Source of the DNA: Sulfuricella denitrificans skB26
Lineage (GTDB): Bacteria > Pseudomonadota > Gammaproteobacteria > Burkholderiales > Sulfuricellaceae
NCBI RefSeq assembly: GCF_000297055.2
Contig: NC_022357.1
Coordinates: 930,001-994,000, forward strand
Direction: 5' to 3'
Length of the DNA: 64,000 nucleotides
The position numbers and the translations under genes were made by a program. Positions within the stretch are counted from its first letter, which is position 1. Each line of letters opens with the position of its first letter. Shown one piece after another: positions 1 through 64,000 of the stretch. The notes beneath the pieces were generated by a model. It did not search any database and had not been told where the DNA came from. It saw nothing but the letters and a program-made list of their open reading frames with translations.

Positions 1-2
1 GC

Positions 3-758
3 CTGATGAACGTGCAGTTCGCCATCCAGGGTGAGACGGTGTACGTCCTCGAAGTCAATCCGCGTGCCTCGCGCACCGTGCCGTTCGTGTCCAAGGCTGC
101 CGGTTTGCAATTGGCGAAGATCGCGGCGCGCTGCATGGCCGGGCGCACCCTCAAGGAGCAGGGAATCACCCGCGAAGTGGTGCCGCCTTACTATTCCGTC
201 AAGGAGGCCGTGTTCCCGTTCATCAAGTTCCCGGGCGTGGATACCATCCTTGGCCCGGAGATGAAGTCCACCGGCGAGGTGATGGGCGTGGGCGCGACTT
301 TTGCCGAGGCCTTCGTCAAGTCGCAGCTCGCTACCGGAGAAAAGTTACCCTCCAGCGGACGCGCCTTCATCAGCGTGCGCGGCAGCGACAAGGATAAGGT
401 TCTGGATATTGCCCGGATTCTGGCGGAGCAGGGTTTTAACCTGGTTGCCACGCGCGGTACGGCAGCGGCTCTTTCCTCAGCGGGCTTGACCGTGACGCCA
501 GTGAACAAGGTGCATGAAGGTCGTCCCCACATCGTCGACATGATCAAGAACGGCGACATCAACCTGATCGTCAATACCGTAGAGGACAAGCGTGGCGTGC
601 ATGATTCCTACGTTATGCGCAATGCCGCCCTGCAGAACAAGATTACCTACTACACCACGCTGGCAGGAGCCCGCGCCGCCTGTGCCGGAATTAAGCACAT
701 GAAGGAACTGCAGGTGTATGACCTGCAGGGTCTGCACGCCAGGCTGCCCCAGCCGTAA
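3..758 (+). CDS. carB: Carbamoyl-phosphate synthase large subunit, C-terminal part
   Basis: The 5' end lies outside the window; 251 complete codons are visible of a protein usually about 1070 residues long. CarB makes carbamoyl phosphate from bicarbonate, ATP and ammonia delivered by CarA, for pyrimidine and arginine synthesis. The visible part begins in the second ATP-grasp domain (GLMNVQFAI, then EVNPRASRTVPFVSKA, which carries metal and nucleotide ligands). It continues into the allosteric MGS-like domain (from about SSGRAFISVRGSDKD to KHMKELQVYDLQ), where UMP and ornithine act in enterobacteria. greA follows after 51 bp in the same direction, the usual betaproteobacterial order. The assignment is secure; only the N-terminal three quarters are missing because of the window edge. 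Confidence 0.97.
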   Translation: MMNVQFAIQGETVYVLEVNPRASRTVPFVSKAAGLQLAKIAARCMAGRTLKEQGITREVVPPYYSVKEAVFPFIKFPGVDTILGPEMKSTGEVMGVGATFAEAFVKSQLATGEKLPSSGRAFISVRGSDKDKVLDIARILAEQGFNLVATRGTAAALSSAGLTVTPVNKVHEGRPHIVDMIKNGDINLIVNTVEDKRGVHDSYVMRNAALQNKITYYTTLAGARAACAGIKHMKELQVYDLQGLHARLPQP

Positions 759-809
759 ATAAGCCGCTGCCTGGCATCAAACTGGTTATCCAAGAAATTC
801 GAGGGAAAA

Positions 810-1286
810 ATGAACAAGGTTCCACTGACAACACACGGCGCTGAATTGCTGCGCGCCGAATTACATAATTTAAAAACGGTAGAGCGTCCGGAAGTGATTG
901 CGGCTATTGCCGAGGCCCGGTCGCACGGCGACTTGTCCGAGAACGCCGAGTACGATGCGGCCAAGGAACGGCAGAGCTTTGTCGAGGGACGGATTGCCGA
1001 GGTCGAGTACAAATTATCCAACGCTCAGATCATCGATCCAATGGATCTCGATGCTGAAGGCCGTTGCGTGTTCGGCGCCACGGTTGATCTTGAAGACCTG
1101 GAAAGCAGTGAGACCGTTACTTACCAGATCGTCGGCGACGACGAGGCTGATCTCAAGAAGGGCAAGATTTCCATCGGCTCACCGATTGCTCGCGCATTGA
1201 TTGGAAAATTTGCCGGAGATGTCGCCGAGGTGCAGGCGCCTGGCGGAGTGCGCGAATATGAAGTGCTGGATGTGAAATACATTTAA
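810..1286 (+). CDS. greA: Transcription elongation factor GreA
   Basis: A 158-residue protein of normal GreA length. GreA enters the secondary channel of RNA polymerase and stimulates cleavage of backtracked transcripts. The N-terminal coiled coil (about residues 1-75) is visible, with the acidic tip around [15 protein letters not shown], which contains the catalytic acidic residues. The C-terminal FKBP-like domain follows (about 80-158, with [15 protein letters not shown]). The ATG is preceded by a purine-rich GAGGGAAAA stretch. The stop codon overlaps the start of the next gene (TAATG), so the DUF4149 gene is probably translationally coupled to greA. carB lies just upstream on the same strand. 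Confidence 0.97.
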
Positions 1287-1741
1287 TGAATCGCTTCGCC
1301 GATAAGCTTTCCTTCTTCGCCATCACCTTGTGGGTGGGCGGTCTGTGGGCTATCGGTTACCTGGCCGCACCGGTTCTGTTTTCCTCGCTCGGCGACAAGA
1401 TGCTGGCCGGCATGCTGGCGGGCAAGATGTTTACCTGGATCGCCTATGTTGGCATGGGATGCGGTGTTTATCTGTTGATACACCGTCTTGCAGTGTTTGG
1501 CGGCAGTGCGCTGAAGCAGGGGTTTTTCTGGGCTGTGCTGGTGATGTTGCTGCTCACCGCAGCCATTCACTTCGGCATTCAGCCAATACTGGCGGGTCTG
1601 AAAGAGCAGGCATTGCCCAAGGAAGTGATGGAAAGCATGTTCCGCGATCGTTTCGCCCGCTGGCACGGGATCTCCAGCATCGGTTACCTGATCGAAAGCC
1701 TTCTCGGTCTGTTTCTGGTATTGGCGCCGCGCCGGAGTTAG
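1286..1741 (+). CDS. DUF4149 domain membrane protein
   Basis: A 151-residue integral membrane protein with four hydrophobic segments (roughly residues 8-30, 45-68, 77-98 and 125-147). This is the pattern of the DUF4149 family, which often lies next to greA and yhbY in betaproteobacteria. Nothing in the sequence indicates an enzymatic function; catalytic motifs are absent and the loops are short. Its start overlaps the greA stop by one base. Its end overlaps by four bases the 3' end of yhbY, which runs in the opposite direction, so the two transcripts converge with no room for a terminator. The family assignment rests on hydropathy, length and context. Confidence 0.8.
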   Translation: MNRFADKLSFFAITLWVGGLWAIGYLAAPVLFSSLGDKMLAGMLAGKMFTWIAYVGMGCGVYLLIHRLAVFGGSALKQGFFWAVLVMLLLTAAIHFGIQPILAGLKEQALPKEVMESMFRDRFARWHGISSIGYLIESLLGLFLVLAPRRS

Positions 1742-2040
1742 TTCTTCGGTAAAACCAGCTTGGGTTTCTCGGCCGGCTTGTAAACGATCAGAATCTTGCC
1801 GATGTGCTGTATCGAAGCAGCGTTCAGGGTTTCACAGATCTCAGCAAGCTGACTGTCGCGCGTTGCCTTGTCTCGGCTGTGCGATTTGACCTTGATCAGT
1901 TCATGGCTGGCGATGCTGCGCTCGAGTTCTTTCATGACAGCCTCGGTGAGGCCGGCGTCACCGATCGTCACCACGGGATTCAGGTTGTGAGCCTGGGCGC
2001 GCAGAAAGCGCCTTTGCTCCGAAGTGAGTGTTAGCGTCAT
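1738..2040 (-). CDS. yhbY: Ribosome assembly RNA-binding protein YhbY
   Basis: A 100-residue CRS1-YhbY (CRM) domain protein that binds the large-subunit precursor and helps 50S assembly. The family core is visible: a GDAGLTEAV segment corresponding to the GxxG-type loop of CRM domains, HELIKVK, and the terminal strand [11 protein letters not shown]. An ATG also exists at 2049. I prefer 2040 because AAGGA lies eight bases upstream of it, whereas for 2049 the same motif would touch the start codon. The gene is divergent from rlmE, whose start is 35 bp away, so a compact shared promoter region must lie in between. Pairing of yhbY with rlmE and ftsH is standard in proteobacteria. Confidence 0.9.
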
Positions 2041-2075
2041 ATTTAGCATCCTTGGAAAGGTTCGCAGTTTACCCG

Positions 2076-2702
2076 ATGAAGCGTACTAAAACCAGCAAGG
2101 CCTGGATGATGGAGCACGTTACCGACCCCTACGTCCAGTTGGCGAAGCACGAAGGTTACCGTTCGCGCGCCTCGTATAAACTACTGGAAATTATCGAGCG
2201 CGACCATCTGCTCAAGTCCGTCACGAGGGTGGTTGATCTTGGCGCAACGCCAGGGGGATGGTCGCAGGTAGTAGCACAGAAGCTGGCGGGCCAGGGCAAG
2301 GTGATCGCGCTCGATCTTCTGGAAATGCTGCCACTGGCTGGCGTGACCTTCATTCAGGGTGATTTTCGCGAAGATACCGTACTGGCCGAGCTGGTCAAGG
2401 CGCTGGATGGCCGCCCGGTGGATCTTGTTATTTCCGATATGGCCCCCAATCTGAGTGGTGTCGGCCTCGTTGACCAGGCACGGGCGATGCACCTGGCCGA
2501 GCTGGCACTGGAGTTTGCCCTGCAGCATTTGAAACCGGGCGGCAGTTTCCTGGTGAAAGTGTTTCAGGGTGATGGCTTCGATGAATACATCCGGACCATG
2601 CGCGGACATTTCAAACAGGTGGCGACGCGCAAGCCGAAAGCATCGCGCGGTCGAACCAATGAAACTTTTCTGCTCGCAAAAGATCTGACACGAGCCGAAT
2701 AA
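2076..2702 (+). CDS. rlmE: 23S rRNA 2'-O-ribose U2552 methyltransferase RlmE
   Basis: A 208-residue FtsJ/RrmJ-type methyltransferase that modifies U2552 in the A-loop of 23S rRNA using S-adenosylmethionine. The SAM-binding motif [12 protein letters not shown], the SDMAPNLSG motif with the catalytic aspartate and the [10 protein letters not shown] motif with the catalytic lysine are visible; the family tetrad is K-D-K-E. The frame is open further upstream (from 2028), but the start [10 protein letters not shown] at 2076 gives the normal family length and leaves the yhbY promoter free. ftsH follows after 49 bp, the classical rlmE-ftsH pair. Confidence 0.95.
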
Positions 2703-2751
2703 AGGGTTTAGAATTTACCCGTATGAATATAGTGGGCTTTGAGGAGTAGTT

Positions 2752-4644
<1,893 letters not shown>

Positions 4645-4648
4645 AAAC

Positions 4649-4753
4649 GGTGAGGGGATAGAAGGTGAGGGGTTAGGCGAAAATCGAATTCGCGCCGCCG
4701 CAGGTTTTATCCTCACCCCTCACCCCTCACCCCTCACCCCTCACCCCTCACCC
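4649..4753. repeat. GTGAGGG/CCCTCAC heptamer cluster, inverted, G-quadruplex motif
   Basis: Two GGTGAGGGG units (4649-4657 and 4664-4672) lie on the plus strand. They are followed by six perfect head-to-tail copies of CTCACCC (4712-4753), which read as GGGTGAG on the minus strand. The arms are inverted relative to each other, so a long hairpin is possible. The array has runs of four G separated by TGA on the minus strand, an ideal G-quadruplex pattern. The array ends three bases before the folP start codon. Related clusters lie at 26714-26810 and 62529-62550. Confidence 0.9.
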
Positions 4754-4756
4754 GAA

Positions 4757-5593
4757 ATGCTCCACTGCGGCCGCTTCACCCTCCCTCTCTCTCGCCCTCT
4801 TATCATGGGCATCGTCAACGTCACGCCCGACTCGTTCGCCGATGGCGGTCGCCATGCATCCGCCGCTGGCGGGATAGCGCACGCCTTTCGGTTGCTGGAG
4901 GAGGGAGCGGACATCCTCGATGTCGGTGGCGAATCGTCACGCCCTGGCGCGCAGCCTGTCGGCATCGACGAGGAACTGCAGCGGGTGTTGCCGATCATCG
5001 AGGCGTTGCGGGGCAGCAACGTGCCGCTGTCTGTGGATACCTGCAAAACCGAGGTGATGCGAGCAGCTATCGATGCCGGCGCGGACATGATCAACGACAT
5101 CAATGCATTGCAGGATGAAGGCGCGCTGGAAGCGGTGGCTGGCTCGAATGTGGCCATCTGCCTGATGCACAGGCAGGGCACACCGCAGACTATGCAGCTT
5201 GCGCCCGGCTATACTGATGTGGTGGCGGAAGTAATGGCGTTTCTGAAAGCGAGAATATCCGCCGCACAGGCTGCCGGCATCGGCCGCGAGCGGTTGGTGG
5301 TCGATCCCGGCTTTGGTTTCGGCAAGTCGCTGGAGCATAATGTCATGCTGCTGCGTCAGCTCGATCGCTTTCAGGTATTGGGGGTGCCGCTGCTGGCAGG
5401 CTTGTCGCGCAAGTCCATGCTTGGTCAGATCACCGGTCTGGATGTGGATGCGCGGCTGATTCCCAGCATCGCGGCGGCAGTGATTGCGGCCATGAAGGGT
5501 GCTAGAATTATTCGTGTGCACGATGTAAAGGCCACCAGGGAGGCCTTGCAGATTGTGAATGCCATTGAGGGTTGTGAGGAAAATAATGACTAG
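4757..5593 (+). CDS. folP: Dihydropteroate synthase
   Basis: A 278-residue TIM-barrel enzyme that condenses p-aminobenzoate with 6-hydroxymethyl-dihydropterin diphosphate in folate synthesis; it is the sulfonamide target. Visible motifs are [25 protein letters not shown] and the pterin and phosphate-binding segments ([20 protein letters not shown]). The start chosen gives the family-typical N-terminus (LHCGRF...[13 protein letters not shown]). The heptamer array occupies the bases where a Shine-Dalgarno site should be, and none is visible; translation may depend on coupling or on an unstructured leader. The end overlaps glmM by eight bases, the standard folP-glmM arrangement after ftsH. Confidence 0.96.
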
Positions 5594-6944
5594 AAAATAT
5601 TTCGGCACCGATGGGGTGCGCGGCAGGGTGGGTGAAGAGCCGATTACGCCGGATTTTGTGATGCGCCTGGGCTATGCTGCCGGCAAGGTGCTGGCGGCGC
5701 AGGAGAGGAGGTTGCCGCAGGGCGATCATCCGGCAGTGGTCATCGGCAAGGATACCCGCATCTCCGGCTACATGCTGGAATCCGCCCTGCAGGCCGGACT
5801 ATCCGCGGCCGGGGTGGACGTGCTGCTGACGGGGCCAATGCCGACCCCGGCAGTGGCCTATCTCACCCGCGCCCTGCGCGCCCAGGCAGGCATCGTCATC
5901 AGTGCCTCGCACAACCCGTTCGAGGATAACGGGATCAAGTTTTTTTCGGCGGCCGGCACCAAGCTGCCGGACAAGACCGAGCGTGCCATCGAGAAGGCGC
6001 TGGAAGACCCGATGCAAACCATGCCATCGGCTAAACTGGGCAAGGCGCGTCGGCTCAACGATGCTGCCGGGCGCTACATCGAATTCTGCAAGAGCACCTT
6101 TCCTACCGAACTCGATTTGCGTGGGCTGAGGATCGTGGTGGATTGTGCCCACGGCGCCACCTATCATGTCGCACCACCGGTATTTCACGAACTTGGCGCC
6201 GAAGTGATCAGCATCGGCAATCTTCCAGACGGCCTGAATATCAACCATGAATGCGGCGCTACCCATTTGCAGGCCCTGCAGGATGCGGTGAAACAGCATC
6301 GTGCCGATCTCGGTATTGCCCTGGATGGCGATGGCGACCGCCTGATGATGGTGGATGCCTCAGGTGTAGTGTTCGATGGTGACCGGCTGCTTTACGTGAT
6401 TGCCAAGTATCGTCACCTGCATGGCCAGCTCAAGGGCGGCGTAGTGGGTACTCTGATGACCAACCTCGGCATGGAACATGCCCTGGAGAAGCTGAATATC
6501 CCTTTCGCCCGCGCCAAGGTGGGCGACCGCTACGTGCTGGAATTACTGGATGAACGTGGCTGGCAGGTGGGTGGCGAAGGGTCTGGCCATATTCTCTGCC
6601 TTGACCGGCACAGTACCGGTGATGGCATCGTTTCTGCGCTACAGGTGTTGCACGCATTGCGAGTGGAAAAGACCACGCTGGGCGACTTCACCAAGGATCT
6701 GACGCTGTATCCCCAGGTACTGATCAATGTGCCGGTGTGCAAAGGTTTCGATTTCAGCGCAAGCCCACAGGTTCAGGCGAGGCTGGCGGAGGCCGAGTTG
6801 GATCTGGATGGCGCCGGCAGAGTGCTGCTGCGTGCTTCTGGTACCGAGCCATTATTGCGGGTGATGGTGGAAGGCAAGTCCGGCCAAAAGGTCCAGCATT
6901 GGGCCGGAGCGATTGCCGATATGGTGCGCCAGACGGCGGGGTAG
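5586..6944 (+). CDS. glmM: Phosphoglucosamine mutase
   Basis: A 452-residue alpha-D-phosphohexomutase that converts glucosamine-6-phosphate to glucosamine-1-phosphate for UDP-GlcNAc, hence peptidoglycan and lipopolysaccharide. The phosphoserine loop [16 protein letters not shown], the metal-binding DGDGDR loop, the sugar-binding GEGSGH and the phosphate-binding [12 protein letters not shown] are all present. The start [13 protein letters not shown] is preferred over the upstream in-frame ATG because it matches the family start and has a GAGG site upstream within folP. It overlaps folP by eight bases, suggesting coupled translation. A strong terminator follows at 6967. Confidence 0.97.
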
Positions 6945-6966
6945 TGCCGCGCTAGTCGAATAAAAC

Positions 6967-7018
6967 GGCCACAGAGACTACCGAGAAAAGCTCAATGATC
7001 TCTGTGGCCAGTTTTTTT
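6967..7018 (+). terminator. Rho-independent terminator after glmM
   Basis: An 11-bp perfect stem (6967-6977 with 6999-7009, GGCCACAGAGA against its complement) closes a 21-base loop and is followed by AGTTTTTTT. It ends the carB-to-glmM direction of transcription and separates it from the convergent pst operon. Confidence 0.9.
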
Positions 7019-7021
7019 GTG

Positions 7022-7046
7022 CAGCCGAATTTTCCAGTTATGTAGT
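7022..7046 (-). pseudogene. Duplicated fragment of the pstB 3' end
   Basis: These 25 bases match the last bases of pstB and its flank at 7098-7122 with a single mismatch, in the same orientation, at a distance of 76 bp. The copy would encode the last residues of PstB (DYITGKF-like). It is a relic of a short tandem duplication or of an insertion at the gene end. It has no start and is not a gene. Confidence 0.75.
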
Positions 7047-7096
7047 GGTTACGGCCACCGCTGCGTGGTTTAACGTGCTGCTAAAAAATCGGAATA

Positions 7097-7870
7097 TCAG
7101 CCGAATTTTCCGGTTATGTAGTCTTCCGTCGCGGTCTTTTTCGGCGTGGTGAAGATCATGTCGGTATTGCCGAACTCGATCAGTTCACCCAGGTACATGT
7201 AGGCGGTGTAGTCGGATACGCGTGCCGCCTGCTGCATGTTGTGGGTGACGATGATGATCGTGTAGTCCTTCTTCAATTCGTGGATCAGCTCTTCGATGTG
7301 GGCGGTGGAAATCGGGTCCAGCGCTGAGGCCGGTTCGTCGAGCAACACTACTTCGGGTCTCACAGCGATGGCACGGGCGATACACAGCCGCTGCTGCTGG
7401 CCGCCGGACAAGCTGTTGCCATTCTGCTTGAGTTTGTCCTTTACCTCGTTCCACAGTGCGGCCTTGCGTAGTGCCCATTCGACGCGATCCGCCATATCGC
7501 GTTTGTTCAGACTTTCATAAAGCTTCACGCCGAAGGTGATGTTGTCGAAAATCGACATCGGGAAAGGCGTCGGCTTCTGGAATACCATGCCCACCTTGGC
7601 ACGTAGTCTGTTCAGATCCTGCTGGGCATCGAGGATGTTCTCGCCATCCAGAATGATTTCGCCCGAGGCTACCTGCTTGGGATAAAGCTCGTACATGCGG
7701 TTGAAGGTGCGCAGCAGGGTGGACTTGCCGCAGCCGGACGGGCCGATGAAGGCGGTGACTTTCTTTTCCGGAATACTCAGGTTGACAGATTTCAGCGCGT
7801 GGAAAAGGCCGTAATGAAAATTCAGGTCCTTGAGGATGATCTTGGGGTTGGTAATCACTGCATCGTTCAT
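7097..7870 (-). CDS. pstB: Phosphate ABC transporter ATP-binding protein PstB
   Basis: A 257-residue cytoplasmic ATPase of the high-affinity phosphate importer PstSCAB. Walker A (GPSGCGKST), the Q loop region ([16 protein letters not shown], typical for PstB), the ABC signature ([14 protein letters not shown]), Walker B ([12 protein letters not shown]) and the switch histidine (VTHNM) are present. It is the last gene of the pst series; pstA lies 32 bp upstream. No phoU follows: the next feature is the convergent terminator of glmM. Length and motifs are normal. Confidence 0.97.
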
Positions 7871-7902
7871 TATTGAGTCCTGTTAACCGGTTAAGCGGTA
7901 TT

Positions 7903-8748
7903 TTAATGCGATGGGGTCTTCTGGCGGAAAAAAATGCGCGCCAGAATATTCAGTGCCAGCACCATGAAAGTGATCAGCAAGGCACCTGCCCAAGCCAGAT
8001 GCTGCCAATCTTCGTAGGGACTCATGGCGAACTGGAATATCACCACCGGCAGGTTGGCCATTGGCTGGTTCATGTTACTGCTCCAGAACTGGTTGTTCAG
8101 GGCGGTGAACAACAGCGGCGCGGTTTCGCCGCTAATGCGCGCCACCGCCAGCAGGATGCCGGTCAGGATGCCGGTGGTGGATGCCCGCAGGGTAACCAGC
8201 ATGATGACTTTCCATTGCGGCGCGCCGAGGGCGGCCGCTGCTTCGCGCAAGCTGTTCGGCACCAGTCGCAGCATGTTCTCGGTGGTCCGCACCACCACCG
8301 GGATGACGATCAGGGCCAGCGCAAGCGAGCCCGCCCAGCCGGAGAAATGGCCCACATTCACCACATAGACTTCGTAGACAAACAAACCGATCACGATGGA
8401 AGGGGCGGACAGCAGGATGTCGTTGACGAAGCGCGTGGTCGGTGCGAGCCAGCCTCTCTGGCCGAATTCCGCCAGATAGGTGCCGGCGAGTATGCCGATC
8501 GGGGTACCGATCAGGGCGGCGATCATGGTCATGACGAAACTGCCGGCGATGGCGTTGAGCAAGCCGCCGTTGCTGCCAGGCGGCGGCGTCATCTGGGTGA
8601 ACAGGGTAAGGCTCAGGCCGTGAAAGCCTTGTGCGACCAGTGTCCAGAGTATCCAGACCAGCCAGAACAGACCAAACACCATGGCGAGCAGGGAAATGGT
8701 CAGGTTGAAGTTGTTGATCAGGCGTCTGCGTGCGTAAAGGGAGAGCAT
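7903..8748 (-). CDS. pstA: Phosphate ABC transporter permease PstA
   Basis: A 281-residue inner-membrane permease. About six membrane segments are visible, with the cytoplasmic loop that docks with PstB around [22 protein letters not shown] (the EAA-type motif). It pairs with PstC to form the phosphate channel. The gene begins 10 bp downstream of pstC and precedes pstB by 32 bp, so the three are one transcript. The start ATG gives the basic N-terminus typical of the family. Confidence 0.95.
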
Positions 8749-8758
8749 CGTGGGGATC

Positions 8759-9718
8759 CTAGGACTGCTTGCCTTCGCGCTTGGCCAGCTGCATCAGCAG
8801 CAGCTTGGACAGCGAGAGCACGATGAAGGTGATCAGGAACAGGATCAGGCCCAGCTCGATCAATGCCGAGGTGTAAAGCGGGCCAACCGCCTCGGTGAAT
8901 TCGTTGGCGAGTGCCGAGGAAATGCTGTTGCCCGGCATCAGTAGGGAGGCGCTGAGTTCATGGGCGTTGCCGATGACGAAGGTCACCGCCATGGTTTCGC
9001 CCAGCGCGCGACCGAGGCCGAGCATGATGCCGCCGACCACGCCGATCTTGGTGTAGGGGAGAACCACGTGCCAGACCACTTCCCAGGTGGTGGCGCCGAG
9101 GCCGTAAGCCGATTCCTTGAGCAATGGCGGCACGATCTCGAACACGTCGCGCGTCACCGAAGCGATAAAGGGGATCACCATAATCGCTAGGATCAGGCCG
9201 GCAGTGAGCATGCCGATGCCCATCGGCGGGCCCTGGAATAACGGGCCGATCAGGGCTGCATTGCCGAGGTGCTCGGTGAGCCAGGGTTCGATATTGGCGA
9301 AAGCCGGGGCAAAGACGAACAGACCCCACATGCCGTAGATGATGCTCGGGATGCCGGCCAGCAGTTCCACTGCGATGCCGAGCGGGCGCTTGAGCCAGCG
9401 CGGCGACATCTCGGTGATGAACAGGGCGATGCCGAAGCTGACCGGGATGCCGATCAGCAGAGCGATAATTGAAGTGGCCAGGGTGCCGGCGATAGGCACC
9501 AGTGCGCCGAACTGGTCTGTCACCGGGTTCCATTCCGAACTGACCAGGAATTTCAGGCCGAACGTTTTGATGGCGGGAAGGCTGCCTATCAGCAGCGTTA
9601 TCACGATTCCGGCAAGGATGGCGAACACCAGAAAGGCGAATAATCGCGTGATGTTGAGGAAGGCCAGATCCAGCAGGTGCTGTCGTTTCAGGCGGGTGTC
9701 AGAGAAGAATTTGGACAT
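8759..9718 (-). CDS. pstC: Phosphate ABC transporter permease PstC
   Basis: A 319-residue permease with about six membrane segments and the EAA-type coupling motif ([21 protein letters not shown], split here for length reasons only in description). It forms the channel heterodimer with PstA. Sequence such as [18 protein letters not shown] in the periplasmic loop is characteristic of PstC. It starts 110 bp downstream of the end of a small unknown gene, with a possible weak terminator between them, and is followed by pstA after 10 bp. Confidence 0.95.
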
Positions 9719-9782
9719 AAGGGTGAATTATAACAGGTTCAGGATGCACGTGTCCGGTAGGGAACGGCATCTTCCCGGTCGC

Positions 9783-9802
9783 AAAACCCGGCATTCTCCG
9801 GG
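9783..9802 (-). terminator. Possible weak intrinsic terminator upstream of pstC
   Basis: On the minus strand CCCGG, a six-base loop and CCGGG are followed by TTTTG. It lies between the small gene at 9829-10068 and pstC. The stem is only five base pairs and the T run short, so it may attenuate rather than stop transcription from pstS into pstC. Confidence 0.45.
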
Positions 9803-9828
9803 GTGGGCGCTCAGTCCGGGCGCTTTTG

Positions 9829-10068
9829 TTATTCCTGTGTATCAGGTAGGGCTTTCAGGCGCTTCCTGGTCTTTGCATAACGGTCAAGCCGCCAGTCCTT
9901 CAAAACATCCAGCACCAGCTGGAAGTCATCATAATCGAGATCGTAAATCGTCGCCAAGTTGAAGCATTCCTTTTGATCCAGTGCCTTGATCAGTTCCCTG
10001 AAAACCTGCGATGCGAGATCGTCCGGGGTTTTTAGTATGCGTTTCTCGAGTTTCTTCAGGTTGTTCAT
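9829..10068 (-). CDS. Small conserved-looking protein of unknown function in the pst operon
   Basis: A 79-residue protein I do not recognise. It is strongly charged, with a basic N-terminus (NNLKKLEKRIL), an acidic centre (IYDLDYDDFQLVLDVLKDW) and a basic end (RYAKTRKRLKAL); it is probably all-helical and soluble. The start at 10068 has GGAGGCT a few bases upstream. It overlaps the previous small gene by four bases (ATGA), so the two are translationally coupled. Position between pstS and pstC suggests a role linked to phosphate transport or its control, but nothing in the sequence proves it. Confidence 0.75.
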   Translation of the reverse strand: MNNLKKLEKRILKTPDDLASQVFRELIKALDQKECFNLATIYDLDYDDFQLVLDVLKDWRLDRYAKTRKRLKALPDTQE

Positions 10069-10298
10069 AAAGCCTCCGAAGTGGGCTTGGTGAAGGCGGG
10101 CCGGACGGCACGGCTTCGCTCCAGGGATGCCCAATTATACTGGATATCCTCCAGGTAGAAAGCAGCTGACTCGATTTGCCGGCCAATTTCCTGCGTTTGC
10201 GTTTCGTCAGGTTTCATGCTGACGAGGCTGTCACGGGCGCGGGACAAGCCAGCTATAGCTGCTACGAGTTGGTTGTGGATTGTTTCATGGATATTCAT
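10065..10298 (-). CDS. Small helical protein of unknown function in the pst operon
   Basis: A 77-residue protein without a recognisable family. The N-terminal half (IHNQLVAAIAGLSRARDSL) and the centre (GRQIESAAFYLEDIQYNW) look like two or three amphipathic helices, as in small helical-bundle proteins. An AAGGAGC site stands just upstream of the ATG. Its stop overlaps the start of the following small gene (ATGA). It lies 87 bp downstream of pstS, from which it is separated by a good terminator, so expression may need readthrough or a promoter of its own. Confidence 0.7.
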   Translation of the reverse strand: MNIHETIHNQLVAAIAGLSRARDSLVSMKPDETQTQEIGRQIESAAFYLEDIQYNWASLERSRAVRPAFTKPTSEAL

Positions 10299-10330
10299 CT
10301 TGGCTCCTTGAAAGCAAGTAATGTCCTCAC

Positions 10331-10358
10331 AAAAAAACCCCGCGTTCCCACGGGGCTT
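10331..10358 (-). terminator. Rho-independent terminator after pstS
   Basis: Read on the minus strand, CCCCG, a short loop and CGGGG are followed by a run of seven to eight T. It sits directly downstream of the pstS stop codon. The arrangement would make pstS, the binding protein, more abundant than the downstream permease genes, as is usual for ABC transporters. Confidence 0.85.
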
Positions 10359-10384
10359 GATTGTCAGGGCACTTGATGGCTAAA

Positions 10385-11431
10385 TCAGTTCCACAGTGCC
10401 TTGCCGCTGGCATCCTTGATCTGGGCTTTCCATGCACCCTGGACCAGTTTTACGACACTGGCGGGCATCGGGATGTAGTCCATCTCCAGCGCCATCTTGT
10501 CGCCGTTGGCGTAGGCCCAGTCGAAGAACTTCAGGACTTCTGCAGCGTTTGCCGACTTGTCCTGAACCTTGTGCATCAGGATGAAGGTGGCACCGGTGAT
10601 TGGCCAGCTGGCCTTGCCGGGTTCGTCGGTGAGGATTTCGTAGAAGCCAGGTGCCTTGTCCCAGTGGGCATTGGCGGCGGCAGCCTTGAAGGACTCTTCA
10701 ACAGGTTTGACGAACTGACCATCCCTGTTCTGCAGCTGGGTGTAGGTCATTTTGCTTTGCAGGGCGTAGGCAAATTCGACGTAGCCGATCGATCCCTTGA
10801 TTTGCTTCACGTAGGATGCCACTCCTTCATTGCCTTTGCCACCTACGCCAGCCGGCCATGAAACCGAAGCTTCCTCGCCCACTTTAGACTTCCACTCCGG
10901 GCTGACTTTGGACAGATAGTTGGTGAAGATGAAAGTGGTGCCGGAACCATCGGAACGGTGTACCACGGTAATCAAGTTGTCAGGCAGCTTGGAGTCCTTG
11001 TTCAGTGCGACGATGGCGGGATCGTTCCACTTCTTGATCTTGCCCAGGAAGATGTCGGCCAGCACGGTGCCATTCAATTTGATCTGACCGGCTTCAATGC
11101 CTGCCAGGTTGATGACCGGCACTACGCCACCCATTACCGCTGGAAATTGCATCAGACCATGCTTGTCCAGTTCCTCGAGTTTGAGCGGCTTGTCGGAAGC
11201 ACCGAAATCCACGGTCTTGGCCTGAATCTGTTTGATGCCACCGCCTGATCCGATGGACTGGTAATTCATGCTGGTGCCGGTTTTGGCTTTGTAAGCCTCT
11301 GCCCATTTGGCGTAAATCGGGTAGGGGAAGGTGGCGCCGGCGCCGGTAATGTCGACGGCAAAGGCAGCAGAGCTCAAGGCCATGGCCAGTGTCGCGGTGG
11401 AAGCCAGTTTCAGGGCAAGTTTGAATTTCAT
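10385..11431 (-). CDS. pstS: Phosphate-binding periplasmic protein PstS
   Basis: A 348-residue secreted protein with a clear signal peptide (MKFKLALKLAS...SSAAFA, about 25 residues). It binds phosphate and hands it to PstCA. Family motifs are ITGAGATFPYPIYAKWAEAY, SGGGIKQI, DFGASDKPL and HRSDGSGTTFIFTNYLS, which carry the phosphate-contacting Ser, Asp, Arg and Thr residues. An AGGAGA site lies eight bases upstream of the start. A Pho box and a -10 element stand further upstream (11491-11524), so it should be induced by phosphate starvation through PhoB. Confidence 0.97.
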   Translation of the reverse strand: MKFKLALKLASTATLAMALSSAAFAVDITGAGATFPYPIYAKWAEAYKAKTGTSMNYQSIGSGGGIKQIQAKTVDFGASDKPLKLEELDKHGLMQFPAVMGGVVPVINLAGIEAGQIKLNGTVLADIFLGKIKKWNDPAIVALNKDSKLPDNLITVVHRSDGSGTTFIFTNYLSKVSPEWKSKVGEEASVSWPAGVGGKGNEGVASYVKQIKGSIGYVEFAYALQSKMTYTQLQNRDGQFVKPVEESFKAAAANAHWDKAPGFYEILTDEPGKASWPITGATFILMHKVQDKSANAAEVLKFFDWAYANGDKMALEMDYIPMPASVVKLVQGAWKAQIKDASGKALWN

Positions 11432-11490
11432 CGATTAGTTCTCCTAAGTCGGTCAAAGAAAACAGGGCGTTTCCCCGTTTGCTGGATGCC

Positions 11491-11524
11491 ATGATAGAGG
11501 GTGAATATTACAGAAATATTACAA
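11491..11524 (-). promoter_or_regulatory. Pho box and -10 element of the pst operon
   Basis: Read on the minus strand, TTGTAAT-ATTT-CTGTAAT (11524 to 11507) matches the PhoB site of two 7-bp CTGTCAT-like repeats separated by four bases. A TATCAT hexamer (11496-11491) lies ten bases downstream, where the -10 element of a Pho-activated promoter should be. The start codon of pstS is 60 bases further on. The known consensus and the geometry both fit; binding itself is inferred. Confidence 0.8.
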
Positions 11525-11556
11525 ACGGCAAATCGTTTCAAAACCGAGGTCCGATG

Positions 11557-12216
11557 TCAGGGTTTGACGATGTTGCAACGGATCGCCAGCCGGACAAGCT
11601 GGGCGGCGTTTTGTAGCCTGAGTTTCCGCATGATATGGGCGTGGTGCACCCCGACGGTTTTGGGGCTGATCGAAAGCATGACGGCGATGTCGGATACCGA
11701 ATGCCCTTCCGCCAGCAGCTGGAAAATTTGAAATTCTCGCGTGGAAAGGACATGCAAGGGGTCTTCCGTGGCAAAAAGACGGTGGTGCATCAGGTCCGGA
11801 ACATACTTTGAGTCAACGAACAGTTTCCCCTGCGCTACCTGGCGTACCGCTTCCACCATTTGCGTCACGCCGCCCTGCTTGGTGAGGTATCCGGTGGCAC
11901 CTGCCTCCAGCGAGCGCAGTACCAGGGTTTGGCTGTCATGCATGCTGAATATCAGGATGTGCATCACCGGATCTTTGGCCTTGATGCGGCGCAGGGTCTC
12001 CAGGCCGCCGATGCCGGGCATGCTGAGGTCGAGAATTACCACGTTGGGCATGTGCTGCTCATAAAGCGCACAGGCCTCTTCGCCATCGTTGGCTTCCGCC
12101 ACAACCCGGATATCCGGTGTATTTTCCAGCAGATGGCGATAGCCGTCTCGTACGACAGGGTGGTCGTCCACCAGCATGACCTTAATCGATGTCGGAGTCG
12201 CGGGCTTGTTGCTCAT
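11557..12216 (-). CDS. NarL/FixJ-type response regulator
   Basis: A 219-residue two-component regulator. The receiver domain (about residues 10-125) has the acidic pair VDDH, the phosphorylation site in VVILDLSMPG and the conserved Lys in GYLTKQGG. The C-terminal LuxR-type helix-turn-helix is visible (LSTREFQIFQLLAEGHSVSDIA...SPKTVGVHHAHIMRKL). The frame is open further upstream, but the start at 12216 overlaps the stop of the sensor kinase gene by four bases (ATGA), which indicates coupled translation. It is the obvious partner of the PAS histidine kinase and the last gene of the three-gene operon. The target genes are not evident. Confidence 0.92.
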   Translation of the reverse strand: MSNKPATPTSIKVMLVDDHPVVRDGYRHLLENTPDIRVVAEANDGEEACALYEQHMPNVVILDLSMPGIGGLETLRRIKAKDPVMHILIFSMHDSQTLVLRSLEAGATGYLTKQGGVTQMVEAVRQVAQGKLFVDSKYVPDLMHHRLFATEDPLHVLSTREFQIFQLLAEGHSVSDIAVMLSISPKTVGVHHAHIMRKLRLQNAAQLVRLAIRCNIVKP

Positions 12217-13877
12217 GTTTTTCTTCTTTCTTCCATCGGGGCAACCAGTGGTAGCCGAATTTCGATGCATACCCCTTTCCCCGGCGCACTCTGCGACATG
12301 AATTCACCCCCTGACGCAATCACCCGTTCCCGCATTCCCAGCATGCCCAAGCCTTTGAGCGGCAGATTTGAGTACATGCCCTTGCCGTCATCCTGCACCG
12401 TCAGCAGCAGATGCTCAGGGTCCGACGCCACGTCCGGAACGCGGCGCAGCCACACCTTAACATGGTGGGCCTGGGCATGGTTGGCGATGTTGGTGAGCGC
12501 TTCCTGCACGATGCGGTACAAGGTGATATTCAGGGCTTCCGACAGGTCGCCGAGATTGCCATCCAGTTCCATATCGCAAACAATTTTTGGGTGGTGCTGG
12601 CGCCACTGTATTGCCAGCTCCTGCAGGCTGTCAGTCAGGCCGAGCTCGTCGAGCAGGGCAGGGCGCAGGCGGCGCAAAATTCGGCGAATCACGCTTTGGA
12701 CCTCGGTCGCACTGTTGCCGATGGCTTGTGCGATGGCACAAATTTCAGGTTCCCGTTCGGCACCGGAATTGCTGCAAATCGCTCCGGCTTCCGCCTGGAT
12801 CGCAGTCAGCCATTGGCCAAGCTCATCGTGCAGTTCCCGGGCCAGATGGCGCCGTTCCGATTCCTGCAGGCTGAACAGGCGCTGCGTGAGCAGGCGATTC
12901 TGACGCAGCAGGTCTTGCGAGAGGTGTTCCGCTTCCCTGATCGGGGTAACGTCGACGCTGACTCCGACCAGGCCGGCAGTCTTGCCGTCCGGGCCGAAAT
13001 AAGGGGCAAGCGAAATGGTGAAGAAGAGCTGATTGCCCTTGGAATCGGTCACCATGTGCTCGATATTTCTTTCCGGCACGCCGGAAAGCAGCACCGAGAG
13101 TTCCATTCGCTGTAGCCCCTCGGCCTGCTTGCGCGGGATCAGGTCGAAATTCGTCTTGCCCAGAATGTCCGCCACCTGGCGGCCGAAGAATTCCTGGCAC
13201 CCCTGGCTGACTGCGGTGTAGCGAAGATCCTTATCCTTGAAGAATACCTTGGCCGGTATCGTGTTGAGCAGCGCTTCCTGCGCCAGGAGAGTCTGTTTCA
13301 GCGTCCCTTTGGCGCGCTTCTGTTCGCTGATGTCGGTCATGACCATGCGGCAGGTGCGATCCTGCCCGGCAGTGCTCTTCATCGGGGCGCTTTCGAGGTG
13401 GACGTCGACCACTGCATCGCCGCGCTTGATTTTTACCTCGGTGACGATGTTGCTGCCACCGACTGAATGGAATACCCGATTCAGATAGAGGAAGAATAGC
13501 TGACTGTCTTTGCGGGCCAGGCGGGCGGAAAAGGGTTTGCCGATGAGATTGGCGCGCTCGTCGCCCAGCATCGCCGCCCCGGTCAGATTGATTTCCAGGA
13601 TGCGCCCGGCCCCTTCCAGAGTGAGGTAACCTATCGGGGCGAAATCATACAGGTCGGCATAGCGGTCGCGTGCTTCTTCCAGCCGCTGCTGCGCTTCCCG
13701 CAACTCGAGGTTCTGCATTTCCAGTTCGATCTGGTGGACTTGCAGCTCGTGCAGCAGTTGCGCCTCGCTCTGTTCCAGGTCGGTCTTGGCATTTGCCTGA
13801 AGCTGATTGAGTTGGTCGACCAGTTCCGATTTGCTCATCGCAGCAGGGTCGATACGCATTTTTTCGCCTTCGGCCAT
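12213..13877 (-). CDS. PAS-domain sensor histidine kinase (HisKA_3 / NarX-DegS class)
   Basis: A 554-residue cytoplasmic kinase with no membrane segment. It has an N-terminal coiled coil (about residues 10-65, QLNQLQANAKTDLEQSEAQL), one PAS domain (about 65-180), a second PAS domain (about 195-320) and a HisKA_3 dimerisation domain with the phospho-histidine in LARELHDELGQWLTAI. The HATPase domain follows (N box QEALTNIANHA, G1 DDGKGM, G2 GLGMLGMRERV). The start at 13877 overlaps the stop of the CheB-CheR gene by one base and gives MAEGEKMRID; a longer reading frame exists but lies inside the upstream gene. Signals are probably sensed by PAS domains or passed on from the upstream fusion protein. 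Confidence 0.92.
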   Translation of the reverse strand: MAEGEKMRIDPAAMSKSELVDQLNQLQANAKTDLEQSEAQLLHELQVHQIELEMQNLELREAQQRLEEARDRYADLYDFAPIGYLTLEGAGRILEINLTGAAMLGDERANLIGKPFSARLARKDSQLFFLYLNRVFHSVGGSNIVTEVKIKRGDAVVDVHLESAPMKSTAGQDRTCRMVMTDISEQKRAKGTLKQTLLAQEALLNTIPAKVFFKDKDLRYTAVSQGCQEFFGRQVADILGKTNFDLIPRKQAEGLQRMELSVLLSGVPERNIEHMVTDSKGNQLFFTISLAPYFGPDGKTAGLVGVSVDVTPIREAEHLSQDLLRQNRLLTQRLFSLQESERRHLARELHDELGQWLTAIQAEAGAICSNSGAEREPEICAIAQAIGNSATEVQSVIRRILRRLRPALLDELGLTDSLQELAIQWRQHHPKIVCDMELDGNLGDLSEALNITLYRIVQEALTNIANHAQAHHVKVWLRRVPDVASDPEHLLLTVQDDGKGMYSNLPLKGLGMLGMRERVIASGGEFMSQSAPGKGVCIEIRLPLVAPMEERRKT

Positions 13878-16816
13878 CACACTTCCTTTTCGGTGGTGGC
13901 GATGGCAGCGGGATTGCCGGATTCGCCCAGCAACGCCGAAACCGTCAGCCAAACATTGATTTCGCGACCGTCCTTGGTGATGCGTGTGGTTTCGAAGGGC
14001 AGTATATGTTCACCACGCTTGAGGCGCTCGATCAGGTCGCGCATTTCCTCCTGGTTTTTTTGGGAGGTCAACACACTGATGTTAAGTTGGAGCGCCTCTT
14101 CTTCAGTATAGCCGTACATTTCCTGTGCGCGCCGGTTCCAGGCCAGGATGCGGCCGGCAAAATCCTGCATCGTGACTGCATCGTGGGAATCGCGCACCAC
14201 AGCGGCCAGGCGTCGTTCCTGCTGCAGAATCTGGTGCATCTGTTCAGCCTTTTTGGTGCTGTCGATGTTGATGAACGACATCACCACGCCCTCGATGCGA
14301 TTGTCCAGGGTCTTGTAGGGACGGATGCTCAGGGTATAACAGCGGCCATCTCTATCCTGCACCTCGGACGACTGGGCGGACATGGTGTCGATGACTTCAC
14401 GCACCTGTTTTTCCAGATCAGGGATGTTGACGTTGGGCCGGATGTTGCCGATCGGCCGCCCGATGTCGGCGTCGATCAGGTTCAACAGCGTTTTTGCGGT
14501 CGGCGTGAAGCGCCGGATGCGCAGGTCATCGCTCAGGATCACGATCGCCAGTTCCACGCTCGCCAGCAGGTTGGCGAGGTCGTTGTTGGAGCTCATCAGC
14601 TCCAGGTTGCGATTCTCATGCTCCTCGTTGATGGTGGAGAGTTCTTCGTTGGTGGATTGCAGCTCTTCCTTGGCGGTTTCCAGTTCCTCGTTGGTGCTTT
14701 GCAACTCCTCGTTGGCAGACTGGATTTCCTCGTTGGCGGATTGCAGTTCCTCATTGGTCGCTTCCTGCTCCTCGATGATCGACTGCATGTATTCCCGGCT
14801 CGAGAGCAGTTCCTGCTCCAGTGTCTGGATGCGCAGGTTGGTGGTATCGGGGGTCTCCGCGTCTCGGGGTGATACGGCAGGCGTCTCGTTACTAGGCTCG
14901 AACAGCACTAGGAAGTGCGGCTCGGTGGCGCCCTCTTCCGCCAACGGCAGCACCTGCAGATTCACCATCCGGTAGCCGCCGTCGCTGCGGATGCGCACGC
15001 CTTCCTTGCGCGCCTTGCTGCGCTCCTTGATGGCCTGGTTTACCACCGAACGCAGTTCCAGGACCAGGTCCTGCCGCGCCATCTTGAGCAGGTTGAGGCT
15101 GGCGCTGCCGGGCGAGGGCTCGATATAGGGGCCGGTCTGGCCGCGGAAATGGAGAATCTGCAGGTCCTGGTTGATAATCACGCCCGGCGGGCCGTAGGTG
15201 GTCAGTATCAGGCGTTCGGCTTCGTGCTGGAGATCGAGTGCGGACGGTGCGCGCGCCGGGGCTGTCTGGTCGGCGGCAGACATCGGGGCGTGGGGCAGGG
15301 TAGTGAAGTCATAGCCCGGCAGGGTGGCCACCGATTTCTTGGCGTAAATCTTGCTCTTCTTGTCCACGGTGGCGAACAGATCGGCGAAACTGCCGATGGT
15401 TTCCGAGGTGCCGAGCATCAGGAAGCGACCCGGCCGCAGGGCATAATGGAAGGTGTGCAGCACTTTCTTTTGCAGTACCGCGCCGAGATAGATCATCAGG
15501 TTGCGGCAGCAGATCAGGTCGAGACGTGAGAAAGGCGGGTCCTTGGCCACGTTTTGCAGCGCAAACACGCAGATGTCGCGGATGATCTTGCTGATCTGGT
15601 ATCCGCTCGGCGTCTTGACGAAAAAGCGCTGCAATCGCCCCGGAGCAATGACGTCGCGGATGCTTTCCGGATATATCCCCTGGCGCGCTATGTCGATGGC
15701 CTTGTCGTCGATGTCGGAGGCGAATATCTGGATATGGGTGTTGCTGGCACGCTCGCCGAGGAATTCGAGCAGCGTGATCGCCACCGAATACACCTCCTCG
15801 CCGGTGGAGCAGCCCGGTACCCAGATGCGCAGCGACTGCTCGGCGGAGCGTTGCTCTATCAGGGCAGGGAACACTTCCTGCTGCAGCGCATCGAAGGTTT
15901 CGGGATCGCGGAAAAAACTGGTGACGTTGATCAGGATGTCCTGGAACAGGGCGTCCAGCTCGCCCGGCTGCTTCTGCAGGTATTTGACGTAATCCTCGAT
16001 TTTTTCCAGCTGGTGCAGCACCATGCGCCGCTTGATGCGGCGCCGGATGGTGCTGTGCTTGTAATAGGTGAAGTCGTTGCCGGTGCGCGAGCGTAGCAGC
16101 ACGAAAATCTTGTTCAGGTTGTCGCCGCCCTCGGACACCAGTTCTCCCCGGGGGCCGGTTTCTTCGGGACGCAGGTAAGGGTGGCGCGCGATACGCACCA
16201 GTTCCTTGCCAATTTCCTCCGGTGTCAGGACGAAATCGACATGGCCGGCCGCAATGGCGCTGTGCGGCATGCCGTCATATTCAGCGGAATCCTCGCTCTG
16301 GGCAAAGGTGATGCCGCCTTCAAGTTTGATCGACCTCATGCCTAGCGTCCCGTCCGATGCCGTGCCAGACAGGATCACTCCGATTGCGTTACTGTGCCGG
16401 TCTTCCGCCAGGGAGCTCAGGAAGTCGTCGATCGGCAGGTGTTTACCCAGTCCGTCCGGCCGCGGCATCAGGTGCAGCACGCCGTGCAGTATGGCCAGGC
16501 TGTAATTGGGTGGCATCACATAAACGTAATTCGGTTTTATCCTTGTGCCGTCACTTACTTCGGCCACAGGCATGGAGCTGGCGCGGCCAAGCAGCTCGGG
16601 TAGCAGGCTCACATGCTTGGGATCGAGATGCTGTACCAGAACGAAAGCCATGCCGGTGTCTGCGGGCAAGTTCTTCAGCAGTTTGGTGAAGGCGTCCAGT
16701 CCGCCGGCCGAGGCGCCGACGCCCACCACCGGAAATGTCTGCTCAGTGGGTTCGGGCCGCGTGCCGTCCGATTCCTGTTGGGCAGGATGGGTGTGAGAAT
16801 TGGATTTTTTGGGCAT
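13877..16816 (-). CDS. CheB-CheR-PAS fusion protein
   Basis: A 979-residue multidomain protein. The CheB methylesterase domain (about residues 28-215) has the catalytic triad in GASAGG, VQHLDP and SGTASDGT but no receiver domain. The CheR methyltransferase domain follows (about 235-500, with VPGCSTGEEVYSVAI for SAM binding, ASDIDDKAIDIAR and RLDLICCRNLMIYL). A long coiled coil of repeated ANEELQS/TNEELET heptads (about 660-740) leads to two PAS domains (about 745-855 and 870-975). There is no kinase module; the next gene supplies it, in one-base overlap. Such fusions are known in proteobacterial signalling outside classical chemotaxis; no MCP or CheA gene is nearby. It is divergent from tpiA. 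Confidence 0.93.
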   Translation of the reverse strand: MPKKSNSHTHPAQQESDGTRPEPTEQTFPVVGVGASAGGLDAFTKLLKNLPADTGMAFVLVQHLDPKHVSLLPELLGRASSMPVAEVSDGTRIKPNYVYVMPPNYSLAILHGVLHLMPRPDGLGKHLPIDDFLSSLAEDRHSNAIGVILSGTASDGTLGMRSIKLEGGITFAQSEDSAEYDGMPHSAIAAGHVDFVLTPEEIGKELVRIARHPYLRPEETGPRGELVSEGGDNLNKIFVLLRSRTGNDFTYYKHSTIRRRIKRRMVLHQLEKIEDYVKYLQKQPGELDALFQDILINVTSFFRDPETFDALQQEVFPALIEQRSAEQSLRIWVPGCSTGEEVYSVAITLLEFLGERASNTHIQIFASDIDDKAIDIARQGIYPESIRDVIAPGRLQRFFVKTPSGYQISKIIRDICVFALQNVAKDPPFSRLDLICCRNLMIYLGAVLQKKVLHTFHYALRPGRFLMLGTSETIGSFADLFATVDKKSKIYAKKSVATLPGYDFTTLPHAPMSAADQTAPARAPSALDLQHEAERLILTTYGPPGVIINQDLQILHFRGQTGPYIEPSPGSASLNLLKMARQDLVLELRSVVNQAIKERSKARKEGVRIRSDGGYRMVNLQVLPLAEEGATEPHFLVLFEPSNETPAVSPRDAETPDTTNLRIQTLEQELLSSREYMQSIIEEQEATNEELQSANEEIQSANEELQSTNEELETAKEELQSTNEELSTINEEHENRNLELMSSNNDLANLLASVELAIVILSDDLRIRRFTPTAKTLLNLIDADIGRPIGNIRPNVNIPDLEKQVREVIDTMSAQSSEVQDRDGRCYTLSIRPYKTLDNRIEGVVMSFINIDSTKKAEQMHQILQQERRLAAVVRDSHDAVTMQDFAGRILAWNRRAQEMYGYTEEEALQLNISVLTSQKNQEEMRDLIERLKRGEHILPFETTRITKDGREINVWLTVSALLGESGNPAAIATTEKEV

Positions 16817-16976
16817 GGGCCGGGTTCGGTCAAGTGATGATAAAGAATTTGATTAACATTACTTCTCTAATAGGAAAATAACAAGAACTCGTCGCGTTAC
16901 GGTCGATTAACCAGGATTGACCGGGCTGGCCTGAAACAGTATCATTACCCGCTTTGCAAAAATGAGAAAAACAGCC

Positions 16977-17732
16977 ATGCGGGAAAAGTTGGTTGCGGGT
17001 AACTGGAAGATGAATGGCGGTCTGGCGCAGAACAAGGCGCTGCTGGAGGCTGTTGTCGCTGGCATGGCCGGCGTTCAGGGTATGGGTTGCGCGGTGTGCG
17101 TGCCTTATCCATATCTGTTTCAGGCGCAATCCTCGTTGAAGGATAGCGCGATTGCCTGGGGTGCGCAGAACCTGAGTCAGCACGACAAGGGCGCCTTTAC
17201 CGGCGAAGTTTCCGCCGCAATGTTGCTGGATTTCGGCTGCAAGTACGTGTTGGTGGGTCATTCCGAGCGTCGCGCCATTTATGGCGAGGACGATGCCACG
17301 GTGGCGCTGAAATTCGAGGCGGCGCAGAAGGCCGGCCTGACGCCGATCCTGTGCGTAGGCGAAAGCCTGGAGGAGCGCGAATCCGGCGTGACCGAGGCCG
17401 TGGTTGCACGCCAGCTTGACGCGGTGACCGGGAAATTCGGTGTGGCCGCATTGTCCAAAGCGGTAGTGGCCTATGAGCCGGTCTGGGCAATCGGTACCGG
17501 CAAGACGGCTTCGCCGGAGCAGGCGCAAGCGGTACATGCCTTTATTCGCGGCAAGATTGCGACCCAGAGCAAGGCGGTCGCTGACGGACTGGTCATTCAG
17601 TACGGCGGTAGCGTCAAAGGGTCGAATGCGGCTGAGTTGTTCGGCATGCCGGATATCGACGGCGGCCTGATTGGCGGCGCTTCCCTGGATGCGCAGGAAT
17701 TTTTGGCGATCTGCCACGCAGCAAAGCGTTAA
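16977..17732 (+). CDS. tpiA: Triosephosphate isomerase
   Basis: A 251-residue TIM barrel that interconverts dihydroxyacetone phosphate and glyceraldehyde-3-phosphate in glycolysis, gluconeogenesis and the Calvin cycle. Catalytic residues are visible: Lys in GNWKMN, His in VGHSERR and Glu in [11 protein letters not shown]; the phosphate-binding loop [12 protein letters not shown] is near the end. An ATG five codons upstream (16962) is also in frame; neither has an obvious Shine-Dalgarno site, and I chose 16977 because [11 protein letters not shown] matches the family. secG follows after 18 bp, a common pair. Confidence 0.96.
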
Positions 17733-17750
17733 ACTGTTTATAGAGGTAAC

Positions 17751-18119
17751 ATGGAAACACTGGTTTGGGTTGTACATATCATTGCGGCGCTGGGTACCAT
17801 CGGCTTGGTGCTGATGCAGCACGGCAAGGGTGCAGACATGGGGGCTGCGTTCGGTAGCGGCGCTTCCGGCAGCCTGTTCGGTTCCAGCGGCTCAGCCAAT
17901 TTCCTTAGTCGCGCCACAGCGGTTTTTGCCACGATTTTCTTTTTGACCAGCCTGACTTTGACCTATTTTTCCAGTCACAGGAACAAGACGACTGGGCTGA
18001 TGGAGTCGCATAGCGTGATGCAGCCTGCTGTTCCGGCTGATGCTGCCAAGCAAGTAGTGCCTGTTGTGCCGGCCCCGGCTGGTGTTGATGGGTCGAAGTC
18101 GGGAGAAATCCCTAAGTAA
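17751..18119 (+). CDS. secG: Protein translocase subunit SecG
   Basis: A 122-residue small membrane protein of the SecYEG channel. Two membrane segments (about residues 3-22 and 52-71) surround the conserved loop LMQHGKGADMGAAFGSGASGSLFGSSGSANFLSRAT (glycine and serine rich, typical of SecG). The C-terminal 45 residues form a variable Pro/Val/Ala-rich tail. An AGAGGTAAC site precedes the ATG. It lies between tpiA and tRNA-Leu, the usual order upstream of nuo operons in betaproteobacteria. Confidence 0.95.
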   Translation: METLVWVVHIIAALGTIGLVLMQHGKGADMGAAFGSGASGSLFGSSGSANFLSRATAVFATIFFLTSLTLTYFSSHRNKTTGLMESHSVMQPAVPADAAKQVVPVVPAPAGVDGSKSGEIPK

Positions 18120-18136
18120 CATCCCTGTTTTTGAAT

Positions 18137-18221
18137 GCCGATGTGGTGAAATTGGTAGACACGCCGTCTTGAGGGGGCGGTGGCGCAAGCCGTAGCAGTT
18201 CGAGTCTGCTCATCGGCACCA
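18137..18221 (+). tRNA. tRNA-Leu (anticodon GAG)
   Basis: The 85-nt sequence folds as a class II tRNA. The acceptor stem is GCCGATG with CATCGGC, the D arm is TGGTGAAATTGGTAGACA, the anticodon stem-loop contains CTTGAGG with anticodon GAG, a long variable arm follows, and the T arm has GTTCGAGTC. The CCA end is encoded (ACCA at 18218-18221). It reads CUC and CUU codons. Confidence 0.95.
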
Positions 18222-18262
18222 GATTTTTAGTAAAATTAGCTCGCCTTTCTGTTGAAGAGGGC

Positions 18263-18268
18263 TATAAT
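18263..18268 (+). promoter_or_regulatory. Possible -10 element of the nuo operon
   Basis: A perfect TATAAT lies 86 bp upstream of nuoA in an AT-rich stretch after tRNA-Leu. The hexamer 17 bases upstream is a poor -35 match, so this is only a candidate for the main nuo promoter. Confidence 0.35.
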
Positions 18269-18353
18269 TAAATCAGTAAATAATAAATAACTAATAAATC
18301 AATTGGGCGTTTGCCATGATGGGCGCCCAGCCTGGTTCAGATAGTGAGGGCGC

Positions 18354-18710
18354 ATGCTGGAAAATTATTTCCCGATTTTGCTATTTGTCTTGGTTGGCCT
18401 CGCGGTTGGGGTTCTCCCACAGGTAATGGGTTTTCTGCTCGCACCTCATCGCCCTGACGATAAAAAAAATTCTCCCTATGAATGCGGCTTCGAGGCCTTC
18501 GAAGATGCGCGCATGAAGTTTGATGTGCGCTATTACCTGGTTGCCATTCTGTTTATTCTGTTCGATCTGGAAATTGCTTTCCTCTTCCCTTGGGCTGTAG
18601 TGTTGCAGGAAATCGGCCTGTTCGGTTTCTTCGCCATGATGATTTTCCTTGCCATCCTGGTGGTTGGTTTCGCTTACGAGTGGAAGAAAGGAGCTCTGGA
18701 ATGGGAATAG
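18354..18710 (+). CDS. nuoA: NADH-quinone oxidoreductase subunit A
   Basis: A 118-residue membrane subunit of complex I with three transmembrane helices (about 5-27, 62-82, 88-110). The conserved loop [25 protein letters not shown] (described by its key residues SPYECGFE) is the hallmark of NuoA and contributes to the quinone site region. First gene of a complete nuoA-N operon. Its stop overlaps nuoB by ten bases. No strong Shine-Dalgarno site is evident; GTGAGGGC stands upstream of the ATG. Confidence 0.97.
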
Positions 18711-19177
18711 AAGGCGTCCTTGAGAAGGGGTTCGTCACCACTTCACTCGATACGGTATTCAACTGGGCCAGTACCGGTTCGATGTGGCCGATGACTTTCG
18801 GCCTGGCCTGCTGCGCTGTGGAGATGATGCAGGCTGGCGCTTCGCGCTATGACCTGGACCGTTTCGGCATCGTGTTTCGCCCCAGTCCGCGTCAGTCCGA
18901 CGTGATGATCGTGGCCGGCACCCTGACCAACAAGATGGCCCCCGCATTGCGTAAGGTTTACGACCAGATGGCCGAGCCGCGCTGGGTGTTGTCGATGGGG
19001 TCCTGCGCCAACGGCGGTGGTTATTATCATTATTCCTACTCGGTGGTGCGCGGTTGCGACCGTATTGTGCCGGTGGATGTTTATGTACCCGGTTGCCCGC
19101 CTACGGCGGAAGCCCTGCTCTTTGGTCTGCTTCAGCTGCAGAAGAAGATCAGGCGCACTCATACCATTGCTCGCTAA
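18701..19177 (+). CDS. nuoB: NADH-quinone oxidoreductase subunit B
   Basis: A 158-residue peripheral-arm subunit that holds iron-sulfur cluster N2, the direct electron donor to quinone. The adjacent cysteines in [10 protein letters not shown] and the later ones in SMGSCANGG and VPGCPPT are present. The start [11 protein letters not shown] at 18701 has AAGGAG upstream, inside nuoA, and gives normal family length; the longer open frame is spurious. Overlaps nuoA by ten bases. Confidence 0.97.
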
Positions 19178-19183
19178 ACGTCG

Positions 19184-19771
19184 ATGAAACTGGAAATCCT
19201 CAAACAAAATCTGCAAGGCGCGCTGGCCGACAAGGTGGTCAGATTCTCCGAGCATGCCAACCAGCTGGCGATAGAAATCAGTCCGGAATATTGGCTGGAA
19301 GTTGCGCGCATCTTGCGCGACCATCCCGAATTACATTTCGAACAGCTGACCGATCTGTGTGGCGTTGATTACAGTACCTATGGCGATGGCCGATGGAAGG
19401 GCCCACGTTTTTGCGCGGTCACTCACCTGCTTTCGGTCAAAAACAATTGCCGGTTGCGAGTCAAGGTGTTTGTAAGCGACGATGATTTTCCCGTGGTGGA
19501 TTCAGTATCCGAGATCTGGCCGGGTGCCAACTGGTTCGAGCGCGAGGCCTTCGACCTGTTCGGTATTATTTTCACCGGGCACCCCGATCTTCGCCGCATC
19601 CTCAGCGATTACGGCTTCATCGGTCATCCCTTCCGCAAGGATTTCCCGCTTATCGGCAACGTCGAGATGCGCTACGACCCGGAGCAGCGCCGCGTGATCT
19701 ACCAGCCAGTGAGTATCGATCCGCGCGAACTGACACCGCGCATCGTGCGCGAGGAGAACTACGGTGGCTGA
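19184..19771 (+). CDS. nuoC: NADH-quinone oxidoreductase subunit C
   Basis: A 195-residue subunit of the 30-kDa family, separate from NuoD as in betaproteobacteria (fused in E. coli). The signature [22 protein letters not shown] (centre ERE-DLFG) and GHPFRKDFP are present. The gene ends in GGTGGCTGA, whose GTG was evidently the ancestral start of nuoD; after that point a repeat insertion intervenes before the functional nuoD. Confidence 0.96.
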
Positions 19772-19796
19772 TATCCGCAACTACACGCTGAATTTT
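19764..19796 (+). pseudogene. Displaced 5' fragment of nuoD
   Basis: GTG at 19764 followed by ten codons encodes [12 protein letters not shown], the same peptide as the start of nuoD at 19882, with several synonymous differences. It overlaps the nuoC stop, as nuoC and nuoD normally do. It runs on in frame through an inserted palindromic sequence and stops at 19887-19889, overlapping the real nuoD start; a 41-residue leader peptide would result. Confidence 0.85.
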
Positions 19797-19881
19797 AGCT
19801 CCGGCCGGCCTGCGGCCTTAACGTCCGCTACGCTCACGTTAGCCTGCACTGAAATTAAGCGTTCCATTTCGGAGGTTCTGC
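19797..19881 (+). repeat. Palindrome-rich insertion between nuoC and nuoD
   Basis: An 85-bp stretch that separates the two copies of the nuoD 5' end. It contains GGCCGGCC and the inverted pair TAACGT/ACGTTA (19819-19824 and 19836-19841). Its last bases provide the GGAGG site (19871-19875) six bases before the functional nuoD ATG. It resembles a small REP- or MITE-like element, without target-site duplication that I can identify. Confidence 0.65.
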
Positions 19882-21141
19882 ATGGCTGACATCCGAAACT
19901 ATACGCTGAATTTTGGCCCCCAACACCCGGCTGCGCACGGCGTGCTGCGCATGGTGCTGGAGCTGGATGGCGAGGTGGTGAAGCGCGCCGATCCACATAT
20001 TGGTTTGCTGCATCGCGCCACCGAGAAACTCGCCGAACACAAGACTTTCCTCCAGGCGATGCCCTACATGGATCGCCTCGACTATGTGTCGATGATGTGC
20101 AACGAACATGCCTACGTGCTGGCGACCGAAAAACTGCTCGGCATCGAAGTGCCGATCCGCGCCCAATACATCCGCGTCATGTTCGACGAGATCACCCGCA
20201 TTCTCAACCACCTGCTGTGGCTGGGTGCGCATGGTCTCGACATTGGCGCGATGACGATATTCCTCTACACCTTCCGCGAACGCGAAGACCTGATGGACGT
20301 CTACGAGGCAGCCTCCGGCGCGCGCCTGCACGCTGCCTACTACCGCCCGGGTGGTGTGTACCGCGACCTGCCTGACAGCATGCCGCTGTATGAAACGGCG
20401 AAGATGAAGGTCCACAACGCGAAGCAGGTGGAGGTCATGAATGCCAACCGCCACGGCTCAATGCTGGATTTTATCGAAGATTTCACCAATCGTTTCCCCG
20501 GTTGCGTCGACGAGTACGAAACCCTGCTCACCGACAATCGCATCTGGAAGCAGCGTACCGTCGGTATCGGCGTGATTACGCCTGAGCGCGCATTGGCGCT
20601 GGGACTGACTGGCCCGATGCTGCGCGGATCAGGATTGGCGTGGGACTTGCGCAAGAAGCAGCCCTACGAAGTTTATGACAAAGTGGATTTCGATATTCCG
20701 GTCGGCGTCAACGGCGACTGCTACGACCGCTACTTGGTGCGCATGGAAGAAATGCGTCAGTCCAACCGCATCATCAAGCAGTGTGTGGACTGGCTGCGTG
20801 TCAATCCCGGCCCGGTGATCACCGACAACCACAAGGTGGCGCCACCCTCGCGGGAAGGTATGAAGCAGAATATGGAAGAGCTGATCCACCACTTCAAGCT
20901 GTTCACCGAAGGCATGCATGTGCCTGAAGGCGAGTGCTATGCGGCAGTGGAACATCCCAAGGGCGAGTTCGGTATCTATATGGTTTCCGACGGCGCCAAC
21001 AAGCCATATCGACTCAAGATCCGCGCTCCGGGCTTCTCGCACATGTCGGCGATGGACGAAATGGCGCGCGGCCATATGATTGCCGACGTGGTGGCGCTGA
21101 TGGGCACGTTTGATATCGTATTCGGGGAGATAGACCGCTAA
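19882..21141 (+). CDS. nuoD: NADH-quinone oxidoreductase subunit D
   Basis: A 419-residue 49-kDa family subunit that forms the quinone-binding cavity with NuoB and NuoH. Visible signatures are [14 protein letters not shown] near the start, [19 protein letters not shown] and the C-terminal VFGEIDR. It begins with ATG and a strong GGAGG site created by the insertion upstream; the first eleven codons repeat those of the displaced fragment at 19764. The stop overlaps the nuoE start by one base. Confidence 0.97.
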
Positions 21142-21614
21142 TGTTATCGCCTGAATCGCTCAAGAAAATAGATCGCGAGATCGCCAAATATCCTGCCGGG
21201 CACAAACAGTCGGCAGTGATGGCGGCGTTGCGCATCGCTCAGGACGAGAAGGGCTGGCTCGCGCCGGAAACTATCGAATTCGTCGCCGTCTATCTGGGCA
21301 TGCCGCCGATTGCGGCGCAGGAAGTGGCGACTTTCTACAACATGTACAATCTGCAACCGGTTGGCAAGTACAAGATCACGGTCTGCACCAATCTGCCGTG
21401 CACCCTGATGGGCGCAGAATCGGCGGTCGAGCATCTGCAAAGGAAACTTGGTATCGGCTTCGGCGAAACCACGCCGGACGGCAAGTTCACCCTCAAGGAG
21501 GGCGAGTGCATGGGTGTCTGCGGCGATGGACCGGTGGCCACTGTCAACAATGTGCGGATGTGCGCCAGGCTCACGCCTGAAGAGGCCGACCGCATTCTGG
21601 CGGGGCTGGAGTAG
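21141..21614 (+). CDS. nuoE: NADH-quinone oxidoreductase subunit E
   Basis: A 157-residue thioredoxin-like subunit of the NADH-oxidising module with the [2Fe-2S] cluster N1a. The four ligands are visible in CTNLPC (first pair) and CMGVCGDGP (second pair). It has the N-terminal helical segment [15 protein letters not shown] typical of the family. It overlaps nuoD by one base and precedes nuoF by two bases. Confidence 0.96.
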
Positions 21615-21616
21615 CC

Positions 21617-22882
21617 ATGAGCGATAAAGTGATATTTCACTCCATCCACCTGCCAGAATCCTGGAAGCTGGCGAATTATCTTGCTGTCGGCGGCTATGAT
21701 GCGCTGAAGAAGGTGCTGGCTGAAAAAATGACGCCCGATGCGATCATCGAGCAGGTCAAGCTTTCGGCGCTGCGCGGTCGCGGCGGCGCAGGATTTCCTA
21801 CCGGCCTGAAGTGGAGCTTCATGCCGAAGAACTACCCCGGCGACAAGTATCTCGTCTGCAACAGCGACGAGGGCGAGCCGGGCACTTTCAAGGATAGAGA
21901 CATCCTGCGCCTCAACCCGCACGAGCTGATCGAGGGCATGATCATCGGCGGATACACGCTGGGTGCAAAGGCTGGCTACAATTATATTCACGGCGAAATC
22001 TGGGCGGAGTACGAGCGCTTTGAAGAGGCTCTTGACGAGGCGCGTGCTGCCGGACTGCTCGGCAAGAACATTCTTGGTAGCGGCTTCGATTTCGATATCC
22101 ATGCCCACCAGGGCTATGGTGCCTATATCTGCGGTGAGGAAACCGCGCTGCTCGAATCGATCGAGGGCAAGAAAGGCCAGCCGCGCTTCAAGCCGCCGTT
22201 CCCGGCGAGTTTCGGCCTGTACGGCAAGCCGACCACGATCAACAACACCGAGACGCTGGCCTCGATTCCCTACATCATCAAGCATGGCGGCCAGAAATTC
22301 CTCGAACTCGGCAAGCCGAACAACGGCGGTACCAAGATTTTTTCCGTTTCCGGTCATGTTAACAACCCCGGTAACTTCGAGATTGGCATGGGAACGCCAT
22401 TCAGCGAACTGCTCGAAATGGCGGGCGGGGTAAAGGATGGCCGCAAGCTGAAAGCGGTGATTCCGGGCGGTTCCTCGGTGCCGGTGCTGCCGGGCGAAAT
22501 CATGATGGACCTGACCATGGACTATGACTCCATCGCCAAGGCCGGTTCCTATCTCGGCGCGGGTTCGGTGATCGTGATGGACGACACGGTGTGCATGGTG
22601 CGCGCACTGGAGCGGCTGTCTTACTTCTATTTTGAGGAATCCTGCGGCCAGTGTACGCCTTGCCGCGAGGGTACCGGCTGGCTGTACCGTGTTATCCACC
22701 GCATCGAGCACGGCCAGGGGCGGCTGGAAGATCTCGACCTGCTCGACTCGGTCGCCGGCAACATTATGGGCCGTACTATCTGCGCTCTGGGCGATGCCGC
22801 AGCAATGCCGGTGCAAGGCATGCTTAAGCATTTCCGCAACGAATTCGAGTACCACATCCAGCACAAGAAGTGCATGGTATGA
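21617..22882 (+). CDS. nuoF: NADH-quinone oxidoreductase subunit F
   Basis: A 421-residue subunit that binds NADH, FMN and the [4Fe-4S] cluster N3. The NADH/FMN site [15 protein letters not shown], the acidic segment [27 protein letters not shown]-like [15 protein letters not shown] and the cluster ligands [15 protein letters not shown] are present, with the fourth Cys in TICALGDA. The end overlaps the start of nuoG by four bases (ATGA). Confidence 0.97.
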
Positions 22883-25179
22883 ATGACATGCTAAATATCG
22901 AAATAGACGGCAAGCAGCTAACAGTCGAACCGGGCAGCACCATCATGGATGTGGCCGATGCGGCGGGTATCTATATTCCGCGCTTCTGCTACCACAAGAA
23001 ACTTTCCATCGCCGCCAACTGCCGGATGTGTCTGGTTCAAGTCGAGAAGGCGCCGAAGCCATTGCCTGCCTGCGCTACCCCGGTGACCGAGGGCATGAAG
23101 GTGATGACGCGCTCTGAAACTGCGATCAATGCGCAGAAGGCGGTGATGGAGTTCCTTCTGATTAACCATCCACTCGATTGCCCGATCTGCGACCAGGGCG
23201 GCGAGTGCGAATTGCAGGATCTGGCGGTGGGTTACGGTGCGAGCGCCTCGCGCTACGCCGAAGAAAAGCGCGTAGTGTTCAACAAGAACATCGGACCGCT
23301 GATCACTACCGACATGACGCGCTGCATCAACTGCACCCGTTGCGTACGCTTCGGCCAGGAAATCGGTGGGATGATGGAAATGGGCCAGATTGGCCGCGGC
23401 GAACACGCCGAAATTACCACCTTCATCGAGCGTTCGATCAATTCTGAACTGTCCGGCAATATCATCGACCTGTGCCCGGTCGGCGCGCTGACCAGCAAGC
23501 CGTTTAGATATAGTGCGCGGGCCTGGGAGTTGACCACGCGCCCCTCCGTCAGCCCCCACGATGGTCTGGGCGCCAATCTCAGCGTGCAGACCAAGAACAA
23601 TCGCGTTTTCCGCGTGCTGCCACGCGACAATGAAGAGATCAACGAGTGCTGGTTGTCGGACAAAGAGCGCTTCGCTTACGAGGGCCTGAACGCCGAGGAC
23701 CGGTTGCAGCGCCCGATGATCAAGCGCAATGGCGAGTGGCACGAATGCGACTGGCCTGAGGCGCTGGAATTCGTTGCCGCCGGCCTCAAGCGCATCCGCG
23801 ATGAACAGGGCGAGGATCAGATCGCCGCGCTGGCATCGCCGCATGCCACCCTGGAAGAACTTTATCTGCTGCAGAAACTGCTGCGTGGCATTGGCAGCGG
23901 CAGCGTCGATTACCGCTTGCACCAGTCTGATTTTAGCGCCGATGCGGCAATGCAGGGCACACCCTGGCTGGGCATGAGCATTGCCGAGCTGGACCAGCTG
24001 AACAGCGCGCTGGTCGTTGGCAGTACCCTGCGCGCCGACCATCCGTTGCTGGCACATCGCCTGCGCCAGGCCGTCAAGCGCGGCGCCGAGCTGAATCTGA
24101 TCAATCCGGTGGATGATGACCTGCTGTGCCGTGTCGCCAACAAGGCGATCGTCGCCCCTGATGCGATGGTATCCACGCTGGATCAGGTGCGTCGCGCACT
24201 GGCTGGCGAATCCGTTGATGCCACGGCTCAGGCAATTGCCGCCAGCCTCAAACAGGGCGAGCGCAAGGCGGTTTTGCTCGGCAATCTGGCGCAGCATCAC
24301 CCGCGCTACGCCGAACTGCATGCCTTGGCGCAGCAGGTTGCCGAGCTGGCCGGCGCCAAATTCGGCTTCCTCGGCGAGGCGGCGAACAGTGTCGGTGCGC
24401 ATCTGGCCGGTGCTGTACCCAGCGAGGGCGGCATGAACGCCGCGCAGATGCTCGACGATCCGCGCCGCGCTTACATTTTACTGGGTGTCGAAGCGGAGCT
24501 GGATACCTACAATCCGACCAAGACACTGGCTGCGCTGCAGGCAGCACAACTGGTTGTCGCCTTGAGCTCTTACAAGAACAAGGCGCTGGATTATGCACAC
24601 GTGCTGTTGCCGGTGGCGCCGTTCACCGAAACCTCCGGTACCTTCGTCAACACCGAAGGCCGGGCGCAGAGTTTCAACGCCGTGGTCAAGCCGCTGGGTG
24701 AAACCCGTCCGGGATGGAAGGTGCTGCGCGTGTTGGGTAACCTGATGGAAGTGGCGGGATTTGATTACGACAGCTCCGAGCAGGTGCGCGCCGAAGTGCT
24801 GAATGGCGATATCACGCCAAAGTTGAACAATTCGCTGCATGCATTTGTTGCCAGGCCGGCGGGTGCGAAGGGTGTTTTGCAGCGCATCGGCGAAGTGCCG
24901 GCCTACCACGCCGACGCCATTGTGCGCCGTGCCCCCGCGTTGCAGAAAACTGCTGCAGCAGCGTTGCAGGGAGCCTGGATGAATGCAGAAACGCTAGCCA
25001 GCGTGGGCGTTGCCGAGGGTGCGGAGGTGAGCGTCAGTCAGGGAGCAGGCAGCATTGTTCTCACGGCGATGCGTGATGACCAGTTGCCAGTCGGCTGTGT
25101 GCGCGTGGCTGCCGGATGTCCGGCCACTGCCATGCTTGGCGGCATGCTGGACGAGATCGTGCTAGGGCGGGTGGGGTAG
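22879..25179 (+). CDS. nuoG: NADH-quinone oxidoreductase subunit G
   Basis: A 766-residue subunit of the peripheral arm with several iron-sulfur clusters. The [2Fe-2S] ferredoxin ligands are in [16 protein letters not shown] and a later Cys; [14 protein letters not shown] gives the His/Cys ligated N5; [16 protein letters not shown] and [12 protein letters not shown] give N4. The remainder (about 220-766) is the degenerate molybdopterin oxidoreductase-like part. The start at 22879 overlaps the nuoF stop and yields [12 protein letters not shown]. An ATG three codons upstream exists but is less likely. Confidence 0.96.
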
Positions 25180-25182
25180 ACC

Positions 25183-26220
25183 ATGAACGGATTAATCATG
25201 ACGCTTCAAGGATTCTTCGGCTTTGCCTGGCCGCTGGTATACAGCATGGCCAAGATCGTCGGCATCGTCGCACCGCTGATGCTTGGGTTGGCTTATCTGA
25301 CCTACGCCGAGCGCAAGATCATTGGCTACATGCAGGTGCGCATCGGTCCCAATCGCGTCGGCCCCAAAGGTTGGCTGCAACCGATCGCGGATGGGCTGAA
25401 GCTGCTGATGAAGGAAATCGTGATTCCCGCCGGCGCCAACAAGAGAATATTCCTGCTCGCTCCGGTACTGGCCATCGGTCCGGCCCTAGCGGCTTGGGCG
25501 GCGGTGCCATTCTCACCGGAAATGGTGCTGGCGAATATCGATGCAAGCGTGCTCTACATCATGGCGATCACTTCGATGGGCGTGTACGGCATCGTGCTGG
25601 CGGGATGGGCATCCAATTCCAAGTATGCATTCCTTGGCGGGATGCGTGCCGCGGCGCAAATTGTTTCCTACGAAATCGCCATGGGCTTTGCACTGGTCGG
25701 CGTACTGATGGCGGCACAGAGTCTGAATCTGGGGGAGATCGTCAAGGCTCAGCAGGGCGGGGTATTGAATTGGTACTGGCTGCCGCTGTTTCCCCTGTTC
25801 ATCGTTTACCTGATTTCCGGCCTGGCCGAGCTTAACCGCGCGCCGTTCGACGTGGTCGAGGGTGAATCCGAAATTATCGGTTTCCACGTCGAGTATTCCG
25901 GCATGGCCTTCGCCATCTTCTTCCTGGCTGAATATGCCAACATGATCCTGGTCGCGACTCTGACCTCGCTGATGTTCCTCGGCGGCTGGAATCCGTTGTT
26001 CGATTTTGCGCCATTTAACTGGATTCCGGGCTTCTTCTGGTTGCTGGCCAAGGTGTTGTTTGTGCTGTTCCTGTTCCTCTGGTTCCGCGCCACCTTTCCA
26101 CGCTACCGTTACGACCAGATCATGCGTCTGGGCTGGAAGGTGTTTATCCCGGTGACCCTGGTGTGGATCGTGGTGGTTGGCGCCGCTATGCAGACCCCTT
26201 TCGGCTACCTGTTCCATTGA
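25183..26220 (+). CDS. nuoH: NADH-quinone oxidoreductase subunit H
   Basis: A 345-residue membrane subunit with about eight helices that joins the peripheral and membrane arms and contributes to the quinone channel and the first proton pathway. Signatures include the loop [37 protein letters not shown] and [16 protein letters not shown]. It starts three bases after nuoG. The gene is normal in length. Confidence 0.97.
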
Positions 26221-26230
26221 GGCGAAAAGT

Positions 26231-26719
26231 GTGAACAAGATCAAAAGCTTTCTTTCGACTTTCCTGCTCATCGAACTGCTCAAGGGCATGGCGGTGACCG
26301 GGCGTCACATGTTCTCGCGCAAGATCACGGTGCAGTTCCCCGAGGAGCGCACGCCGATGTCGCCGCGTTTTCGTGGCCTGCATGCTCAGCGCCGCTATCC
26401 CAATGGTGAGGAACGCTGCATCGCCTGCAAACTGTGCGAGGCGGTTTGCCCGGCGCTGGCGATCACCATCGAATCGGAGCAGCGTGATGACGGTACCCGG
26501 CGCACTACGCGCTATGACATCGATCTGACCAAGTGCATTTTTTGCGGTTTCTGTGAAGAAGCCTGCCCAGTGGATGCGATCGTCGAGACCCGGATATTCG
26601 ATTACCACGGCGAAAAGCGCGGCGATCTTTACTACACCAAGGACATGCTGCTGGCCGTAGGCGACAAATACGAAGCACAAATCGCCCAGGACAGGGCGGC
26701 AGATGCTAAATACCGGTGA
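26231..26719 (+). CDS. nuoI: NADH-quinone oxidoreductase subunit I
   Basis: A 162-residue subunit that carries clusters N6a and N6b. Two ferredoxin motifs are intact: [16 protein letters not shown] and [16 protein letters not shown]. An amphipathic N-terminal helix ([19 protein letters not shown]) anchors it to the membrane arm. The start is GTG at 26231, preceded by TTGAGGCG; this gives the normal length, while the longer ATG frame from 26177 would overlap nuoH. Its stop codon lies within a GTGAGGG repeat cluster. Confidence 0.95.
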
Positions 26720-26810
26720 GGGGATAGGGGTGAGGGGTGAGGAGATTTGTGTCACGGTGAATCGCTGCAGCCACGCGGTTATGCCTCACCCCTCACACCT
26801 CACGTCTCAC
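26714..26810. repeat. GTGAGGG/CCCTCAC heptamer cluster between nuoI and nuoJ
   Basis: Left arm 26714-26743 contains GGTGAGGGG, then GGGGTGAGGGGTGAGG; the right arm 26784-26810 contains CCTCACCCCTCACACCTCAC. The arms are inverted and can pair, as at 4649-4753. The last bases of nuoI, including its stop codon, come from the left arm. Confidence 0.85.
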
Positions 26811-26827
26811 GAATAAGGGCATATGTA

Positions 26828-27430
26828 ATGACGTTCGAAACATTGGTTTTTTACTTCCTCGCAAGCATCCTGCTTTTCGCAGGGTTGCGTGTCGTGACCG
26901 CGCGCCATCCGGTGCATGCGGCTCTGTTCCTGGTGCTGTCGTTCTTTACCGCGGCCGGACTGTGGCTGTTGCTGGAAGCCGAGTTCCTGGCGATCACCCT
27001 GGTGCTGGTCTATATCGGCGCGGTGATGGTGCTGTTCCTGTTCGTGGTGATGATGCTCAACCTGAACATCGAGAAAATGCGTCAGGGCTTCTGGGACAAC
27101 CTGCCGCTGGCCGCTTTCATCGGTATTATGATGGCGATCGAAATGACGCTGGTGCTGACAGTAGTCGGCCGTAGCGTCGTCACCAATCCGGAGTCGCATG
27201 CCGCAGGCTACAGCAACACCAAGGAACTGGGTCGCCTGCTCTATACCGACTACGTCTACCCGTTTGAACTCGCTGCGGTGATCCTGCTGGTGGCGATCGT
27301 TGCCGCAATCGCAATCACGTTGCGTCGACGCCCCGGCACCAAGCATCAGGATCCAGCATGGCAGGTAAGCGTCAAGCGCGAAGATCGAGTGCGCCTGATC
27401 TCGATGCCGGCAGAGAAGAAAGGGGAATAA
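26828..27430 (+). CDS. nuoJ: NADH-quinone oxidoreductase subunit J
   Basis: A 200-residue membrane subunit with five helices. The N-terminal [16 protein letters not shown] and the conserved [28 protein letters not shown] segment, with the glutamate and the pi-bulge helix of NuoJ, are visible. The start at 26828 lies beyond the repeat cluster; a longer frame would be encoded by repeat DNA. nuoK follows after one base. Confidence 0.96.
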
Positions 27431-27431
27431 A

Positions 27432-27737
27432 GTGCTGACATTGACCCATTTTATGATCCTCGGGGCGCTGCTATTTGCGATCAGCGTGGTAGGCATATTT
27501 CTCAACCGCAAGAACCTGATCGTCCTGCTGATGGCTATCGAACTGATGCTGCTGGCGGTGAATATGAACTTCGTTGCTTTTTCTCATTATTTGCACGACT
27601 CCGCCGGACAGGTTTTCGTGTTCTTCATACTCACCGTTGCTGCGGCCGAATCGGCCATCGGCTTGGCGATACTGGTAGCGCTGTTCCGCAACCTGAACAC
27701 CGTTAATGTGGCCGAGCTGGATCATTTAAAAGGATAA
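27432..27737 (+). CDS. nuoK: NADH-quinone oxidoreductase subunit K
   Basis: A 101-residue membrane subunit of three helices, homologous to MrpC/MnhC. The two membrane glutamates of the proton pathway are visible in [16 protein letters not shown] and [12 protein letters not shown]. The start codon is GTG with AAAGGGGAATAA upstream. It is followed by a palindromic repeat and nuoL. Confidence 0.96.
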
Positions 27738-27738
27738 A

Positions 27739-27803
27739 AGTCCTGAGTGCTGAGTGTCCTGAGTCCCAGGTACTCTCAGCACTCAGCACTGGGACTCAGG
27801 ACT
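27739..27803. repeat. Palindromic CTGAGTG-type repeat between nuoK and nuoL
   Basis: AGTCCTGAGT (27739-27748) is the exact inverted complement of ACTCAGGACT (27794-27803). The DNA between consists of further CTGAGTG, CTGAGTC and CTCAGCA units, so most of the 65 bp can fold into one long hairpin. It reaches to within six bases of the nuoL start, whose only ribosome-binding candidate (AGGA) belongs to the repeat. Confidence 0.8.
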
Positions 27804-27809
27804 GCTTTT

Positions 27810-29786
27810 ATGACTGAAATGCAAAAACTCTATCTGCTAGTACCGCTGGCGCCGCTGGCCGGGGCTGTGATCGCCGGTCTGTTTGGCTGGCTGATCGGGC
27901 GTGCGGCTTCGCATTGGGTGACCATCCTCAGTGTGGCGATCTCTTTTGTCGCTTCGGTCGTGATCTTCCAGGACGTGCTTGCCGGCCACACCTTCAATGG
28001 CAGCGTCTACACCTGGCTTACTACGGGCGATACCCGTTTCGAGGTGGGCTTTCTGATTGATCGCCTCACGACCGTGATGATGCTGGTGGTGACTTTCGTT
28101 TCTTTGATGGTGCACATCTACACCATTGGCTACATGCATGACGATCCCGGCTATCAGCGCTTCTTCAGTTACATTTCGCTGTTCACCTTCTCGATGCTGA
28201 TGCTGGTGATGGCTAACAATTTCGTCCAGCTGTTCTTCGGCTGGGAGGCGGTGGGTCTGGTGTCCTACCTGCTGATCGGATTCTGGTATACCCGCCCGAC
28301 AGCGATCTATGCCAACCTGAAAGCATTCCTGGTCAACCGTGTCGGCGACTTCGGCTTCCTGCTCGGCATTGGTCTGGTACTGGCGCATTTTGGTACGCTG
28401 CAATATGACGCGGTGTTCGCTCGTGCGCCAGAAATGATGAATGCCACCATAGAACTGATCCCCGGCAGCCCCTGGATGCTGATGACGGTGATTTGCATCC
28501 TGCTGTTCATCGGTGCAATGGGCAAGTCGGCCCAGTTCCCGCTGCATGTCTGGCTGCCTGACTCGATGGAAGGCCCGACTCCGATCTCGGCCTTGATCCA
28601 TGCAGCAACCATGGTGACTGCCGGCATCTTCATGGTGGCGCGGATGTCGCCGCTGTTCGAACTGTCCGACACCGCTTTGTCGGTGGTCATGGTCGTCGGT
28701 GCGATCACCGCCCTGTTCATGGGCTTCCTCGGCGTGATCCAGAATGATATCAAGCGTGTGGTGGCATATTCCACCCTGTCCCAGCTTGGCTACATGACGG
28801 TGGCGCTGGGCGCTTCCGCCTATTCGGTGGCGATCTTCCACCTGATGACCCATGCCTTCTTCAAGGCGCTGCTGTTCCTTGCTGCCGGTTCGGTAATCAT
28901 GGGCATGCACCATGACCAGGATATCCGCAACATGGGCGGCCTGCGCAAGTACATGCCGATCACCTGGATTACTGCGCTGATCGGCTCTCTGGCGCTGATC
29001 GGCACGCCGTTCCTATCCGGCTTCTATTCCAAGGACAGTATTATCGAGGCGGTAGGGCTGTCGCATCTGCCGGGTTCCGGCTTTGCTTATTTCGCCGTAG
29101 TGGCGGGGGTGTTCGTCACCGCCTTCTATTCCTTCCGCATGTATTTCCTGGTGTTCCACGGCAAGGAGCGTTTTCAATCCCACGCTGCCCACGGCGATCA
29201 CGGACACGGCGGCAAGCCGCACGAGTCTCCCTGGGTGGTGACCTTGCCGTTGATCATGCTGGCGATCCCTTCGGCGGTGATCGGCTTCATCACCATCCAG
29301 CCGATGCTGTTCGGGGATTATTTCCAGGACTCGATTTTTATCTCTGGTAACCATCCGGCAATGGAAGAGTTGATGCATGAATTCCATGGTGCATTTGGCA
29401 TGGCCATACATGCGCTGACTTCCTTGCCGTTCTGGCTGGCACTCAGCGGTGCGGGAACGGCATGGTTCTTCTATATGAAGAGGCCGGATATCCCCGAGGC
29501 GATCAAACAGCGCTTCAGCCTGATTTACACAGTGCTGGAACACAAATACGGTTTCGACGAGTTCAATGACTGGTTCTTCGCCGGCGGCGCGAGACTGATC
29601 GGACGCAGCCTGTGGAAAGGCGGCGATGTCGCAGTGATCGACGGATTCTTCGTCAACGGCACGGCGCGTATGATCGGCTGGTTTTCCACCCTCACCCGTC
29701 GACTCCAGTCGGGCTACATTTACCACTACACATTCGCCATGATCATCGGCGTGTTCGTGTTGATGACGCTGTTTGTGAAGGGATAA
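27810..29786 (+). CDS. nuoL: NADH-quinone oxidoreductase subunit L
   Basis: A 658-residue antiporter-like membrane subunit with about 16 helices and the long lateral helix at its C-terminus. Key parts of the proton pathway are visible, for example GWEAVGLVSYLLIGFW (Glu), GAMGKSAQFPLHVWLPDSMEGPTPISALIHAATMVTAG (described by its K, H and D residues) and KALLFLAAGSVI. The start MTEMQKLYLL at 27810 excludes residues that would be encoded by the repeat. nuoM follows after eight bases. Confidence 0.97.
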   Translation: MTEMQKLYLLVPLAPLAGAVIAGLFGWLIGRAASHWVTILSVAISFVASVVIFQDVLAGHTFNGSVYTWLTTGDTRFEVGFLIDRLTTVMMLVVTFVSLMVHIYTIGYMHDDPGYQRFFSYISLFTFSMLMLVMANNFVQLFFGWEAVGLVSYLLIGFWYTRPTAIYANLKAFLVNRVGDFGFLLGIGLVLAHFGTLQYDAVFARAPEMMNATIELIPGSPWMLMTVICILLFIGAMGKSAQFPLHVWLPDSMEGPTPISALIHAATMVTAGIFMVARMSPLFELSDTALSVVMVVGAITALFMGFLGVIQNDIKRVVAYSTLSQLGYMTVALGASAYSVAIFHLMTHAFFKALLFLAAGSVIMGMHHDQDIRNMGGLRKYMPITWITALIGSLALIGTPFLSGFYSKDSIIEAVGLSHLPGSGFAYFAVVAGVFVTAFYSFRMYFLVFHGKERFQSHAAHGDHGHGGKPHESPWVVTLPLIMLAIPSAVIGFITIQPMLFGDYFQDSIFISGNHPAMEELMHEFHGAFGMAIHALTSLPFWLALSGAGTAWFFYMKRPDIPEAIKQRFSLIYTVLEHKYGFDEFNDWFFAGGARLIGRSLWKGGDVAVIDGFFVNGTARMIGWFSTLTRRLQSGYIYHYTFAMIIGVFVLMTLFVKG

Positions 29787-29794
29787 GAATAAGC

Positions 29795-31276
29795 ATGTTT
29801 GCAGGCCTGTCATTGTTGAGTCTGGTTATCTGGGTGCCGATCGCGGCCGGCGTTGCCGTGCTCGCCACCGGCGGCGACCGCAACGCCGGGCTTGCCCGTG
29901 TTCTGGCGCTGATCGGTGCTCTTGCCGGCTTCGCGCTGAGCCTGCCGCTGTATGCCCAGTTCGACACCCTGCAGGCAGGCATGCAGTTCGTCGAAATCAG
30001 TCCCTGGATCGAGACCTTCAAGGTCACCTACCATCTTGGCGTGGATGGCATCTCCGTATTGTTCATCCTGCTCACCACCTTCACCACTGTGCTGGTGGTG
30101 ATCGCCGGCTGGAAAGTGATCGAAAAACGTGTGGCGCAGTACATGGCAGCCTTTCTCTTCATGTCCGGCCTGATGAACGGTGTATTCGCAGCGCTTGATG
30201 CGGTGCTGTTTTACGTGTTCTGGGAGGCGATGCTGATTCCGATGTTCCTGATCATTGGAATCTGGGGTGGGCCGAATCGGGTTTACGCAGCGGTCAAGTT
30301 CTTCCTGTATACCTTGCTCGGCTCACTGCTGATGCTGGTGGCGTTCATCTACCTGTACACCAAGGGCGGCACCTTCGAAATCCTGGATTTCCACCGCCTG
30401 CCGCTTACCCTGACCGAGCAGATTTTGATCTTCTTCGCTTTCTTCATGGCGTTCGCGGTCAAGGTGCCGATGTGGCCGGTGCACACCTGGCTGCCTGATG
30501 CTCACGTTGAAGCGCCGACTGGCGGTTCGGTGGTACTGGCGGCGATCATGCTGAAGATGGGTGCCTACGGTTTCCTACGCCTCTCCTTGCCGATCGTACC
30601 GGATGCGAGCCATGCCCTGTCCGGCTTCATGATTACCCTGTCGCTGATCGCCGTGGTCTACATCGGTCTTGTGGCGCTGGCGCAAACGGACATGAAGAAA
30701 CTGATCGCCTATTCTTCGATTTCGCACATGGGCTTCGTTACTCTCGGCTTCTTCATCTTCAACGCCTACGGTGTGGAAGGCGCGCTGGTACAGATGATTT
30801 CCCACGGCTTCATCTCCGCCGCGATGTTCCTTAGCGTGGGTGTGCTCTACGACCGAATGCACAGCCGCATGATTGCCGACTACGGCGGCGTGGCGAACAG
30901 AATGCCGATCTTCGCCGCTTTTTTCGTGTTGTTCGCAATGGCCAATTCGGGCCTGCCGGGGACCAGTGGCTTCGTTGGTGAATTCATGGTGATCATGGGC
31001 GCGGTCAAGGCCAACTTCTGGTACGCCTTCCTCGCCGCCGCTACACTGATTTTCGGTGCCGCCTACACGCTGTGGATGGTGAAGCGGGTGGTGTTCGGCG
31101 CTGTCGCCAACGACCATGTCGAGCATCTCAAGGATGTCACGCCGCGAGAGTTCCTGGTGCTGGGTCTGCTGGCCGTTGCGGTGCTCGGCATGGGGTTGTA
31201 CCCGCTGCCGTTTACCGAGGTGATGCACCATTCGGTGAACAACCTGCTGTCGCATGTGGCGCAAAGCAAGCTTTAA
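29795..31276 (+). CDS. nuoM: NADH-quinone oxidoreductase subunit M
   Basis: A 493-residue antiporter-like proton pump subunit with about 14 helices. The conserved FYVFWEAMLIPMFLIIGIWGG (Glu), AFAVKVPMWPVHTWLPDAH (Lys, His) and LIAYSSISHMGFVTLG segments are present. The start codon at 29795 follows AAGAATAAGC and gives the usual N-terminus; a longer frame extends into nuoL. nuoN follows after 15 bases. Confidence 0.97.
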   Translation: MFAGLSLLSLVIWVPIAAGVAVLATGGDRNAGLARVLALIGALAGFALSLPLYAQFDTLQAGMQFVEISPWIETFKVTYHLGVDGISVLFILLTTFTTVLVVIAGWKVIEKRVAQYMAAFLFMSGLMNGVFAALDAVLFYVFWEAMLIPMFLIIGIWGGPNRVYAAVKFFLYTLLGSLLMLVAFIYLYTKGGTFEILDFHRLPLTLTEQILIFFAFFMAFAVKVPMWPVHTWLPDAHVEAPTGGSVVLAAIMLKMGAYGFLRLSLPIVPDASHALSGFMITLSLIAVVYIGLVALAQTDMKKLIAYSSISHMGFVTLGFFIFNAYGVEGALVQMISHGFISAAMFLSVGVLYDRMHSRMIADYGGVANRMPIFAAFFVLFAMANSGLPGTSGFVGEFMVIMGAVKANFWYAFLAAATLIFGAAYTLWMVKRVVFGAVANDHVEHLKDVTPREFLVLGLLAVAVLGMGLYPLPFTEVMHHSVNNLLSHVAQSKL

Positions 31277-31291
31277 GAGAGATTCAACAAG

Positions 31292-32740
31292 ATGATATTC
31301 GCCATGCCCAACCTGACGCCTGCACTGCCGGAAATCTTCGTGCTGATCATGGCATCGCTGATCCTGTTGGTGGACCTGTTTCTGTCAAGCAAGAATCGTT
31401 TCGTCAGCTATGCCCTGACCCAGTTCACGCTGCTCGGTGCCGCCTGGATAACCGTGAGCACTAGCGGTTCGGATGTGGTTCATACTTTCAATGGTATGTT
31501 CGTCGACGACGTCATGTCCGACGTGCTGAAGATGATGACCTACCTTGCCGTGGCGGCGATGCTGGTCTATTCACGCAGTTATATCCAGCTGCGCAACCTC
31601 TTCAGTGGTGAGTTTTTCGTGCTGGTGCTGTTCGCCATGCTCGGCATGATGGTGATGATTTCGGCCAGTCACTTCCTGACCCTGTATCTTGGTCTGGAAC
31701 TGTTGTCACTGTGCCTGTATTCGCTGGTGGCCCTGCAGCGCGACTCGGCGCAGGCGACCGAGGCGGCGATGAAGTATTTCGTGCTGGGCGCACTGGCTTC
31801 AGGTCTGCTTCTCTACGGTATGTCTATGGTTTACGGTGCAACCGGCAGCCTGGAGCTGAGCAAGGTGGCCGCTGCCGTCCAGCAAAGCGCCGGCAGCAGG
31901 ACGATGCTGGTGTTCGGTCTGGTATTCATCGTCGCCGGGCTGGCCTTCAAGCTGGGTGCAGTGCCTTTTCACATGTGGGTGCCCGACGTCTATCAGGGCG
32001 CACCTACCGCGGTGACGCTGTTCATCGGCTCGGCACCAAAGATCGCTGCCTTTGCCTTCGTCATGCGCCTCCTGATCGAAGGCCTGCAGGGAATGGCAAG
32101 TGACTGGCAGGGCATGCTGATCATCATGGCTGTGCTGTCGATGGCGATCGGCAACATCACCGCCATCGCTCAGACCAATATCAAGCGCATGCTGGCCTAT
32201 TCCACCATCTCCCATATGGGATTCCTGCTGCTCGGTATCCTTTCCGGCAGCCTGAACGGCTATAGCAGTTCCATGTTTTACGTGCTGTCCTACGTGCTGA
32301 TGAGTCTGGGTACTTTCGGCATGATACTGCTGCTGTCGCGCAAGGGCTTTGAGGCAGAAAATCTCGATGACTTCAAGGGTTTGAATCAGCGCAGCCCATG
32401 GTATGCCTTCATGATGTTGCTGTTGATGTTCTCCATGGCCGGCGTGCCCCCGACAGTCGGCTTCTACGCCAAACTGTCGGTGCTCCAGGCGGCATTGCAG
32501 GCCGGCTTCGTCTGGGTTGTCGTGTTCGCCGTCCTGATGTCGGTGATTGGTGCTTTCTACTACCTGCGCATCGTCAAGCTGATGTATTTCGATGCGCCTG
32601 AAGATCAGTCGCCAATTACTGCGCAACCTGACGCCAGCGTGCTCATGAGCATGAACGGAATGGCCGTGCTGGCGCTGGGCATCCTGCCACAGCCCTTGAT
32701 GGCGTTGTGCGCCTATAGCATCCAGCATTCCTTGCTGTGA
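31292..32740 (+). CDS. nuoN: NADH-quinone oxidoreductase subunit N
   Basis: A 482-residue antiporter-like subunit, the last of the complex I operon. It shows [16 protein letters not shown] (Glu), [20 protein letters not shown] (Lys, His, Trp) and [16 protein letters not shown]. About 14 helices are expected. ATG at 31292 is chosen; MPNLTPAL at 31304 is possible. A perfect 12-bp hairpin lies 26 bp after the stop. Confidence 0.97.
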
Positions 32741-32765
32741 TTAGAACCTTCTACATCCTGTAGGC

Positions 32766-32793
32766 CGGATGGTGGCCGTTGGGCCACCATCCG
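32766..32793 (+). terminator. Hairpin at the end of the nuo operon
   Basis: A perfect 12-bp stem (CGGATGGTGGCC with its complement) closes a GTTG loop. No T run follows directly (GTGAAAACTCC), so it is either a Rho-assisted stop, an mRNA-stabilising 3' hairpin or a repeat of REP type. Confidence 0.5.
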
Positions 32794-32845
32794 TGAAAAC
32801 TCCCTGTTCGTTTTGTGCTTCATCTAGCCTGGATAGAGAAATGCT

Positions 32846-33403
32846 ATGGATTCCCCTGATTTAACTGAAACTCAATTGTCCACGAGTAACGTCTATGATG
32901 GCCGCCTGTTGCATGTAAGGGAGGACCAGGTGGTGCTACCCAACGGCAACACCACCACGCGCGAGTACATCGTCCATCCCGGTGCGGTGGTGGTGGTTCC
33001 GCTGCTGGACAACGGCGATGTGCTGATGGTGCGGCAGTTCCGCTATCCGGTGGGCCGCGAGTTTCATGAATTGCCAGCCGGCAAGATCGATGCCGGTGAG
33101 GACGTGCTTGTCTGCGGCCAGCGCGAACTGATGGAGGAAACCGGCTACGCCGCGCAAGACTGGAAGTTTCTCACTACGATCCATCCCTGCATCGGTTATT
33201 CGGATGAAAGGATACTCATCTATCTGGCGCAGGGATTGAGCGAGCACGGCCACCGGCGTGACGAGGACGAGTTCCTGGAGAACGTTCAGTTGCCTCTGGC
33301 CACGGCTATGGAATGGGTGCGTGGCGGGCGCATCAGCGATGTGAAGACCATCATCGGCCTGTTCTGGGCAGAGAAAATTGTCGAAAATAGGTGGGTGTCA
33401 TAG
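32846..33403 (+). CDS. nudF: ADP-ribose pyrophosphatase, NUDIX family
   Basis: A 185-residue NUDIX hydrolase. The NUDIX box GX5EX7REUXEEXGU is complete, running from GKIDAGED to RELMEETGY (about residues 78-100). The N-terminal strand swap region and the segment HPGAVVVVPLLDNGDVLMVRQFRY fit the ADP-ribose pyrophosphatase subgroup (NudF). It hydrolyses ADP-ribose to AMP and ribose-5-phosphate. Its last 66 bp, encoding DVKTIIGLFWAEKIVENRWVS, have a second diverged copy at 42685-42750, on the other side of the defence island. The 3' end present here may therefore have arrived with the island. The symbol is by family resemblance. Confidence 0.9.
   Translation: MDSPDLTETQLSTSNVYDGRLLHVREDQVVLPNGNTTTREYIVHPGAVVVVPLLDNGDVLMVRQFRYPVGREFHELPAGKIDAGEDVLVCGQRELMEETGYAAQDWKFLTTIHPCIGYSDERILIYLAQGLSEHGHRRDEDEFLENVQLPLATAMEWVRGGRISDVKTIIGLFWAEKIVENRWVS
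33338..33403. repeat. Left direct repeat of the island (nudF 3' end)
   Basis: The first 38 bases match those at 42685-42722 with three mismatches; the rest is diverged at the DNA level but still encodes related residues (IVENRWVS against LIRNEWAS). Both copies are 66 bp and end in a stop codon. Together they frame 33404-42684. Confidence 0.8.
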
Positions 33404-33444
33404 AATGTGGGTTGCCGATGCGGATAAACCGGGCTGCGCCCATC

Positions 33445-35592
33445 ATGACAAAAACCAACGAAGCCTACTCTCGCGTCGCCATCGACGCCCAGCTTGCAGG
33501 CCAAGGCTGGAATACCCAAGACCAGAACAGCGTCCGCTATGAAGTGTTCGTCGAGGATGGCACGCGCGCCGACTATGTGCTGTGCGACCGTCATGGTCGT
33601 TCGATGGCGGTCATCGAGGCGAAGCGTTTCTCGGTAAGCCCCGGCGATGCCGCCGAACAGGCCAAGGGCTACGCTCGCCAGCTCGGCGTGCCCTACATCT
33701 TCCTCACCAACGGCGACGAAGTGCGGTTCTGGGAATGGGAGCGCGAAGCCTTTTCCCATCCGGTCAAGACTTTCTTCAAGCAGGACGACCTCGAACGCCG
33801 TTTTGCTACCCGCCTGCTACGTCGTGACCCGCTTACCGTCAACATAGACACCCGCATCGTCGAGCGCGATTACCAGATTGAGTGCATCGACATCCTCTGC
33901 CGCGAGATCGAACAGGGGCGACGTAAACTCCTGGTCGAAATGGCGACCGGAACCGGAAAAACGCGCACCGCCGCCGCCTTCATCAAGCGGCTTTTCGAGG
34001 CCAACGCCATCACTCGTGTGTTATTTCTGGTGGATCGCATACCACTCGCCAAACAGACCGAGGACGCCTTCGCCGAGCATCTGCCCGACTATCCCGCCTA
34101 CGTGCTGCGCGCCGGGCGGCGATTCCAGGACGAGAAGCAAATCACCATCACCACGCTGCAATCCATGGTGAACATCTACGCCGATTACTCGCCGGGCTAC
34201 TTCGATCTGGTTATCAGCGACGAGTGCCACCGCAGCATCTACGGCCAATGGAAGAAAGTGCTGCTGCACTTCGACGGCGTGCAGGTCGGCCTCACCGCCA
34301 CGCCGTGCGTGGCCGATGGCGACTTGGGCGATGAGGAAGACACGCTTTTCGTGCGCGACACCCTGCGCTTTTTCGAGGTCGAGAAGCCCACCTTCTCCTA
34401 CAAGTTAAAAGACGCGATCCGCGAAGGCTACCTCGCCCCGTATCAGATTTACAAGGCCCAGACCGTCAAGACTGCTGCCGAGGGCGGCTTCGAGGTTAAG
34501 CGCGACGAGTTGGACTGGCCAACCATGGATACCGACACCCGCGTCGAATTCGAAAAACTCTTTCAGGGCATCGACTCCTTGGTGGTCGATCCTTCCGCAC
34601 TGGAACGCCGTTTCACCATTCCAGAACGCAACCGCGCCATCGTGCGTGAATTCCGCCAAGTGCTGGATAACGGCTTCATCGACAGCAAGGGCGTGCAACG
34701 GAAACCCCTGTTCGGCAAAACCATCGTTTTCGCCGTCAACAAACGCCACGCCGAGACACTGGCCCAACTCTTCGATGCCCAGTTTGCCGACCTGAAACCC
34801 TCACCCGAGATCCGCTATGCGGATTATGTAGTCTCCGGCATGGGCAGTGACGACACCCTCGACGGCATGAGTAAGATACGCCGCTTCAAGAAAGAGCCGT
34901 TCCCCAAGATTCTCGTGTCGGTGAACATGCTGGATACCGGCTTCGACTGCCCCGAAGTAGTCAGCCTGATTTTCGCCCGCTTCACCCGCTCGACCATCCT
35001 CTACCAGCAGATGCGCGGGCGTGGCACGCGCAAGGCAACAGGTAAACCCGTCTTCACCATGTTCGACTTCACTGGCGTGTGCGACTATCACGGCGACGAT
35101 GACCCGATGGCTGAGGGTGGCGTGATTGTTGCCAAAACACCATCCAAGAAGAAATACGAACCGCGCCGCCTGCTGGCACTGGACATCGACGACCATATCG
35201 ACCCGACAACGCGCGAATGGATCAGCATTGATGAAAACGGCAACATGGTTTTCCCCGAGGCGTCCGAGATCAAGGCCACCGAACTGGGCACCAGCTTCGA
35301 GGCATGGCTGCTGGCACGGGAGGATATCAACCCCGGCGAGGAAAGTTGGCTGCGGATGATAGGCAGCCAGTTGCGGGCCAACGCCGGAAGCATGGACGAG
35401 TTCAGCACCGGCCACTTCGCTTTCCATCCGTTTTCTCAGTTAGGCGGTTATCCGCAGGCAGTGCGTGTCTTCGGTGGCGAAGAACGCCTCGAAGTCCTGA
35501 TCGACAGCCTGAACGCCGCCGTTTTCGGCCTTGACAAATCGGCGTCACAGGATACTTCCAGCCGTGATGACAGACGCGGGTTGATGCAATGA
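33445..35592 (+). CDS. hsdR: Type I restriction enzyme R subunit
   Basis: A 715-residue motor and nuclease subunit of a type I restriction system. The N-terminal nuclease domain has the PD-(D/E)XK pattern (ADYVLCDRHGRSMAVIEAKR). The helicase core follows: Walker A MATGTGKTRTAAAF, motif II in LVISDECHRS, motif III GLTATP, and motif VI QMRGRGTRKA. The length and the short C-terminal part resemble the EcoEI-type family. MTKTNEAYSR at 33445 is the most plausible start; the frame opens at 33391, inside nudF. The stop overlaps the GIY-YIG gene by four bases. Codon usage is not visibly odd. Confidence 0.93.
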   Translation: MTKTNEAYSRVAIDAQLAGQGWNTQDQNSVRYEVFVEDGTRADYVLCDRHGRSMAVIEAKRFSVSPGDAAEQAKGYARQLGVPYIFLTNGDEVRFWEWEREAFSHPVKTFFKQDDLERRFATRLLRRDPLTVNIDTRIVERDYQIECIDILCREIEQGRRKLLVEMATGTGKTRTAAAFIKRLFEANAITRVLFLVDRIPLAKQTEDAFAEHLPDYPAYVLRAGRRFQDEKQITITTLQSMVNIYADYSPGYFDLVISDECHRSIYGQWKKVLLHFDGVQVGLTATPCVADGDLGDEEDTLFVRDTLRFFEVEKPTFSYKLKDAIREGYLAPYQIYKAQTVKTAAEGGFEVKRDELDWPTMDTDTRVEFEKLFQGIDSLVVDPSALERRFTIPERNRAIVREFRQVLDNGFIDSKGVQRKPLFGKTIVFAVNKRHAETLAQLFDAQFADLKPSPEIRYADYVVSGMGSDDTLDGMSKIRRFKKEPFPKILVSVNMLDTGFDCPEVVSLIFARFTRSTILYQQMRGRGTRKATGKPVFTMFDFTGVCDYHGDDDPMAEGGVIVAKTPSKKKYEPRRLLALDIDDHIDPTTREWISIDENGNMVFPEASEIKATELGTSFEAWLLAREDINPGEESWLRMIGSQLRANAGSMDEFSTGHFAFHPFSQLGGYPQAVRVFGGEERLEVLIDSLNAAVFGLDKSASQDTSSRDDRRGLMQ

Positions 35593-35882
35593 CATTCTGG
35601 GTTTACATCCTTCGCTGCGCTGACGGTTCTTACTACACAGGGCACACCGATAACCTCGAAAAACGCATGGGTGAACATCAAACCGGCACATGCGGTGGAT
35701 ACACAGCCGAACGTTTGCCGGTTGAGCTTGCGTGGTCTCAGGAATGCGCTACCCGTGAAGAAGCCTTGGCCGCAGAATTGCAGATCAAAGGTTGGAGCCG
35801 GAAAAAGAAGGAAGCCATGATGCAGGGCGATTGGGGGAAGGTATCCCAGTTGGCGAAAAAAGATTTCACGAAGAAGAAGTAG
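35589..35882 (+). CDS. GIY-YIG nuclease family protein
   Basis: A 97-residue single-domain protein of the UPF0213/YhbQ-like GIY-YIG group. The two motif strands are visible as VYILRC and SYYTGHT, followed by the conserved Arg in NLEKRMGEH and the Glu in REEALAAELQIKGWSRKKK. Such proteins may cut structured or damaged DNA, but most are uncharacterised. It overlaps hsdR by four bases (ATGA), so it is translated with the restriction subunit, which is unusual inside an hsd operon. A role as accessory nuclease of the system is an inference. Confidence 0.88.
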   Translation: MTFWVYILRCADGSYYTGHTDNLEKRMGEHQTGTCGGYTAERLPVELAWSQECATREEALAAELQIKGWSRKKKEAMMQGDWGKVSQLAKKDFTKKK

Positions 35883-35888
35883 GGGATG

Positions 35889-35926
35889 GTTCGATACGCG
35901 CGCGGTGCGCGCTACTCACCATGAAC
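35889..35926. repeat. Palindromic dispersed repeat, copy 1
   Basis: Begins GTTCGATACG, has a GCGCGC/GCGCGC inverted core and ends CTACTCACCATGAAC. The layout (TCGATACG, palindromic core, CTACTC, GAAC) is that of the copy at 35985-36025 read on the other strand. Confidence 0.7.
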
Positions 35927-35984
35927 GGCTGTAACCATGCGCAATGCGTGCTACTTACCACGACTGGCTAACCTTTCCACCTCC

Positions 35985-36025
35985 GTTCGTCCCGAGTAGC
36001 CCGCAAAGCGGGCGTATCGAGGGAC
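35985..36025. repeat. Palindromic dispersed repeat, copy 2 (opposite orientation)
   Basis: GTTCGTCCCGAGTAG, then the inverted core CCCGC-AAA-GCGGG, then CGTATCGAGGGAC. The outer GTCCC/GGGAC arms also pair. It lies 32 bp upstream of the hsdM start, and its ends resemble those of the repeat inserted in hsdM at 36289-36324. Confidence 0.75.
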
Positions 36026-36057
36026 ATGATGAACAACCCAAGAAAGGAAAAACATTT

Positions 36058-37707
36058 ATGCCCCTGACCCCCGACATGCGGCGGTCTATCGACCAGATAC
36101 GCGACTACCTCTTCGGCGGCGGCTATCCCGACCCGGTGAGCAACGCCGAACAACTCTCGTTTCTGTTCTTCTTCTACCTGATCGAGGGTATCGACACCGA
36201 GAATAAACTCAAAGCCAAGGTGCTGAAACTGCCCTATGAGAGCCTGTTCGCGGGCGACTGGAAACTGCGTAATCCGCTCAACGCCACCGTTCGCCCTGAG
36301 CGTAGCGAAGCGGAGTCGAAGGGCGGCGACACCATTCCGCGCGACCGTTTCCGCTGGTCGATATGGGCCAAGGGGTTATCGGGTGAATCGCTGGTGCGTT
36401 TTGTGCGCGACGAGGTGTTCGCTTTCGTTACTGAACTGGGCGAGCGGGGTGCCCACAATTTTATGAGCGGCGCACGGCTTTCCATCGACGAGCCAACCGT
36501 GTTGACTCAGGTTATTAATCTGGTCGATGGTCTGCGGCTCGACCAGTCGGATGCCGACACCAAGGGCGACCTGTTCGAGCATGTGCTGCGGCAGATCAAG
36601 CAGGCAGGTGAATTGGGCCAGTTCCGCACGCCACGCCACATCATCCGCACCATCGTCGAAATCATCGACCCGAAGGTGGGCGAAACTATCTACGACCCGG
36701 CAGCGGGCACGGCAGGCTTTCTGGTGGCAGCCTACAATCACATCCGTCTTGGCAACTCCTCATCCGGTGCGATTCATGAGGCCGAACTCGACGGCAAGAT
36801 GCAGAAGCGCGGTCTGGGTGACAAACTCTCGGCGGCACAGGTTTCCGCCCTGCAAACCGCCACCTTCTTCGGCAACGATGTTGACCCGAAAATGGTGCGG
36901 CTCGCCACCATGAACCTGACCCTGCGCGGACTGGCGAATGTTCGCATCCTGCTGCGCAATGTGCTGACCACCACGTTGGACAACGAACGCAAGGCCGAGT
37001 TGGGCCTGCCCGCCGAGGGCTTCCATGTCGTGCTCGCCAATCCGCCATTTGCCGGACGGGTGGATAAGGATAGAGTCGTCGAGGAAGTGAAGGTCGGCAC
37101 CAGCACGGCCACCGAGTTACTGTTTCTGAAATACATGATGGACAGCCTGCGGACTGGCGGACGCTGTGGCGTGATCGTGCCCGAGGGCGTGCTGTTCGGC
37201 TCCACCACTGCGCATAAGGAATTGCGGCGGCAACTGATCGAAAATAACCGGGTCGAGGCGGTGCTATCTCTGCCTGGTGGCGTGTTCCAGCCCTACGCTG
37301 GTGTGAAGACTTCGGTGTTGTTCTTCCGCAAAGGTGGCAGCACTGAGAAAGTGCAGTTCCTCCACGCCGACAACGACGGCTACAAACTGGACGCCAACCA
37401 CGACACGCCCATCGAGGCCGACGACCTCCCCGCCCTGACAGAAGCGTACCAAGTGTGTGAACAGAACTGGGTGAAATGGCAGGCCCGCGACAGCGACGCG
37501 GAGTGGACGGACAAATACTGGTTTGCCGATGCGGCAACGCTGCGGGCCAACGACTTCAATCTTTCCGCTGGGCGCTATCGGCCCATGTCCCAAGCCGCCG
37601 TCGAGCACCGCGACCCGCGCGAGTTGCTGGACGAACTGGCAGCGATTGAGGCGGAGATTGTGGAGGAAGTGGAGGCGTTGCGGGTGGTATTGGCGGAGGG
37701 GGCTTAA
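36058..37707 (+). CDS. hsdM: Type I restriction-modification methyltransferase M subunit
   Basis: A 549-residue N6-adenine methyltransferase subunit. The N-terminal helical HsdM domain (about residues 1-150) is followed by the SAM-binding motif I DPAAGTAGFLVAAY and the catalytic NPPF motif (VVLANPPFAG). The start MPLTPDMRRSIDQ at 36058 has AAAGGAAAAA upstream; the frame is open from 35944 but through repeat DNA. Residues 78-89 (VRPERSEAESKG) are encoded by a 36-bp palindromic repeat inserted in frame, in a loop of the N-terminal domain. The stop overlaps the hsdS start by one base. Confidence 0.95.
   Translation: MPLTPDMRRSIDQIRDYLFGGGYPDPVSNAEQLSFLFFFYLIEGIDTENKLKAKVLKLPYESLFAGDWKLRNPLNATVRPERSEAESKGGDTIPRDRFRWSIWAKGLSGESLVRFVRDEVFAFVTELGERGAHNFMSGARLSIDEPTVLTQVINLVDGLRLDQSDADTKGDLFEHVLRQIKQAGELGQFRTPRHIIRTIVEIIDPKVGETIYDPAAGTAGFLVAAYNHIRLGNSSSGAIHEAELDGKMQKRGLGDKLSAAQVSALQTATFFGNDVDPKMVRLATMNLTLRGLANVRILLRNVLTTTLDNERKAELGLPAEGFHVVLANPPFAGRVDKDRVVEEVKVGTSTATELLFLKYMMDSLRTGGRCGVIVPEGVLFGSTTAHKELRRQLIENNRVEAVLSLPGGVFQPYAGVKTSVLFFRKGGSTEKVQFLHADNDGYKLDANHDTPIEADDLPALTEAYQVCEQNWVKWQARDSDAEWTDKYWFADAATLRANDFNLSAGRYRPMSQAAVEHRDPRELLDELAAIEAEIVEEVEALRVVLAEGA
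36289..36324 (+). repeat. Palindromic repeat inserted in frame in hsdM
   Basis: The 36-bp element runs from GTTCGCCCTGAGCGTAGC to GGAGTCGAAGGGC. It is exactly twelve codons long and keeps the hsdM frame. This sequence type is a widespread dispersed repeat of proteobacterial genomes, usually intergenic. Its ends (GTTCG-CC-GAG and TCGA-GGG-C) match the intergenic repeat at 35985-36025. Confidence 0.8.
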
Positions 37708-38855
37708 TGACGATGATGGCTCTGGGTCAAACAGCCCGATTCATCAACGGCGCAGCCTTCAAGCCGACTGACTGGGGCAATGAGGGTTTACCAATCATCC
37801 GCATCCAGAACCTGACCGGGACAGGCGAAAAGTTTAATTTCACAACACGGCAGGTCAAGGCAGAGTTGATCGTGGAACCAGGAGACCTCTTGGTTTCGTG
37901 GAGTGCGACACTGGATGTCTACCGTTGGGCAGGCCCACGCGGACTGCTAAACCAGCACATTTTTAAGGTTCTCCCAAAATCCGAAATTGATCCCGACTAC
38001 CTGTTCTTTGCCTTGAAAAGTGCCTTGGCCGAACTGTCATCAAAGACACATGGCTCTACGATGAAGCATGTCGTCAGAGGCGATTTCGAATCAACTCAGA
38101 TTCGGGTTCCCCCCCTCGAGGAACAACGCCGCATCGTCGATATTCTCTCCCGTGCCGAGGGCATTGTGCGGCTGCGGTGCGAGGCACAGAAAAAAACCAC
38201 CGAGCTGATACCGGGAATTTTTCTCGATATGTTCGGCGACCCGGCGACGAATCCGAAGGGGTGGCCTCGTGCTTTGCTTGGGAAATTACTGAATTCCATA
38301 GACAGCGGCCAAAGTCCAAAATGTCATAGCAGGCAAAAACTGTCTAACGAATGGGGGGTGTTGCGACTTAGCGCGATCTCACCTTGCGACTATGATGAGG
38401 CAAAACATAAGGCATTGCCGACAGAGATTTCGCCTGATTTATCGGTGGAAGTGCAGGCGGGTGAAGTTTTGCTGAGTCGAAAAAATACCTACGAGTTGGT
38501 TGGCGCTTCCGCATACGTTTGGAAGACTGAGGGAAAAATTTTGCTTCCCGACCTTATTTTTCGACTTAGCATTGGCGACCACGAACGATTGCATCCTATC
38601 TATCTATGGAAACTACTGACAATCCCATCAAAACGGGAACTACTTCGCACCCTCGCTAGTGGTTCAGCAGGATCGATGCCAAACATATCGAAGCAACGAT
38701 TGCGAACACTTGAAATTGAGGTTCCACCTCTTGGGTTACAAGCCCGCTTTGCGGAATCTGTCGAGCAAATCCGCTCAATCCAATCTCAACAATCCGCCGC
38801 CACAGAAAAGGCCGAAGCCACTTTCGACGCTCTGATGACACAGGTTTTTTCCTGA
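37707..38855 (+). CDS. hsdS: Type I restriction-modification specificity subunit S
   Basis: A 382-residue specificity subunit with the two-target-recognition-domain plan. TRD1 covers about residues 1-130, the central conserved helix begins at PPLEEQRRIVDILSRAEGI (about 133), TRD2 covers about 190-330, and the second helix repeat begins at PPLGLQARFAESVEQI (about 340). It recognises a bipartite DNA site for HsdM and HsdR. The DNA for TRD2 (about 38280-38700) looks richer in A+T than its neighbours, as expected for exchanged TRDs. It overlaps hsdM and the next gene by one base each. A fragment like its C-terminus occurs at 41168-41257. Confidence 0.93.
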   Translation: MTMMALGQTARFINGAAFKPTDWGNEGLPIIRIQNLTGTGEKFNFTTRQVKAELIVEPGDLLVSWSATLDVYRWAGPRGLLNQHIFKVLPKSEIDPDYLFFALKSALAELSSKTHGSTMKHVVRGDFESTQIRVPPLEEQRRIVDILSRAEGIVRLRCEAQKKTTELIPGIFLDMFGDPATNPKGWPRALLGKLLNSIDSGQSPKCHSRQKLSNEWGVLRLSAISPCDYDEAKHKALPTEISPDLSVEVQAGEVLLSRKNTYELVGASAYVWKTEGKILLPDLIFRLSIGDHERLHPIYLWKLLTIPSKRELLRTLASGSAGSMPNISKQRLRTLEIEVPPLGLQARFAESVEQIRSIQSQQSAATEKAEATFDALMTQVFS

Positions 38856-39631
38856 TGACGGCCAGCCCGATCATCACGCCATATCTTCCAGGAAACCTCC
38901 AAGGTCTTCATGGGGAAGAAGAGCGCATCCGAACGGAATCGTCGCTCTGCATCAACGCAAGTGCATCGCTGAAAGACCATGTGGAGATGATGCATTCCTG
39001 CCTCGACATGCTCCACGCCGCACACGTCAATGCACCAAAAAAACTGTCAGACGACGAGCAGGTTATCTACGGTCTCGGCATCCGCCTTTTCAACTCCGGA
39101 TCATGTTTTTTGAAATTGCTGCTTAGTGGCTATTATCAAGGAGCCGTTTCCTTCCTGCGCGATGTTGTTGAGGTTGGCTTCTTGCTCGATTATTTTGATT
39201 ATAGCCCCCAGAGTATTGCGGCGTGGCGCAATGGCGAGGTCGATGAGTTCAAGCCCTACAAAATTCGGGGCGTTCTCGACAAGCGAGACGGTTTCGAGGA
39301 AAAAGGGCGAGGCGAAAGATATAAGTTCCTATCGACCTACGGCACACACGCGACTTTCAAAGGCTTTGAACTGGTCGTAACCGAAAAGGGTCTCACGATC
39401 GGGCCATTCATGAGCGAGAAACTGCTGACGGGAATCCTGAATGATGGTGCTTTGCACTTCTCCCATCCGGTGCTGGTTTGTCTGATACATCACAAGGGCC
39501 TTTCGCTCAATCAAATGAAAAACAGCGTTGGATTTCTCGATGCAATCAATACGTGGTTCGGGAAATACAGAGACCCGGAAATTGCCGCCATCGGCCTTAA
39601 ACAGATTGATGAGTTAAGGAAATTTTTCTAA
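38855..39631 (+). CDS. Helical protein of unknown function (DUF5677-like)
   Basis: A 258-residue protein I cannot assign with certainty. It is predicted mostly helical, with two hydrophobic patches. The segment SGYYQGAVSFLRDVVEVGFLLDYF has the Arg-x4-Glu helix pattern seen in DUF5677 and in HEPN-like or AbiV-type proteins, which are frequent in defence loci. No signal peptide is present. The start overlaps the hsdS stop (TGATG) and the stop overlaps the TIR gene start (TAATG), so it is tightly coupled to both. It may be an effector or sensor of the TIR cassette; that is inference from position. Confidence 0.75.
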   Translation: MTASPIITPYLPGNLQGLHGEEERIRTESSLCINASASLKDHVEMMHSCLDMLHAAHVNAPKKLSDDEQVIYGLGIRLFNSGSCFLKLLLSGYYQGAVSFLRDVVEVGFLLDYFDYSPQSIAAWRNGEVDEFKPYKIRGVLDKRDGFEEKGRGERYKFLSTYGTHATFKGFELVVTEKGLTIGPFMSEKLLTGILNDGALHFSHPVLVCLIHHKGLSLNQMKNSVGFLDAINTWFGKYRDPEIAAIGLKQIDELRKFF

Positions 39632-40086
39632 TGCCGGATGTTTTTATTTCCCACGCAAAGGCAGACCTCCCGTTCGCGGAGTTCCTGCACCGCCATATGT
39701 CACAGGAAGGGTTGAGCGTGTATCTTGCCTCAATGTCGATACAGCCGGGTGAGCAGTGGATGCCTGCAATTATGGATAATCTGCGAGCGTCAACCTGGGT
39801 GTTGTGCCTTGCCAGCCGTGCCGCGAGCGAGTCAAAGTGGGTCATGCAGGAGATGGGAGTAGCTATTGGTGCTAACAAGAAACTGGTGCCCATTGTATGG
39901 GATCAGCCGCCCGAGTCGTTACCGGGCTGGATGCGCCAATATCAGGCAGTCAATCTTGGCGGTGTGAGCCAGCAGGAAGCCAAGGCTGCCATAGGACGAA
40001 TTGCCGAGACCATCAAGGCGGAGAAGCAAAAGGGGCTGTTCATTCTGGGCCTGTTGGTCGCCGGTATTGCCTTGTTTGGGAAGTAA
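39631..40086 (+). CDS. TIR-domain protein with C-terminal membrane segment
   Basis: A 151-residue protein. Residues 1-125 form a TIR domain: first strand PDVFISHAKAD, the BB-loop region YLASMSIQPGEQW, and SESKWVMQEMGVAIG, whose Glu corresponds to the catalytic residue of TIR NAD-hydrolases and cyclases. Residues about 134-150 (GLFILGLLVAGIALFG) are a single membrane helix at the very end, so the TIR domain would face the cytoplasm as a tail-anchored protein. It overlaps the upstream gene by one base; a ThsB-like gene follows after three bases. A role in NAD-based signalling or killing during phage infection is likely from the family, not shown here. Confidence 0.88.
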   Translation: MPDVFISHAKADLPFAEFLHRHMSQEGLSVYLASMSIQPGEQWMPAIMDNLRASTWVLCLASRAASESKWVMQEMGVAIGANKKLVPIVWDQPPESLPGWMRQYQAVNLGGVSQQEAKAAIGRIAETIKAEKQKGLFILGLLVAGIALFGK

Positions 40087-40089
40087 AAC

Positions 40090-40638
40090 ATGGCTGACTA
40101 CTTCGGTAACTCCAACATGAACGGCCTGCTGGCTGCAATGATGCAGCCGGTGCGACGAAAAATATTTGTCAGTTATCACCATGGCAATGACCAAGCCTAT
40201 TACGATGGGTTTTCGCGCTTCTTCCATGACCAATATGAGGCAGTGTTCGACAACTCGCTTGATCGTGGAATTGACAGCGATAATGCTCAATATGTTATGC
40301 AACGCATCCGGGATAAACACATTACGGGCACATCCTGCACGGTCGTGCTGATTGGAGCCCAGACGCACCAACGGAAGTATGTGGATTGGGAGATCAAGGC
40401 AACGCTGGATAAGCAGCACGGCTTAGTCGGCATCGTGTTGCCAAATCACCAGAAAACCAACGACGGCAAGATCGTTGTGCCTGAACGATTTCATTGCAAT
40501 GTTTGCACCCGCTATGCGTCATTTGAGCATTGGGACAATCTGACCGCGCAGCGACTAACCCAGATGGTCAACGCTGCCACGAACTTGTCGAAAGCGCTGA
40601 TCGACAATCCATTTGATATTAAGCAACGCAACGGGTGA
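40090..40638 (+). CDS. ThsB-like TIR protein (DUF1863 / MTH538 fold)
   Basis: A 182-residue protein of the TIR-like DUF1863 group, which includes ThsB of the Thoeris antiphage system. Shared features are RKIFVSYHHGNDQAYYDGF at the start, the central VVLIGAQTHQRKYVDWEI (with the conserved Glu) and HGLVGIVLPNH. In Thoeris, ThsB recognises infection and makes a cyclic ADP-ribose signal from NAD. No ThsA (SIR2-SLOG or macro-TM effector) is encoded in the window; the neighbouring TIR-membrane protein or the unknown proteins may take that part. It is three bases downstream of the TIR gene. Confidence 0.85.
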   Translation: MADYFGNSNMNGLLAAMMQPVRRKIFVSYHHGNDQAYYDGFSRFFHDQYEAVFDNSLDRGIDSDNAQYVMQRIRDKHITGTSCTVVLIGAQTHQRKYVDWEIKATLDKQHGLVGIVLPNHQKTNDGKIVVPERFHCNVCTRYASFEHWDNLTAQRLTQMVNAATNLSKALIDNPFDIKQRNG

Positions 40639-40642
40639 TGCG

Positions 40643-41164
40643 ATGATTCTGGAAAGAGGTTCGTTCGAGTTGGATTTGAAACTGATCAAGTTGAAGGCTG
40701 AATTGTCAGACCTCGACCGTCAGTGTGCGTGGGAGTTGTATACAGAACTTTCTACACGGCGGGCGATCACTGGCCGCCTGAGTGACCCGAAATGCAAGGA
40801 CTTCACTGGCGAAATCTATGTCGAGAGTCTGGACTCACTATATCGGTTTTTTCAGGAAGCACGGGCAATCATGCGGAAGTTTCCCGTTGGTCGGCTCAGT
40901 GCAAATCAACAGAATCATCTTGGAGCATTGATCTTCCGAATGATGCAGGATGTGTTGCGACCTTTTCTCGAAAAATGGCATGGACAATACCGCCACTGGT
41001 GGGAGAACGATAGCGATAAAGCTCTACCGCCGTTTCAGCGGCAGGTGGCGTTTCCAAATCATGATGAATTTCTTCAGGACTGGACTAATCTCCGATGGAT
41101 GGTGCGCCATGTCCAGAAAAAACTCGTTCAAGTCTATAAGCTGGTAGATATCACGAAGAAATAG
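40643..41164 (+). CDS. Protein of unknown function in the TIR cassette
   Basis: A 173-residue soluble protein, rich in helix-forming, charged and aromatic residues (for example LDRQCAWELYTELSTRRAI and WTNLRWMVRHVQKKLVQVYKLV). I do not recognise the family. There is no membrane segment or nuclease motif. It starts four bases after the ThsB-like gene, so it belongs to the same cassette; the frame opens earlier but MILERGSFELDLKL is the more likely start. A function as regulator, sensor or effector of the TIR proteins is possible. Confidence 0.7.
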   Translation: MILERGSFELDLKLIKLKAELSDLDRQCAWELYTELSTRRAITGRLSDPKCKDFTGEIYVESLDSLYRFFQEARAIMRKFPVGRLSANQQNHLGALIFRMMQDVLRPFLEKWHGQYRHWWENDSDKALPPFQRQVAFPNHDEFLQDWTNLRWMVRHVQKKLVQVYKLVDITKK

Positions 41165-41167
41165 CCT

Positions 41168-41257
41168 GATGGAACAGCACAGACCCCAACACACCATGCA
41201 GAAGGCCAAGGCCGCCACCGACACGCTGCGGGCACAGGTTTTCGCTGGAAATTATTA
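41168..41257 (+). pseudogene. Remnant resembling an hsdS 3' end
   Basis: An uninterrupted frame without a usable start ends KAKAATDTLRAQVFAGNY-stop just before the ATPase gene. It resembles the C-terminus of the HsdS at 38855 (KAEATFDALMTQVFS): K, A, A, D, L, Q, V and F align. It suggests that the cassette 38855-41164 was inserted at, or recombined into, the 3' end of an older hsdS. Confidence 0.55.
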
Positions 41258-41258
41258 A

Positions 41259-42245
41259 ATGCCCGAACCTGTTTGCCTCCCCGCTTATCTGTCGGCACGC
41301 TCCGCAAGCGAGTCAATCGCTGCCTGTGGCGGCCTCATTTCTGCTATTGGGGATGCCAACGTAGATGCCCGCCGCTTGCGTTTCGCCGACCCTTTCGGCT
41401 TGGCCTTGCTGGGTGCGACTTTCCACATGGTTCGGCAACAAGGCCGAGCTGTCCGTGTTTGCGGGCTCAGTGCGGAAATGAGCGGTTATCTTGAACGCAT
41501 GGATGTCTTCGAGGGTGTGGAGTTGGTTGATTGCGTGCCACGGCAAAATCAACGGCAGAATCGGGGCGATGCCCTGGTAGAGCTGACAAGGCTCGATTCC
41601 CAGCGTGGTGTGGATGATGCCGCCTTCCGTTTGGCACATGCCGTGGTCGGCCATATTCCCGGCATCGATCCCAACGAGCCTCCGGACGAGATGTCAGGTT
41701 TTACGGCATTTGATCGGCTGGTCGAGCCGATCCAGTATGCGCTGAGCGAGTTGCTGGAAAACGCCATGACGCACGCCAGGAGGCATGGTTACGCGAATGC
41801 CTGTGTTTGGGTGGCATGCCAGTATTATCCGAAAAACGACATGATCCGGCTGGGGGTGGTAGACAATGGCTGCGGTTTGCTGGCCACGCTGCGCTGCCAT
41901 CCAGAACTCCGGCACGAGCGCCATCTTGATGCCATCCTGACGGCTCTCAAGCCGCGCATCAGTTGCAACCGCGATCTGCGTTTGAACAGCGATTCCGTCA
42001 ATCAGGGGGTGGGATTGACGACGACTTGCCGAATCGCCGAACATGCAGGCGGCCACTTGGTCATCGTGAGCGGAAATGCGATTCACGACACATCGGGGAG
42101 AAGCGGACTGCTGGCAGACGGAGCCACCTGGCAGGGAGTGGCGATAGCCATTGAGTGTCGACGTGATCTCTTGCCGACCATCCGTTTCCGTGAACTATTG
42201 CCACCTCTGGATGCCCAACTGGCTGTCCGGCTGAGGTTCGAGTAG
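41259..42245 (+). CDS. GHKL ATPase with N-terminal STAS-like domain
   Basis: A 328-residue protein. The first 100 residues resemble a STAS fold (RRLRFADPFGLALLGATFHMVRQQGRAVRVCG). The C-terminal half has the Bergerat ATP-binding fold: N box SELLENAMTHARRHG, G1 box VVDNGCGL and the later GVGLTTTCRIAEHAGG. There is no dimerisation or phospho-acceptor domain, so it is more like an anti-sigma-factor kinase (SpoIIAB/RsbW type) than a sensor kinase. The next gene, a STAS-like protein, is a natural partner. It follows the hsdS remnant after one base. Confidence 0.82.
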   Translation: MPEPVCLPAYLSARSASESIAACGGLISAIGDANVDARRLRFADPFGLALLGATFHMVRQQGRAVRVCGLSAEMSGYLERMDVFEGVELVDCVPRQNQRQNRGDALVELTRLDSQRGVDDAAFRLAHAVVGHIPGIDPNEPPDEMSGFTAFDRLVEPIQYALSELLENAMTHARRHGYANACVWVACQYYPKNDMIRLGVVDNGCGLLATLRCHPELRHERHLDAILTALKPRISCNRDLRLNSDSVNQGVGLTTTCRIAEHAGGHLVIVSGNAIHDTSGRSGLLADGATWQGVAIAIECRRDLLPTIRFRELLPPLDAQLAVRLRFE

Positions 42246-42251
42246 AGCCCA

Positions 42252-42267
42252 TATCCATTTTTGGATA
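42252..42267. promoter_or_regulatory. Small palindrome between ATPase and STAS-like genes
   Basis: TATCCA-TTTT-TGGATA, a perfect 6-bp inverted repeat 23 bp upstream of the next start codon. It could be an operator or a weak hairpin. No further evidence. Confidence 0.3.
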
Positions 42268-42289
42268 ATTCTGTTAGATTGCACTTTCA

Positions 42290-42619
42290 ATGGCCTATGC
42301 TATGAATACCATGCGTTCCAATATTTCCTTGAATCAATACGCTCGCGGCCACCTGGTCGGCGCGCGCGCCACCGCCTCTCCATTGCGGGAAGAGGTGGAG
42401 ATCGCGTTGGCACAAGGATTCGAGGTGGCTTTTGATTTCTCAGGTGTTGAGGCGACCCAGTCCTTCATCGATGAACTGGTCGGGGTGCTGATTCTTCGCC
42501 ATGGCCCCGATATCCTTGGCCGCTTGATTTTCAAGTCCTGCTCGGAAGATGTGCAGGCAATCATTGAGTTCGTCGCAACCGACCGCTGCGACCAATACAT
42601 CAAATCTCATTCTCACTGA
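42290..42619 (+). CDS. STAS-like domain protein (DUF4325)
   Basis: A 109-residue protein with the DUF4325 STAS-like pattern: GFEVAFDFSGVEATQSFIDELVGVLILRHG, strand-helix-strand with a conserved Ser and Phe after the second strand. STAS proteins act as antagonists in partner-switching with GHKL kinases, and the gene directly upstream codes for such an ATPase. Its start is uncertain (ATG at 42290, 42302 or 42311). It is the last gene of the island before the duplicated nudF end. Confidence 0.8.
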   Translation: MAYAMNTMRSNISLNQYARGHLVGARATASPLREEVEIALAQGFEVAFDFSGVEATQSFIDELVGVLILRHGPDILGRLIFKSCSEDVQAIIEFVATDRCDQYIKSHSH

Positions 42620-42684
42620 TCAACCTCGCCCGCTTTCGTGCCTGAGGGTCTAGTTGTTGCCCCGGCACAGCATGGTATCCCCCC

Positions 42685-42750
42685 GACGTGAAAACCATCA
42701 TCGGCCTGTTCTGGGCGGAGAAGCTCATACGTAATGAATGGGCCTCTTGA
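42685..42750 (+). pseudogene. Duplicated 3' end of nudF, right boundary of the island
   Basis: These 66 bp encode DVKTIIGLFWAEKLIRNEWAS-stop, homologous to the last 21 residues of the ADP-ribose pyrophosphatase at 33403. No start or upstream nudF sequence is attached. It is probably the original 3' end of the chromosomal nudF, displaced by insertion of 33404-42684. Confidence 0.85.
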
Positions 42751-42807
42751 ATTTTCTGCGTCAGCCCCTATTCAGGTTAGGGTTTTCGCAACTGGAGAAA
42801 AAATAAT

Positions 42808-44721
42808 ATGACCACCGTAGAAGCACACAAGGAAACACTGGGTTTCCAGACAGAAGTCCGTCAGCTACTCAAGCTGATGATCCATTCACTCTACAGCAAC
42901 AAGGAAATTTGCCTGCGCGAGCTGATTTCCAATGCCTCGGATGCTGCTGACAAGTTGCGCTTCGAGGCGCTCGCCGACGATGCAATGTTCGAAGGTGATT
43001 CGAGCCTGAAGATTCGCATCAGCCAGGACAAGGCGGCGCGCACCATCACCATTTCCGATAACGGTATTGGTATGTCGCGTCAGGAAGTGATCGAGCATAT
43101 CGGCACCATCGCCAAATCCGGCACGCGCCAGTTCTTCGACGCGCTAAGCGGCGACCAGGCCAAGGATGCCAACCTGATCGGCCAGTTCGGCGTAGGCTTC
43201 TACTCCGCTTTTATCGTGGCCGACAAGGTTACGCTGATCACCCGACGTGCCGGGCTGACTGCCGAGCATGGCGTACGCTGGGAATCCGCCGGCGAGGGCG
43301 ACTACACTCTGGAAACGGTGGAGAAGGCTGGTCGAGGCACCGATGTTATCCTGCATCTGCGCGAGGGTGAGGACGATCTGCTCGACAGCTGGCGCATCAA
43401 GAGCATCATCAAGAAGTATTCCGACCACATCACCCTGCCGATCCTGATGCAGAAGGAAGAATGGGATGCCGACAAGCAGGAAAACAGCATCACCGAAGAG
43501 GATGAAACGGTGAATCGCGCCAGTGCGTTGTGGGCAAGACCGAAGAGCGAAGTGACTGCCGAGGAATACGAAGAGTTCTACAAGCATGTGGCGCATGATT
43601 TTGAAGCGCCGCTGGCCTACACCCACAGCAAGGTCGAGGGCAAGCAGGAGTACACCCAGCTGCTCTACATCCCGGCACGCGCCCCGTTCGACCTGTGGGA
43701 CCGTGAAGTACGTCATGGAATCAAGTTGTACGTGCGTCGGGTGTTTATCATGGATGACGCCGAACAGTTGATGCCGCGCTACCTGCGCTTCGTGCGCGGG
43801 GTGATCGACTCCAACGATCTGCCGCTCAACGTCTCGCGCGAGATCCTCCAGCACAGCAAGGATATCGACAGTATTCGCGCTGGATCGGTGAAGAAGGTGC
43901 TAGGCCTGCTTGACGACTTGGCTGAGAACGACAAGGAAAAGTACGCCAAATTCTGGGGCGAGTTCGGCAAGGCGATCAAGGAAGGCGTCGGCGAGGATCA
44001 TGCCAACAAGGAGCGTATCGCCAAGCTGCTGCGCTTTGCTTCGACCCATGCCGATACTGCCGAGCAGAGTGTTTCTTTTGCCGACTATATCGGTCGCATG
44101 AAGGAGGGGCAGGACAAGATCTACTACGTTACCGCCGACAGCTTCGCCGCCGCGAAAAACAGCCCGCATCTGGAAATATTCCGGAAAAAAGGCATCGAAG
44201 TGCTGTTGCTTTCGGAGCGAGTGGACGAGTGGATGCTGTCGCACCTAACTGAGTTCAACGGCAAAACGCTGCAGTCGGTGGCGAAGGGCGAACTCGATCT
44301 GGGCAAGCTGGAAGACGAGGCCGAGAAGCAGGAGCAGGAAAAGGAAGCCGGTGAGTTCAAGGCGCTGATCGAGCAGGTCAAGGAAGTGCTCGGCGACAAG
44401 GTCAAGGAAGTGCGCATTACCCATCGCCTGACCAGTTCCCCGGCATGCCTGGTGGCCGATGCCCACGACCTGGGCGGAAATCTGGCCAGAATGCTGAAAT
44501 CCATGGGGCAGGAAGCGCCTCAGACCCAGCCGATTCTGGAGATCAATCCACACCATCCGCTCGTGCAGAAGCTAAAGGGCGAGGCGGGAAGCGAACGCTT
44601 CGGAGACTGGAGTCACATTCTGTTCGACCAGGCTTTGCTGGCCGAAGGGGGGCAACTGGACGATCCTACTGCCTTCGTGCAGCGTCTTAACGGCCTGTTG
44701 CTGGCGATGGCGGGTAGTTAG
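42808..44721 (+). CDS. htpG: Molecular chaperone HtpG (Hsp90)
   Basis: A 637-residue cytosolic Hsp90. The N-terminal ATP-binding GHKL domain shows [27 protein letters not shown] and [17 protein letters not shown]; the middle domain has [16 protein letters not shown] with the conserved Arg region; the C-terminal dimerisation domain ends near LLLAMAG. Length is normal. A TGGAGAA site is upstream of the ATG. It ends four bases inside the convergent NUDIX gene; the shared terminator lies further inside that gene. Confidence 0.97.
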
Positions 44722-45314
44722 CCACCCTCAGGTGCTAGTCCGGAGTTAAGGGGCGCCTCGGGCGCCCTTTTTTTATCCAGCGGCAAGGTGATGTCGCCGA
44801 CGTGCAGCTCGAAAACACCGCGACGCCGATCTTCGAAGTAATGTTTCAGGGTGTTGCGGACGCTGGAAAAGGCCAGGTTATCCCAGGGGATGTCCGCTTC
44901 GCTGAAGAGTGCGACTTCCAGGCTCTCGCTGCCCGGCCTGAAGTCGAGGTCGAGCAGGCGACTGCGAAAGAACAGATGCACCTGGCTGATGTGCGGGATG
45001 TTGTAGAGCGCATAGAGCGCGGCGATTTCCACACGGGCGTGCGCCTCCTCCGCCGTTTCGCGCGCTGCGGCTTGAGTCGTGGTTTCGTTGTTTTCCATGA
45101 AGCCTGCCGGCAGGGTCCAGAACCCATGACGCGGTTCGATGGCACGACGACACAACAGAATCTTGTCCTCCCATTCGGGGATCGCGCCGACGACCATTTT
45201 CGGATTCTCGTAATGGATGGCGCCGCAGTTGCCGCACATGTGGCGCGGCAGATGCTCTCCGGGTGGAATTCTCAGCTCCACTTTGGCGCCGCAATGGCTG
45301 CAATAATTCATCAT
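44718..45314 (-). CDS. Zinc-ribbon NUDIX hydrolase
   Basis: A 198-residue protein with an N-terminal zinc ribbon (CSHCGAKV ... MCGNCGAIH) and a NUDIX domain whose box runs from GFMENNET to RETAEEAHA (GX5EX7REUXEE). This is the architecture of a NudC-related subgroup of predicted nucleotide pyrophosphatases, but the shorter length argues against true NADH pyrophosphatase. The start is MMNYCSHCG. The last 20 codons overlap the htpG terminator and reach four bases into htpG, so the C-terminal tail is encoded by the terminator hairpin. Confidence 0.9.
44750..44774 (+). terminator. Rho-independent terminator of htpG
   Basis: GGGCGCC-TCG-GGCGCCC, about 7 bp of stem, followed by seven T. It lies inside the 3' coding part of the convergent NUDIX gene. 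Confidence 0.9.
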
Positions 45315-45379
45315 TTGAAGTTACCAAAAAAAGCAGCGGATGGAAAGCGGTTGGGTTCCTGCGGCTTTTGCACAATTAC

Positions 45380-45400
45380 TGTGGATAACTTTGTGGAGAA
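45380..45400. other. Two DnaA-box-like nonamers in an AT-rich intergenic region
   Basis: TGTGGATAA (45380-45388) is the exact complement of the DnaA box TTATCCACA; TGTGGAGAA (45392-45400) differs by one base. They stand at the start of the 527-bp non-coding stretch 45315-45841, which is AT-rich from about 45430 to 45520. No dnaA, dnaN, gyrB or rpmH gene is near, so I do not call an origin. No gene is evident in this stretch. Confidence 0.5.
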
Positions 45401-45759
45401 CTTGTTTTAATCATCCTTAAGTGTCTTGCGGGTAAGGAATTTTGTTGCGAAGCTCAATAATTCAACTATAAATTAAATACATAAAATCAATATGTTAAGT
45501 AAATATATACTGACATCATGGGTTTAGCCGCCAATCCACATCCATCCTCTGCAAAGAGTGAATTAATTGTAGATAAAGGGCGTATTCCTGTCATCGACAA
45601 CCGCTTAATTGGTAACTGTTTTTTTGGCATAATTAAACTTATCACGATTTCGGTCGATAACCATGGAACGATTGTCTGAATGGATATGCGTCAGGCTTTC
45701 TGATGCACCATTAAGAAAAAAGCAGGAATTGCCTCTCACCACGAAACCCTCTCCTCAAT

Positions 45760-45781
45760 CCTCTCCCGCAAGCGGGCGAGG
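45760..45781. repeat. Short palindrome upstream of the adhesin-like gene
   Basis: CCTCTCCCGC and GCGGGCGAGG form a 10-bp inverted repeat with one mismatch and a two-base centre, a common intergenic repeat type. It precedes the gene at 45842. Confidence 0.5.
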
Positions 45782-45841
45782 AGGCTAACGTAAAAGGCAC
45801 TGGTAATGAATTGGCAGGATATGCTCATATTGAAGAGATGC

Positions 45842-46462
45842 ATGAAAACATCATTGCGATCTGTGCTGATGGTAGCGTTTTTGATATTCCCGCCTGGAGC
45901 CGAGGCGGCTGTGTGGTCGTCGATCGTATCCAATGAACAAATGCGTGCCGAGATCGATATTGCAAGTTTGCTGCGTCAGGGAAACATCGTGACGGCTTGG
46001 GACAGGGAAGTTTACGCTGCGCTGGAGCAGGCGCGGCCAGGCGATTTCTACTTCAAGTCGGCAAAGTCCCTGATGCGCTACAATTGCAGCGGCCGCACCG
46101 CAGATTTGCTGATGAAGGTGTATTACGCTGAGGATGGTAGCGAGATTACAACTATTACTGCCAGTTACTACGGCAAGCCGAATTACGTGATTCCCGATAC
46201 TGAAGGCGAAAAAAAATTCGAGCACGCCTGCCAGTATAAAAAGCCAGAGGAAAAGAAGCTTGTCACCGTAACCAGGAAGAAGAGCGAAAAATCGAAAGAG
46301 ACCGATAAAACCGCCGCCATGTCGGCCAAGGAAGTTACATCTGGCGACAAGGCTAAACCCGCAGCGCCAGAAAATCCTGTCAAACCTCCTCCACGGTCCT
46401 TGCCAATTCTCAAGCCATCTGGAACCTTGCCCAAACCGGCTGGGGATTCCGGTAAAGGATAG
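45842..46462 (+). CDS. Secreted surface-adhesin E-like protein
   Basis: A 206-residue exported protein. The N-terminus MKTSLRSVLMVAFLIFPPGAEA is a signal peptide, which supports the start at 45842 (GAAGAG upstream) over the ATG at 45806. The mature part (about residues 23-130) has the pattern of the adhesin E-like family: WSSIVSNEQMRAEIDI, RYNCSGRTADLLMKVYY and a Cys near 133, with two cysteines for a disulfide. The last 75 residues are Lys/Pro-rich low complexity. The function is unknown; many bacteria carry it without an adhesin role. Confidence 0.75.
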   Translation: MKTSLRSVLMVAFLIFPPGAEAAVWSSIVSNEQMRAEIDIASLLRQGNIVTAWDREVYAALEQARPGDFYFKSAKSLMRYNCSGRTADLLMKVYYAEDGSEITTITASYYGKPNYVIPDTEGEKKFEHACQYKKPEEKKLVTVTRKKSEKSKETDKTAAMSAKEVTSGDKAKPAAPENPVKPPPRSLPILKPSGTLPKPAGDSGKG

Positions 46463-46518
46463 TCCCGGAAAACACGTGGCATATCGCGGTGGGGTTGGCG
46501 AGTTAAGTCTTCCGCAAA

Positions 46519-47814
46519 TCAGGTTCCGTAGCGTGCATCCACCTGGATGCCGATTTTCTTCAGCATCGGTGTCGGCAATTCCCCCCCCGCGCAGACGATA
46601 ATTGCATCGTTGGGCAGTTCGATCGCCTCGTCGCCCTTGGCCAGGATGACCTTATCGGCCTCGATTTTTTTCACGGTGGTTTCCATGATCTGCTGGATGC
46701 GCTGGCCGGCGACCGCCTCTTCCAGTCGCGCCCGGTTTTTCGGTTTGACGCGGTCGAACGCTTTGCCACGGTAGCACAGGGTGACTGTAGTGTCCGGTTC
46801 TGCGCTGATGTCGAGCGCGGCTTCCAGGGCGCTGTCGCCGCCTCCGACAACCAGCACATGTTGTCCGCGATACTGATCTGCTTCGATCAGGCGATAAACC
46901 ACCTTGGGCTGGTCCTCGCCCTCTGCGCCCAGCTTGCGCGGGGTGCCGCGGCGACCGATGGCGAGCAGGATGTTGCCGGTCCGGTACCGGTCCTTGCTGG
47001 TCCTGACCGTGAATCCGTCGTCTTCCTGGATGATCTCTTCCATGCGTTCGCTGAAGCGGACGTTGGGTTGGGCCTTGTCGAGCACGCCCCGCCAGATCTC
47101 CATCAATTCTTCCTTGCTGACTTCGCGCACCTTGATTTCGCCCACCAGCGGCAGTTTCATCGGTGCTGTCATCACCAGCTTGTTGCGCGGGTAGTGGTAG
47201 GTTGTTCCGCCCAGGGAGTCTTCCTGTTCGACGGTCACGTAGCGCAATCCCGCCTCTTTTGCGGCCAGGGAGGCGGAAATGCCGGCCGGTCCGGCACCGA
47301 TGATGACGAGATCGAATTCGGCATTGCTGCGGGGTCGTTTGACGATGGTGCCCACGGCCTGGGTGCCTTGCTTGATGGCGTTGCGGATCAGCCCCATGCC
47401 GCCGAGTTCCCCGGCGATGAAGATGCCGGGTACATTGGTTTCGAATTCGGGGGTGACCTGGGGGATGTCCATGCCGCGTTTAGCCGTGCCGAAGACTAAT
47501 TTGATGGCACCGACCGGGCAGGATGGCGCACAGGCGCCGTGTCCTATGCAATGTGAGGGGTTAATCAGAGTCCCTTTGCCGTTGATGACCCCGAGGGCCT
47601 TTTCCGGGCAGGCACGAACACAGGCGCCGGATCCGATGCAGATCGAGAGATCAACAACCGGGTGCAGGGAAGGCGGTTCGGTCAGGCCGGTTTCCACGGC
47701 TTCCCTGAGGATTTCAGCGTGAGCGCAGGATTTCTTACGGACCCCGCGCAGGTGCAGCTTGATGGAGACGAGTACCAGTAATGCCGGGACCAGATAGTAG
47801 ATGAGTTCTGACAT
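46519..47814 (-). CDS. Membrane-bound ferredoxin/FAD oxidoreductase
   Basis: A 431-residue fusion. An N-terminal membrane helix (ELIYYLVPALLVLVSI) is followed by a ferredoxin-like domain (about residues 55-110) with CIGSGACVRACP and CIGHGACAPSCP, then by a thioredoxin-reductase-like domain (FAD site VIIGAGPAGISASLAAKEAG, NAD(P) site VLVVGGGDSALEAALDI). In both ferredoxin motifs the usual second cysteine is replaced (Ser, His). It probably passes electrons between NAD(P)H and a membrane carrier. It is divergent, by 214 bp, from the cytochrome operon, and likely belongs to the same process. Confidence 0.88.
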   Translation of the reverse strand: MSELIYYLVPALLVLVSIKLHLRGVRKKSCAHAEILREAVETGLTEPPSLHPVVDLSICIGSGACVRACPEKALGVINGKGTLINPSHCIGHGACAPSCPVGAIKLVFGTAKRGMDIPQVTPEFETNVPGIFIAGELGGMGLIRNAIKQGTQAVGTIVKRPRSNAEFDLVIIGAGPAGISASLAAKEAGLRYVTVEQEDSLGGTTYHYPRNKLVMTAPMKLPLVGEIKVREVSKEELMEIWRGVLDKAQPNVRFSERMEEIIQEDDGFTVRTSKDRYRTGNILLAIGRRGTPRKLGAEGEDQPKVVYRLIEADQYRGQHVLVVGGGDSALEAALDISAEPDTTVTLCYRGKAFDRVKPKNRARLEEAVAGQRIQQIMETTVKKIEADKVILAKGDEAIELPNDAIIVCAGGELPTPMLKKIGIQVDARYGT

Positions 47815-48028
47815 GGATTAAACGTTCGCTCTCTCTGTATGGGTGATGTCCTGTCGATGACATGACGAATTTGTGGTTCTAGTCAGCGTGGATATATTAC
47901 CTTATCATCGCGCCTTTCAAAGGCGATCATTGCCATTGTGTAATCCAACGATGAATTGACCTTCGCTACAATGCGCTCGTGAAATGGCCCGCTATGGGCG
48001 TCAGAATCAGGGTTTTAGCTGGAGGAAA

Positions 48029-48943
48029 ATGCCAAGTACAAGCGCACTCGGTCCCACGACTGTGATCTCGATGAAAGGGGCTGCCAAGTCTGGAACCGAA
48101 ACGGTGCTCCGCTGGGTCTGGCGTTCTTCGATCGTTCTGCTGGTTGTTCTGCTACTGGTGCTGGCCTGGCTGGTGGCCTTCGGTAATCTCTTTAAACCCG
48201 GCTCGGATCTGGGTTACAACCTTGGCCTGGCTGGCGGGTTGATGATGCTGAGCCTGCTGCTTTATCCTTTACGCAAGCGTGTTCGCGCCCTGGATCGCCT
48301 GGGACGCATGGAAACCTGGTTCCGTTACCACATGTTCATGGGTATCGGTGGCCCCGTTCTGATCCTTTTCCACTCCACCTTCAAGACCGGTTCGATGAAC
48401 GCCACCATTGCGTTGACTGCCATGTTGCTCGTGGCTCTGAGCGGGGTGGTGGGGCGTTTTGTTTACCGCCACATCCACCGCGGACTGTATGGCAGGGAGT
48501 TGACTCTGGCAGAGCTTGAGGCAGAGTTCAAGGATCGCCAGGAGAGCATCGACTCGGTTTTTGAACTGCAACCGAATATCGAGCAAAGACTCAAGGAATT
48601 CCATCAGTTGGCTTTCGCTGAGCTCGACAGCACGTCACAGCGTATCTGGCGTTTTATGACTTTGCAGCATAAGGGTAAAAGCCTGTCTCGCAGCATCCGC
48701 CACGACGCTAAAAAAGTCCTGGCAGATGAAGCCAAGAAGCAGAACTGGCCCTACGCCCAGCTCATCCTCAATTACAGCTTGGCCAAGCGGCAGATTGATG
48801 ACTATGTTTATGCCATTATCCGGCTCGCTCAGATATCCAGTTGGACCAAGCTGTTCTCGCTCTGGCATATCGCACATGTTCCCTTCATTTATATGCTGCT
48901 TTTCAGCGGGATCGTTCATGTTGTTGCGGTTCATCTTTACTAG
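48029..48943 (+). CDS. b-type cytochrome-like inner-membrane protein
   Basis: A 304-residue membrane protein. Helices are visible at about residues 33-55, 65-82, 98-120, 125-142 and 278-300. Histidines lie in or near them (YHMFMGIGGPVLILFHSTF, RFVYRHIHRG, WHIAHVPFIY, GIVHVVAVH), as in ferric reductase-like or cytochrome b561-type proteins, so it may bind two haems b and exchange electrons with quinones. A long charged helical region separates the fourth and last helices. The start with GGAGG upstream is chosen at 48029; the frame opens at 47984. The next gene overlaps its end by 26 bp. Confidence 0.8.
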   Translation: MPSTSALGPTTVISMKGAAKSGTETVLRWVWRSSIVLLVVLLLVLAWLVAFGNLFKPGSDLGYNLGLAGGLMMLSLLLYPLRKRVRALDRLGRMETWFRYHMFMGIGGPVLILFHSTFKTGSMNATIALTAMLLVALSGVVGRFVYRHIHRGLYGRELTLAELEAEFKDRQESIDSVFELQPNIEQRLKEFHQLAFAELDSTSQRIWRFMTLQHKGKSLSRSIRHDAKKVLADEAKKQNWPYAQLILNYSLAKRQIDDYVYAIIRLAQISSWTKLFSLWHIAHVPFIYMLLFSGIVHVVAVHLY

Positions 48944-50741
48944 CCTGTTGTTCTTGCTGGCCAGCTATGCTGGCGTTGCCTCCGCTGACCTTTACGAAAA
49001 GGCGTTGATGCCGGGCGAGGTGATCCAGGGGCATGCCAAATACGAATTGGAGTGCAACAAATGCCACTTGCGCTTCGATAAGGGGGCGCAGGTACGGCTG
49101 TGCATGGACTGCCACAAGGATATTGCCGCTGACGTCACCGCCAAGATGCACCTGCATGGCAGCCTTGAAGACCATGCCTGTCGTAACTGCCACACCGAAC
49201 ATAAAGGGCGTAATGCCCGATTGGCGGCGATCGACAAGAACAAATTCGACCATAGCCGAACCGGCTTCCGGCTCAACGGCGCTCACAAGGACATCCAGTT
49301 AAAATGTGAAAGTTGCCACAAGCCGAAGGCCAAGTTTCGGGATGCTTCCAGGCTGTGCAACGATTGCCACAAGAAGGACGATCAGGAAAAAGGACACAAG
49401 GGTAAGTTGGGCACGAAGTGCGAGAGTTGCCACAACGACAAGAACTGGAAAGAGGCAAAATTCGACCACGAGAAAACTAAGTTTTCGCTACTGGGCGGGA
49501 AACATGCCGAGGTCGAGTGCAAGGCGTGCCACGCTGACAAGACTTATCAGCAGACACCACTGACCTGCAATGGCTGCCACAAAAAGGATGACCAGGAAAA
49601 AGGTCACAAGGGCCGCTACGGGTCGAAGTGCGAATCCTGCCACAACGACAAGGGGTGGAAGGAACTCATTTTCAATCACGACCGGGACACCCATTACGCA
49701 TTGAAGGGCAAGCACCAGCAGGCCAAATGCAACACTTGCCACTTGCCGGAAAAAGGCGCGCTTTACCAGCAGCAGAAGCTGCCGACCAAGTGCATTGCCT
49801 GCCACAAGAAGGACGAACAGGAAAAAGGGCATCGCGGCGGCCTGGGCGAGAAATGCGAGTCCTGCCATAACGAGCGCGGCTGGAAGAATTCAAACTTCGA
49901 TCATGACAATACGCATTTTGTGCTGCGCGACAAACACAAGGATGCCAAGTGCGACACCTGCCACAAGGGCGGCGTTTCCGGCCCGAATGCCAAGCTGAAG
50001 GTGGATAAGGAATGCGTGGCTTGTCATCGCAAGAACGACGACGACAAAGGCCACAAGGGCCGCTATGGTCCGAAATGCGAGACTTGTCATACGGCCAAGG
50101 ACTGGAAGAGCAGTACCTTCAATCATGATCGTGAAACAAAGTATCCCCTCAAGGGCAAACACGTCGAGACCAAGTGCGATGCTTGTCATACGCCCGAGAA
50201 GGGGCCGGTTTATAACAAGACCAGGCTGGCGAACCAGTGCATTGCCTGTCACCGCAAGGATGACAAGCACAAGGGCCAGCTAGGCAACAAGTGCGAAAGC
50301 TGCCACAACGAGAAGCGCTGGCAGGATGCCCCTTACGACCACAACAAGTCGCGCTTCCCGCTGACCGGCAGCCACGCCAGGGCGGAGTGCAAAAAGTGTC
50401 ATCAGACCCCCGCATTCCACGATGCGCCGTCAGCCTGCAATGCCTGTCACGAGAAAGAAGACAAGCACAAAGGCCGCTTCGGCATCAAGTGCGAGGCTTG
50501 CCATTACACCGGCACCTGGAAATCCTGGGATTTCGATCATGGAACCACGCGTTTTGCGCTGGATGGCGGGCACACCAAAGTAGCCTGCTACGACTGCCAC
50601 AAGGAGCCCACAGGCAGCCAGAGCAAGACGAGCAGGGCCTGTGTCAGTTGCCACCTCAAGGATGATGTGCATGATGGCGGCTTCAGCGGTCAATGCGAGC
50701 GCTGCCATGTGACGAGCAACTGGAAAAAAGTACGGAGGTAG
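48918..50741 (+). CDS. Periplasmic multihaem c-type cytochrome, 24 CXXCH
   Basis: A 607-residue precursor with a signal peptide (MLLRFIFTSLLFLLASYAGVASA). I count 24 CXXCH haem-binding motifs. From about residue 85 the protein is built of modules of roughly 80 residues with three haems: KCESCHN...W...F.HD.T.F.L.GKH....C..CH, then C.ACHKKDD-EKGHKG.. and again KCESCH. The many His residues outside CXXCH can be distal ligands. It resembles cytochrome c7/c3-type domains strung together. It overlaps the membrane cytochrome gene and precedes the giant cytochrome and the porin, so a role as periplasmic wire between inner and outer membrane is likely. Confidence 0.93.
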   Translation: MLLRFIFTSLLFLLASYAGVASADLYEKALMPGEVIQGHAKYELECNKCHLRFDKGAQVRLCMDCHKDIAADVTAKMHLHGSLEDHACRNCHTEHKGRNARLAAIDKNKFDHSRTGFRLNGAHKDIQLKCESCHKPKAKFRDASRLCNDCHKKDDQEKGHKGKLGTKCESCHNDKNWKEAKFDHEKTKFSLLGGKHAEVECKACHADKTYQQTPLTCNGCHKKDDQEKGHKGRYGSKCESCHNDKGWKELIFNHDRDTHYALKGKHQQAKCNTCHLPEKGALYQQQKLPTKCIACHKKDEQEKGHRGGLGEKCESCHNERGWKNSNFDHDNTHFVLRDKHKDAKCDTCHKGGVSGPNAKLKVDKECVACHRKNDDDKGHKGRYGPKCETCHTAKDWKSSTFNHDRETKYPLKGKHVETKCDACHTPEKGPVYNKTRLANQCIACHRKDDKHKGQLGNKCESCHNEKRWQDAPYDHNKSRFPLTGSHARAECKKCHQTPAFHDAPSACNACHEKEDKHKGRFGIKCEACHYTGTWKSWDFDHGTTRFALDGGHTKVACYDCHKEPTGSQSKTSRACVSCHLKDDVHDGGFSGQCERCHVTSNWKKVRR

Positions 50742-50902
50742 AAGGCGGGCAGTGGCTAACTTCTTCAGTTCGTATGGAAAATCAGGATATTCCACTCCAG
50801 ATTACACAAGGTTAACGATGTTTTCCTGATATTTGTCATAGAATCGCTCAAAATTTGAAGGTGTAACTCACGTGTCATGCCCTGACGGTTGAGGAGAACC
50901 CC

Positions 50903-50932
50903 ATGAAGAGCCCTATGACTTATAAAAAATAA
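50903..50932 (+). other. Frameshifted signal-peptide start of the giant cytochrome
   Basis: ATG at 50903 has an excellent GAGGAG site (50891-50896) and reads MKSPMTYKK-stop. An additional A in the A6 run at 50924-50929 would join it in frame to IIVNGLVRQLAPLVFLVLAM and the giant cytochrome, giving a canonical signal peptide with a basic N-terminus. As written, a one-base shift separates the two. Confidence 0.7.
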
Positions 50933-50955
50933 TCGTTAACGGTCTGGTTCGGCAG

Positions 50956-53900
50956 TTGGCCCCGTTGGTCTTTCTTGTGCTGGCCATGATCATTTCTGGT
51001 CTGGTGTTGGCGGAGACCCCGGCGGCCAGCGGCTTATCCTTCAACCACAATGCGACGGGCTTTTTTCTGGATGGCGCTCACGCCAGGCAAACCTGCGAAT
51101 CCTGCCATACCCAGGGCCTGTTCCGAGGCACTCCCCGCGATTGTGCAACCTGCCACCGTCCCGGCGGGCGGGCGACCGGAAAGCCGGCGATGCATATTCC
51201 GACCACCGCTGCCTGCGATTCCTGTCACCTGAACATCAGCTGGACACCATCCAATTTCCAGCACCGGACAACTCAGGGAATTGTTCAGGGCGCATGCAAT
51301 ACCTGTCATAACGGCAGTACGGCCACCGGCAAGCCGGCCAGGCACCTGCCGACGAACGCCTCTTGCGATTCATGTCATAAAACCACGTCCTGGCTGCCTG
51401 CCGGATATACCCATGCCCTGGTCGCTCCCGGTACCTGTGCCTCCTGCCATAACGGAACACGCGCCACCGGCAAGCCATCTGCCCACATTCCCACCTCGGC
51501 TTCCTGCGATTCGTGCCATGCTGCCGGCGTGTCTTTTGCGCCGATCTCCGTTGGCGTGAGCGGGATGCATGCCAACATGACGGGCCCCGTTGCGACCGGG
51601 AATTGCTCCAGTTGTCACAGCGGCGCTTTTCATTCGCAGAATGCCCAGTCCAAGCCGGCTACCCATATCCCCACGACGGCCCAGTGCGATACTTGCCACA
51701 GTTCGACGACTTCGTGGGCAACTGCGGCCAAGCCTGATCATGCGGCGATAAGCCCGACCGTTTCCGGGCGCTGTTCGGATTGCCATAACGGCGTTAGCGC
51801 ACTAGGAAAACCCACGACCCATATTCCGACCTCCAAGCAGTGCGATAGCTGCCACACCAATTTCTCGGCTTTCAAGCCGACGCAAATGAATCACGTTGGC
51901 ACGGTGGGGCAGTGTTCAAGCTGCCATAGCGGTTCCTATAATTTTGCCAATGCGCAATCGAAGCCCAACGTGCACATTCCGACCACGGCACAGTGCGATT
52001 CCTGCCACGTCAGCGGTTTCATCACCTGGTCGCCAGCCGCGATGAACCATGCGGGCATGACGGGCAAGTGCTCGACCTGCCACAGCGGGGTTTTCCTGTC
52101 CCAGAACGCCCAGACCAAACCGGTCACCCACATCGGCACGACCGCCCAGTGCGATACCTGCCATAGTTCCACGGCCTCCTGGGCGACGGCCACCTTCAAT
52201 CACGCAGCGGCGACTCCCGCAGTTGCCGGTCGTTGCGCCAGCTGCCATAACAGCGTTTCGGCGCTGGGCAAGCCGTCATCCCATATCCCCACCGGTGCGC
52301 AATGCGACAGTTGCCACGCCAACTTCACCGCCTTCAAGCCGGCCCAGATGAACCACAGCGGCCTGACCGGCCAGTGTTCGACCTGCCACAATGGGTCGTA
52401 TCTTTTCTCCAATGCGCTGACGCGCCCGATCAATCACATTCCCAGCATTGCCCAGTGCGACACCTGCCACGTCAGCGGTTTCGTCAACTGGAGTCCCGCG
52501 ACCATGAACCACCGCGGCCTGAATGGCCTGTGTTCTGCCTGTCACAGCGGTGCCTATCTCGCCCAGAATGCCCAGATGAAGCCGGTGACGCACGTCAGCA
52601 CCAGCGCGCAGTGCGATACCTGCCACACCTCCACGATTTCCTGGGCAACGGCTGTTTATGCGCACGATGCCAGCGCCAGCGGCCAGTGTTCTACTTGCCA
52701 CAACGGCGCAACGGCGCTGGGCAAGCCGACCAACCACATCCCCACCAGCGCGCAGTGCGATACCTGCCACACCGGTTTCTCTGCTTTCAGGCCGGCGCGG
52801 ATGAGCCATGCGGGAACGTCCGGTCAATGTTCAACCTGCCATAGCGGCAGCTATGTATACGCCAATGCGCTGGCCAGACCGATCAACCATATTCCGACCA
52901 TTTCCCAGTGCGATACCTGCCACACCGGCGGCTTTGTCGCCTGGTCGCCATCGGTAATGAGCCATACGGGTCTGCAGGGTTCGTGCTCTAACTGCCATAG
53001 CGGCGCTTTCATTGCGCAGAATGCGCAGATCAAGACCCCTACCCATATTCCGACTACGGCCCAGTGCGATACCTGTCACAATTCGACCGTCAGCTGGGCG
53101 ACCGGCACCTTCAATCATGCCGCTGCCTCGCCTGCGGTTGCTGGCCGATGCGCGACCTGCCACAACGGCACGTCAGCCCTGGGTAAACCGACAAATCACA
53201 TTCCGACCACGGCCCAGTGCGATACCTGTCACACCAACACCACCGCTTTTGCGCCGGCGAGCATGAGCCATGGCAACACCACCGGGCCGGTCGCTACCGG
53301 CAACTGTTCGAGCTGTCATGGCGGAACCTATCTGGCAGCCAATGCCCTGACCAAAACGCCTACCCATATTACGACCACGGCTCAATGCGATACCTGCCAC
53401 AAGTCGACGACGACCTGGGCCGGCGCTACCTACATCCACGCCGCCACGGCAACCGGTAACTGCTCGAGCTGCCACAACGGCGCAACCGTGCTCGGCAAGC
53501 CGGCAACGCATATTCCCTCCAGCGCACAGTGCGATGCCTGCCATACCAATTACACCGCCTTCAAGCCGGCAAGGATGAATCACACCGGGCTGACCGGACA
53601 GTGCACGACCTGCCATACCGGGTCCTACTCGGCCGTCAATGCACTGAGCAAGCCGGCGATCCATATCCCGACCGGTGCGCAGTGCGATGTCTGTCACGTG
53701 AACGGCTTCACCGCCTTCGCGCCCGGTGTCATGAGCCATGCCGGCACGAACTCTCCGGTTGCGGCGGGCAACTGTTCCACCTGCCACACTGGCGCCTACA
53801 TCGCCCAGAATGCGCAGATCAAGACGCCAACCCATATATCGACAGCCGCTCAGTGCGACACCTGCCACAGCTCGACCACCTCCTGGGCGACAGCCACGTT

Positions 53901-55977
53901 CAACCATGCCGCGGCGACCCCGCCGGTTGCCGGCCGCTGCTCCAGCTGCCATAACGGCACCAATGCCCTCGGCAAACCGACCAACCATATTCCCTCAGCG
54001 GCCCAGTGCGATACCTGCCATAGCGGTTTCGTCGCCTTTGCGCCGGGGCTGATGAACCATGGCGGCACCAGCGGTCCGGCGGCTGCCGGCAATTGCGCTA
54101 CCTGCCACGGCGGGGCCTATGTCGCCATCAACGCACAAGCCAAGACGGCGACGCATATCCCGACCACGCAATCCTGCGATACCTGTCACTCCACCGTGGC
54201 CTGGAAGCCTACCAGCTATTCGCACCAGGGCGTCGTGGCCGGCACCTGTGCAAGTTGCCACAACGGGTCGGCTGCGCTCGGCAAGACGCCGGCCCATTTG
54301 CCGACCAGCGCTTCATGTGATGCTTGCCATACCAATTACAACGCCTTCGCCCCGGCCAAGATGAACCATGCCGGATCGACCGGACCGCTTGTGGCTAATA
54401 ACTGCTCGACCTGCCACACCGGGGCTTACCTGGCGCTGAATGCCCAAGTCAAGCCGGCCACTCACGTCAGTACCACGGCGCAATGCGACACCTGCCACAA
54501 GTCGACGGTGACCTGGGCCACCGCTATTTATACCCATGATGCCAGCGCGATCGGCCAGTGCTCGACCTGTCACAACGGAATGACCGCTCTGGGTAAGCCG
54601 ACCACGCATATTCCAACCTCCGCGCAGTGCTCCACCTGCCATAACAACTACAACACCTTCCGGCCTGCCACGATGAGCCACACTGCGACGACGGGGCCGG
54701 TCGCCGTCGGCAACTGCTCGACTTGCCACAACGGCAGTTACATCGCAGTCAATGCGCTGTCCAAGCCGGCAACGCACATCCCGACGACCTCCCAGTGCGA
54801 CAGCTGCCATACTCGCGGTTACGCGGCCTGGTCGCCGTCGGTGATGAATCACGCCGGGCTGACCGGCCAGTGCTCGACCTGCCACAGCGGCGCCTATATC
54901 GCCCAGAACGCGCAGACCAAGACCCCGACTCATATTCCGACCACTTCTCAGTGCGATACTTGCCATAACTCGACCATAACCTGGGCGACCGCGACCTTCA
55001 ATCACGCCACCGCGAGCCCGCCTGCTACCGGCCGCTGCTCGACCTGTCATAACGGCACCAACGCCCTGGGCAAACCTTCCGTCCATATCCCCTCTACGGC
55101 GCAGTGCGACACTTGCCACAAGAATTACACAGCTTTTGCCCCGGGGGTGATGAGCCATACCCTTACAACGGGACCCACTGCAACCGGAAACTGTGCGACC
55201 TGCCATAACGGCGCCTACGCTGCCGTCAACGCTCAGGCCAAGAATGCCACGCATATTCCGACGACCCAGTCCTGCGACGCTTGCCATACGACAACTGCCT
55301 GGAAGCCCACCAGCTTTGCCCACGTCGGGGTTGTGACGGGTACCTGCGCCAATTGCCACAACAACGTCAATGCCAGCGGCAAGTCGACTCCGCATATCCC
55401 GACGACCCAGTCCTGCGATGCCTGCCATCGGACCGGACTTTCCTGGCTGCCGCTGATCACGCCGTATTCGCATACCGGTGTCCCTTCTACCGGTTGCAGC
55501 AACTGTCATAGCAGCGCTTATCCCAATATCGACGTAAAGCCGGCCAGCCACTTGCCCACGACGGCGGCGTGCGAGTCTTGCCACCATAGCTTTTCCATCT
55601 GGTTGCCTGCGACCTACAACCATTCTGGCGTCGTGACGGGAACCTGCCAGACCTGCCATGGCGGTTCCTACGCCAATGTTATGACAAAACCATCCAACCA
55701 CATTCCGACGATCACTCCGGCCGGGATGCCGGGTAATGAGTGTTCCAAGTGCCACAGCAGCACCACGTCCTTTGCCGTGGAGAGAATGAATCATGGCACC
55801 ATGCAGACCTCCTGCATTACTTGCCACGAGTCTTCCCCTACCTACCTGGGGAGCATGACGAAAGTTCTTCGTACGACGAATCACCACGGTACGAACGCGG
55901 TTGGAAAAGATTGCTCATCGAGCGGATGCCATAAGCCGCTGGGCTCTAAAGGCAGCACTTACACAAAATGGAACTGA
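50956..55977 (+). CDS. Giant multihaem c-type cytochrome, 62 CXXCH plus one CX4CH
   Basis: A protein of 1673 residues from a TTG start, or about 1691 if the frame is joined to the ATG at 50903. After a hydrophobic export segment ending near LVLAETPAA, nearly the whole length is repeated modules. By my count there are 62 CXXCH motifs and one final CX4CH (CSSSGCH). The repeat alternates HIPTTAQCDTCH and GRCSTCHNG...ALGKP, about 24 residues per haem, with conserved SW..A.FNHA and MNH segments that add distal histidines. It is probably extracellular or inserted in the following porin and conducts electrons across or beyond the outer membrane. Codon-level similarity between modules is high, a sign of expansion by duplication. 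Confidence 0.92.
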   Translation: MAPLVFLVLAMIISGLVLAETPAASGLSFNHNATGFFLDGAHARQTCESCHTQGLFRGTPRDCATCHRPGGRATGKPAMHIPTTAACDSCHLNISWTPSNFQHRTTQGIVQGACNTCHNGSTATGKPARHLPTNASCDSCHKTTSWLPAGYTHALVAPGTCASCHNGTRATGKPSAHIPTSASCDSCHAAGVSFAPISVGVSGMHANMTGPVATGNCSSCHSGAFHSQNAQSKPATHIPTTAQCDTCHSSTTSWATAAKPDHAAISPTVSGRCSDCHNGVSALGKPTTHIPTSKQCDSCHTNFSAFKPTQMNHVGTVGQCSSCHSGSYNFANAQSKPNVHIPTTAQCDSCHVSGFITWSPAAMNHAGMTGKCSTCHSGVFLSQNAQTKPVTHIGTTAQCDTCHSSTASWATATFNHAAATPAVAGRCASCHNSVSALGKPSSHIPTGAQCDSCHANFTAFKPAQMNHSGLTGQCSTCHNGSYLFSNALTRPINHIPSIAQCDTCHVSGFVNWSPATMNHRGLNGLCSACHSGAYLAQNAQMKPVTHVSTSAQCDTCHTSTISWATAVYAHDASASGQCSTCHNGATALGKPTNHIPTSAQCDTCHTGFSAFRPARMSHAGTSGQCSTCHSGSYVYANALARPINHIPTISQCDTCHTGGFVAWSPSVMSHTGLQGSCSNCHSGAFIAQNAQIKTPTHIPTTAQCDTCHNSTVSWATGTFNHAAASPAVAGRCATCHNGTSALGKPTNHIPTTAQCDTCHTNTTAFAPASMSHGNTTGPVATGNCSSCHGGTYLAANALTKTPTHITTTAQCDTCHKSTTTWAGATYIHAATATGNCSSCHNGATVLGKPATHIPSSAQCDACHTNYTAFKPARMNHTGLTGQCTTCHTGSYSAVNALSKPAIHIPTGAQCDVCHVNGFTAFAPGVMSHAGTNSPVAAGNCSTCHTGAYIAQNAQIKTPTHISTAAQCDTCHSSTTSWATATFNHAAATPPVAGRCSSCHNGTNALGKPTNHIPSAAQCDTCHSGFVAFAPGLMNHGGTSGPAAAGNCATCHGGAYVAINAQAKTATHIPTTQSCDTCHSTVAWKPTSYSHQGVVAGTCASCHNGSAALGKTPAHLPTSASCDACHTNYNAFAPAKMNHAGSTGPLVANNCSTCHTGAYLALNAQVKPATHVSTTAQCDTCHKSTVTWATAIYTHDASAIGQCSTCHNGMTALGKPTTHIPTSAQCSTCHNNYNTFRPATMSHTATTGPVAVGNCSTCHNGSYIAVNALSKPATHIPTTSQCDSCHTRGYAAWSPSVMNHAGLTGQCSTCHSGAYIAQNAQTKTPTHIPTTSQCDTCHNSTITWATATFNHATASPPATGRCSTCHNGTNALGKPSVHIPSTAQCDTCHKNYTAFAPGVMSHTLTTGPTATGNCATCHNGAYAAVNAQAKNATHIPTTQSCDACHTTTAWKPTSFAHVGVVTGTCANCHNNVNASGKSTPHIPTTQSCDACHRTGLSWLPLITPYSHTGVPSTGCSNCHSSAYPNIDVKPASHLPTTAACESCHHSFSIWLPATYNHSGVVTGTCQTCHGGSYANVMTKPSNHIPTITPAGMPGNECSKCHSSTTSFAVERMNHGTMQTSCITCHESSPTYLGSMTKVLRTTNHHGTNAVGKDCSSSGCHKPLGSKGSTYTKWN
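51170..55650 (+). repeat. Tandem haem-module repeats inside the giant cytochrome
   Basis: DNA encoding GKPxxHIPTxAQCDTCH recurs about every 48-50 codons, with a longer period of four haems (about 100 codons) marked by alternating FxAFxPxxMNH and SWATAxFNHA segments. Individual copies keep near-identical blocks such as CAGTGCGATACCTGCCA, which would favour recombination and copy-number change. Confidence 0.8.
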
Positions 55978-56074
55978 TGTCGTCCCAAGTATTTTTCGGG
56001 AGCGGACTGGTCGTGAAATTATCTGAACCTATGCCGGAGAGTAGCGGGGCAACTGGGCACCCGCATTACAGAAT

Positions 56075-58411
56075 ATGTCTTTTTTAAAAAAACCTGATTC
56101 CACTATTCGCCATGTTCTGGCCGCTGCTTTATTACTGGCTTGTTCTATCGCCAACGCCCAGATTATCGACCGCGTCGATATCGCGCCGGGAGAGAGCGAG
56201 GCCGAGATCGTGGTCCAGTTCTCGCAAAAAATCCTCTATCTGAGGCACGCGCCTTTACGTGACGGAAAAAACCTGCGCATCTTCATTCGGTTGATTGATA
56301 CCAACCTGGTGGAAAGCGATTTGATGCAGGAAACTGTGCGCGCGCCAAAAACCGACCGCGTGCCAGGCGTCACGGTGCTCTACCCCGAACTGATTAACGG
56401 CATGCTGGTGACCTTCTCTAAGACCACCAGCTTTTCAGTGCGCCCTGGAACGGACGGTCGCAGCATCATTATCACGGTTCCCCTGCTTCCGGCTGCCCCT
56501 GCGCCTTTAACCAAGACGCCACCGGTGAAGCAACCAACGGAGGAGATCGCCAAGGGCGCGTCGCCTGCATTGTTGGCAACCCCGGCGGCCATAGCTCCTC
56601 CACCGGTGAGTCAACCCACGGAAACGGTTACCCAGGTGGCAAAAGAAGAGTTGGCGACGCCGGTTGCACCACCGCCAGTGGCTTCCGCCGCCGAGGTTGA
56701 AACGCGTGCCAAGGCTTATCTAGAGGATGCTCGCCGCGCAATGGCCGGAAAAGATTCTGCCACGGCGGTGAATCGATTGAACCGGGTTCTCGGACTGCCT
56801 GCCAGCAGCCAGACCGAGGCTGCCCAGGCCCTGATCGGCGAGGCGCGGGAATTGAATGGGGAAATCCTGAAGGCAAAAGCCGAATATGATTTGTACCTTA
56901 AATTATTTCCCGCTGGGCCCAATGCCACGCGAGTCCGGGAGCGTCTCGCAGCCTTGCCCAAAGACGCCGCTCTGGCACGTGCCCGACCGAGGGCGCTGCC
57001 GAAAGAAGCCGGACCGGCAGAGTGGACTTTCAACGGCAGCGTTTCCTCTTACTACTACACGGGGAAATCACAGATCGAGACCCTGGTGCCGCCGCCTCCG
57101 GGGCAACTGACTTTCAGCCGCGATACCTTGTCGCTGGTGGATCAGAATTCGTTGATCTCCTCGATCAATCTCAATGCCCGGCGCCGCGACGCCTTCACCG
57201 ATACGCGCATCGTCGTTCGTGACACCGACAACAAAAACTTTCTCTCGCCTGCGCGCAGCTACAATCGATTGTATTCGGCCTATATAGATCATAACGATCG
57301 GCAAGTCGGATATTACCTGCGAGCGGGACGGCAAAACCCGAATGGCATGGGCGTAATGGATCGTTTTGACGGCGTGCAGGCGGGTTACAACCTGAACCCG
57401 GAATGGCGGGTGAATGCGGTGTATGGGGATGCGGTTGAATTCAATTCTCCGTTCAAGAAGAATTTTTACGGCGCCAGCGTGGAGCTTCTGCCCCAGACCG
57501 GTTTTCCGGGAATCAGCGTCTACGGCATCGAGCAGACCCTGGACGGCATGGCTAACCGCCGCGCTGTCGGTTCAGAAGTACGCTACTTCGATGGGCGTGT
57601 CACCGCCTACGGCATGCTCGATTACGATGTCTTGTACAAGGGGGTCAATATTGCCCTGCTGCAAGGCAACTATCTGAGTGAGGGGGGCGATAATTATTTT
57701 TTCGTTTTCGACCATCGCCGAGCCCCCTCATACAGTCTGACCAACGCCTTGCCCGCCGCGCCCGGTTTGTCATTACAGGAGATGGTTGCGCTGCAAGGTA
57801 TCGATCAAGTCCGGGCGCAAGCGAGTGCCCTGACCGCCATGTCCGACATGTTCTCTATCGGTGTGACTCATCCCTTGTCGGAGAGCTGGCAAGTCGGCGT
57901 CGATTACCGGTTGTCCTCCATCTCCAGCACGCAGCCTGTCATGGCTGTCTTGCCGCTGGGAGTGATCGGCACCTGTCTGGGTACGATAGACCCGGTCAAT
58001 AATACTTGCGTGATCGACACGGCTTCTCAGCAGGCGTCGGGCAAGAACCACGTGGTGACTTTTCAGGCGGTCGGCACCAACCTGTTTTTTACCAACGCAG
58101 TGGGGGTTGCCAACCTCAGCCTGATTCAGGCCCCGACGTATACCGGACAGGCGATGGGTATCGGGTATGTGCTTCCCTTCTGGGAGCAATGGCGTCTTGA
58201 TACCAATCTTCGCTACTATACGCAGAAGGATGACAGCGGCGACAAGCAGGACCGGATATCCCCGAGCCTGAAGCTTTCCTGGCAGTGGCATTCCAGTTTT
58301 TACCTGGAGGGGGAAATGGGCCGCGAAATGTCGAATTCCACTGGGCCAACCCGTAACGATCATAGCCGGCGCGACTATGTTTATATGGGTGTGCGCTGGG
58401 ACTTTCATTGA
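56075..58411 (+). CDS. Outer-membrane beta-barrel (porin) of the cytochrome complex
   Basis: A 778-residue exported protein. The signal peptide (SFLKKPDSTIRHVLAAALLLACSIANA) is followed by an AMIN-like domain (about residues 30-150), a Pro/Ala-rich linker, a TPR-like helical part (about 210-300) and a C-terminal beta-barrel (about 310-778) with many alternating aromatic strands and a final strand ending YVYMGVRWDFH. The arrangement fits the porin of a porin-cytochrome complex that holds a multihaem cytochrome in the outer membrane, as described for neutrophilic iron oxidisers (PCC3 type, from general knowledge). It lies 97 bp after the giant cytochrome gene. The two cysteines near residue 630-643 may form a loop disulfide. 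Confidence 0.82.
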   Translation: MSFLKKPDSTIRHVLAAALLLACSIANAQIIDRVDIAPGESEAEIVVQFSQKILYLRHAPLRDGKNLRIFIRLIDTNLVESDLMQETVRAPKTDRVPGVTVLYPELINGMLVTFSKTTSFSVRPGTDGRSIIITVPLLPAAPAPLTKTPPVKQPTEEIAKGASPALLATPAAIAPPPVSQPTETVTQVAKEELATPVAPPPVASAAEVETRAKAYLEDARRAMAGKDSATAVNRLNRVLGLPASSQTEAAQALIGEARELNGEILKAKAEYDLYLKLFPAGPNATRVRERLAALPKDAALARARPRALPKEAGPAEWTFNGSVSSYYYTGKSQIETLVPPPPGQLTFSRDTLSLVDQNSLISSINLNARRRDAFTDTRIVVRDTDNKNFLSPARSYNRLYSAYIDHNDRQVGYYLRAGRQNPNGMGVMDRFDGVQAGYNLNPEWRVNAVYGDAVEFNSPFKKNFYGASVELLPQTGFPGISVYGIEQTLDGMANRRAVGSEVRYFDGRVTAYGMLDYDVLYKGVNIALLQGNYLSEGGDNYFFVFDHRRAPSYSLTNALPAAPGLSLQEMVALQGIDQVRAQASALTAMSDMFSIGVTHPLSESWQVGVDYRLSSISSTQPVMAVLPLGVIGTCLGTIDPVNNTCVIDTASQQASGKNHVVTFQAVGTNLFFTNAVGVANLSLIQAPTYTGQAMGIGYVLPFWEQWRLDTNLRYYTQKDDSGDKQDRISPSLKLSWQWHSSFYLEGEMGREMSNSTGPTRNDHSRRDYVYMGVRWDFH

Positions 58412-58534
58412 GGGTGGTGGCGGTGTAAGCCCTTTGAAGAACTGCTGCTGTGGATAGGGCCGTTCCTGCTTGTGATTGTTGCAGGATGGCCCATTTTATT
58501 GTTATTTCAGAAAAACCCAACCGGAGAATCAACC

Positions 58535-59398
58535 GTGATCATCTTTACCATTTTTGTCGTAGTCGTCCTCGTTCTTGTCGTGCTCGGCCTCAGTGGCATC
58601 TTGCCTTTCGGTCACAAGCATCAGGGCGCCGAGATCAGCGTTGCGCTGAGAGAACTCCTGCTGGCACGAGCCGAGGGCAAGGTTAGCGGGGAAGAGTTCG
58701 AACGCCGTCAGGCTACGCTGCATGCAGCGTTAATGGATTTGCCGCAGCAGAGCGTACCCACGATGCGTCGCCATCTGCGCTGGGCAGTGCCTGCACTCAT
58801 AGTCATTATCGTCGTGCCGCCAGTGGTGCTGTATACCTACTTCGGTAAACCCAGAGAGGCTGAAATCTCCTCTTCTCCGGCGTCAGTTGCGCCTGCAGGG
58901 ATGCGTGTGCCTGAGCCGATGTCGCAGACTCAGCCAAAGGCGAATTCAGGGGGTGATCTGAATACGGCAGTCAAGCATCTGGCAGACAAGATGGTCAAAG
59001 ATCCCAATAACGGTGAGGGCTGGCTATTGCTGGCACGTACTTATGGGGAGCTTCGGCAACATAAGGAGGCGGCCAATGCCTATGCCAAAGCGGCTGCGCT
59101 TTTACCCCCCGATGCTGCGATGTTGGCGGACTGGGCAGACGCCTACGTCATGACCCAGGATCGCAAGTGGAATGATGAGGCGCGTGAAATCGTGAAAAGA
59201 GCCCTTGCAGCCAATCCCAAGCACCTGAAGTCGCTGGCACTCGCTGGCGGCGAGGCTTTCGATCGCGCCGATTACAAAACTGCCATCGACTACTGGAAAC
59301 GCATCAAGGCAGTCGCTCCAGCCGACTCGATGGACGTCAAGCTGGCGGATTCAAATATTGCGGAAGCGACTGCGCGGATGAGTGGAAAAAAGCCTTAG
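58535..59398 (+). CDS. CcmI/CycH-like cytochrome c maturation protein with TPR
   Basis: A 287-residue protein: an N-terminal membrane helix (VIIFTIFVVVVLVLVVLG), a short cytoplasmic region, a second helix (about residues 85-103) and a periplasmic TPR domain (about 140-280, GWLLLARTYGELRQHKEAANAYAKAAAL). This is the layout of CcmI, which delivers apocytochromes c to the haem ligation machinery. GTG at 58535 with GGAGAA upstream is preferred over ATG 58472. Its position at the end of a cytochrome operon with about 87 haem sites suggests a dedicated maturation factor. Other ccm genes are not in the window. Confidence 0.82.
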   Translation: MIIFTIFVVVVLVLVVLGLSGILPFGHKHQGAEISVALRELLLARAEGKVSGEEFERRQATLHAALMDLPQQSVPTMRRHLRWAVPALIVIIVVPPVVLYTYFGKPREAEISSSPASVAPAGMRVPEPMSQTQPKANSGGDLNTAVKHLADKMVKDPNNGEGWLLLARTYGELRQHKEAANAYAKAAALLPPDAAMLADWADAYVMTQDRKWNDEAREIVKRALAANPKHLKSLALAGGEAFDRADYKTAIDYWKRIKAVAPADSMDVKLADSNIAEATARMSGKKP

Positions 59399-59489
59399 TC
59401 ACTAGCCGATAACAATCTGCCAATGTCTCAGATGGGCTGCTGGAACGGCGACACTGAAGCATAAGTGGCTGGCATCAGGCAGATATAGG

Positions 59490-59565
59490 TGGTGCCCCAG
59501 AGACGAATCGAACGTCCGACCTACCCCTTAGGAGGGGGTCGCTCTATCCACTGAGCTACTGGGGC
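59490..59565 (-). tRNA. tRNA-Arg (anticodon CCT)
   Basis: On the minus strand the sequence begins GCCCCAGTAGCTCAGTGG and ends CTGGGGCACCA. The acceptor stem GCCCCAG/CTGGGGC, the anticodon loop CTCCTAA with anticodon CCT and the T loop TTCGATT are intact; CCA is encoded. It reads AGG codons. Length 76 nt. Confidence 0.95.
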
Positions 59566-59625
59566 GCGGTCGCCATTTTACGCTAAAATTCATGGATGGA
59601 TAAAATCGATTGTGGCAGCTGATTC

Positions 59626-60423
59626 ATGCCTAAACGCAAAGGGTATATCCGGCTGCGCGATATCCCACCCGACCTGATCGACCTTCTCAACCACGGTGAA
59701 GCGGAAACTGCGACCTTGACCGAGCAGACGGCGATGGATTTTGCCGTGTTGCTCGGCACGTTGAACGGCTGGTCGGGAAACGCGGAAGGGTTGGCACAGG
59801 AAGCTGCGCGTCAGGATTTTCCCGGACATGGCCTGGTAAAGCGCATGGAGCTGGCCGGGAGGATGGTGGGCCGGCACGGTGGGTTTGACGACAGGGAGGC
59901 ATTGCAGCAGCTGATCGCTCATCCGGTTGATACGGTGCGGGGGTTTGCCTGTTTTGCGATTGCTTTGCATCCGGGGCTGGGTTTCGTCGATAAATTCATG
60001 GAGATGAGGCGGCTTGCTGCAGATCGTCATTTCGGCGTGCGTGAATGGGCCTGGCTGTCGTTGCGTCCAGTTGTCGTGACCGCGCCGTTCGAGGCGATTG
60101 ATCTGTTGCAGGGATGGGTTTCCGAGCCGGATGCCAATTTGCGCCGATTTGCCGTCGAGATTACGCGGCCACGCGGGGTGTGGGCGAAACACATTGTTCC
60201 ATTGCGGGCCGAGCCTTGGCATGGCCTGCCATTGCTTGAGCCGTGCTGCTGCGACGAAAGCCGATATGTGCAGGATTCTGTTGCTAACTGGTTGAACGAC
60301 GCTGCCAGGAGCCAGCCGGATTGGGTCAGTGCCGTGTGCCGGGACTGGCTCCGGAATTTCACGGACAACAGCGCTTGCTGCTATATTGTGAAGAGGGCAC
60401 AGAGAAATCTGAGTGGTAAATGA
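59626..60423 (+). CDS. AlkD-like HEAT-repeat DNA alkylation repair protein
   Basis: A 265-residue all-helical protein of the DNA alkylation repair (AlkC/AlkD-like) group. HEAT-type helices are visible, for example EALQQLIAHPVDTVRGFACFAIAL, FGVREWAWLSLRPVVV and DANLRRFAVEITRPRGVWAKHI, with conserved Trp and Arg residues. Family members remove alkylated bases by glycosylase activity; the catalytic residues of this one cannot be confirmed by eye. It stands alone between tRNA-Arg and a DksA-like gene. Confidence 0.75.
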   Translation: MPKRKGYIRLRDIPPDLIDLLNHGEAETATLTEQTAMDFAVLLGTLNGWSGNAEGLAQEAARQDFPGHGLVKRMELAGRMVGRHGGFDDREALQQLIAHPVDTVRGFACFAIALHPGLGFVDKFMEMRRLAADRHFGVREWAWLSLRPVVVTAPFEAIDLLQGWVSEPDANLRRFAVEITRPRGVWAKHIVPLRAEPWHGLPLLEPCCCDESRYVQDSVANWLNDAARSQPDWVSAVCRDWLRNFTDNSACCYIVKRAQRNLSGK

Positions 60424-60519
60424 AGAGTGGCTTGATGAACAATCGTTAAAACAGGATAGAAATATCCCGTGATAGAATTGCCATTCTGTTCTGCCGATAT
60501 TTTCTAAGGAGTCTGAGTA

Positions 60520-60915
60520 ATGGCCGCTTTTGTTGCTGATGAAGTTGCGCAGTTCAAGCAGAGTCTGGAGAAGCGTCGCCAGTTACTGCTTGAAGAAATT
60601 CGTGACGAGCTGGCCCGTTCAGGTGAGCAGCATTATGTTGATCTTGCCGGGCGCGTACCCGATCTGGGAGATGCGTCGGTGGCGGACATGCTGGCTGACT
60701 TGGGTGCTGCGATGGCCGACCGGCAAGTCATCGAGGTGCGTGCTATCGAGGCGGCGCTAAATCGTCTCGCTGCAGGGGACTATGGTGTCTGTGTCGACTG
60801 CGGAGCGGATATTCCATTTGATCGGCTGCAAGCTTACCCGACCGCTGAGCGCTGCATTTCATGCCAGTCCATTCATGAGCTTGCCTATGCTCATGAAGGC
60901 CACCCCACCCTGTAA
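60520..60915 (+). CDS. TraR/DksA family zinc-finger protein
   Basis: A 131-residue protein with an N-terminal coiled coil (about residues 5-75, FKQSLEKRRQLLLEEIRDEL) and a C-terminal four-cysteine zinc finger (CVDCGADIPFDRL ... RCISCQ). Members bind the secondary channel of RNA polymerase, like DksA, or are otherwise uncharacterised. It is shorter than DksA and lacks its typical DxxDxA tip in clear form. An AAGGAGTC site lies upstream. The GGDEF-EAL gene follows after 14 bp. Confidence 0.88.
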   Translation: MAAFVADEVAQFKQSLEKRRQLLLEEIRDELARSGEQHYVDLAGRVPDLGDASVADMLADLGAAMADRQVIEVRAIEAALNRLAAGDYGVCVDCGADIPFDRLQAYPTAERCISCQSIHELAYAHEGHPTL

Positions 60916-60929
60916 GCTCAGGTGACAGG

Positions 60930-62546
60930 TTGGAATTAATCAAGTCGGCCGCAGCATATCTGGCTGAAAAGGCCAAATCCGGAAGGTTATGGGTTTTCGT
61001 CTTGCTGCCGGTGCTGGTTTCCGTGTTTTTAACGGAATCCATCATTGTGTTCACCAACGGATCGGCCGATTATTTCTGGGTCAGCCTGATCACGGCTGTC
61101 ATCGCCACAACGGTCATGGTTCCCTTCCTCTATTATCTGGTCAGCGTTTTGCGAGAAACAGAGCAAGCGCTGTCGGCAAAATCCCTTCAGATAACCAGCA
61201 TCCTCGGCCATCATAAAGAGGCGGAGCAGAATCTGGTCCAGGTGACTAATTACGATGCGCTGACGGGACTGCCGAATCGCTTCCTGTTTCTCGACCGTCT
61301 TGGGCATGCGATCAGCCGGGCTGCCCGTAGCGACCGGATGGTCGCGGTGATGCTGCTCGACATAGATAATTTCAAAACCATCAACGATACCCTTGGTCAC
61401 ACTCATGGCGACCTGCTGCTGCAGGATATCGCGGATCGCCTGAGCCGTTGCGTGCCGGAGGATGACACCTTGGCGCGGATAGGGGGTGACGAATTTGTCA
61501 TTGTTCTTGAAGGGGTGTCGGAGGTTGAGGAAATCGCGAAAATTGCACAGAAAATCGTGGATATTTTTTCCCTGCCCTTTACGCCCTCCAGTCAGGAGAT
61601 TTATGTCACGCCCAGCATGGGCGTCACCATTTACCCCATGGATGGTCATGACAGTGATAGCCTGCTGAAGAATGCCGATGCCGCGATGTACACTGCCAAG
61701 GAATATGGCCGCAACCATTTCCGTTTTTACACTACGGACATGAATGCGCTCGCGATTGAGCGATTTGCCATGGAAGGCGCGCTGCGGCGAGCCATGGAGC
61801 GAGAAGAATTTACCCTTTACTACCAGCCCCAGGTGGACATAAAAAGTGGGCAGGTGATCGGTGTGGAAGCGCTGCTGCGCTGGAATCATCCCGAACGGGG
61901 CCTGGTGCCGCCGGGTGAATTCGTCCCGTTGCTGGAAGAGAACAATCTGATCATTCCAGTTGGCGAGTGGGTCTTGCGCACCGCCTGCGCCCAGTGCCGG
62001 GCCTGGCAGGATGCTGGGCTGCCCCCGCTGCGCATGGCAGTGAATTTATCCGCTCGCCAGTTCCGTCAGGAAAACCTGGTGGAAATGATCGATAGCATTC
62101 TGCTGGAAACGGGGATTAGCCCCAAGCTGCTGGAGCTTGAACTGACTGAAGGCTTGCTGATGGAAAACACCAGCGATACCAGCCTGATTCTCGGGCAGTT
62201 CAAGAGTCGCGGCGTGCAGGTGGCCATCGACGACTTCGGCACCGGCTATTCCTCGCTCAGCTACCTTAAACGTTTTCCGATCGATCGCCTCAAGATCGAC
62301 CAGTCTTTTGTGCGGGACATTATTATCGATTCGAACGATGCGGCAATCGCCGTGGCTGTCATCAGTCTGGGGCGCAGCCTGGGCCTGAGTGTAATTGCCG
62401 AAGGCGTGGAAACCTTGGATCAGCTTGAGTTCCTGGGTGTGCAGAAATGTGACGAATATCAGGGCTACCATTTCAGCCGCCCGGTCCCGCCAGAAGAAAT
62501 CGTTTGCCTGTTCAAGCCTGAAAAAACCGTGAAGGGTGAGGGGTGA
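60930..62546 (+). CDS. Membrane GGDEF-EAL protein (c-di-GMP metabolism)
   Basis: A 538-residue protein. Two membrane helices (about residues 19-41 and 50-73) are followed by a coiled linker, a GGDEF domain (about 108-270, active-site RIGGDEF intact, with DYDALTGLPNR-like NYDALTGLPNRFLF) and an EAL domain (about 285-530, VEALLRW, DDFGTGYSSL and GVET present). Both activities could be functional, so it may make or degrade c-di-GMP. The start is TTG with AGGTGA nearby. The last residues (KGEG) and the stop are encoded by a GTGAGGG repeat, so the original C-terminus may have been different. Confidence 0.93.
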   Translation: MELIKSAAAYLAEKAKSGRLWVFVLLPVLVSVFLTESIIVFTNGSADYFWVSLITAVIATTVMVPFLYYLVSVLRETEQALSAKSLQITSILGHHKEAEQNLVQVTNYDALTGLPNRFLFLDRLGHAISRAARSDRMVAVMLLDIDNFKTINDTLGHTHGDLLLQDIADRLSRCVPEDDTLARIGGDEFVIVLEGVSEVEEIAKIAQKIVDIFSLPFTPSSQEIYVTPSMGVTIYPMDGHDSDSLLKNADAAMYTAKEYGRNHFRFYTTDMNALAIERFAMEGALRRAMEREEFTLYYQPQVDIKSGQVIGVEALLRWNHPERGLVPPGEFVPLLEENNLIIPVGEWVLRTACAQCRAWQDAGLPPLRMAVNLSARQFRQENLVEMIDSILLETGISPKLLELELTEGLLMENTSDTSLILGQFKSRGVQVAIDDFGTGYSSLSYLKRFPIDRLKIDQSFVRDIIIDSNDAAIAVAVISLGRSLGLSVIAEGVETLDQLEFLGVQKCDEYQGYHFSRPVPPEEIVCLFKPEKTVKGEG

Positions 62547-62550
62547 GGGG
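62529..62550 (+). repeat. GTGAGGG heptamer cluster at the end of the GGDEF-EAL gene
   Basis: GTGAAGGGTGAGGGGTGAGGGG: one degenerate and two clean units of the same heptamer as at 4649-4753 and 26714-26810, without a visible inverted arm. The stop codon of the upstream gene (TGA, 62544-62546) comes from it. Confidence 0.8.
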
Positions 62551-62617
62551 AAAAATCAAAGTCGGCGCTGCCGCTGGGTTTACTCCTTGAATTCCATTTC
62601 TACACCAAAGCTGAATT

Positions 62618-62678
62618 TGTAGGAGCGACCTCCCGGTCGCGATATCCGGTGGGTCGCGACCGGGAGGTCGCTCCTACA
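62618..62678. repeat. Perfect 25-bp inverted repeat
   Basis: Left arm 62618-62642 starts TGTAGGAGCGACCTCCC; the right arm 62654-62678 is its exact complement; an 11-base loop lies between. This sequence type (GTAGGAGCGACC, GGTCGCTCCTAC) is a common dispersed intergenic repeat in proteobacteria. It occupies the centre of the 260-bp gap between the GGDEF-EAL gene and uup and could act as a bidirectional transcription barrier. Confidence 0.85.
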
Positions 62679-62806
62679 GGGGCTTGGCTTCACTATTGCA
62701 TGAGCCATTGAATTACGTGGCGTCCGCTGCGGTGATGAAGAATTCTCCCGGTTCGACCTGCGCGGTGTAAAATCCGCCTTTCGTTAAAATCTCACCCGCT
62801 ACTCCT

Positions 62807-64000
62807 ATGCCCCTCATTACCCTGGAAAAACTCTCTCTCGCCTATGGCCACCATCCCTTGTTGGATCAGGCGGATTTACAGCTCGACCCCGGCGAGCGGG
62901 TAGGCCTGATCGGTCGTAATGGCGGCGGCAAATCCAGCCTGCTAAAAATCATCGCCGGCGTGGCTGTTGCCGACGACGGCAAGGTATGGCGCGCGCCCGG
63001 GTTGAATCTGGCTTACGTGCCGCAGGAGCCGCAGATCGATCCCGATCACACCGTATTCGAGGCGGTGGCGGAGGGGTTGGTGGGCTTGAGCCAGCTGTTG
63101 ATCGACTATCATGCCGTTTCCCATGCGCTGGGGGAGGAGGGCGCGGATACCGATGCGCTGCTGGATCAGATGCAGCACTTGCAGACTGAACTTGAAGCGC
63201 GCGATGGCTGGCGCCAGCAGAGCCGTATCGATGCGGTGATGACTCGTCTGGCACTGCCTGAAGATGCTCTGGTTTCATCGCTTTCCGGCGGCTGGAAGAA
63301 GCGCGTTGCGCTGGCCCGGGCGCTGGTTGCCGAACCGGATGTGCTGGTGCTGGACGAGCCCACCAACCACCTTGACCTGGCTGCCATCGAGTGGCTGGAA
63401 GAGCTACTCAAATCCTTTGGCGGCGGTGTGCTGTTCGTTACCCACGACCGGCGCTTTCTCGATAACGTCGCTACCCGCATTATCGAACTGGACCGGGGGC
63501 AACTGGCGAGTTTTCCCGGTAATTTCTCCGCTTTTCAGCGCAGAAAGCAGGAAATGCTCGAAGCCGAAGAAGTCCTGAACGCAAAATTCGACAAGGTCCT
63601 GGCCCAGGAAGAGGTGTGGATACGCCAGGGCATCAAAGCTCGGCGCACCCGCAACGAAGGCCGGGTACGCCGGTTGGAGCAGCTGCGCCGCGAGCATACC
63701 GCGCGCATCAACCAGACCGGCAAGGCCCGGCTGGCGGTCGACGCGGGTGATCGCTCCGGCAAGCTGGTGGCGGAACTGGAGCATGTGTCCAAGTCTTTCG
63801 GCGACAAGGTCATCATCCGTGATTTCACTACGCGCATCATGCGCGGTGACCGGATCGGCCTGATCGGCCCGAACGGGGCCGGAAAAACTACCCTGCTCAA
63901 GCTCATTCTGGGCGAGTTGCAGCCGGATTCCGGCACGGTGAAGAGCGGCACCAAGCTCGCCGTCGCCTATTTCGACCAGATGCGCGAGCAGCTTGACGAG
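62807..64000 (+). CDS. uup: ABC-F ATPase Uup, N-terminal part
   Basis: 398 codons to the window edge; full Uup proteins have about 630 residues. Two ABC modules are in tandem without membrane parts: first Walker A GRNGGGKSS, signature LSGGWKKRVALARAL, Walker B VLVLDEPTNHLD; the second Walker A is GPNGAGKTT near the end. The linker contains WIRQGIKARRTRNEGRVRRL, typical of Uup. ABC-F proteins act on stalled ribosomes; uup mutants affect precise transposon excision. The start MPLITLEKLSLAYG has no strong Shine-Dalgarno site. Confidence 0.92.
   Translation, partial: MPLITLEKLSLAYGHHPLLDQADLQLDPGERVGLIGRNGGGKSSLLKIIAGVAVADDGKVWRAPGLNLAYVPQEPQIDPDHTVFEAVAEGLVGLSQLLIDYHAVSHALGEEGADTDALLDQMQHLQTELEARDGWRQQSRIDAVMTRLALPEDALVSSLSGGWKKRVALARALVAEPDVLVLDEPTNHLDLAAIEWLEELLKSFGGGVLFVTHDRRFLDNVATRIIELDRGQLASFPGNFSAFQRRKQEMLEAEEVLNAKFDKVLAQEEVWIRQGIKARRTRNEGRVRRLEQLRREHTARINQTGKARLAVDAGDRSGKLVAELEHVSKSFGDKVIIRDFTTRIMRGDRIGLIGPNGAGKTTLLKLILGELQPDSGTVKSGTKLAVAYFDQMREQLDE

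Follow-up and report, generated by a model that had tools for sequence, protein, structure and literature searches.

We find that the open reading frame at 50956–55977 of the window (the whole stretch of 64,000 nucleotides from Sulfuricella denitrificans skB26 that was analysed) is best read as the extracellular cytochrome of a PCC3 complex, acting as its outer wire. We give this reading a probability of about 0.8, which covers membership and the outer-wire role but no part of the oxidoreductase step proposed below. The cytochrome, which carries 63 haem-attachment motifs, is a further member of the already published PCC3 type. The new point is that an Fe-S/FAD oxidoreductase is tied to PCC3 by co-occurrence; this proposed component may still be listed in published supplements. 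Giant PCC3 cytochromes occur in many bacteria, and the oxidoreductase partner offers a testable clue to their role and to the direction in which their electrons flow.

PCC3 is defined by an inner-membrane protein (IMP) with an SGXXG and two WX3HX13H motifs, a periplasmic multihaem cytochrome (MHC), an extracellular MHC, and a porin, with 22 to 39 residues per haem (He et al. 2017, PMC5566968). The window resembles this type in its gene set and gene order, its IMP motifs, its residues per haem, and its low-complexity repeats. Four adjacent genes on the + strand (47984–58411) encode the IMP, a 24-haem cytochrome, the 63-haem cytochrome, and a porin candidate, the last assigned by homology only (Table 1). 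The repeat-rich extracellular MHC has a low residue-to-haem ratio, and its 26.6 residues per haem fall inside the published range. The IMP motif residues (S153GVVG; W112-H116-H130; W294-H298-H312) are invariant across 16 aligned IMPs. A simple hydropathy scan gives three strong hydrophobic segments in the IMP, against the five transmembrane helices of the PCC3 definition. A search of the PDB with the IMP profile returned five senseless rows at E 0.22 or worse and was set aside.

Table 1. Features of the PCC3 cluster, with positions numbered from the first letter of the window.
Feature	Position	Strand	Remarks
Fe-S/FAD pyridine-nucleotide oxidoreductase, membrane-anchored	46519..47814	-	Divergent from IMP; proposed extra component
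Inner-membrane protein (IMP)	47984..48943	+	SGXXG and two WX3HX13H; two b-type haems expected
Periplasmic 24-haem cytochrome	48918..50741	+	Listed ORF from 48726; 24 motifs
Start region	50890..50956	+	Shine-Dalgarno-like GAGGAG, ATG at 50903 out of frame, short A run between
Extracellular multihaem cytochrome	50956..55977	+	62 CXXCH and 1 CX4CH; orthologues L031, L032; true start uncertain
N-terminal cap	51094..51156	+	First two haem motifs 16 residues apart; every other spacing at least 23
Block absent from L046	51994..54315	+	Triplet mapping; edges fuzzy by a unit or two
C-terminal cap	55909..55974	+	DCSSSGCH (CX4CH) and KPLGSKGSTYTKWN
Outer-membrane beta-barrel (porin) candidate	56075..58411	+	Homologues in relatives; PF13505 weak
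CcmI/CcmH-type TPR protein (cytochrome c assembly)	58472..59398	+	PF23914 E=1.3e-23

An IMP-alignment scan of genome contigs returned 470 stretches with relatives, and the analysis went on with the best 80. Together with 15 further stretches and one extension, these form a set of 96 loci, 91 of them distinct. Homologues of the porin candidate occur in 55 of the 96 loci (best 80 of 470 plus 16) and lie 3' of the large cytochrome where both are present. The candidate itself has a signal-like hydrophobic segment, and PF13505 is its only Pfam match, a weak one (E=0.0073). The CcmI/CcmH-type protein is matched in 26 of the same 96 loci, and many of the other stretches end earlier. The gene for the periplasmic cytochrome can be placed from an ATG (48918) that lies within the 3' end of the IMP gene and ahead of a signal-like hydrophobic stretch. 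MtrCAB and MtoAB are similar in combining a porin with a periplasmic and an outer multihaem cytochrome (general knowledge; PMC5566968); they differ in having 10 haems per cytochrome.

A motif scan returned 62 CXXCH and one CX4CH (CSSSGCH at residue 1653) over 1673 residues, the same number that an earlier, sequence-only reading had counted. Residue-shuffled versions of the protein hold 0.77 CXXCH on average and four at most (1000 shuffles), and there are no stop codons in the translation of 50956–55977. The protein was also rightly described as His-rich. It has 129 His, 67 of them outside CXXCH (66 without the His of CX4CH), and 61 of the 62 CXXCH units have at least one extra His. Nearly complete bis-His ligation of the haems would be expected to produce this pattern, and we infer such ligation from it. 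Pfam Cytochrome_C7 matches 26 stretches of the protein, which has a predicted mass of 172 kDa plus haems. A phmmer search of the PDB gave three weak c-type matches (E 1.8e-6 to 1e-3) and no others: 9eov (MtrC), 8k9e, and 6f0k. In OmcS/OmcZ-type nanowires, by comparison, small subunits polymerise into filaments. The DmsE/MtrA-type decahaem family (TIGR03508), in which a single domain with about ten haems fits the whole model, was rejected as an assignment. The entire protein scores 193.6 bits, just above the curated cut-off of 192.2, but as a sum over ten stretches. No single stretch reaches the cut-off in the scan of the host genome, where the best one scores 42.7 bits, and the protein has 63 motifs.

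Well-studied conductive cytochromes have 6 to 10 haems each. The haem load does exceed these, as first noted, a comparison that draws on general knowledge; far larger predicted cytochromes are already in print, and their 85/86 and 112 motifs rule out any claim to the largest known. Within PCC3, extracellular MHCs with 63 sites in Amphritea atlantica and 85 in Agromonas oligotrophica have been reported (PMC5566968), and the count in the window therefore lies in the range of the family. An MHC on an ANME-2c fosmid (PMC9012536) is similar in having very many haem motifs in one chain (86). It differs in its S-layer domain and its organism, and the passage that describes it states no PCC3 partners. 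The same holds for the organism and stated partners of an MHC from a Paludibaculum metagenome-assembled genome (MAG), which has 112 motifs in one chain (PMC11495043).

We find that the array is built from two-haem units. The modules had been called near-identical, which the comparison of copies contradicts: DNA copies of the repeat are 60–77% identical to the reference (60% being the floor of the tool), and TRF reports no tandem array in the cytochrome gene. The mean spacing is likewise wider than the 24 residues per haem first given, at 26.6 (1673/63), nearer 26 and alternating. Adjacent units are about 29% alike, while the best paralogue of a unit is 71% alike on average and 93% at most. Similarity between units is 0.44–0.52 at even lags and 0.27–0.29 at odd lags. 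This is a clean two-unit period, and the building block is therefore a two-haem unit. The N-terminal spacing of 16 is found in 62 of 67 rows of relatives (loci: best 80 of 470 plus 16). In 32 complete rows, the C-terminal end is of the window's kind, with CX4CH followed by PLGxxGxxYxxW or a near variant, as alignment A2 also shows. The plan of the array, as read from the sequence, is thus one of two-haem units between constant end caps.

The array appears to be old. Two relatives (L031 and L032) have exactly 62+1 motifs with a spacing string identical to that of the window, at 83–86% protein identity. Units resemble the same-place units of these two relatives (means 0.84 and 0.87) more closely than their best paralogues (mean 0.71), and the best match lies at the same index for 54 of 62 and 55 of 62 units. 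Thus, the array is old and stable, and not a fresh expansion.

Haem number, whose variation between strains the sequence-only reading had raised as a question, does vary among relatives: the 32 complete rows with the window's cap type (type A) hold 11 to 107 motifs (best 80 of 470 plus 16 loci). A difference between the nearest relatives was ruled out, both having exactly 63. Odd counts are found in 28 of the 32 complete type-A rows, the four even ones being 12, 14, 26, and 28; the type-B rows have even counts in 4 of 4. The 67 rows come from 64 of the 91 distinct loci, and some are fragments of gapped loci. One type-A row, that of L097 (15 motifs), is a fragment. The 27 loci without a row had a contig end, no outer cytochrome on the stretch, or a sequence removed by the lysine-content filter, which skipped L033, L076, L095, and L110, each with an outer cytochrome. 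The type-B pattern missed L072 (50 motifs). The 32+4 rows exclude sequences that have other tails or are truncated by N or by the end of a contig.

One relative, L046, illustrates how the array can differ in length. It has 33 haems and is without about units 13–42 of the window (30 haems). Its triplets 1–12 map to window units 1–12, triplets 13–19 to 43–49, triplets 20–22 best to 36–38, and triplets 23–30 to 53–60. At the other extreme, L128 (3579–11945, MAG CTSoil_122) encodes a complete protein of 2789 residues with 106 CXXCH and one CX4CH, neighboured by IMP, 24-haem cytochrome, porin, and CcmI-like genes. Its 107 motifs are above the 85 of PCC3 in PMC5566968 and below the 112 in PMC11495043. 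In 56 of 67 rows (loci: best 80 of 470 plus 16), the count in the periplasmic partner is 24. The inner part is thus almost constant, unlike the outer one. Together, a nearly fixed 24-haem inner part and a freely variable outer array provide a natural set for relating wire length to electron transfer. For Chloroflexi, it has already been remarked that haems are gained and lost in pairs or multiples (PMC7399161). The Burkholderiales S13 and Rifle 'type 2' MHCs described in the same source are similar to the window in that 24- and 49-haem cytochromes precede a porin, and in that the larger MHC varies by insertion and deletion of CxxCH-bearing domains. They differ in having 49 rather than 63 motifs, and their porin is called similar to OmbB.

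Some loci depart from this arrangement. L039, L086, L088, L122, and L125 have another kind of outer cytochrome, with wider spacings, beside the same IMP and periplasmic cytochrome. L086, L088, and L122 show a seven-haem rhythm of spacings (about 28 29 35 36 40 44 56), and where the end is visible (L039, L088, L125), the tail is unlike both caps. In L098, L101, L105, and L120, an IMP and an 18-haem cytochrome are followed directly by the oxidoreductase. A giant outer cytochrome was not found on the fetched stretch of these four; in L098 and L105, the opposite strand carries an ORF for 11/12 haems a few kilobases upstream. This arrangement is perhaps a shorter version of the PCC3 system.

The four-part definition of PCC3 (PMC5566968) is without the Fe-S/FAD oxidoreductase that the window cluster has. 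We find that this gene co-occurs closely with the IMP. Among 300 genomes of the order, 16 have IMP matches at E 1e-45 or better, a cut-off picked after a gap in the scores was seen, and in 24 more the matches are weak throughout (E no better than 1e-12). At E 1e-60, the oxidoreductase is found in exactly the same 16 genomes. A Fisher test of the overlap gives 7e-27, which is no fair probability because the genomes are related. The porin occurs in the same 16 genomes and in one 85%-complete genome. Within the window's own family, two of nine genomes have both IMP and oxidoreductase, and seven have neither. In a sample of the phylum, the IMP is present in 6 of 398 genomes and the oxidoreductase in the same 6 (3 of them shared with the order sample), on a different contig from the IMP in two. 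One further genome of this sample (G323) has a partial oxidoreductase match without an IMP, in a longer and probably different ORF. These counts score the few best first-look candidates per genome, and weaker homologues may lie elsewhere.

Gene linkage shows the same association. The oxidoreductase is on the fetched stretch in 75 of 91 distinct PCC3-type loci (best 80 of 470 plus 16), divergent upstream of the IMP in 66 and downstream in 9. Among the 16 unlinked loci, it is found elsewhere in the genome in 14, and none was found in 2. In the main texts of the PCC3 electron-transfer papers that were searched, no mention of it as a PCC3 component was found. The main text of PMC5566968 has no matches for ferredoxin, FAD, pyridine, or thioredoxin, and in PMC10734462, '4Fe-4S' (once) and 'ferredoxin' (15 times) appear in other contexts in the passages shown, beside a single 'FAD' match of unclear context. 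The co-occurrence points to NAD(P)H-linked chemistry, and not quinone alone, as the end of the wire.

In the oxidoreductase, a hydrophobic helix at the N-terminus is accompanied by two ferredoxin-like motifs and an FAD domain resembling those of YpdA and ferredoxin-NADP reductase. Its structure model is fair (mean pLDDT 85.5), and Foldseek ranks YpdA structures first among the PDB matches to this model (E 6.6e-21, with a query TM-score of 0.44). The window sequence and 80 homologues were aligned; 73 rows were left once incomplete sequences were dropped, and 69 once duplicates were removed. Six Cys are invariant in all 69, window included. At the place of the second Cys, motif II has His in all 69 sequences, and motif I has Ser or Ala in 67 of them. 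Ferredoxins with such second-Cys substitutions have been isolated as [3Fe-4S] forms with potentials of -340 to +230 mV, the His and Asn types being more positive (PMC6237146). A 62-residue piece ahead of the FAD motif gives weak profile matches (E 0.024 to 0.12) to the C-terminal ends of the Pyr_redox_2, YpdA, thioredoxin-reductase, and glutamate-synthase profiles. Its match to lipoamide dehydrogenase lies mid-profile, unlike the others, and its best fitting row in the PDB is GliT (E 0.023), among unrelated rows. Since C-terminal profile ends are matched ahead of the FAD motif, the domain looks circularly permuted, which these weak matches make suggestive only. Nucleotide binding is likewise a prediction from family and motifs.

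These components could together form a long conduit through the envelope. Each two-haem unit of the 63-haem cytochrome, with two attachment motifs and about one extra His per haem, would contribute to a long row of haems packed close together. This chain would dock by one end at the porin and there meet the 24-haem cytochrome of the periplasm, a protein that could be about long enough to cross that space. The IMP, with its two-haem-b type motifs, would link the periplasmic cytochrome to the inner membrane, and the membrane-anchored NAD(P)H-type oxidoreductase would form the cytoplasmic end. Haem loading, location, docking, and electron flow are all put forward here as predictions, and the extracellular location of the 63-haem cytochrome is expected by analogy with PCC3. 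The sequence-only reading proposed a self-contained conduit spanning the outer membrane and reaching well beyond it. A long wire out from the outer membrane is still the best reading; it would not be self-contained, given the porin candidate, the 24-haem cytochrome, and the IMP.

The possible length of the wire can be estimated from published values. A chain of 86 haems has been given as 630 A, with about 27 haems needed for a periplasm of 200 A (PMC7096707). Scaled, not measured, 63 haems would reach about 46 nm and 24 haems about 18 nm. AlphaFold2 models of smaller PCC3 cytochromes are reported to be long and mostly linear (PMC10734462). Our own AlphaFold2 model of its last 474 residues (alignment A2, 18 rows) had a mean pLDDT of 42.3 and a pTM of 0.21 and was discarded.

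We give equal odds to inward and outward flow along this wire, and regard each as a real possibility that falls short of an even chance. In the inward case, electrons from Fe(II), minerals, or other cells would reach the quinone pool or, if energy is supplied, NAD(P)+. The transfer to NAD(P)+ would run against the membrane potential, as established bioenergetics has it. Inward flow is close to the published hypothesis, in which the IMP is proposed to meet the quinone pool (He et al., PMC5566968), and PCC3 is common in iron oxidisers (PMC5566968, PMC10734462). Gallionella-type titles are found on 12 of the 80 named loci (best 80 of 470), but the other 68 titles belong to other groups. Two long ORFs of the host genome match the RuBisCO large-subunit family, a possible sign of autotrophy and of a need for a donor; however, this family also holds RuBisCO-like proteins, and the control Bacillus subtilis matches too. 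Against inward flow, both PCC3 clusters of S. lithotrophicus ES-1 fall on Fe(II) relative to thiosulfate (PMC8788666), an observation that outward flow would fit. In the same organism, the extracellular cytochrome Slit_1448 is given as 0 in every column of the proteome table in the passage concerned.

Outward flow would run from NAD(P)H through the Fe-S/FAD enzyme and the b haems to the 24-haem and 63-haem cytochromes, and on to an outside acceptor, much like a split ferric reductase or NOX with a very long tail. The close co-occurrence of oxidoreductase and IMP, the YpdA/ferredoxin-NADP reductase-like domain, and the Fe-S motifs without a second Cys are all in its favour. The IMP motif is shared with ferric reductase/NOX-type haem b domains (PMC5566968), and outward flow from NAD(P)H is thus at least as plausible as iron oxidation. 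The role of the oxidoreductase is, however, assigned from its family and motifs, and the enzyme could equally run in reverse. Our fullest proposal, which is tentative and more doubtful than not when taken whole, is that PCC3 is a trans-envelope NAD(P)H-linked conduit. It would have a permuted FAD/Fe-S oxidoreductase with two three-cysteine clusters inside, a split ferric-reductase-like haem b protein in the membrane, and an outer array of 11 to at least 107 haems, set by gain and loss of two-haem units between fixed caps. Export of electrons, not iron oxidation, would be the main task of such a conduit.

The haem array might instead mainly hold electrons briefly, as a store of charge, and not carry them far. 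This has been suggested previously (PMC7399161, PMC10734462), and would agree with a large outer array that varies beside an almost constant periplasmic part. Array length and spacing are, however, exactly conserved in three genomes, which suggests that length matters. We consider a mainly storage role improbable, and prefer a wire leading out from the outer membrane.

The start of the 63-haem cytochrome gene is doubtful at 50956. An ATG with a Shine-Dalgarno-like stretch sits upstream in another frame, and the listed ORF opens at a TTG because the frames of that ATG and of the cytochrome part at a short A run. L031 and L032 have intact in-frame starts. The frame break may reflect a slip in sequencing, a true mutation, or a form of regulation, and a sequencing error at a homopolymer of A has been reported in another PCC3 gene (PMC5566968). 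The same frame problem could point to a decayed or mis-assembled gene, a repeat artefact or one from which no full protein is made, but this is very improbable: the repeat copies are too divergent for collapse, three assemblies agree unit by unit, and dN/dS is about 0.14 against L031 (dN 0.096, dS 0.673; the L032 comparison, with dS 3.97 near saturation, was not used).

Elsewhere in the window, upstream of HtpG, there is a defence island at 33391–40638: after the R, M, and S genes of a type I restriction-modification system come two TIR-like proteins with matches to ThsB models. No link between this island and PCC3 is apparent. In the host genome, a scan with a DNA pattern gave no matches, the pattern being too strict. 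The same genome has another multihaem ORF at G000:C1:2788593-2790698 (L145 3594–5699, - strand), an open frame of 702 residues with eight CXXCH.
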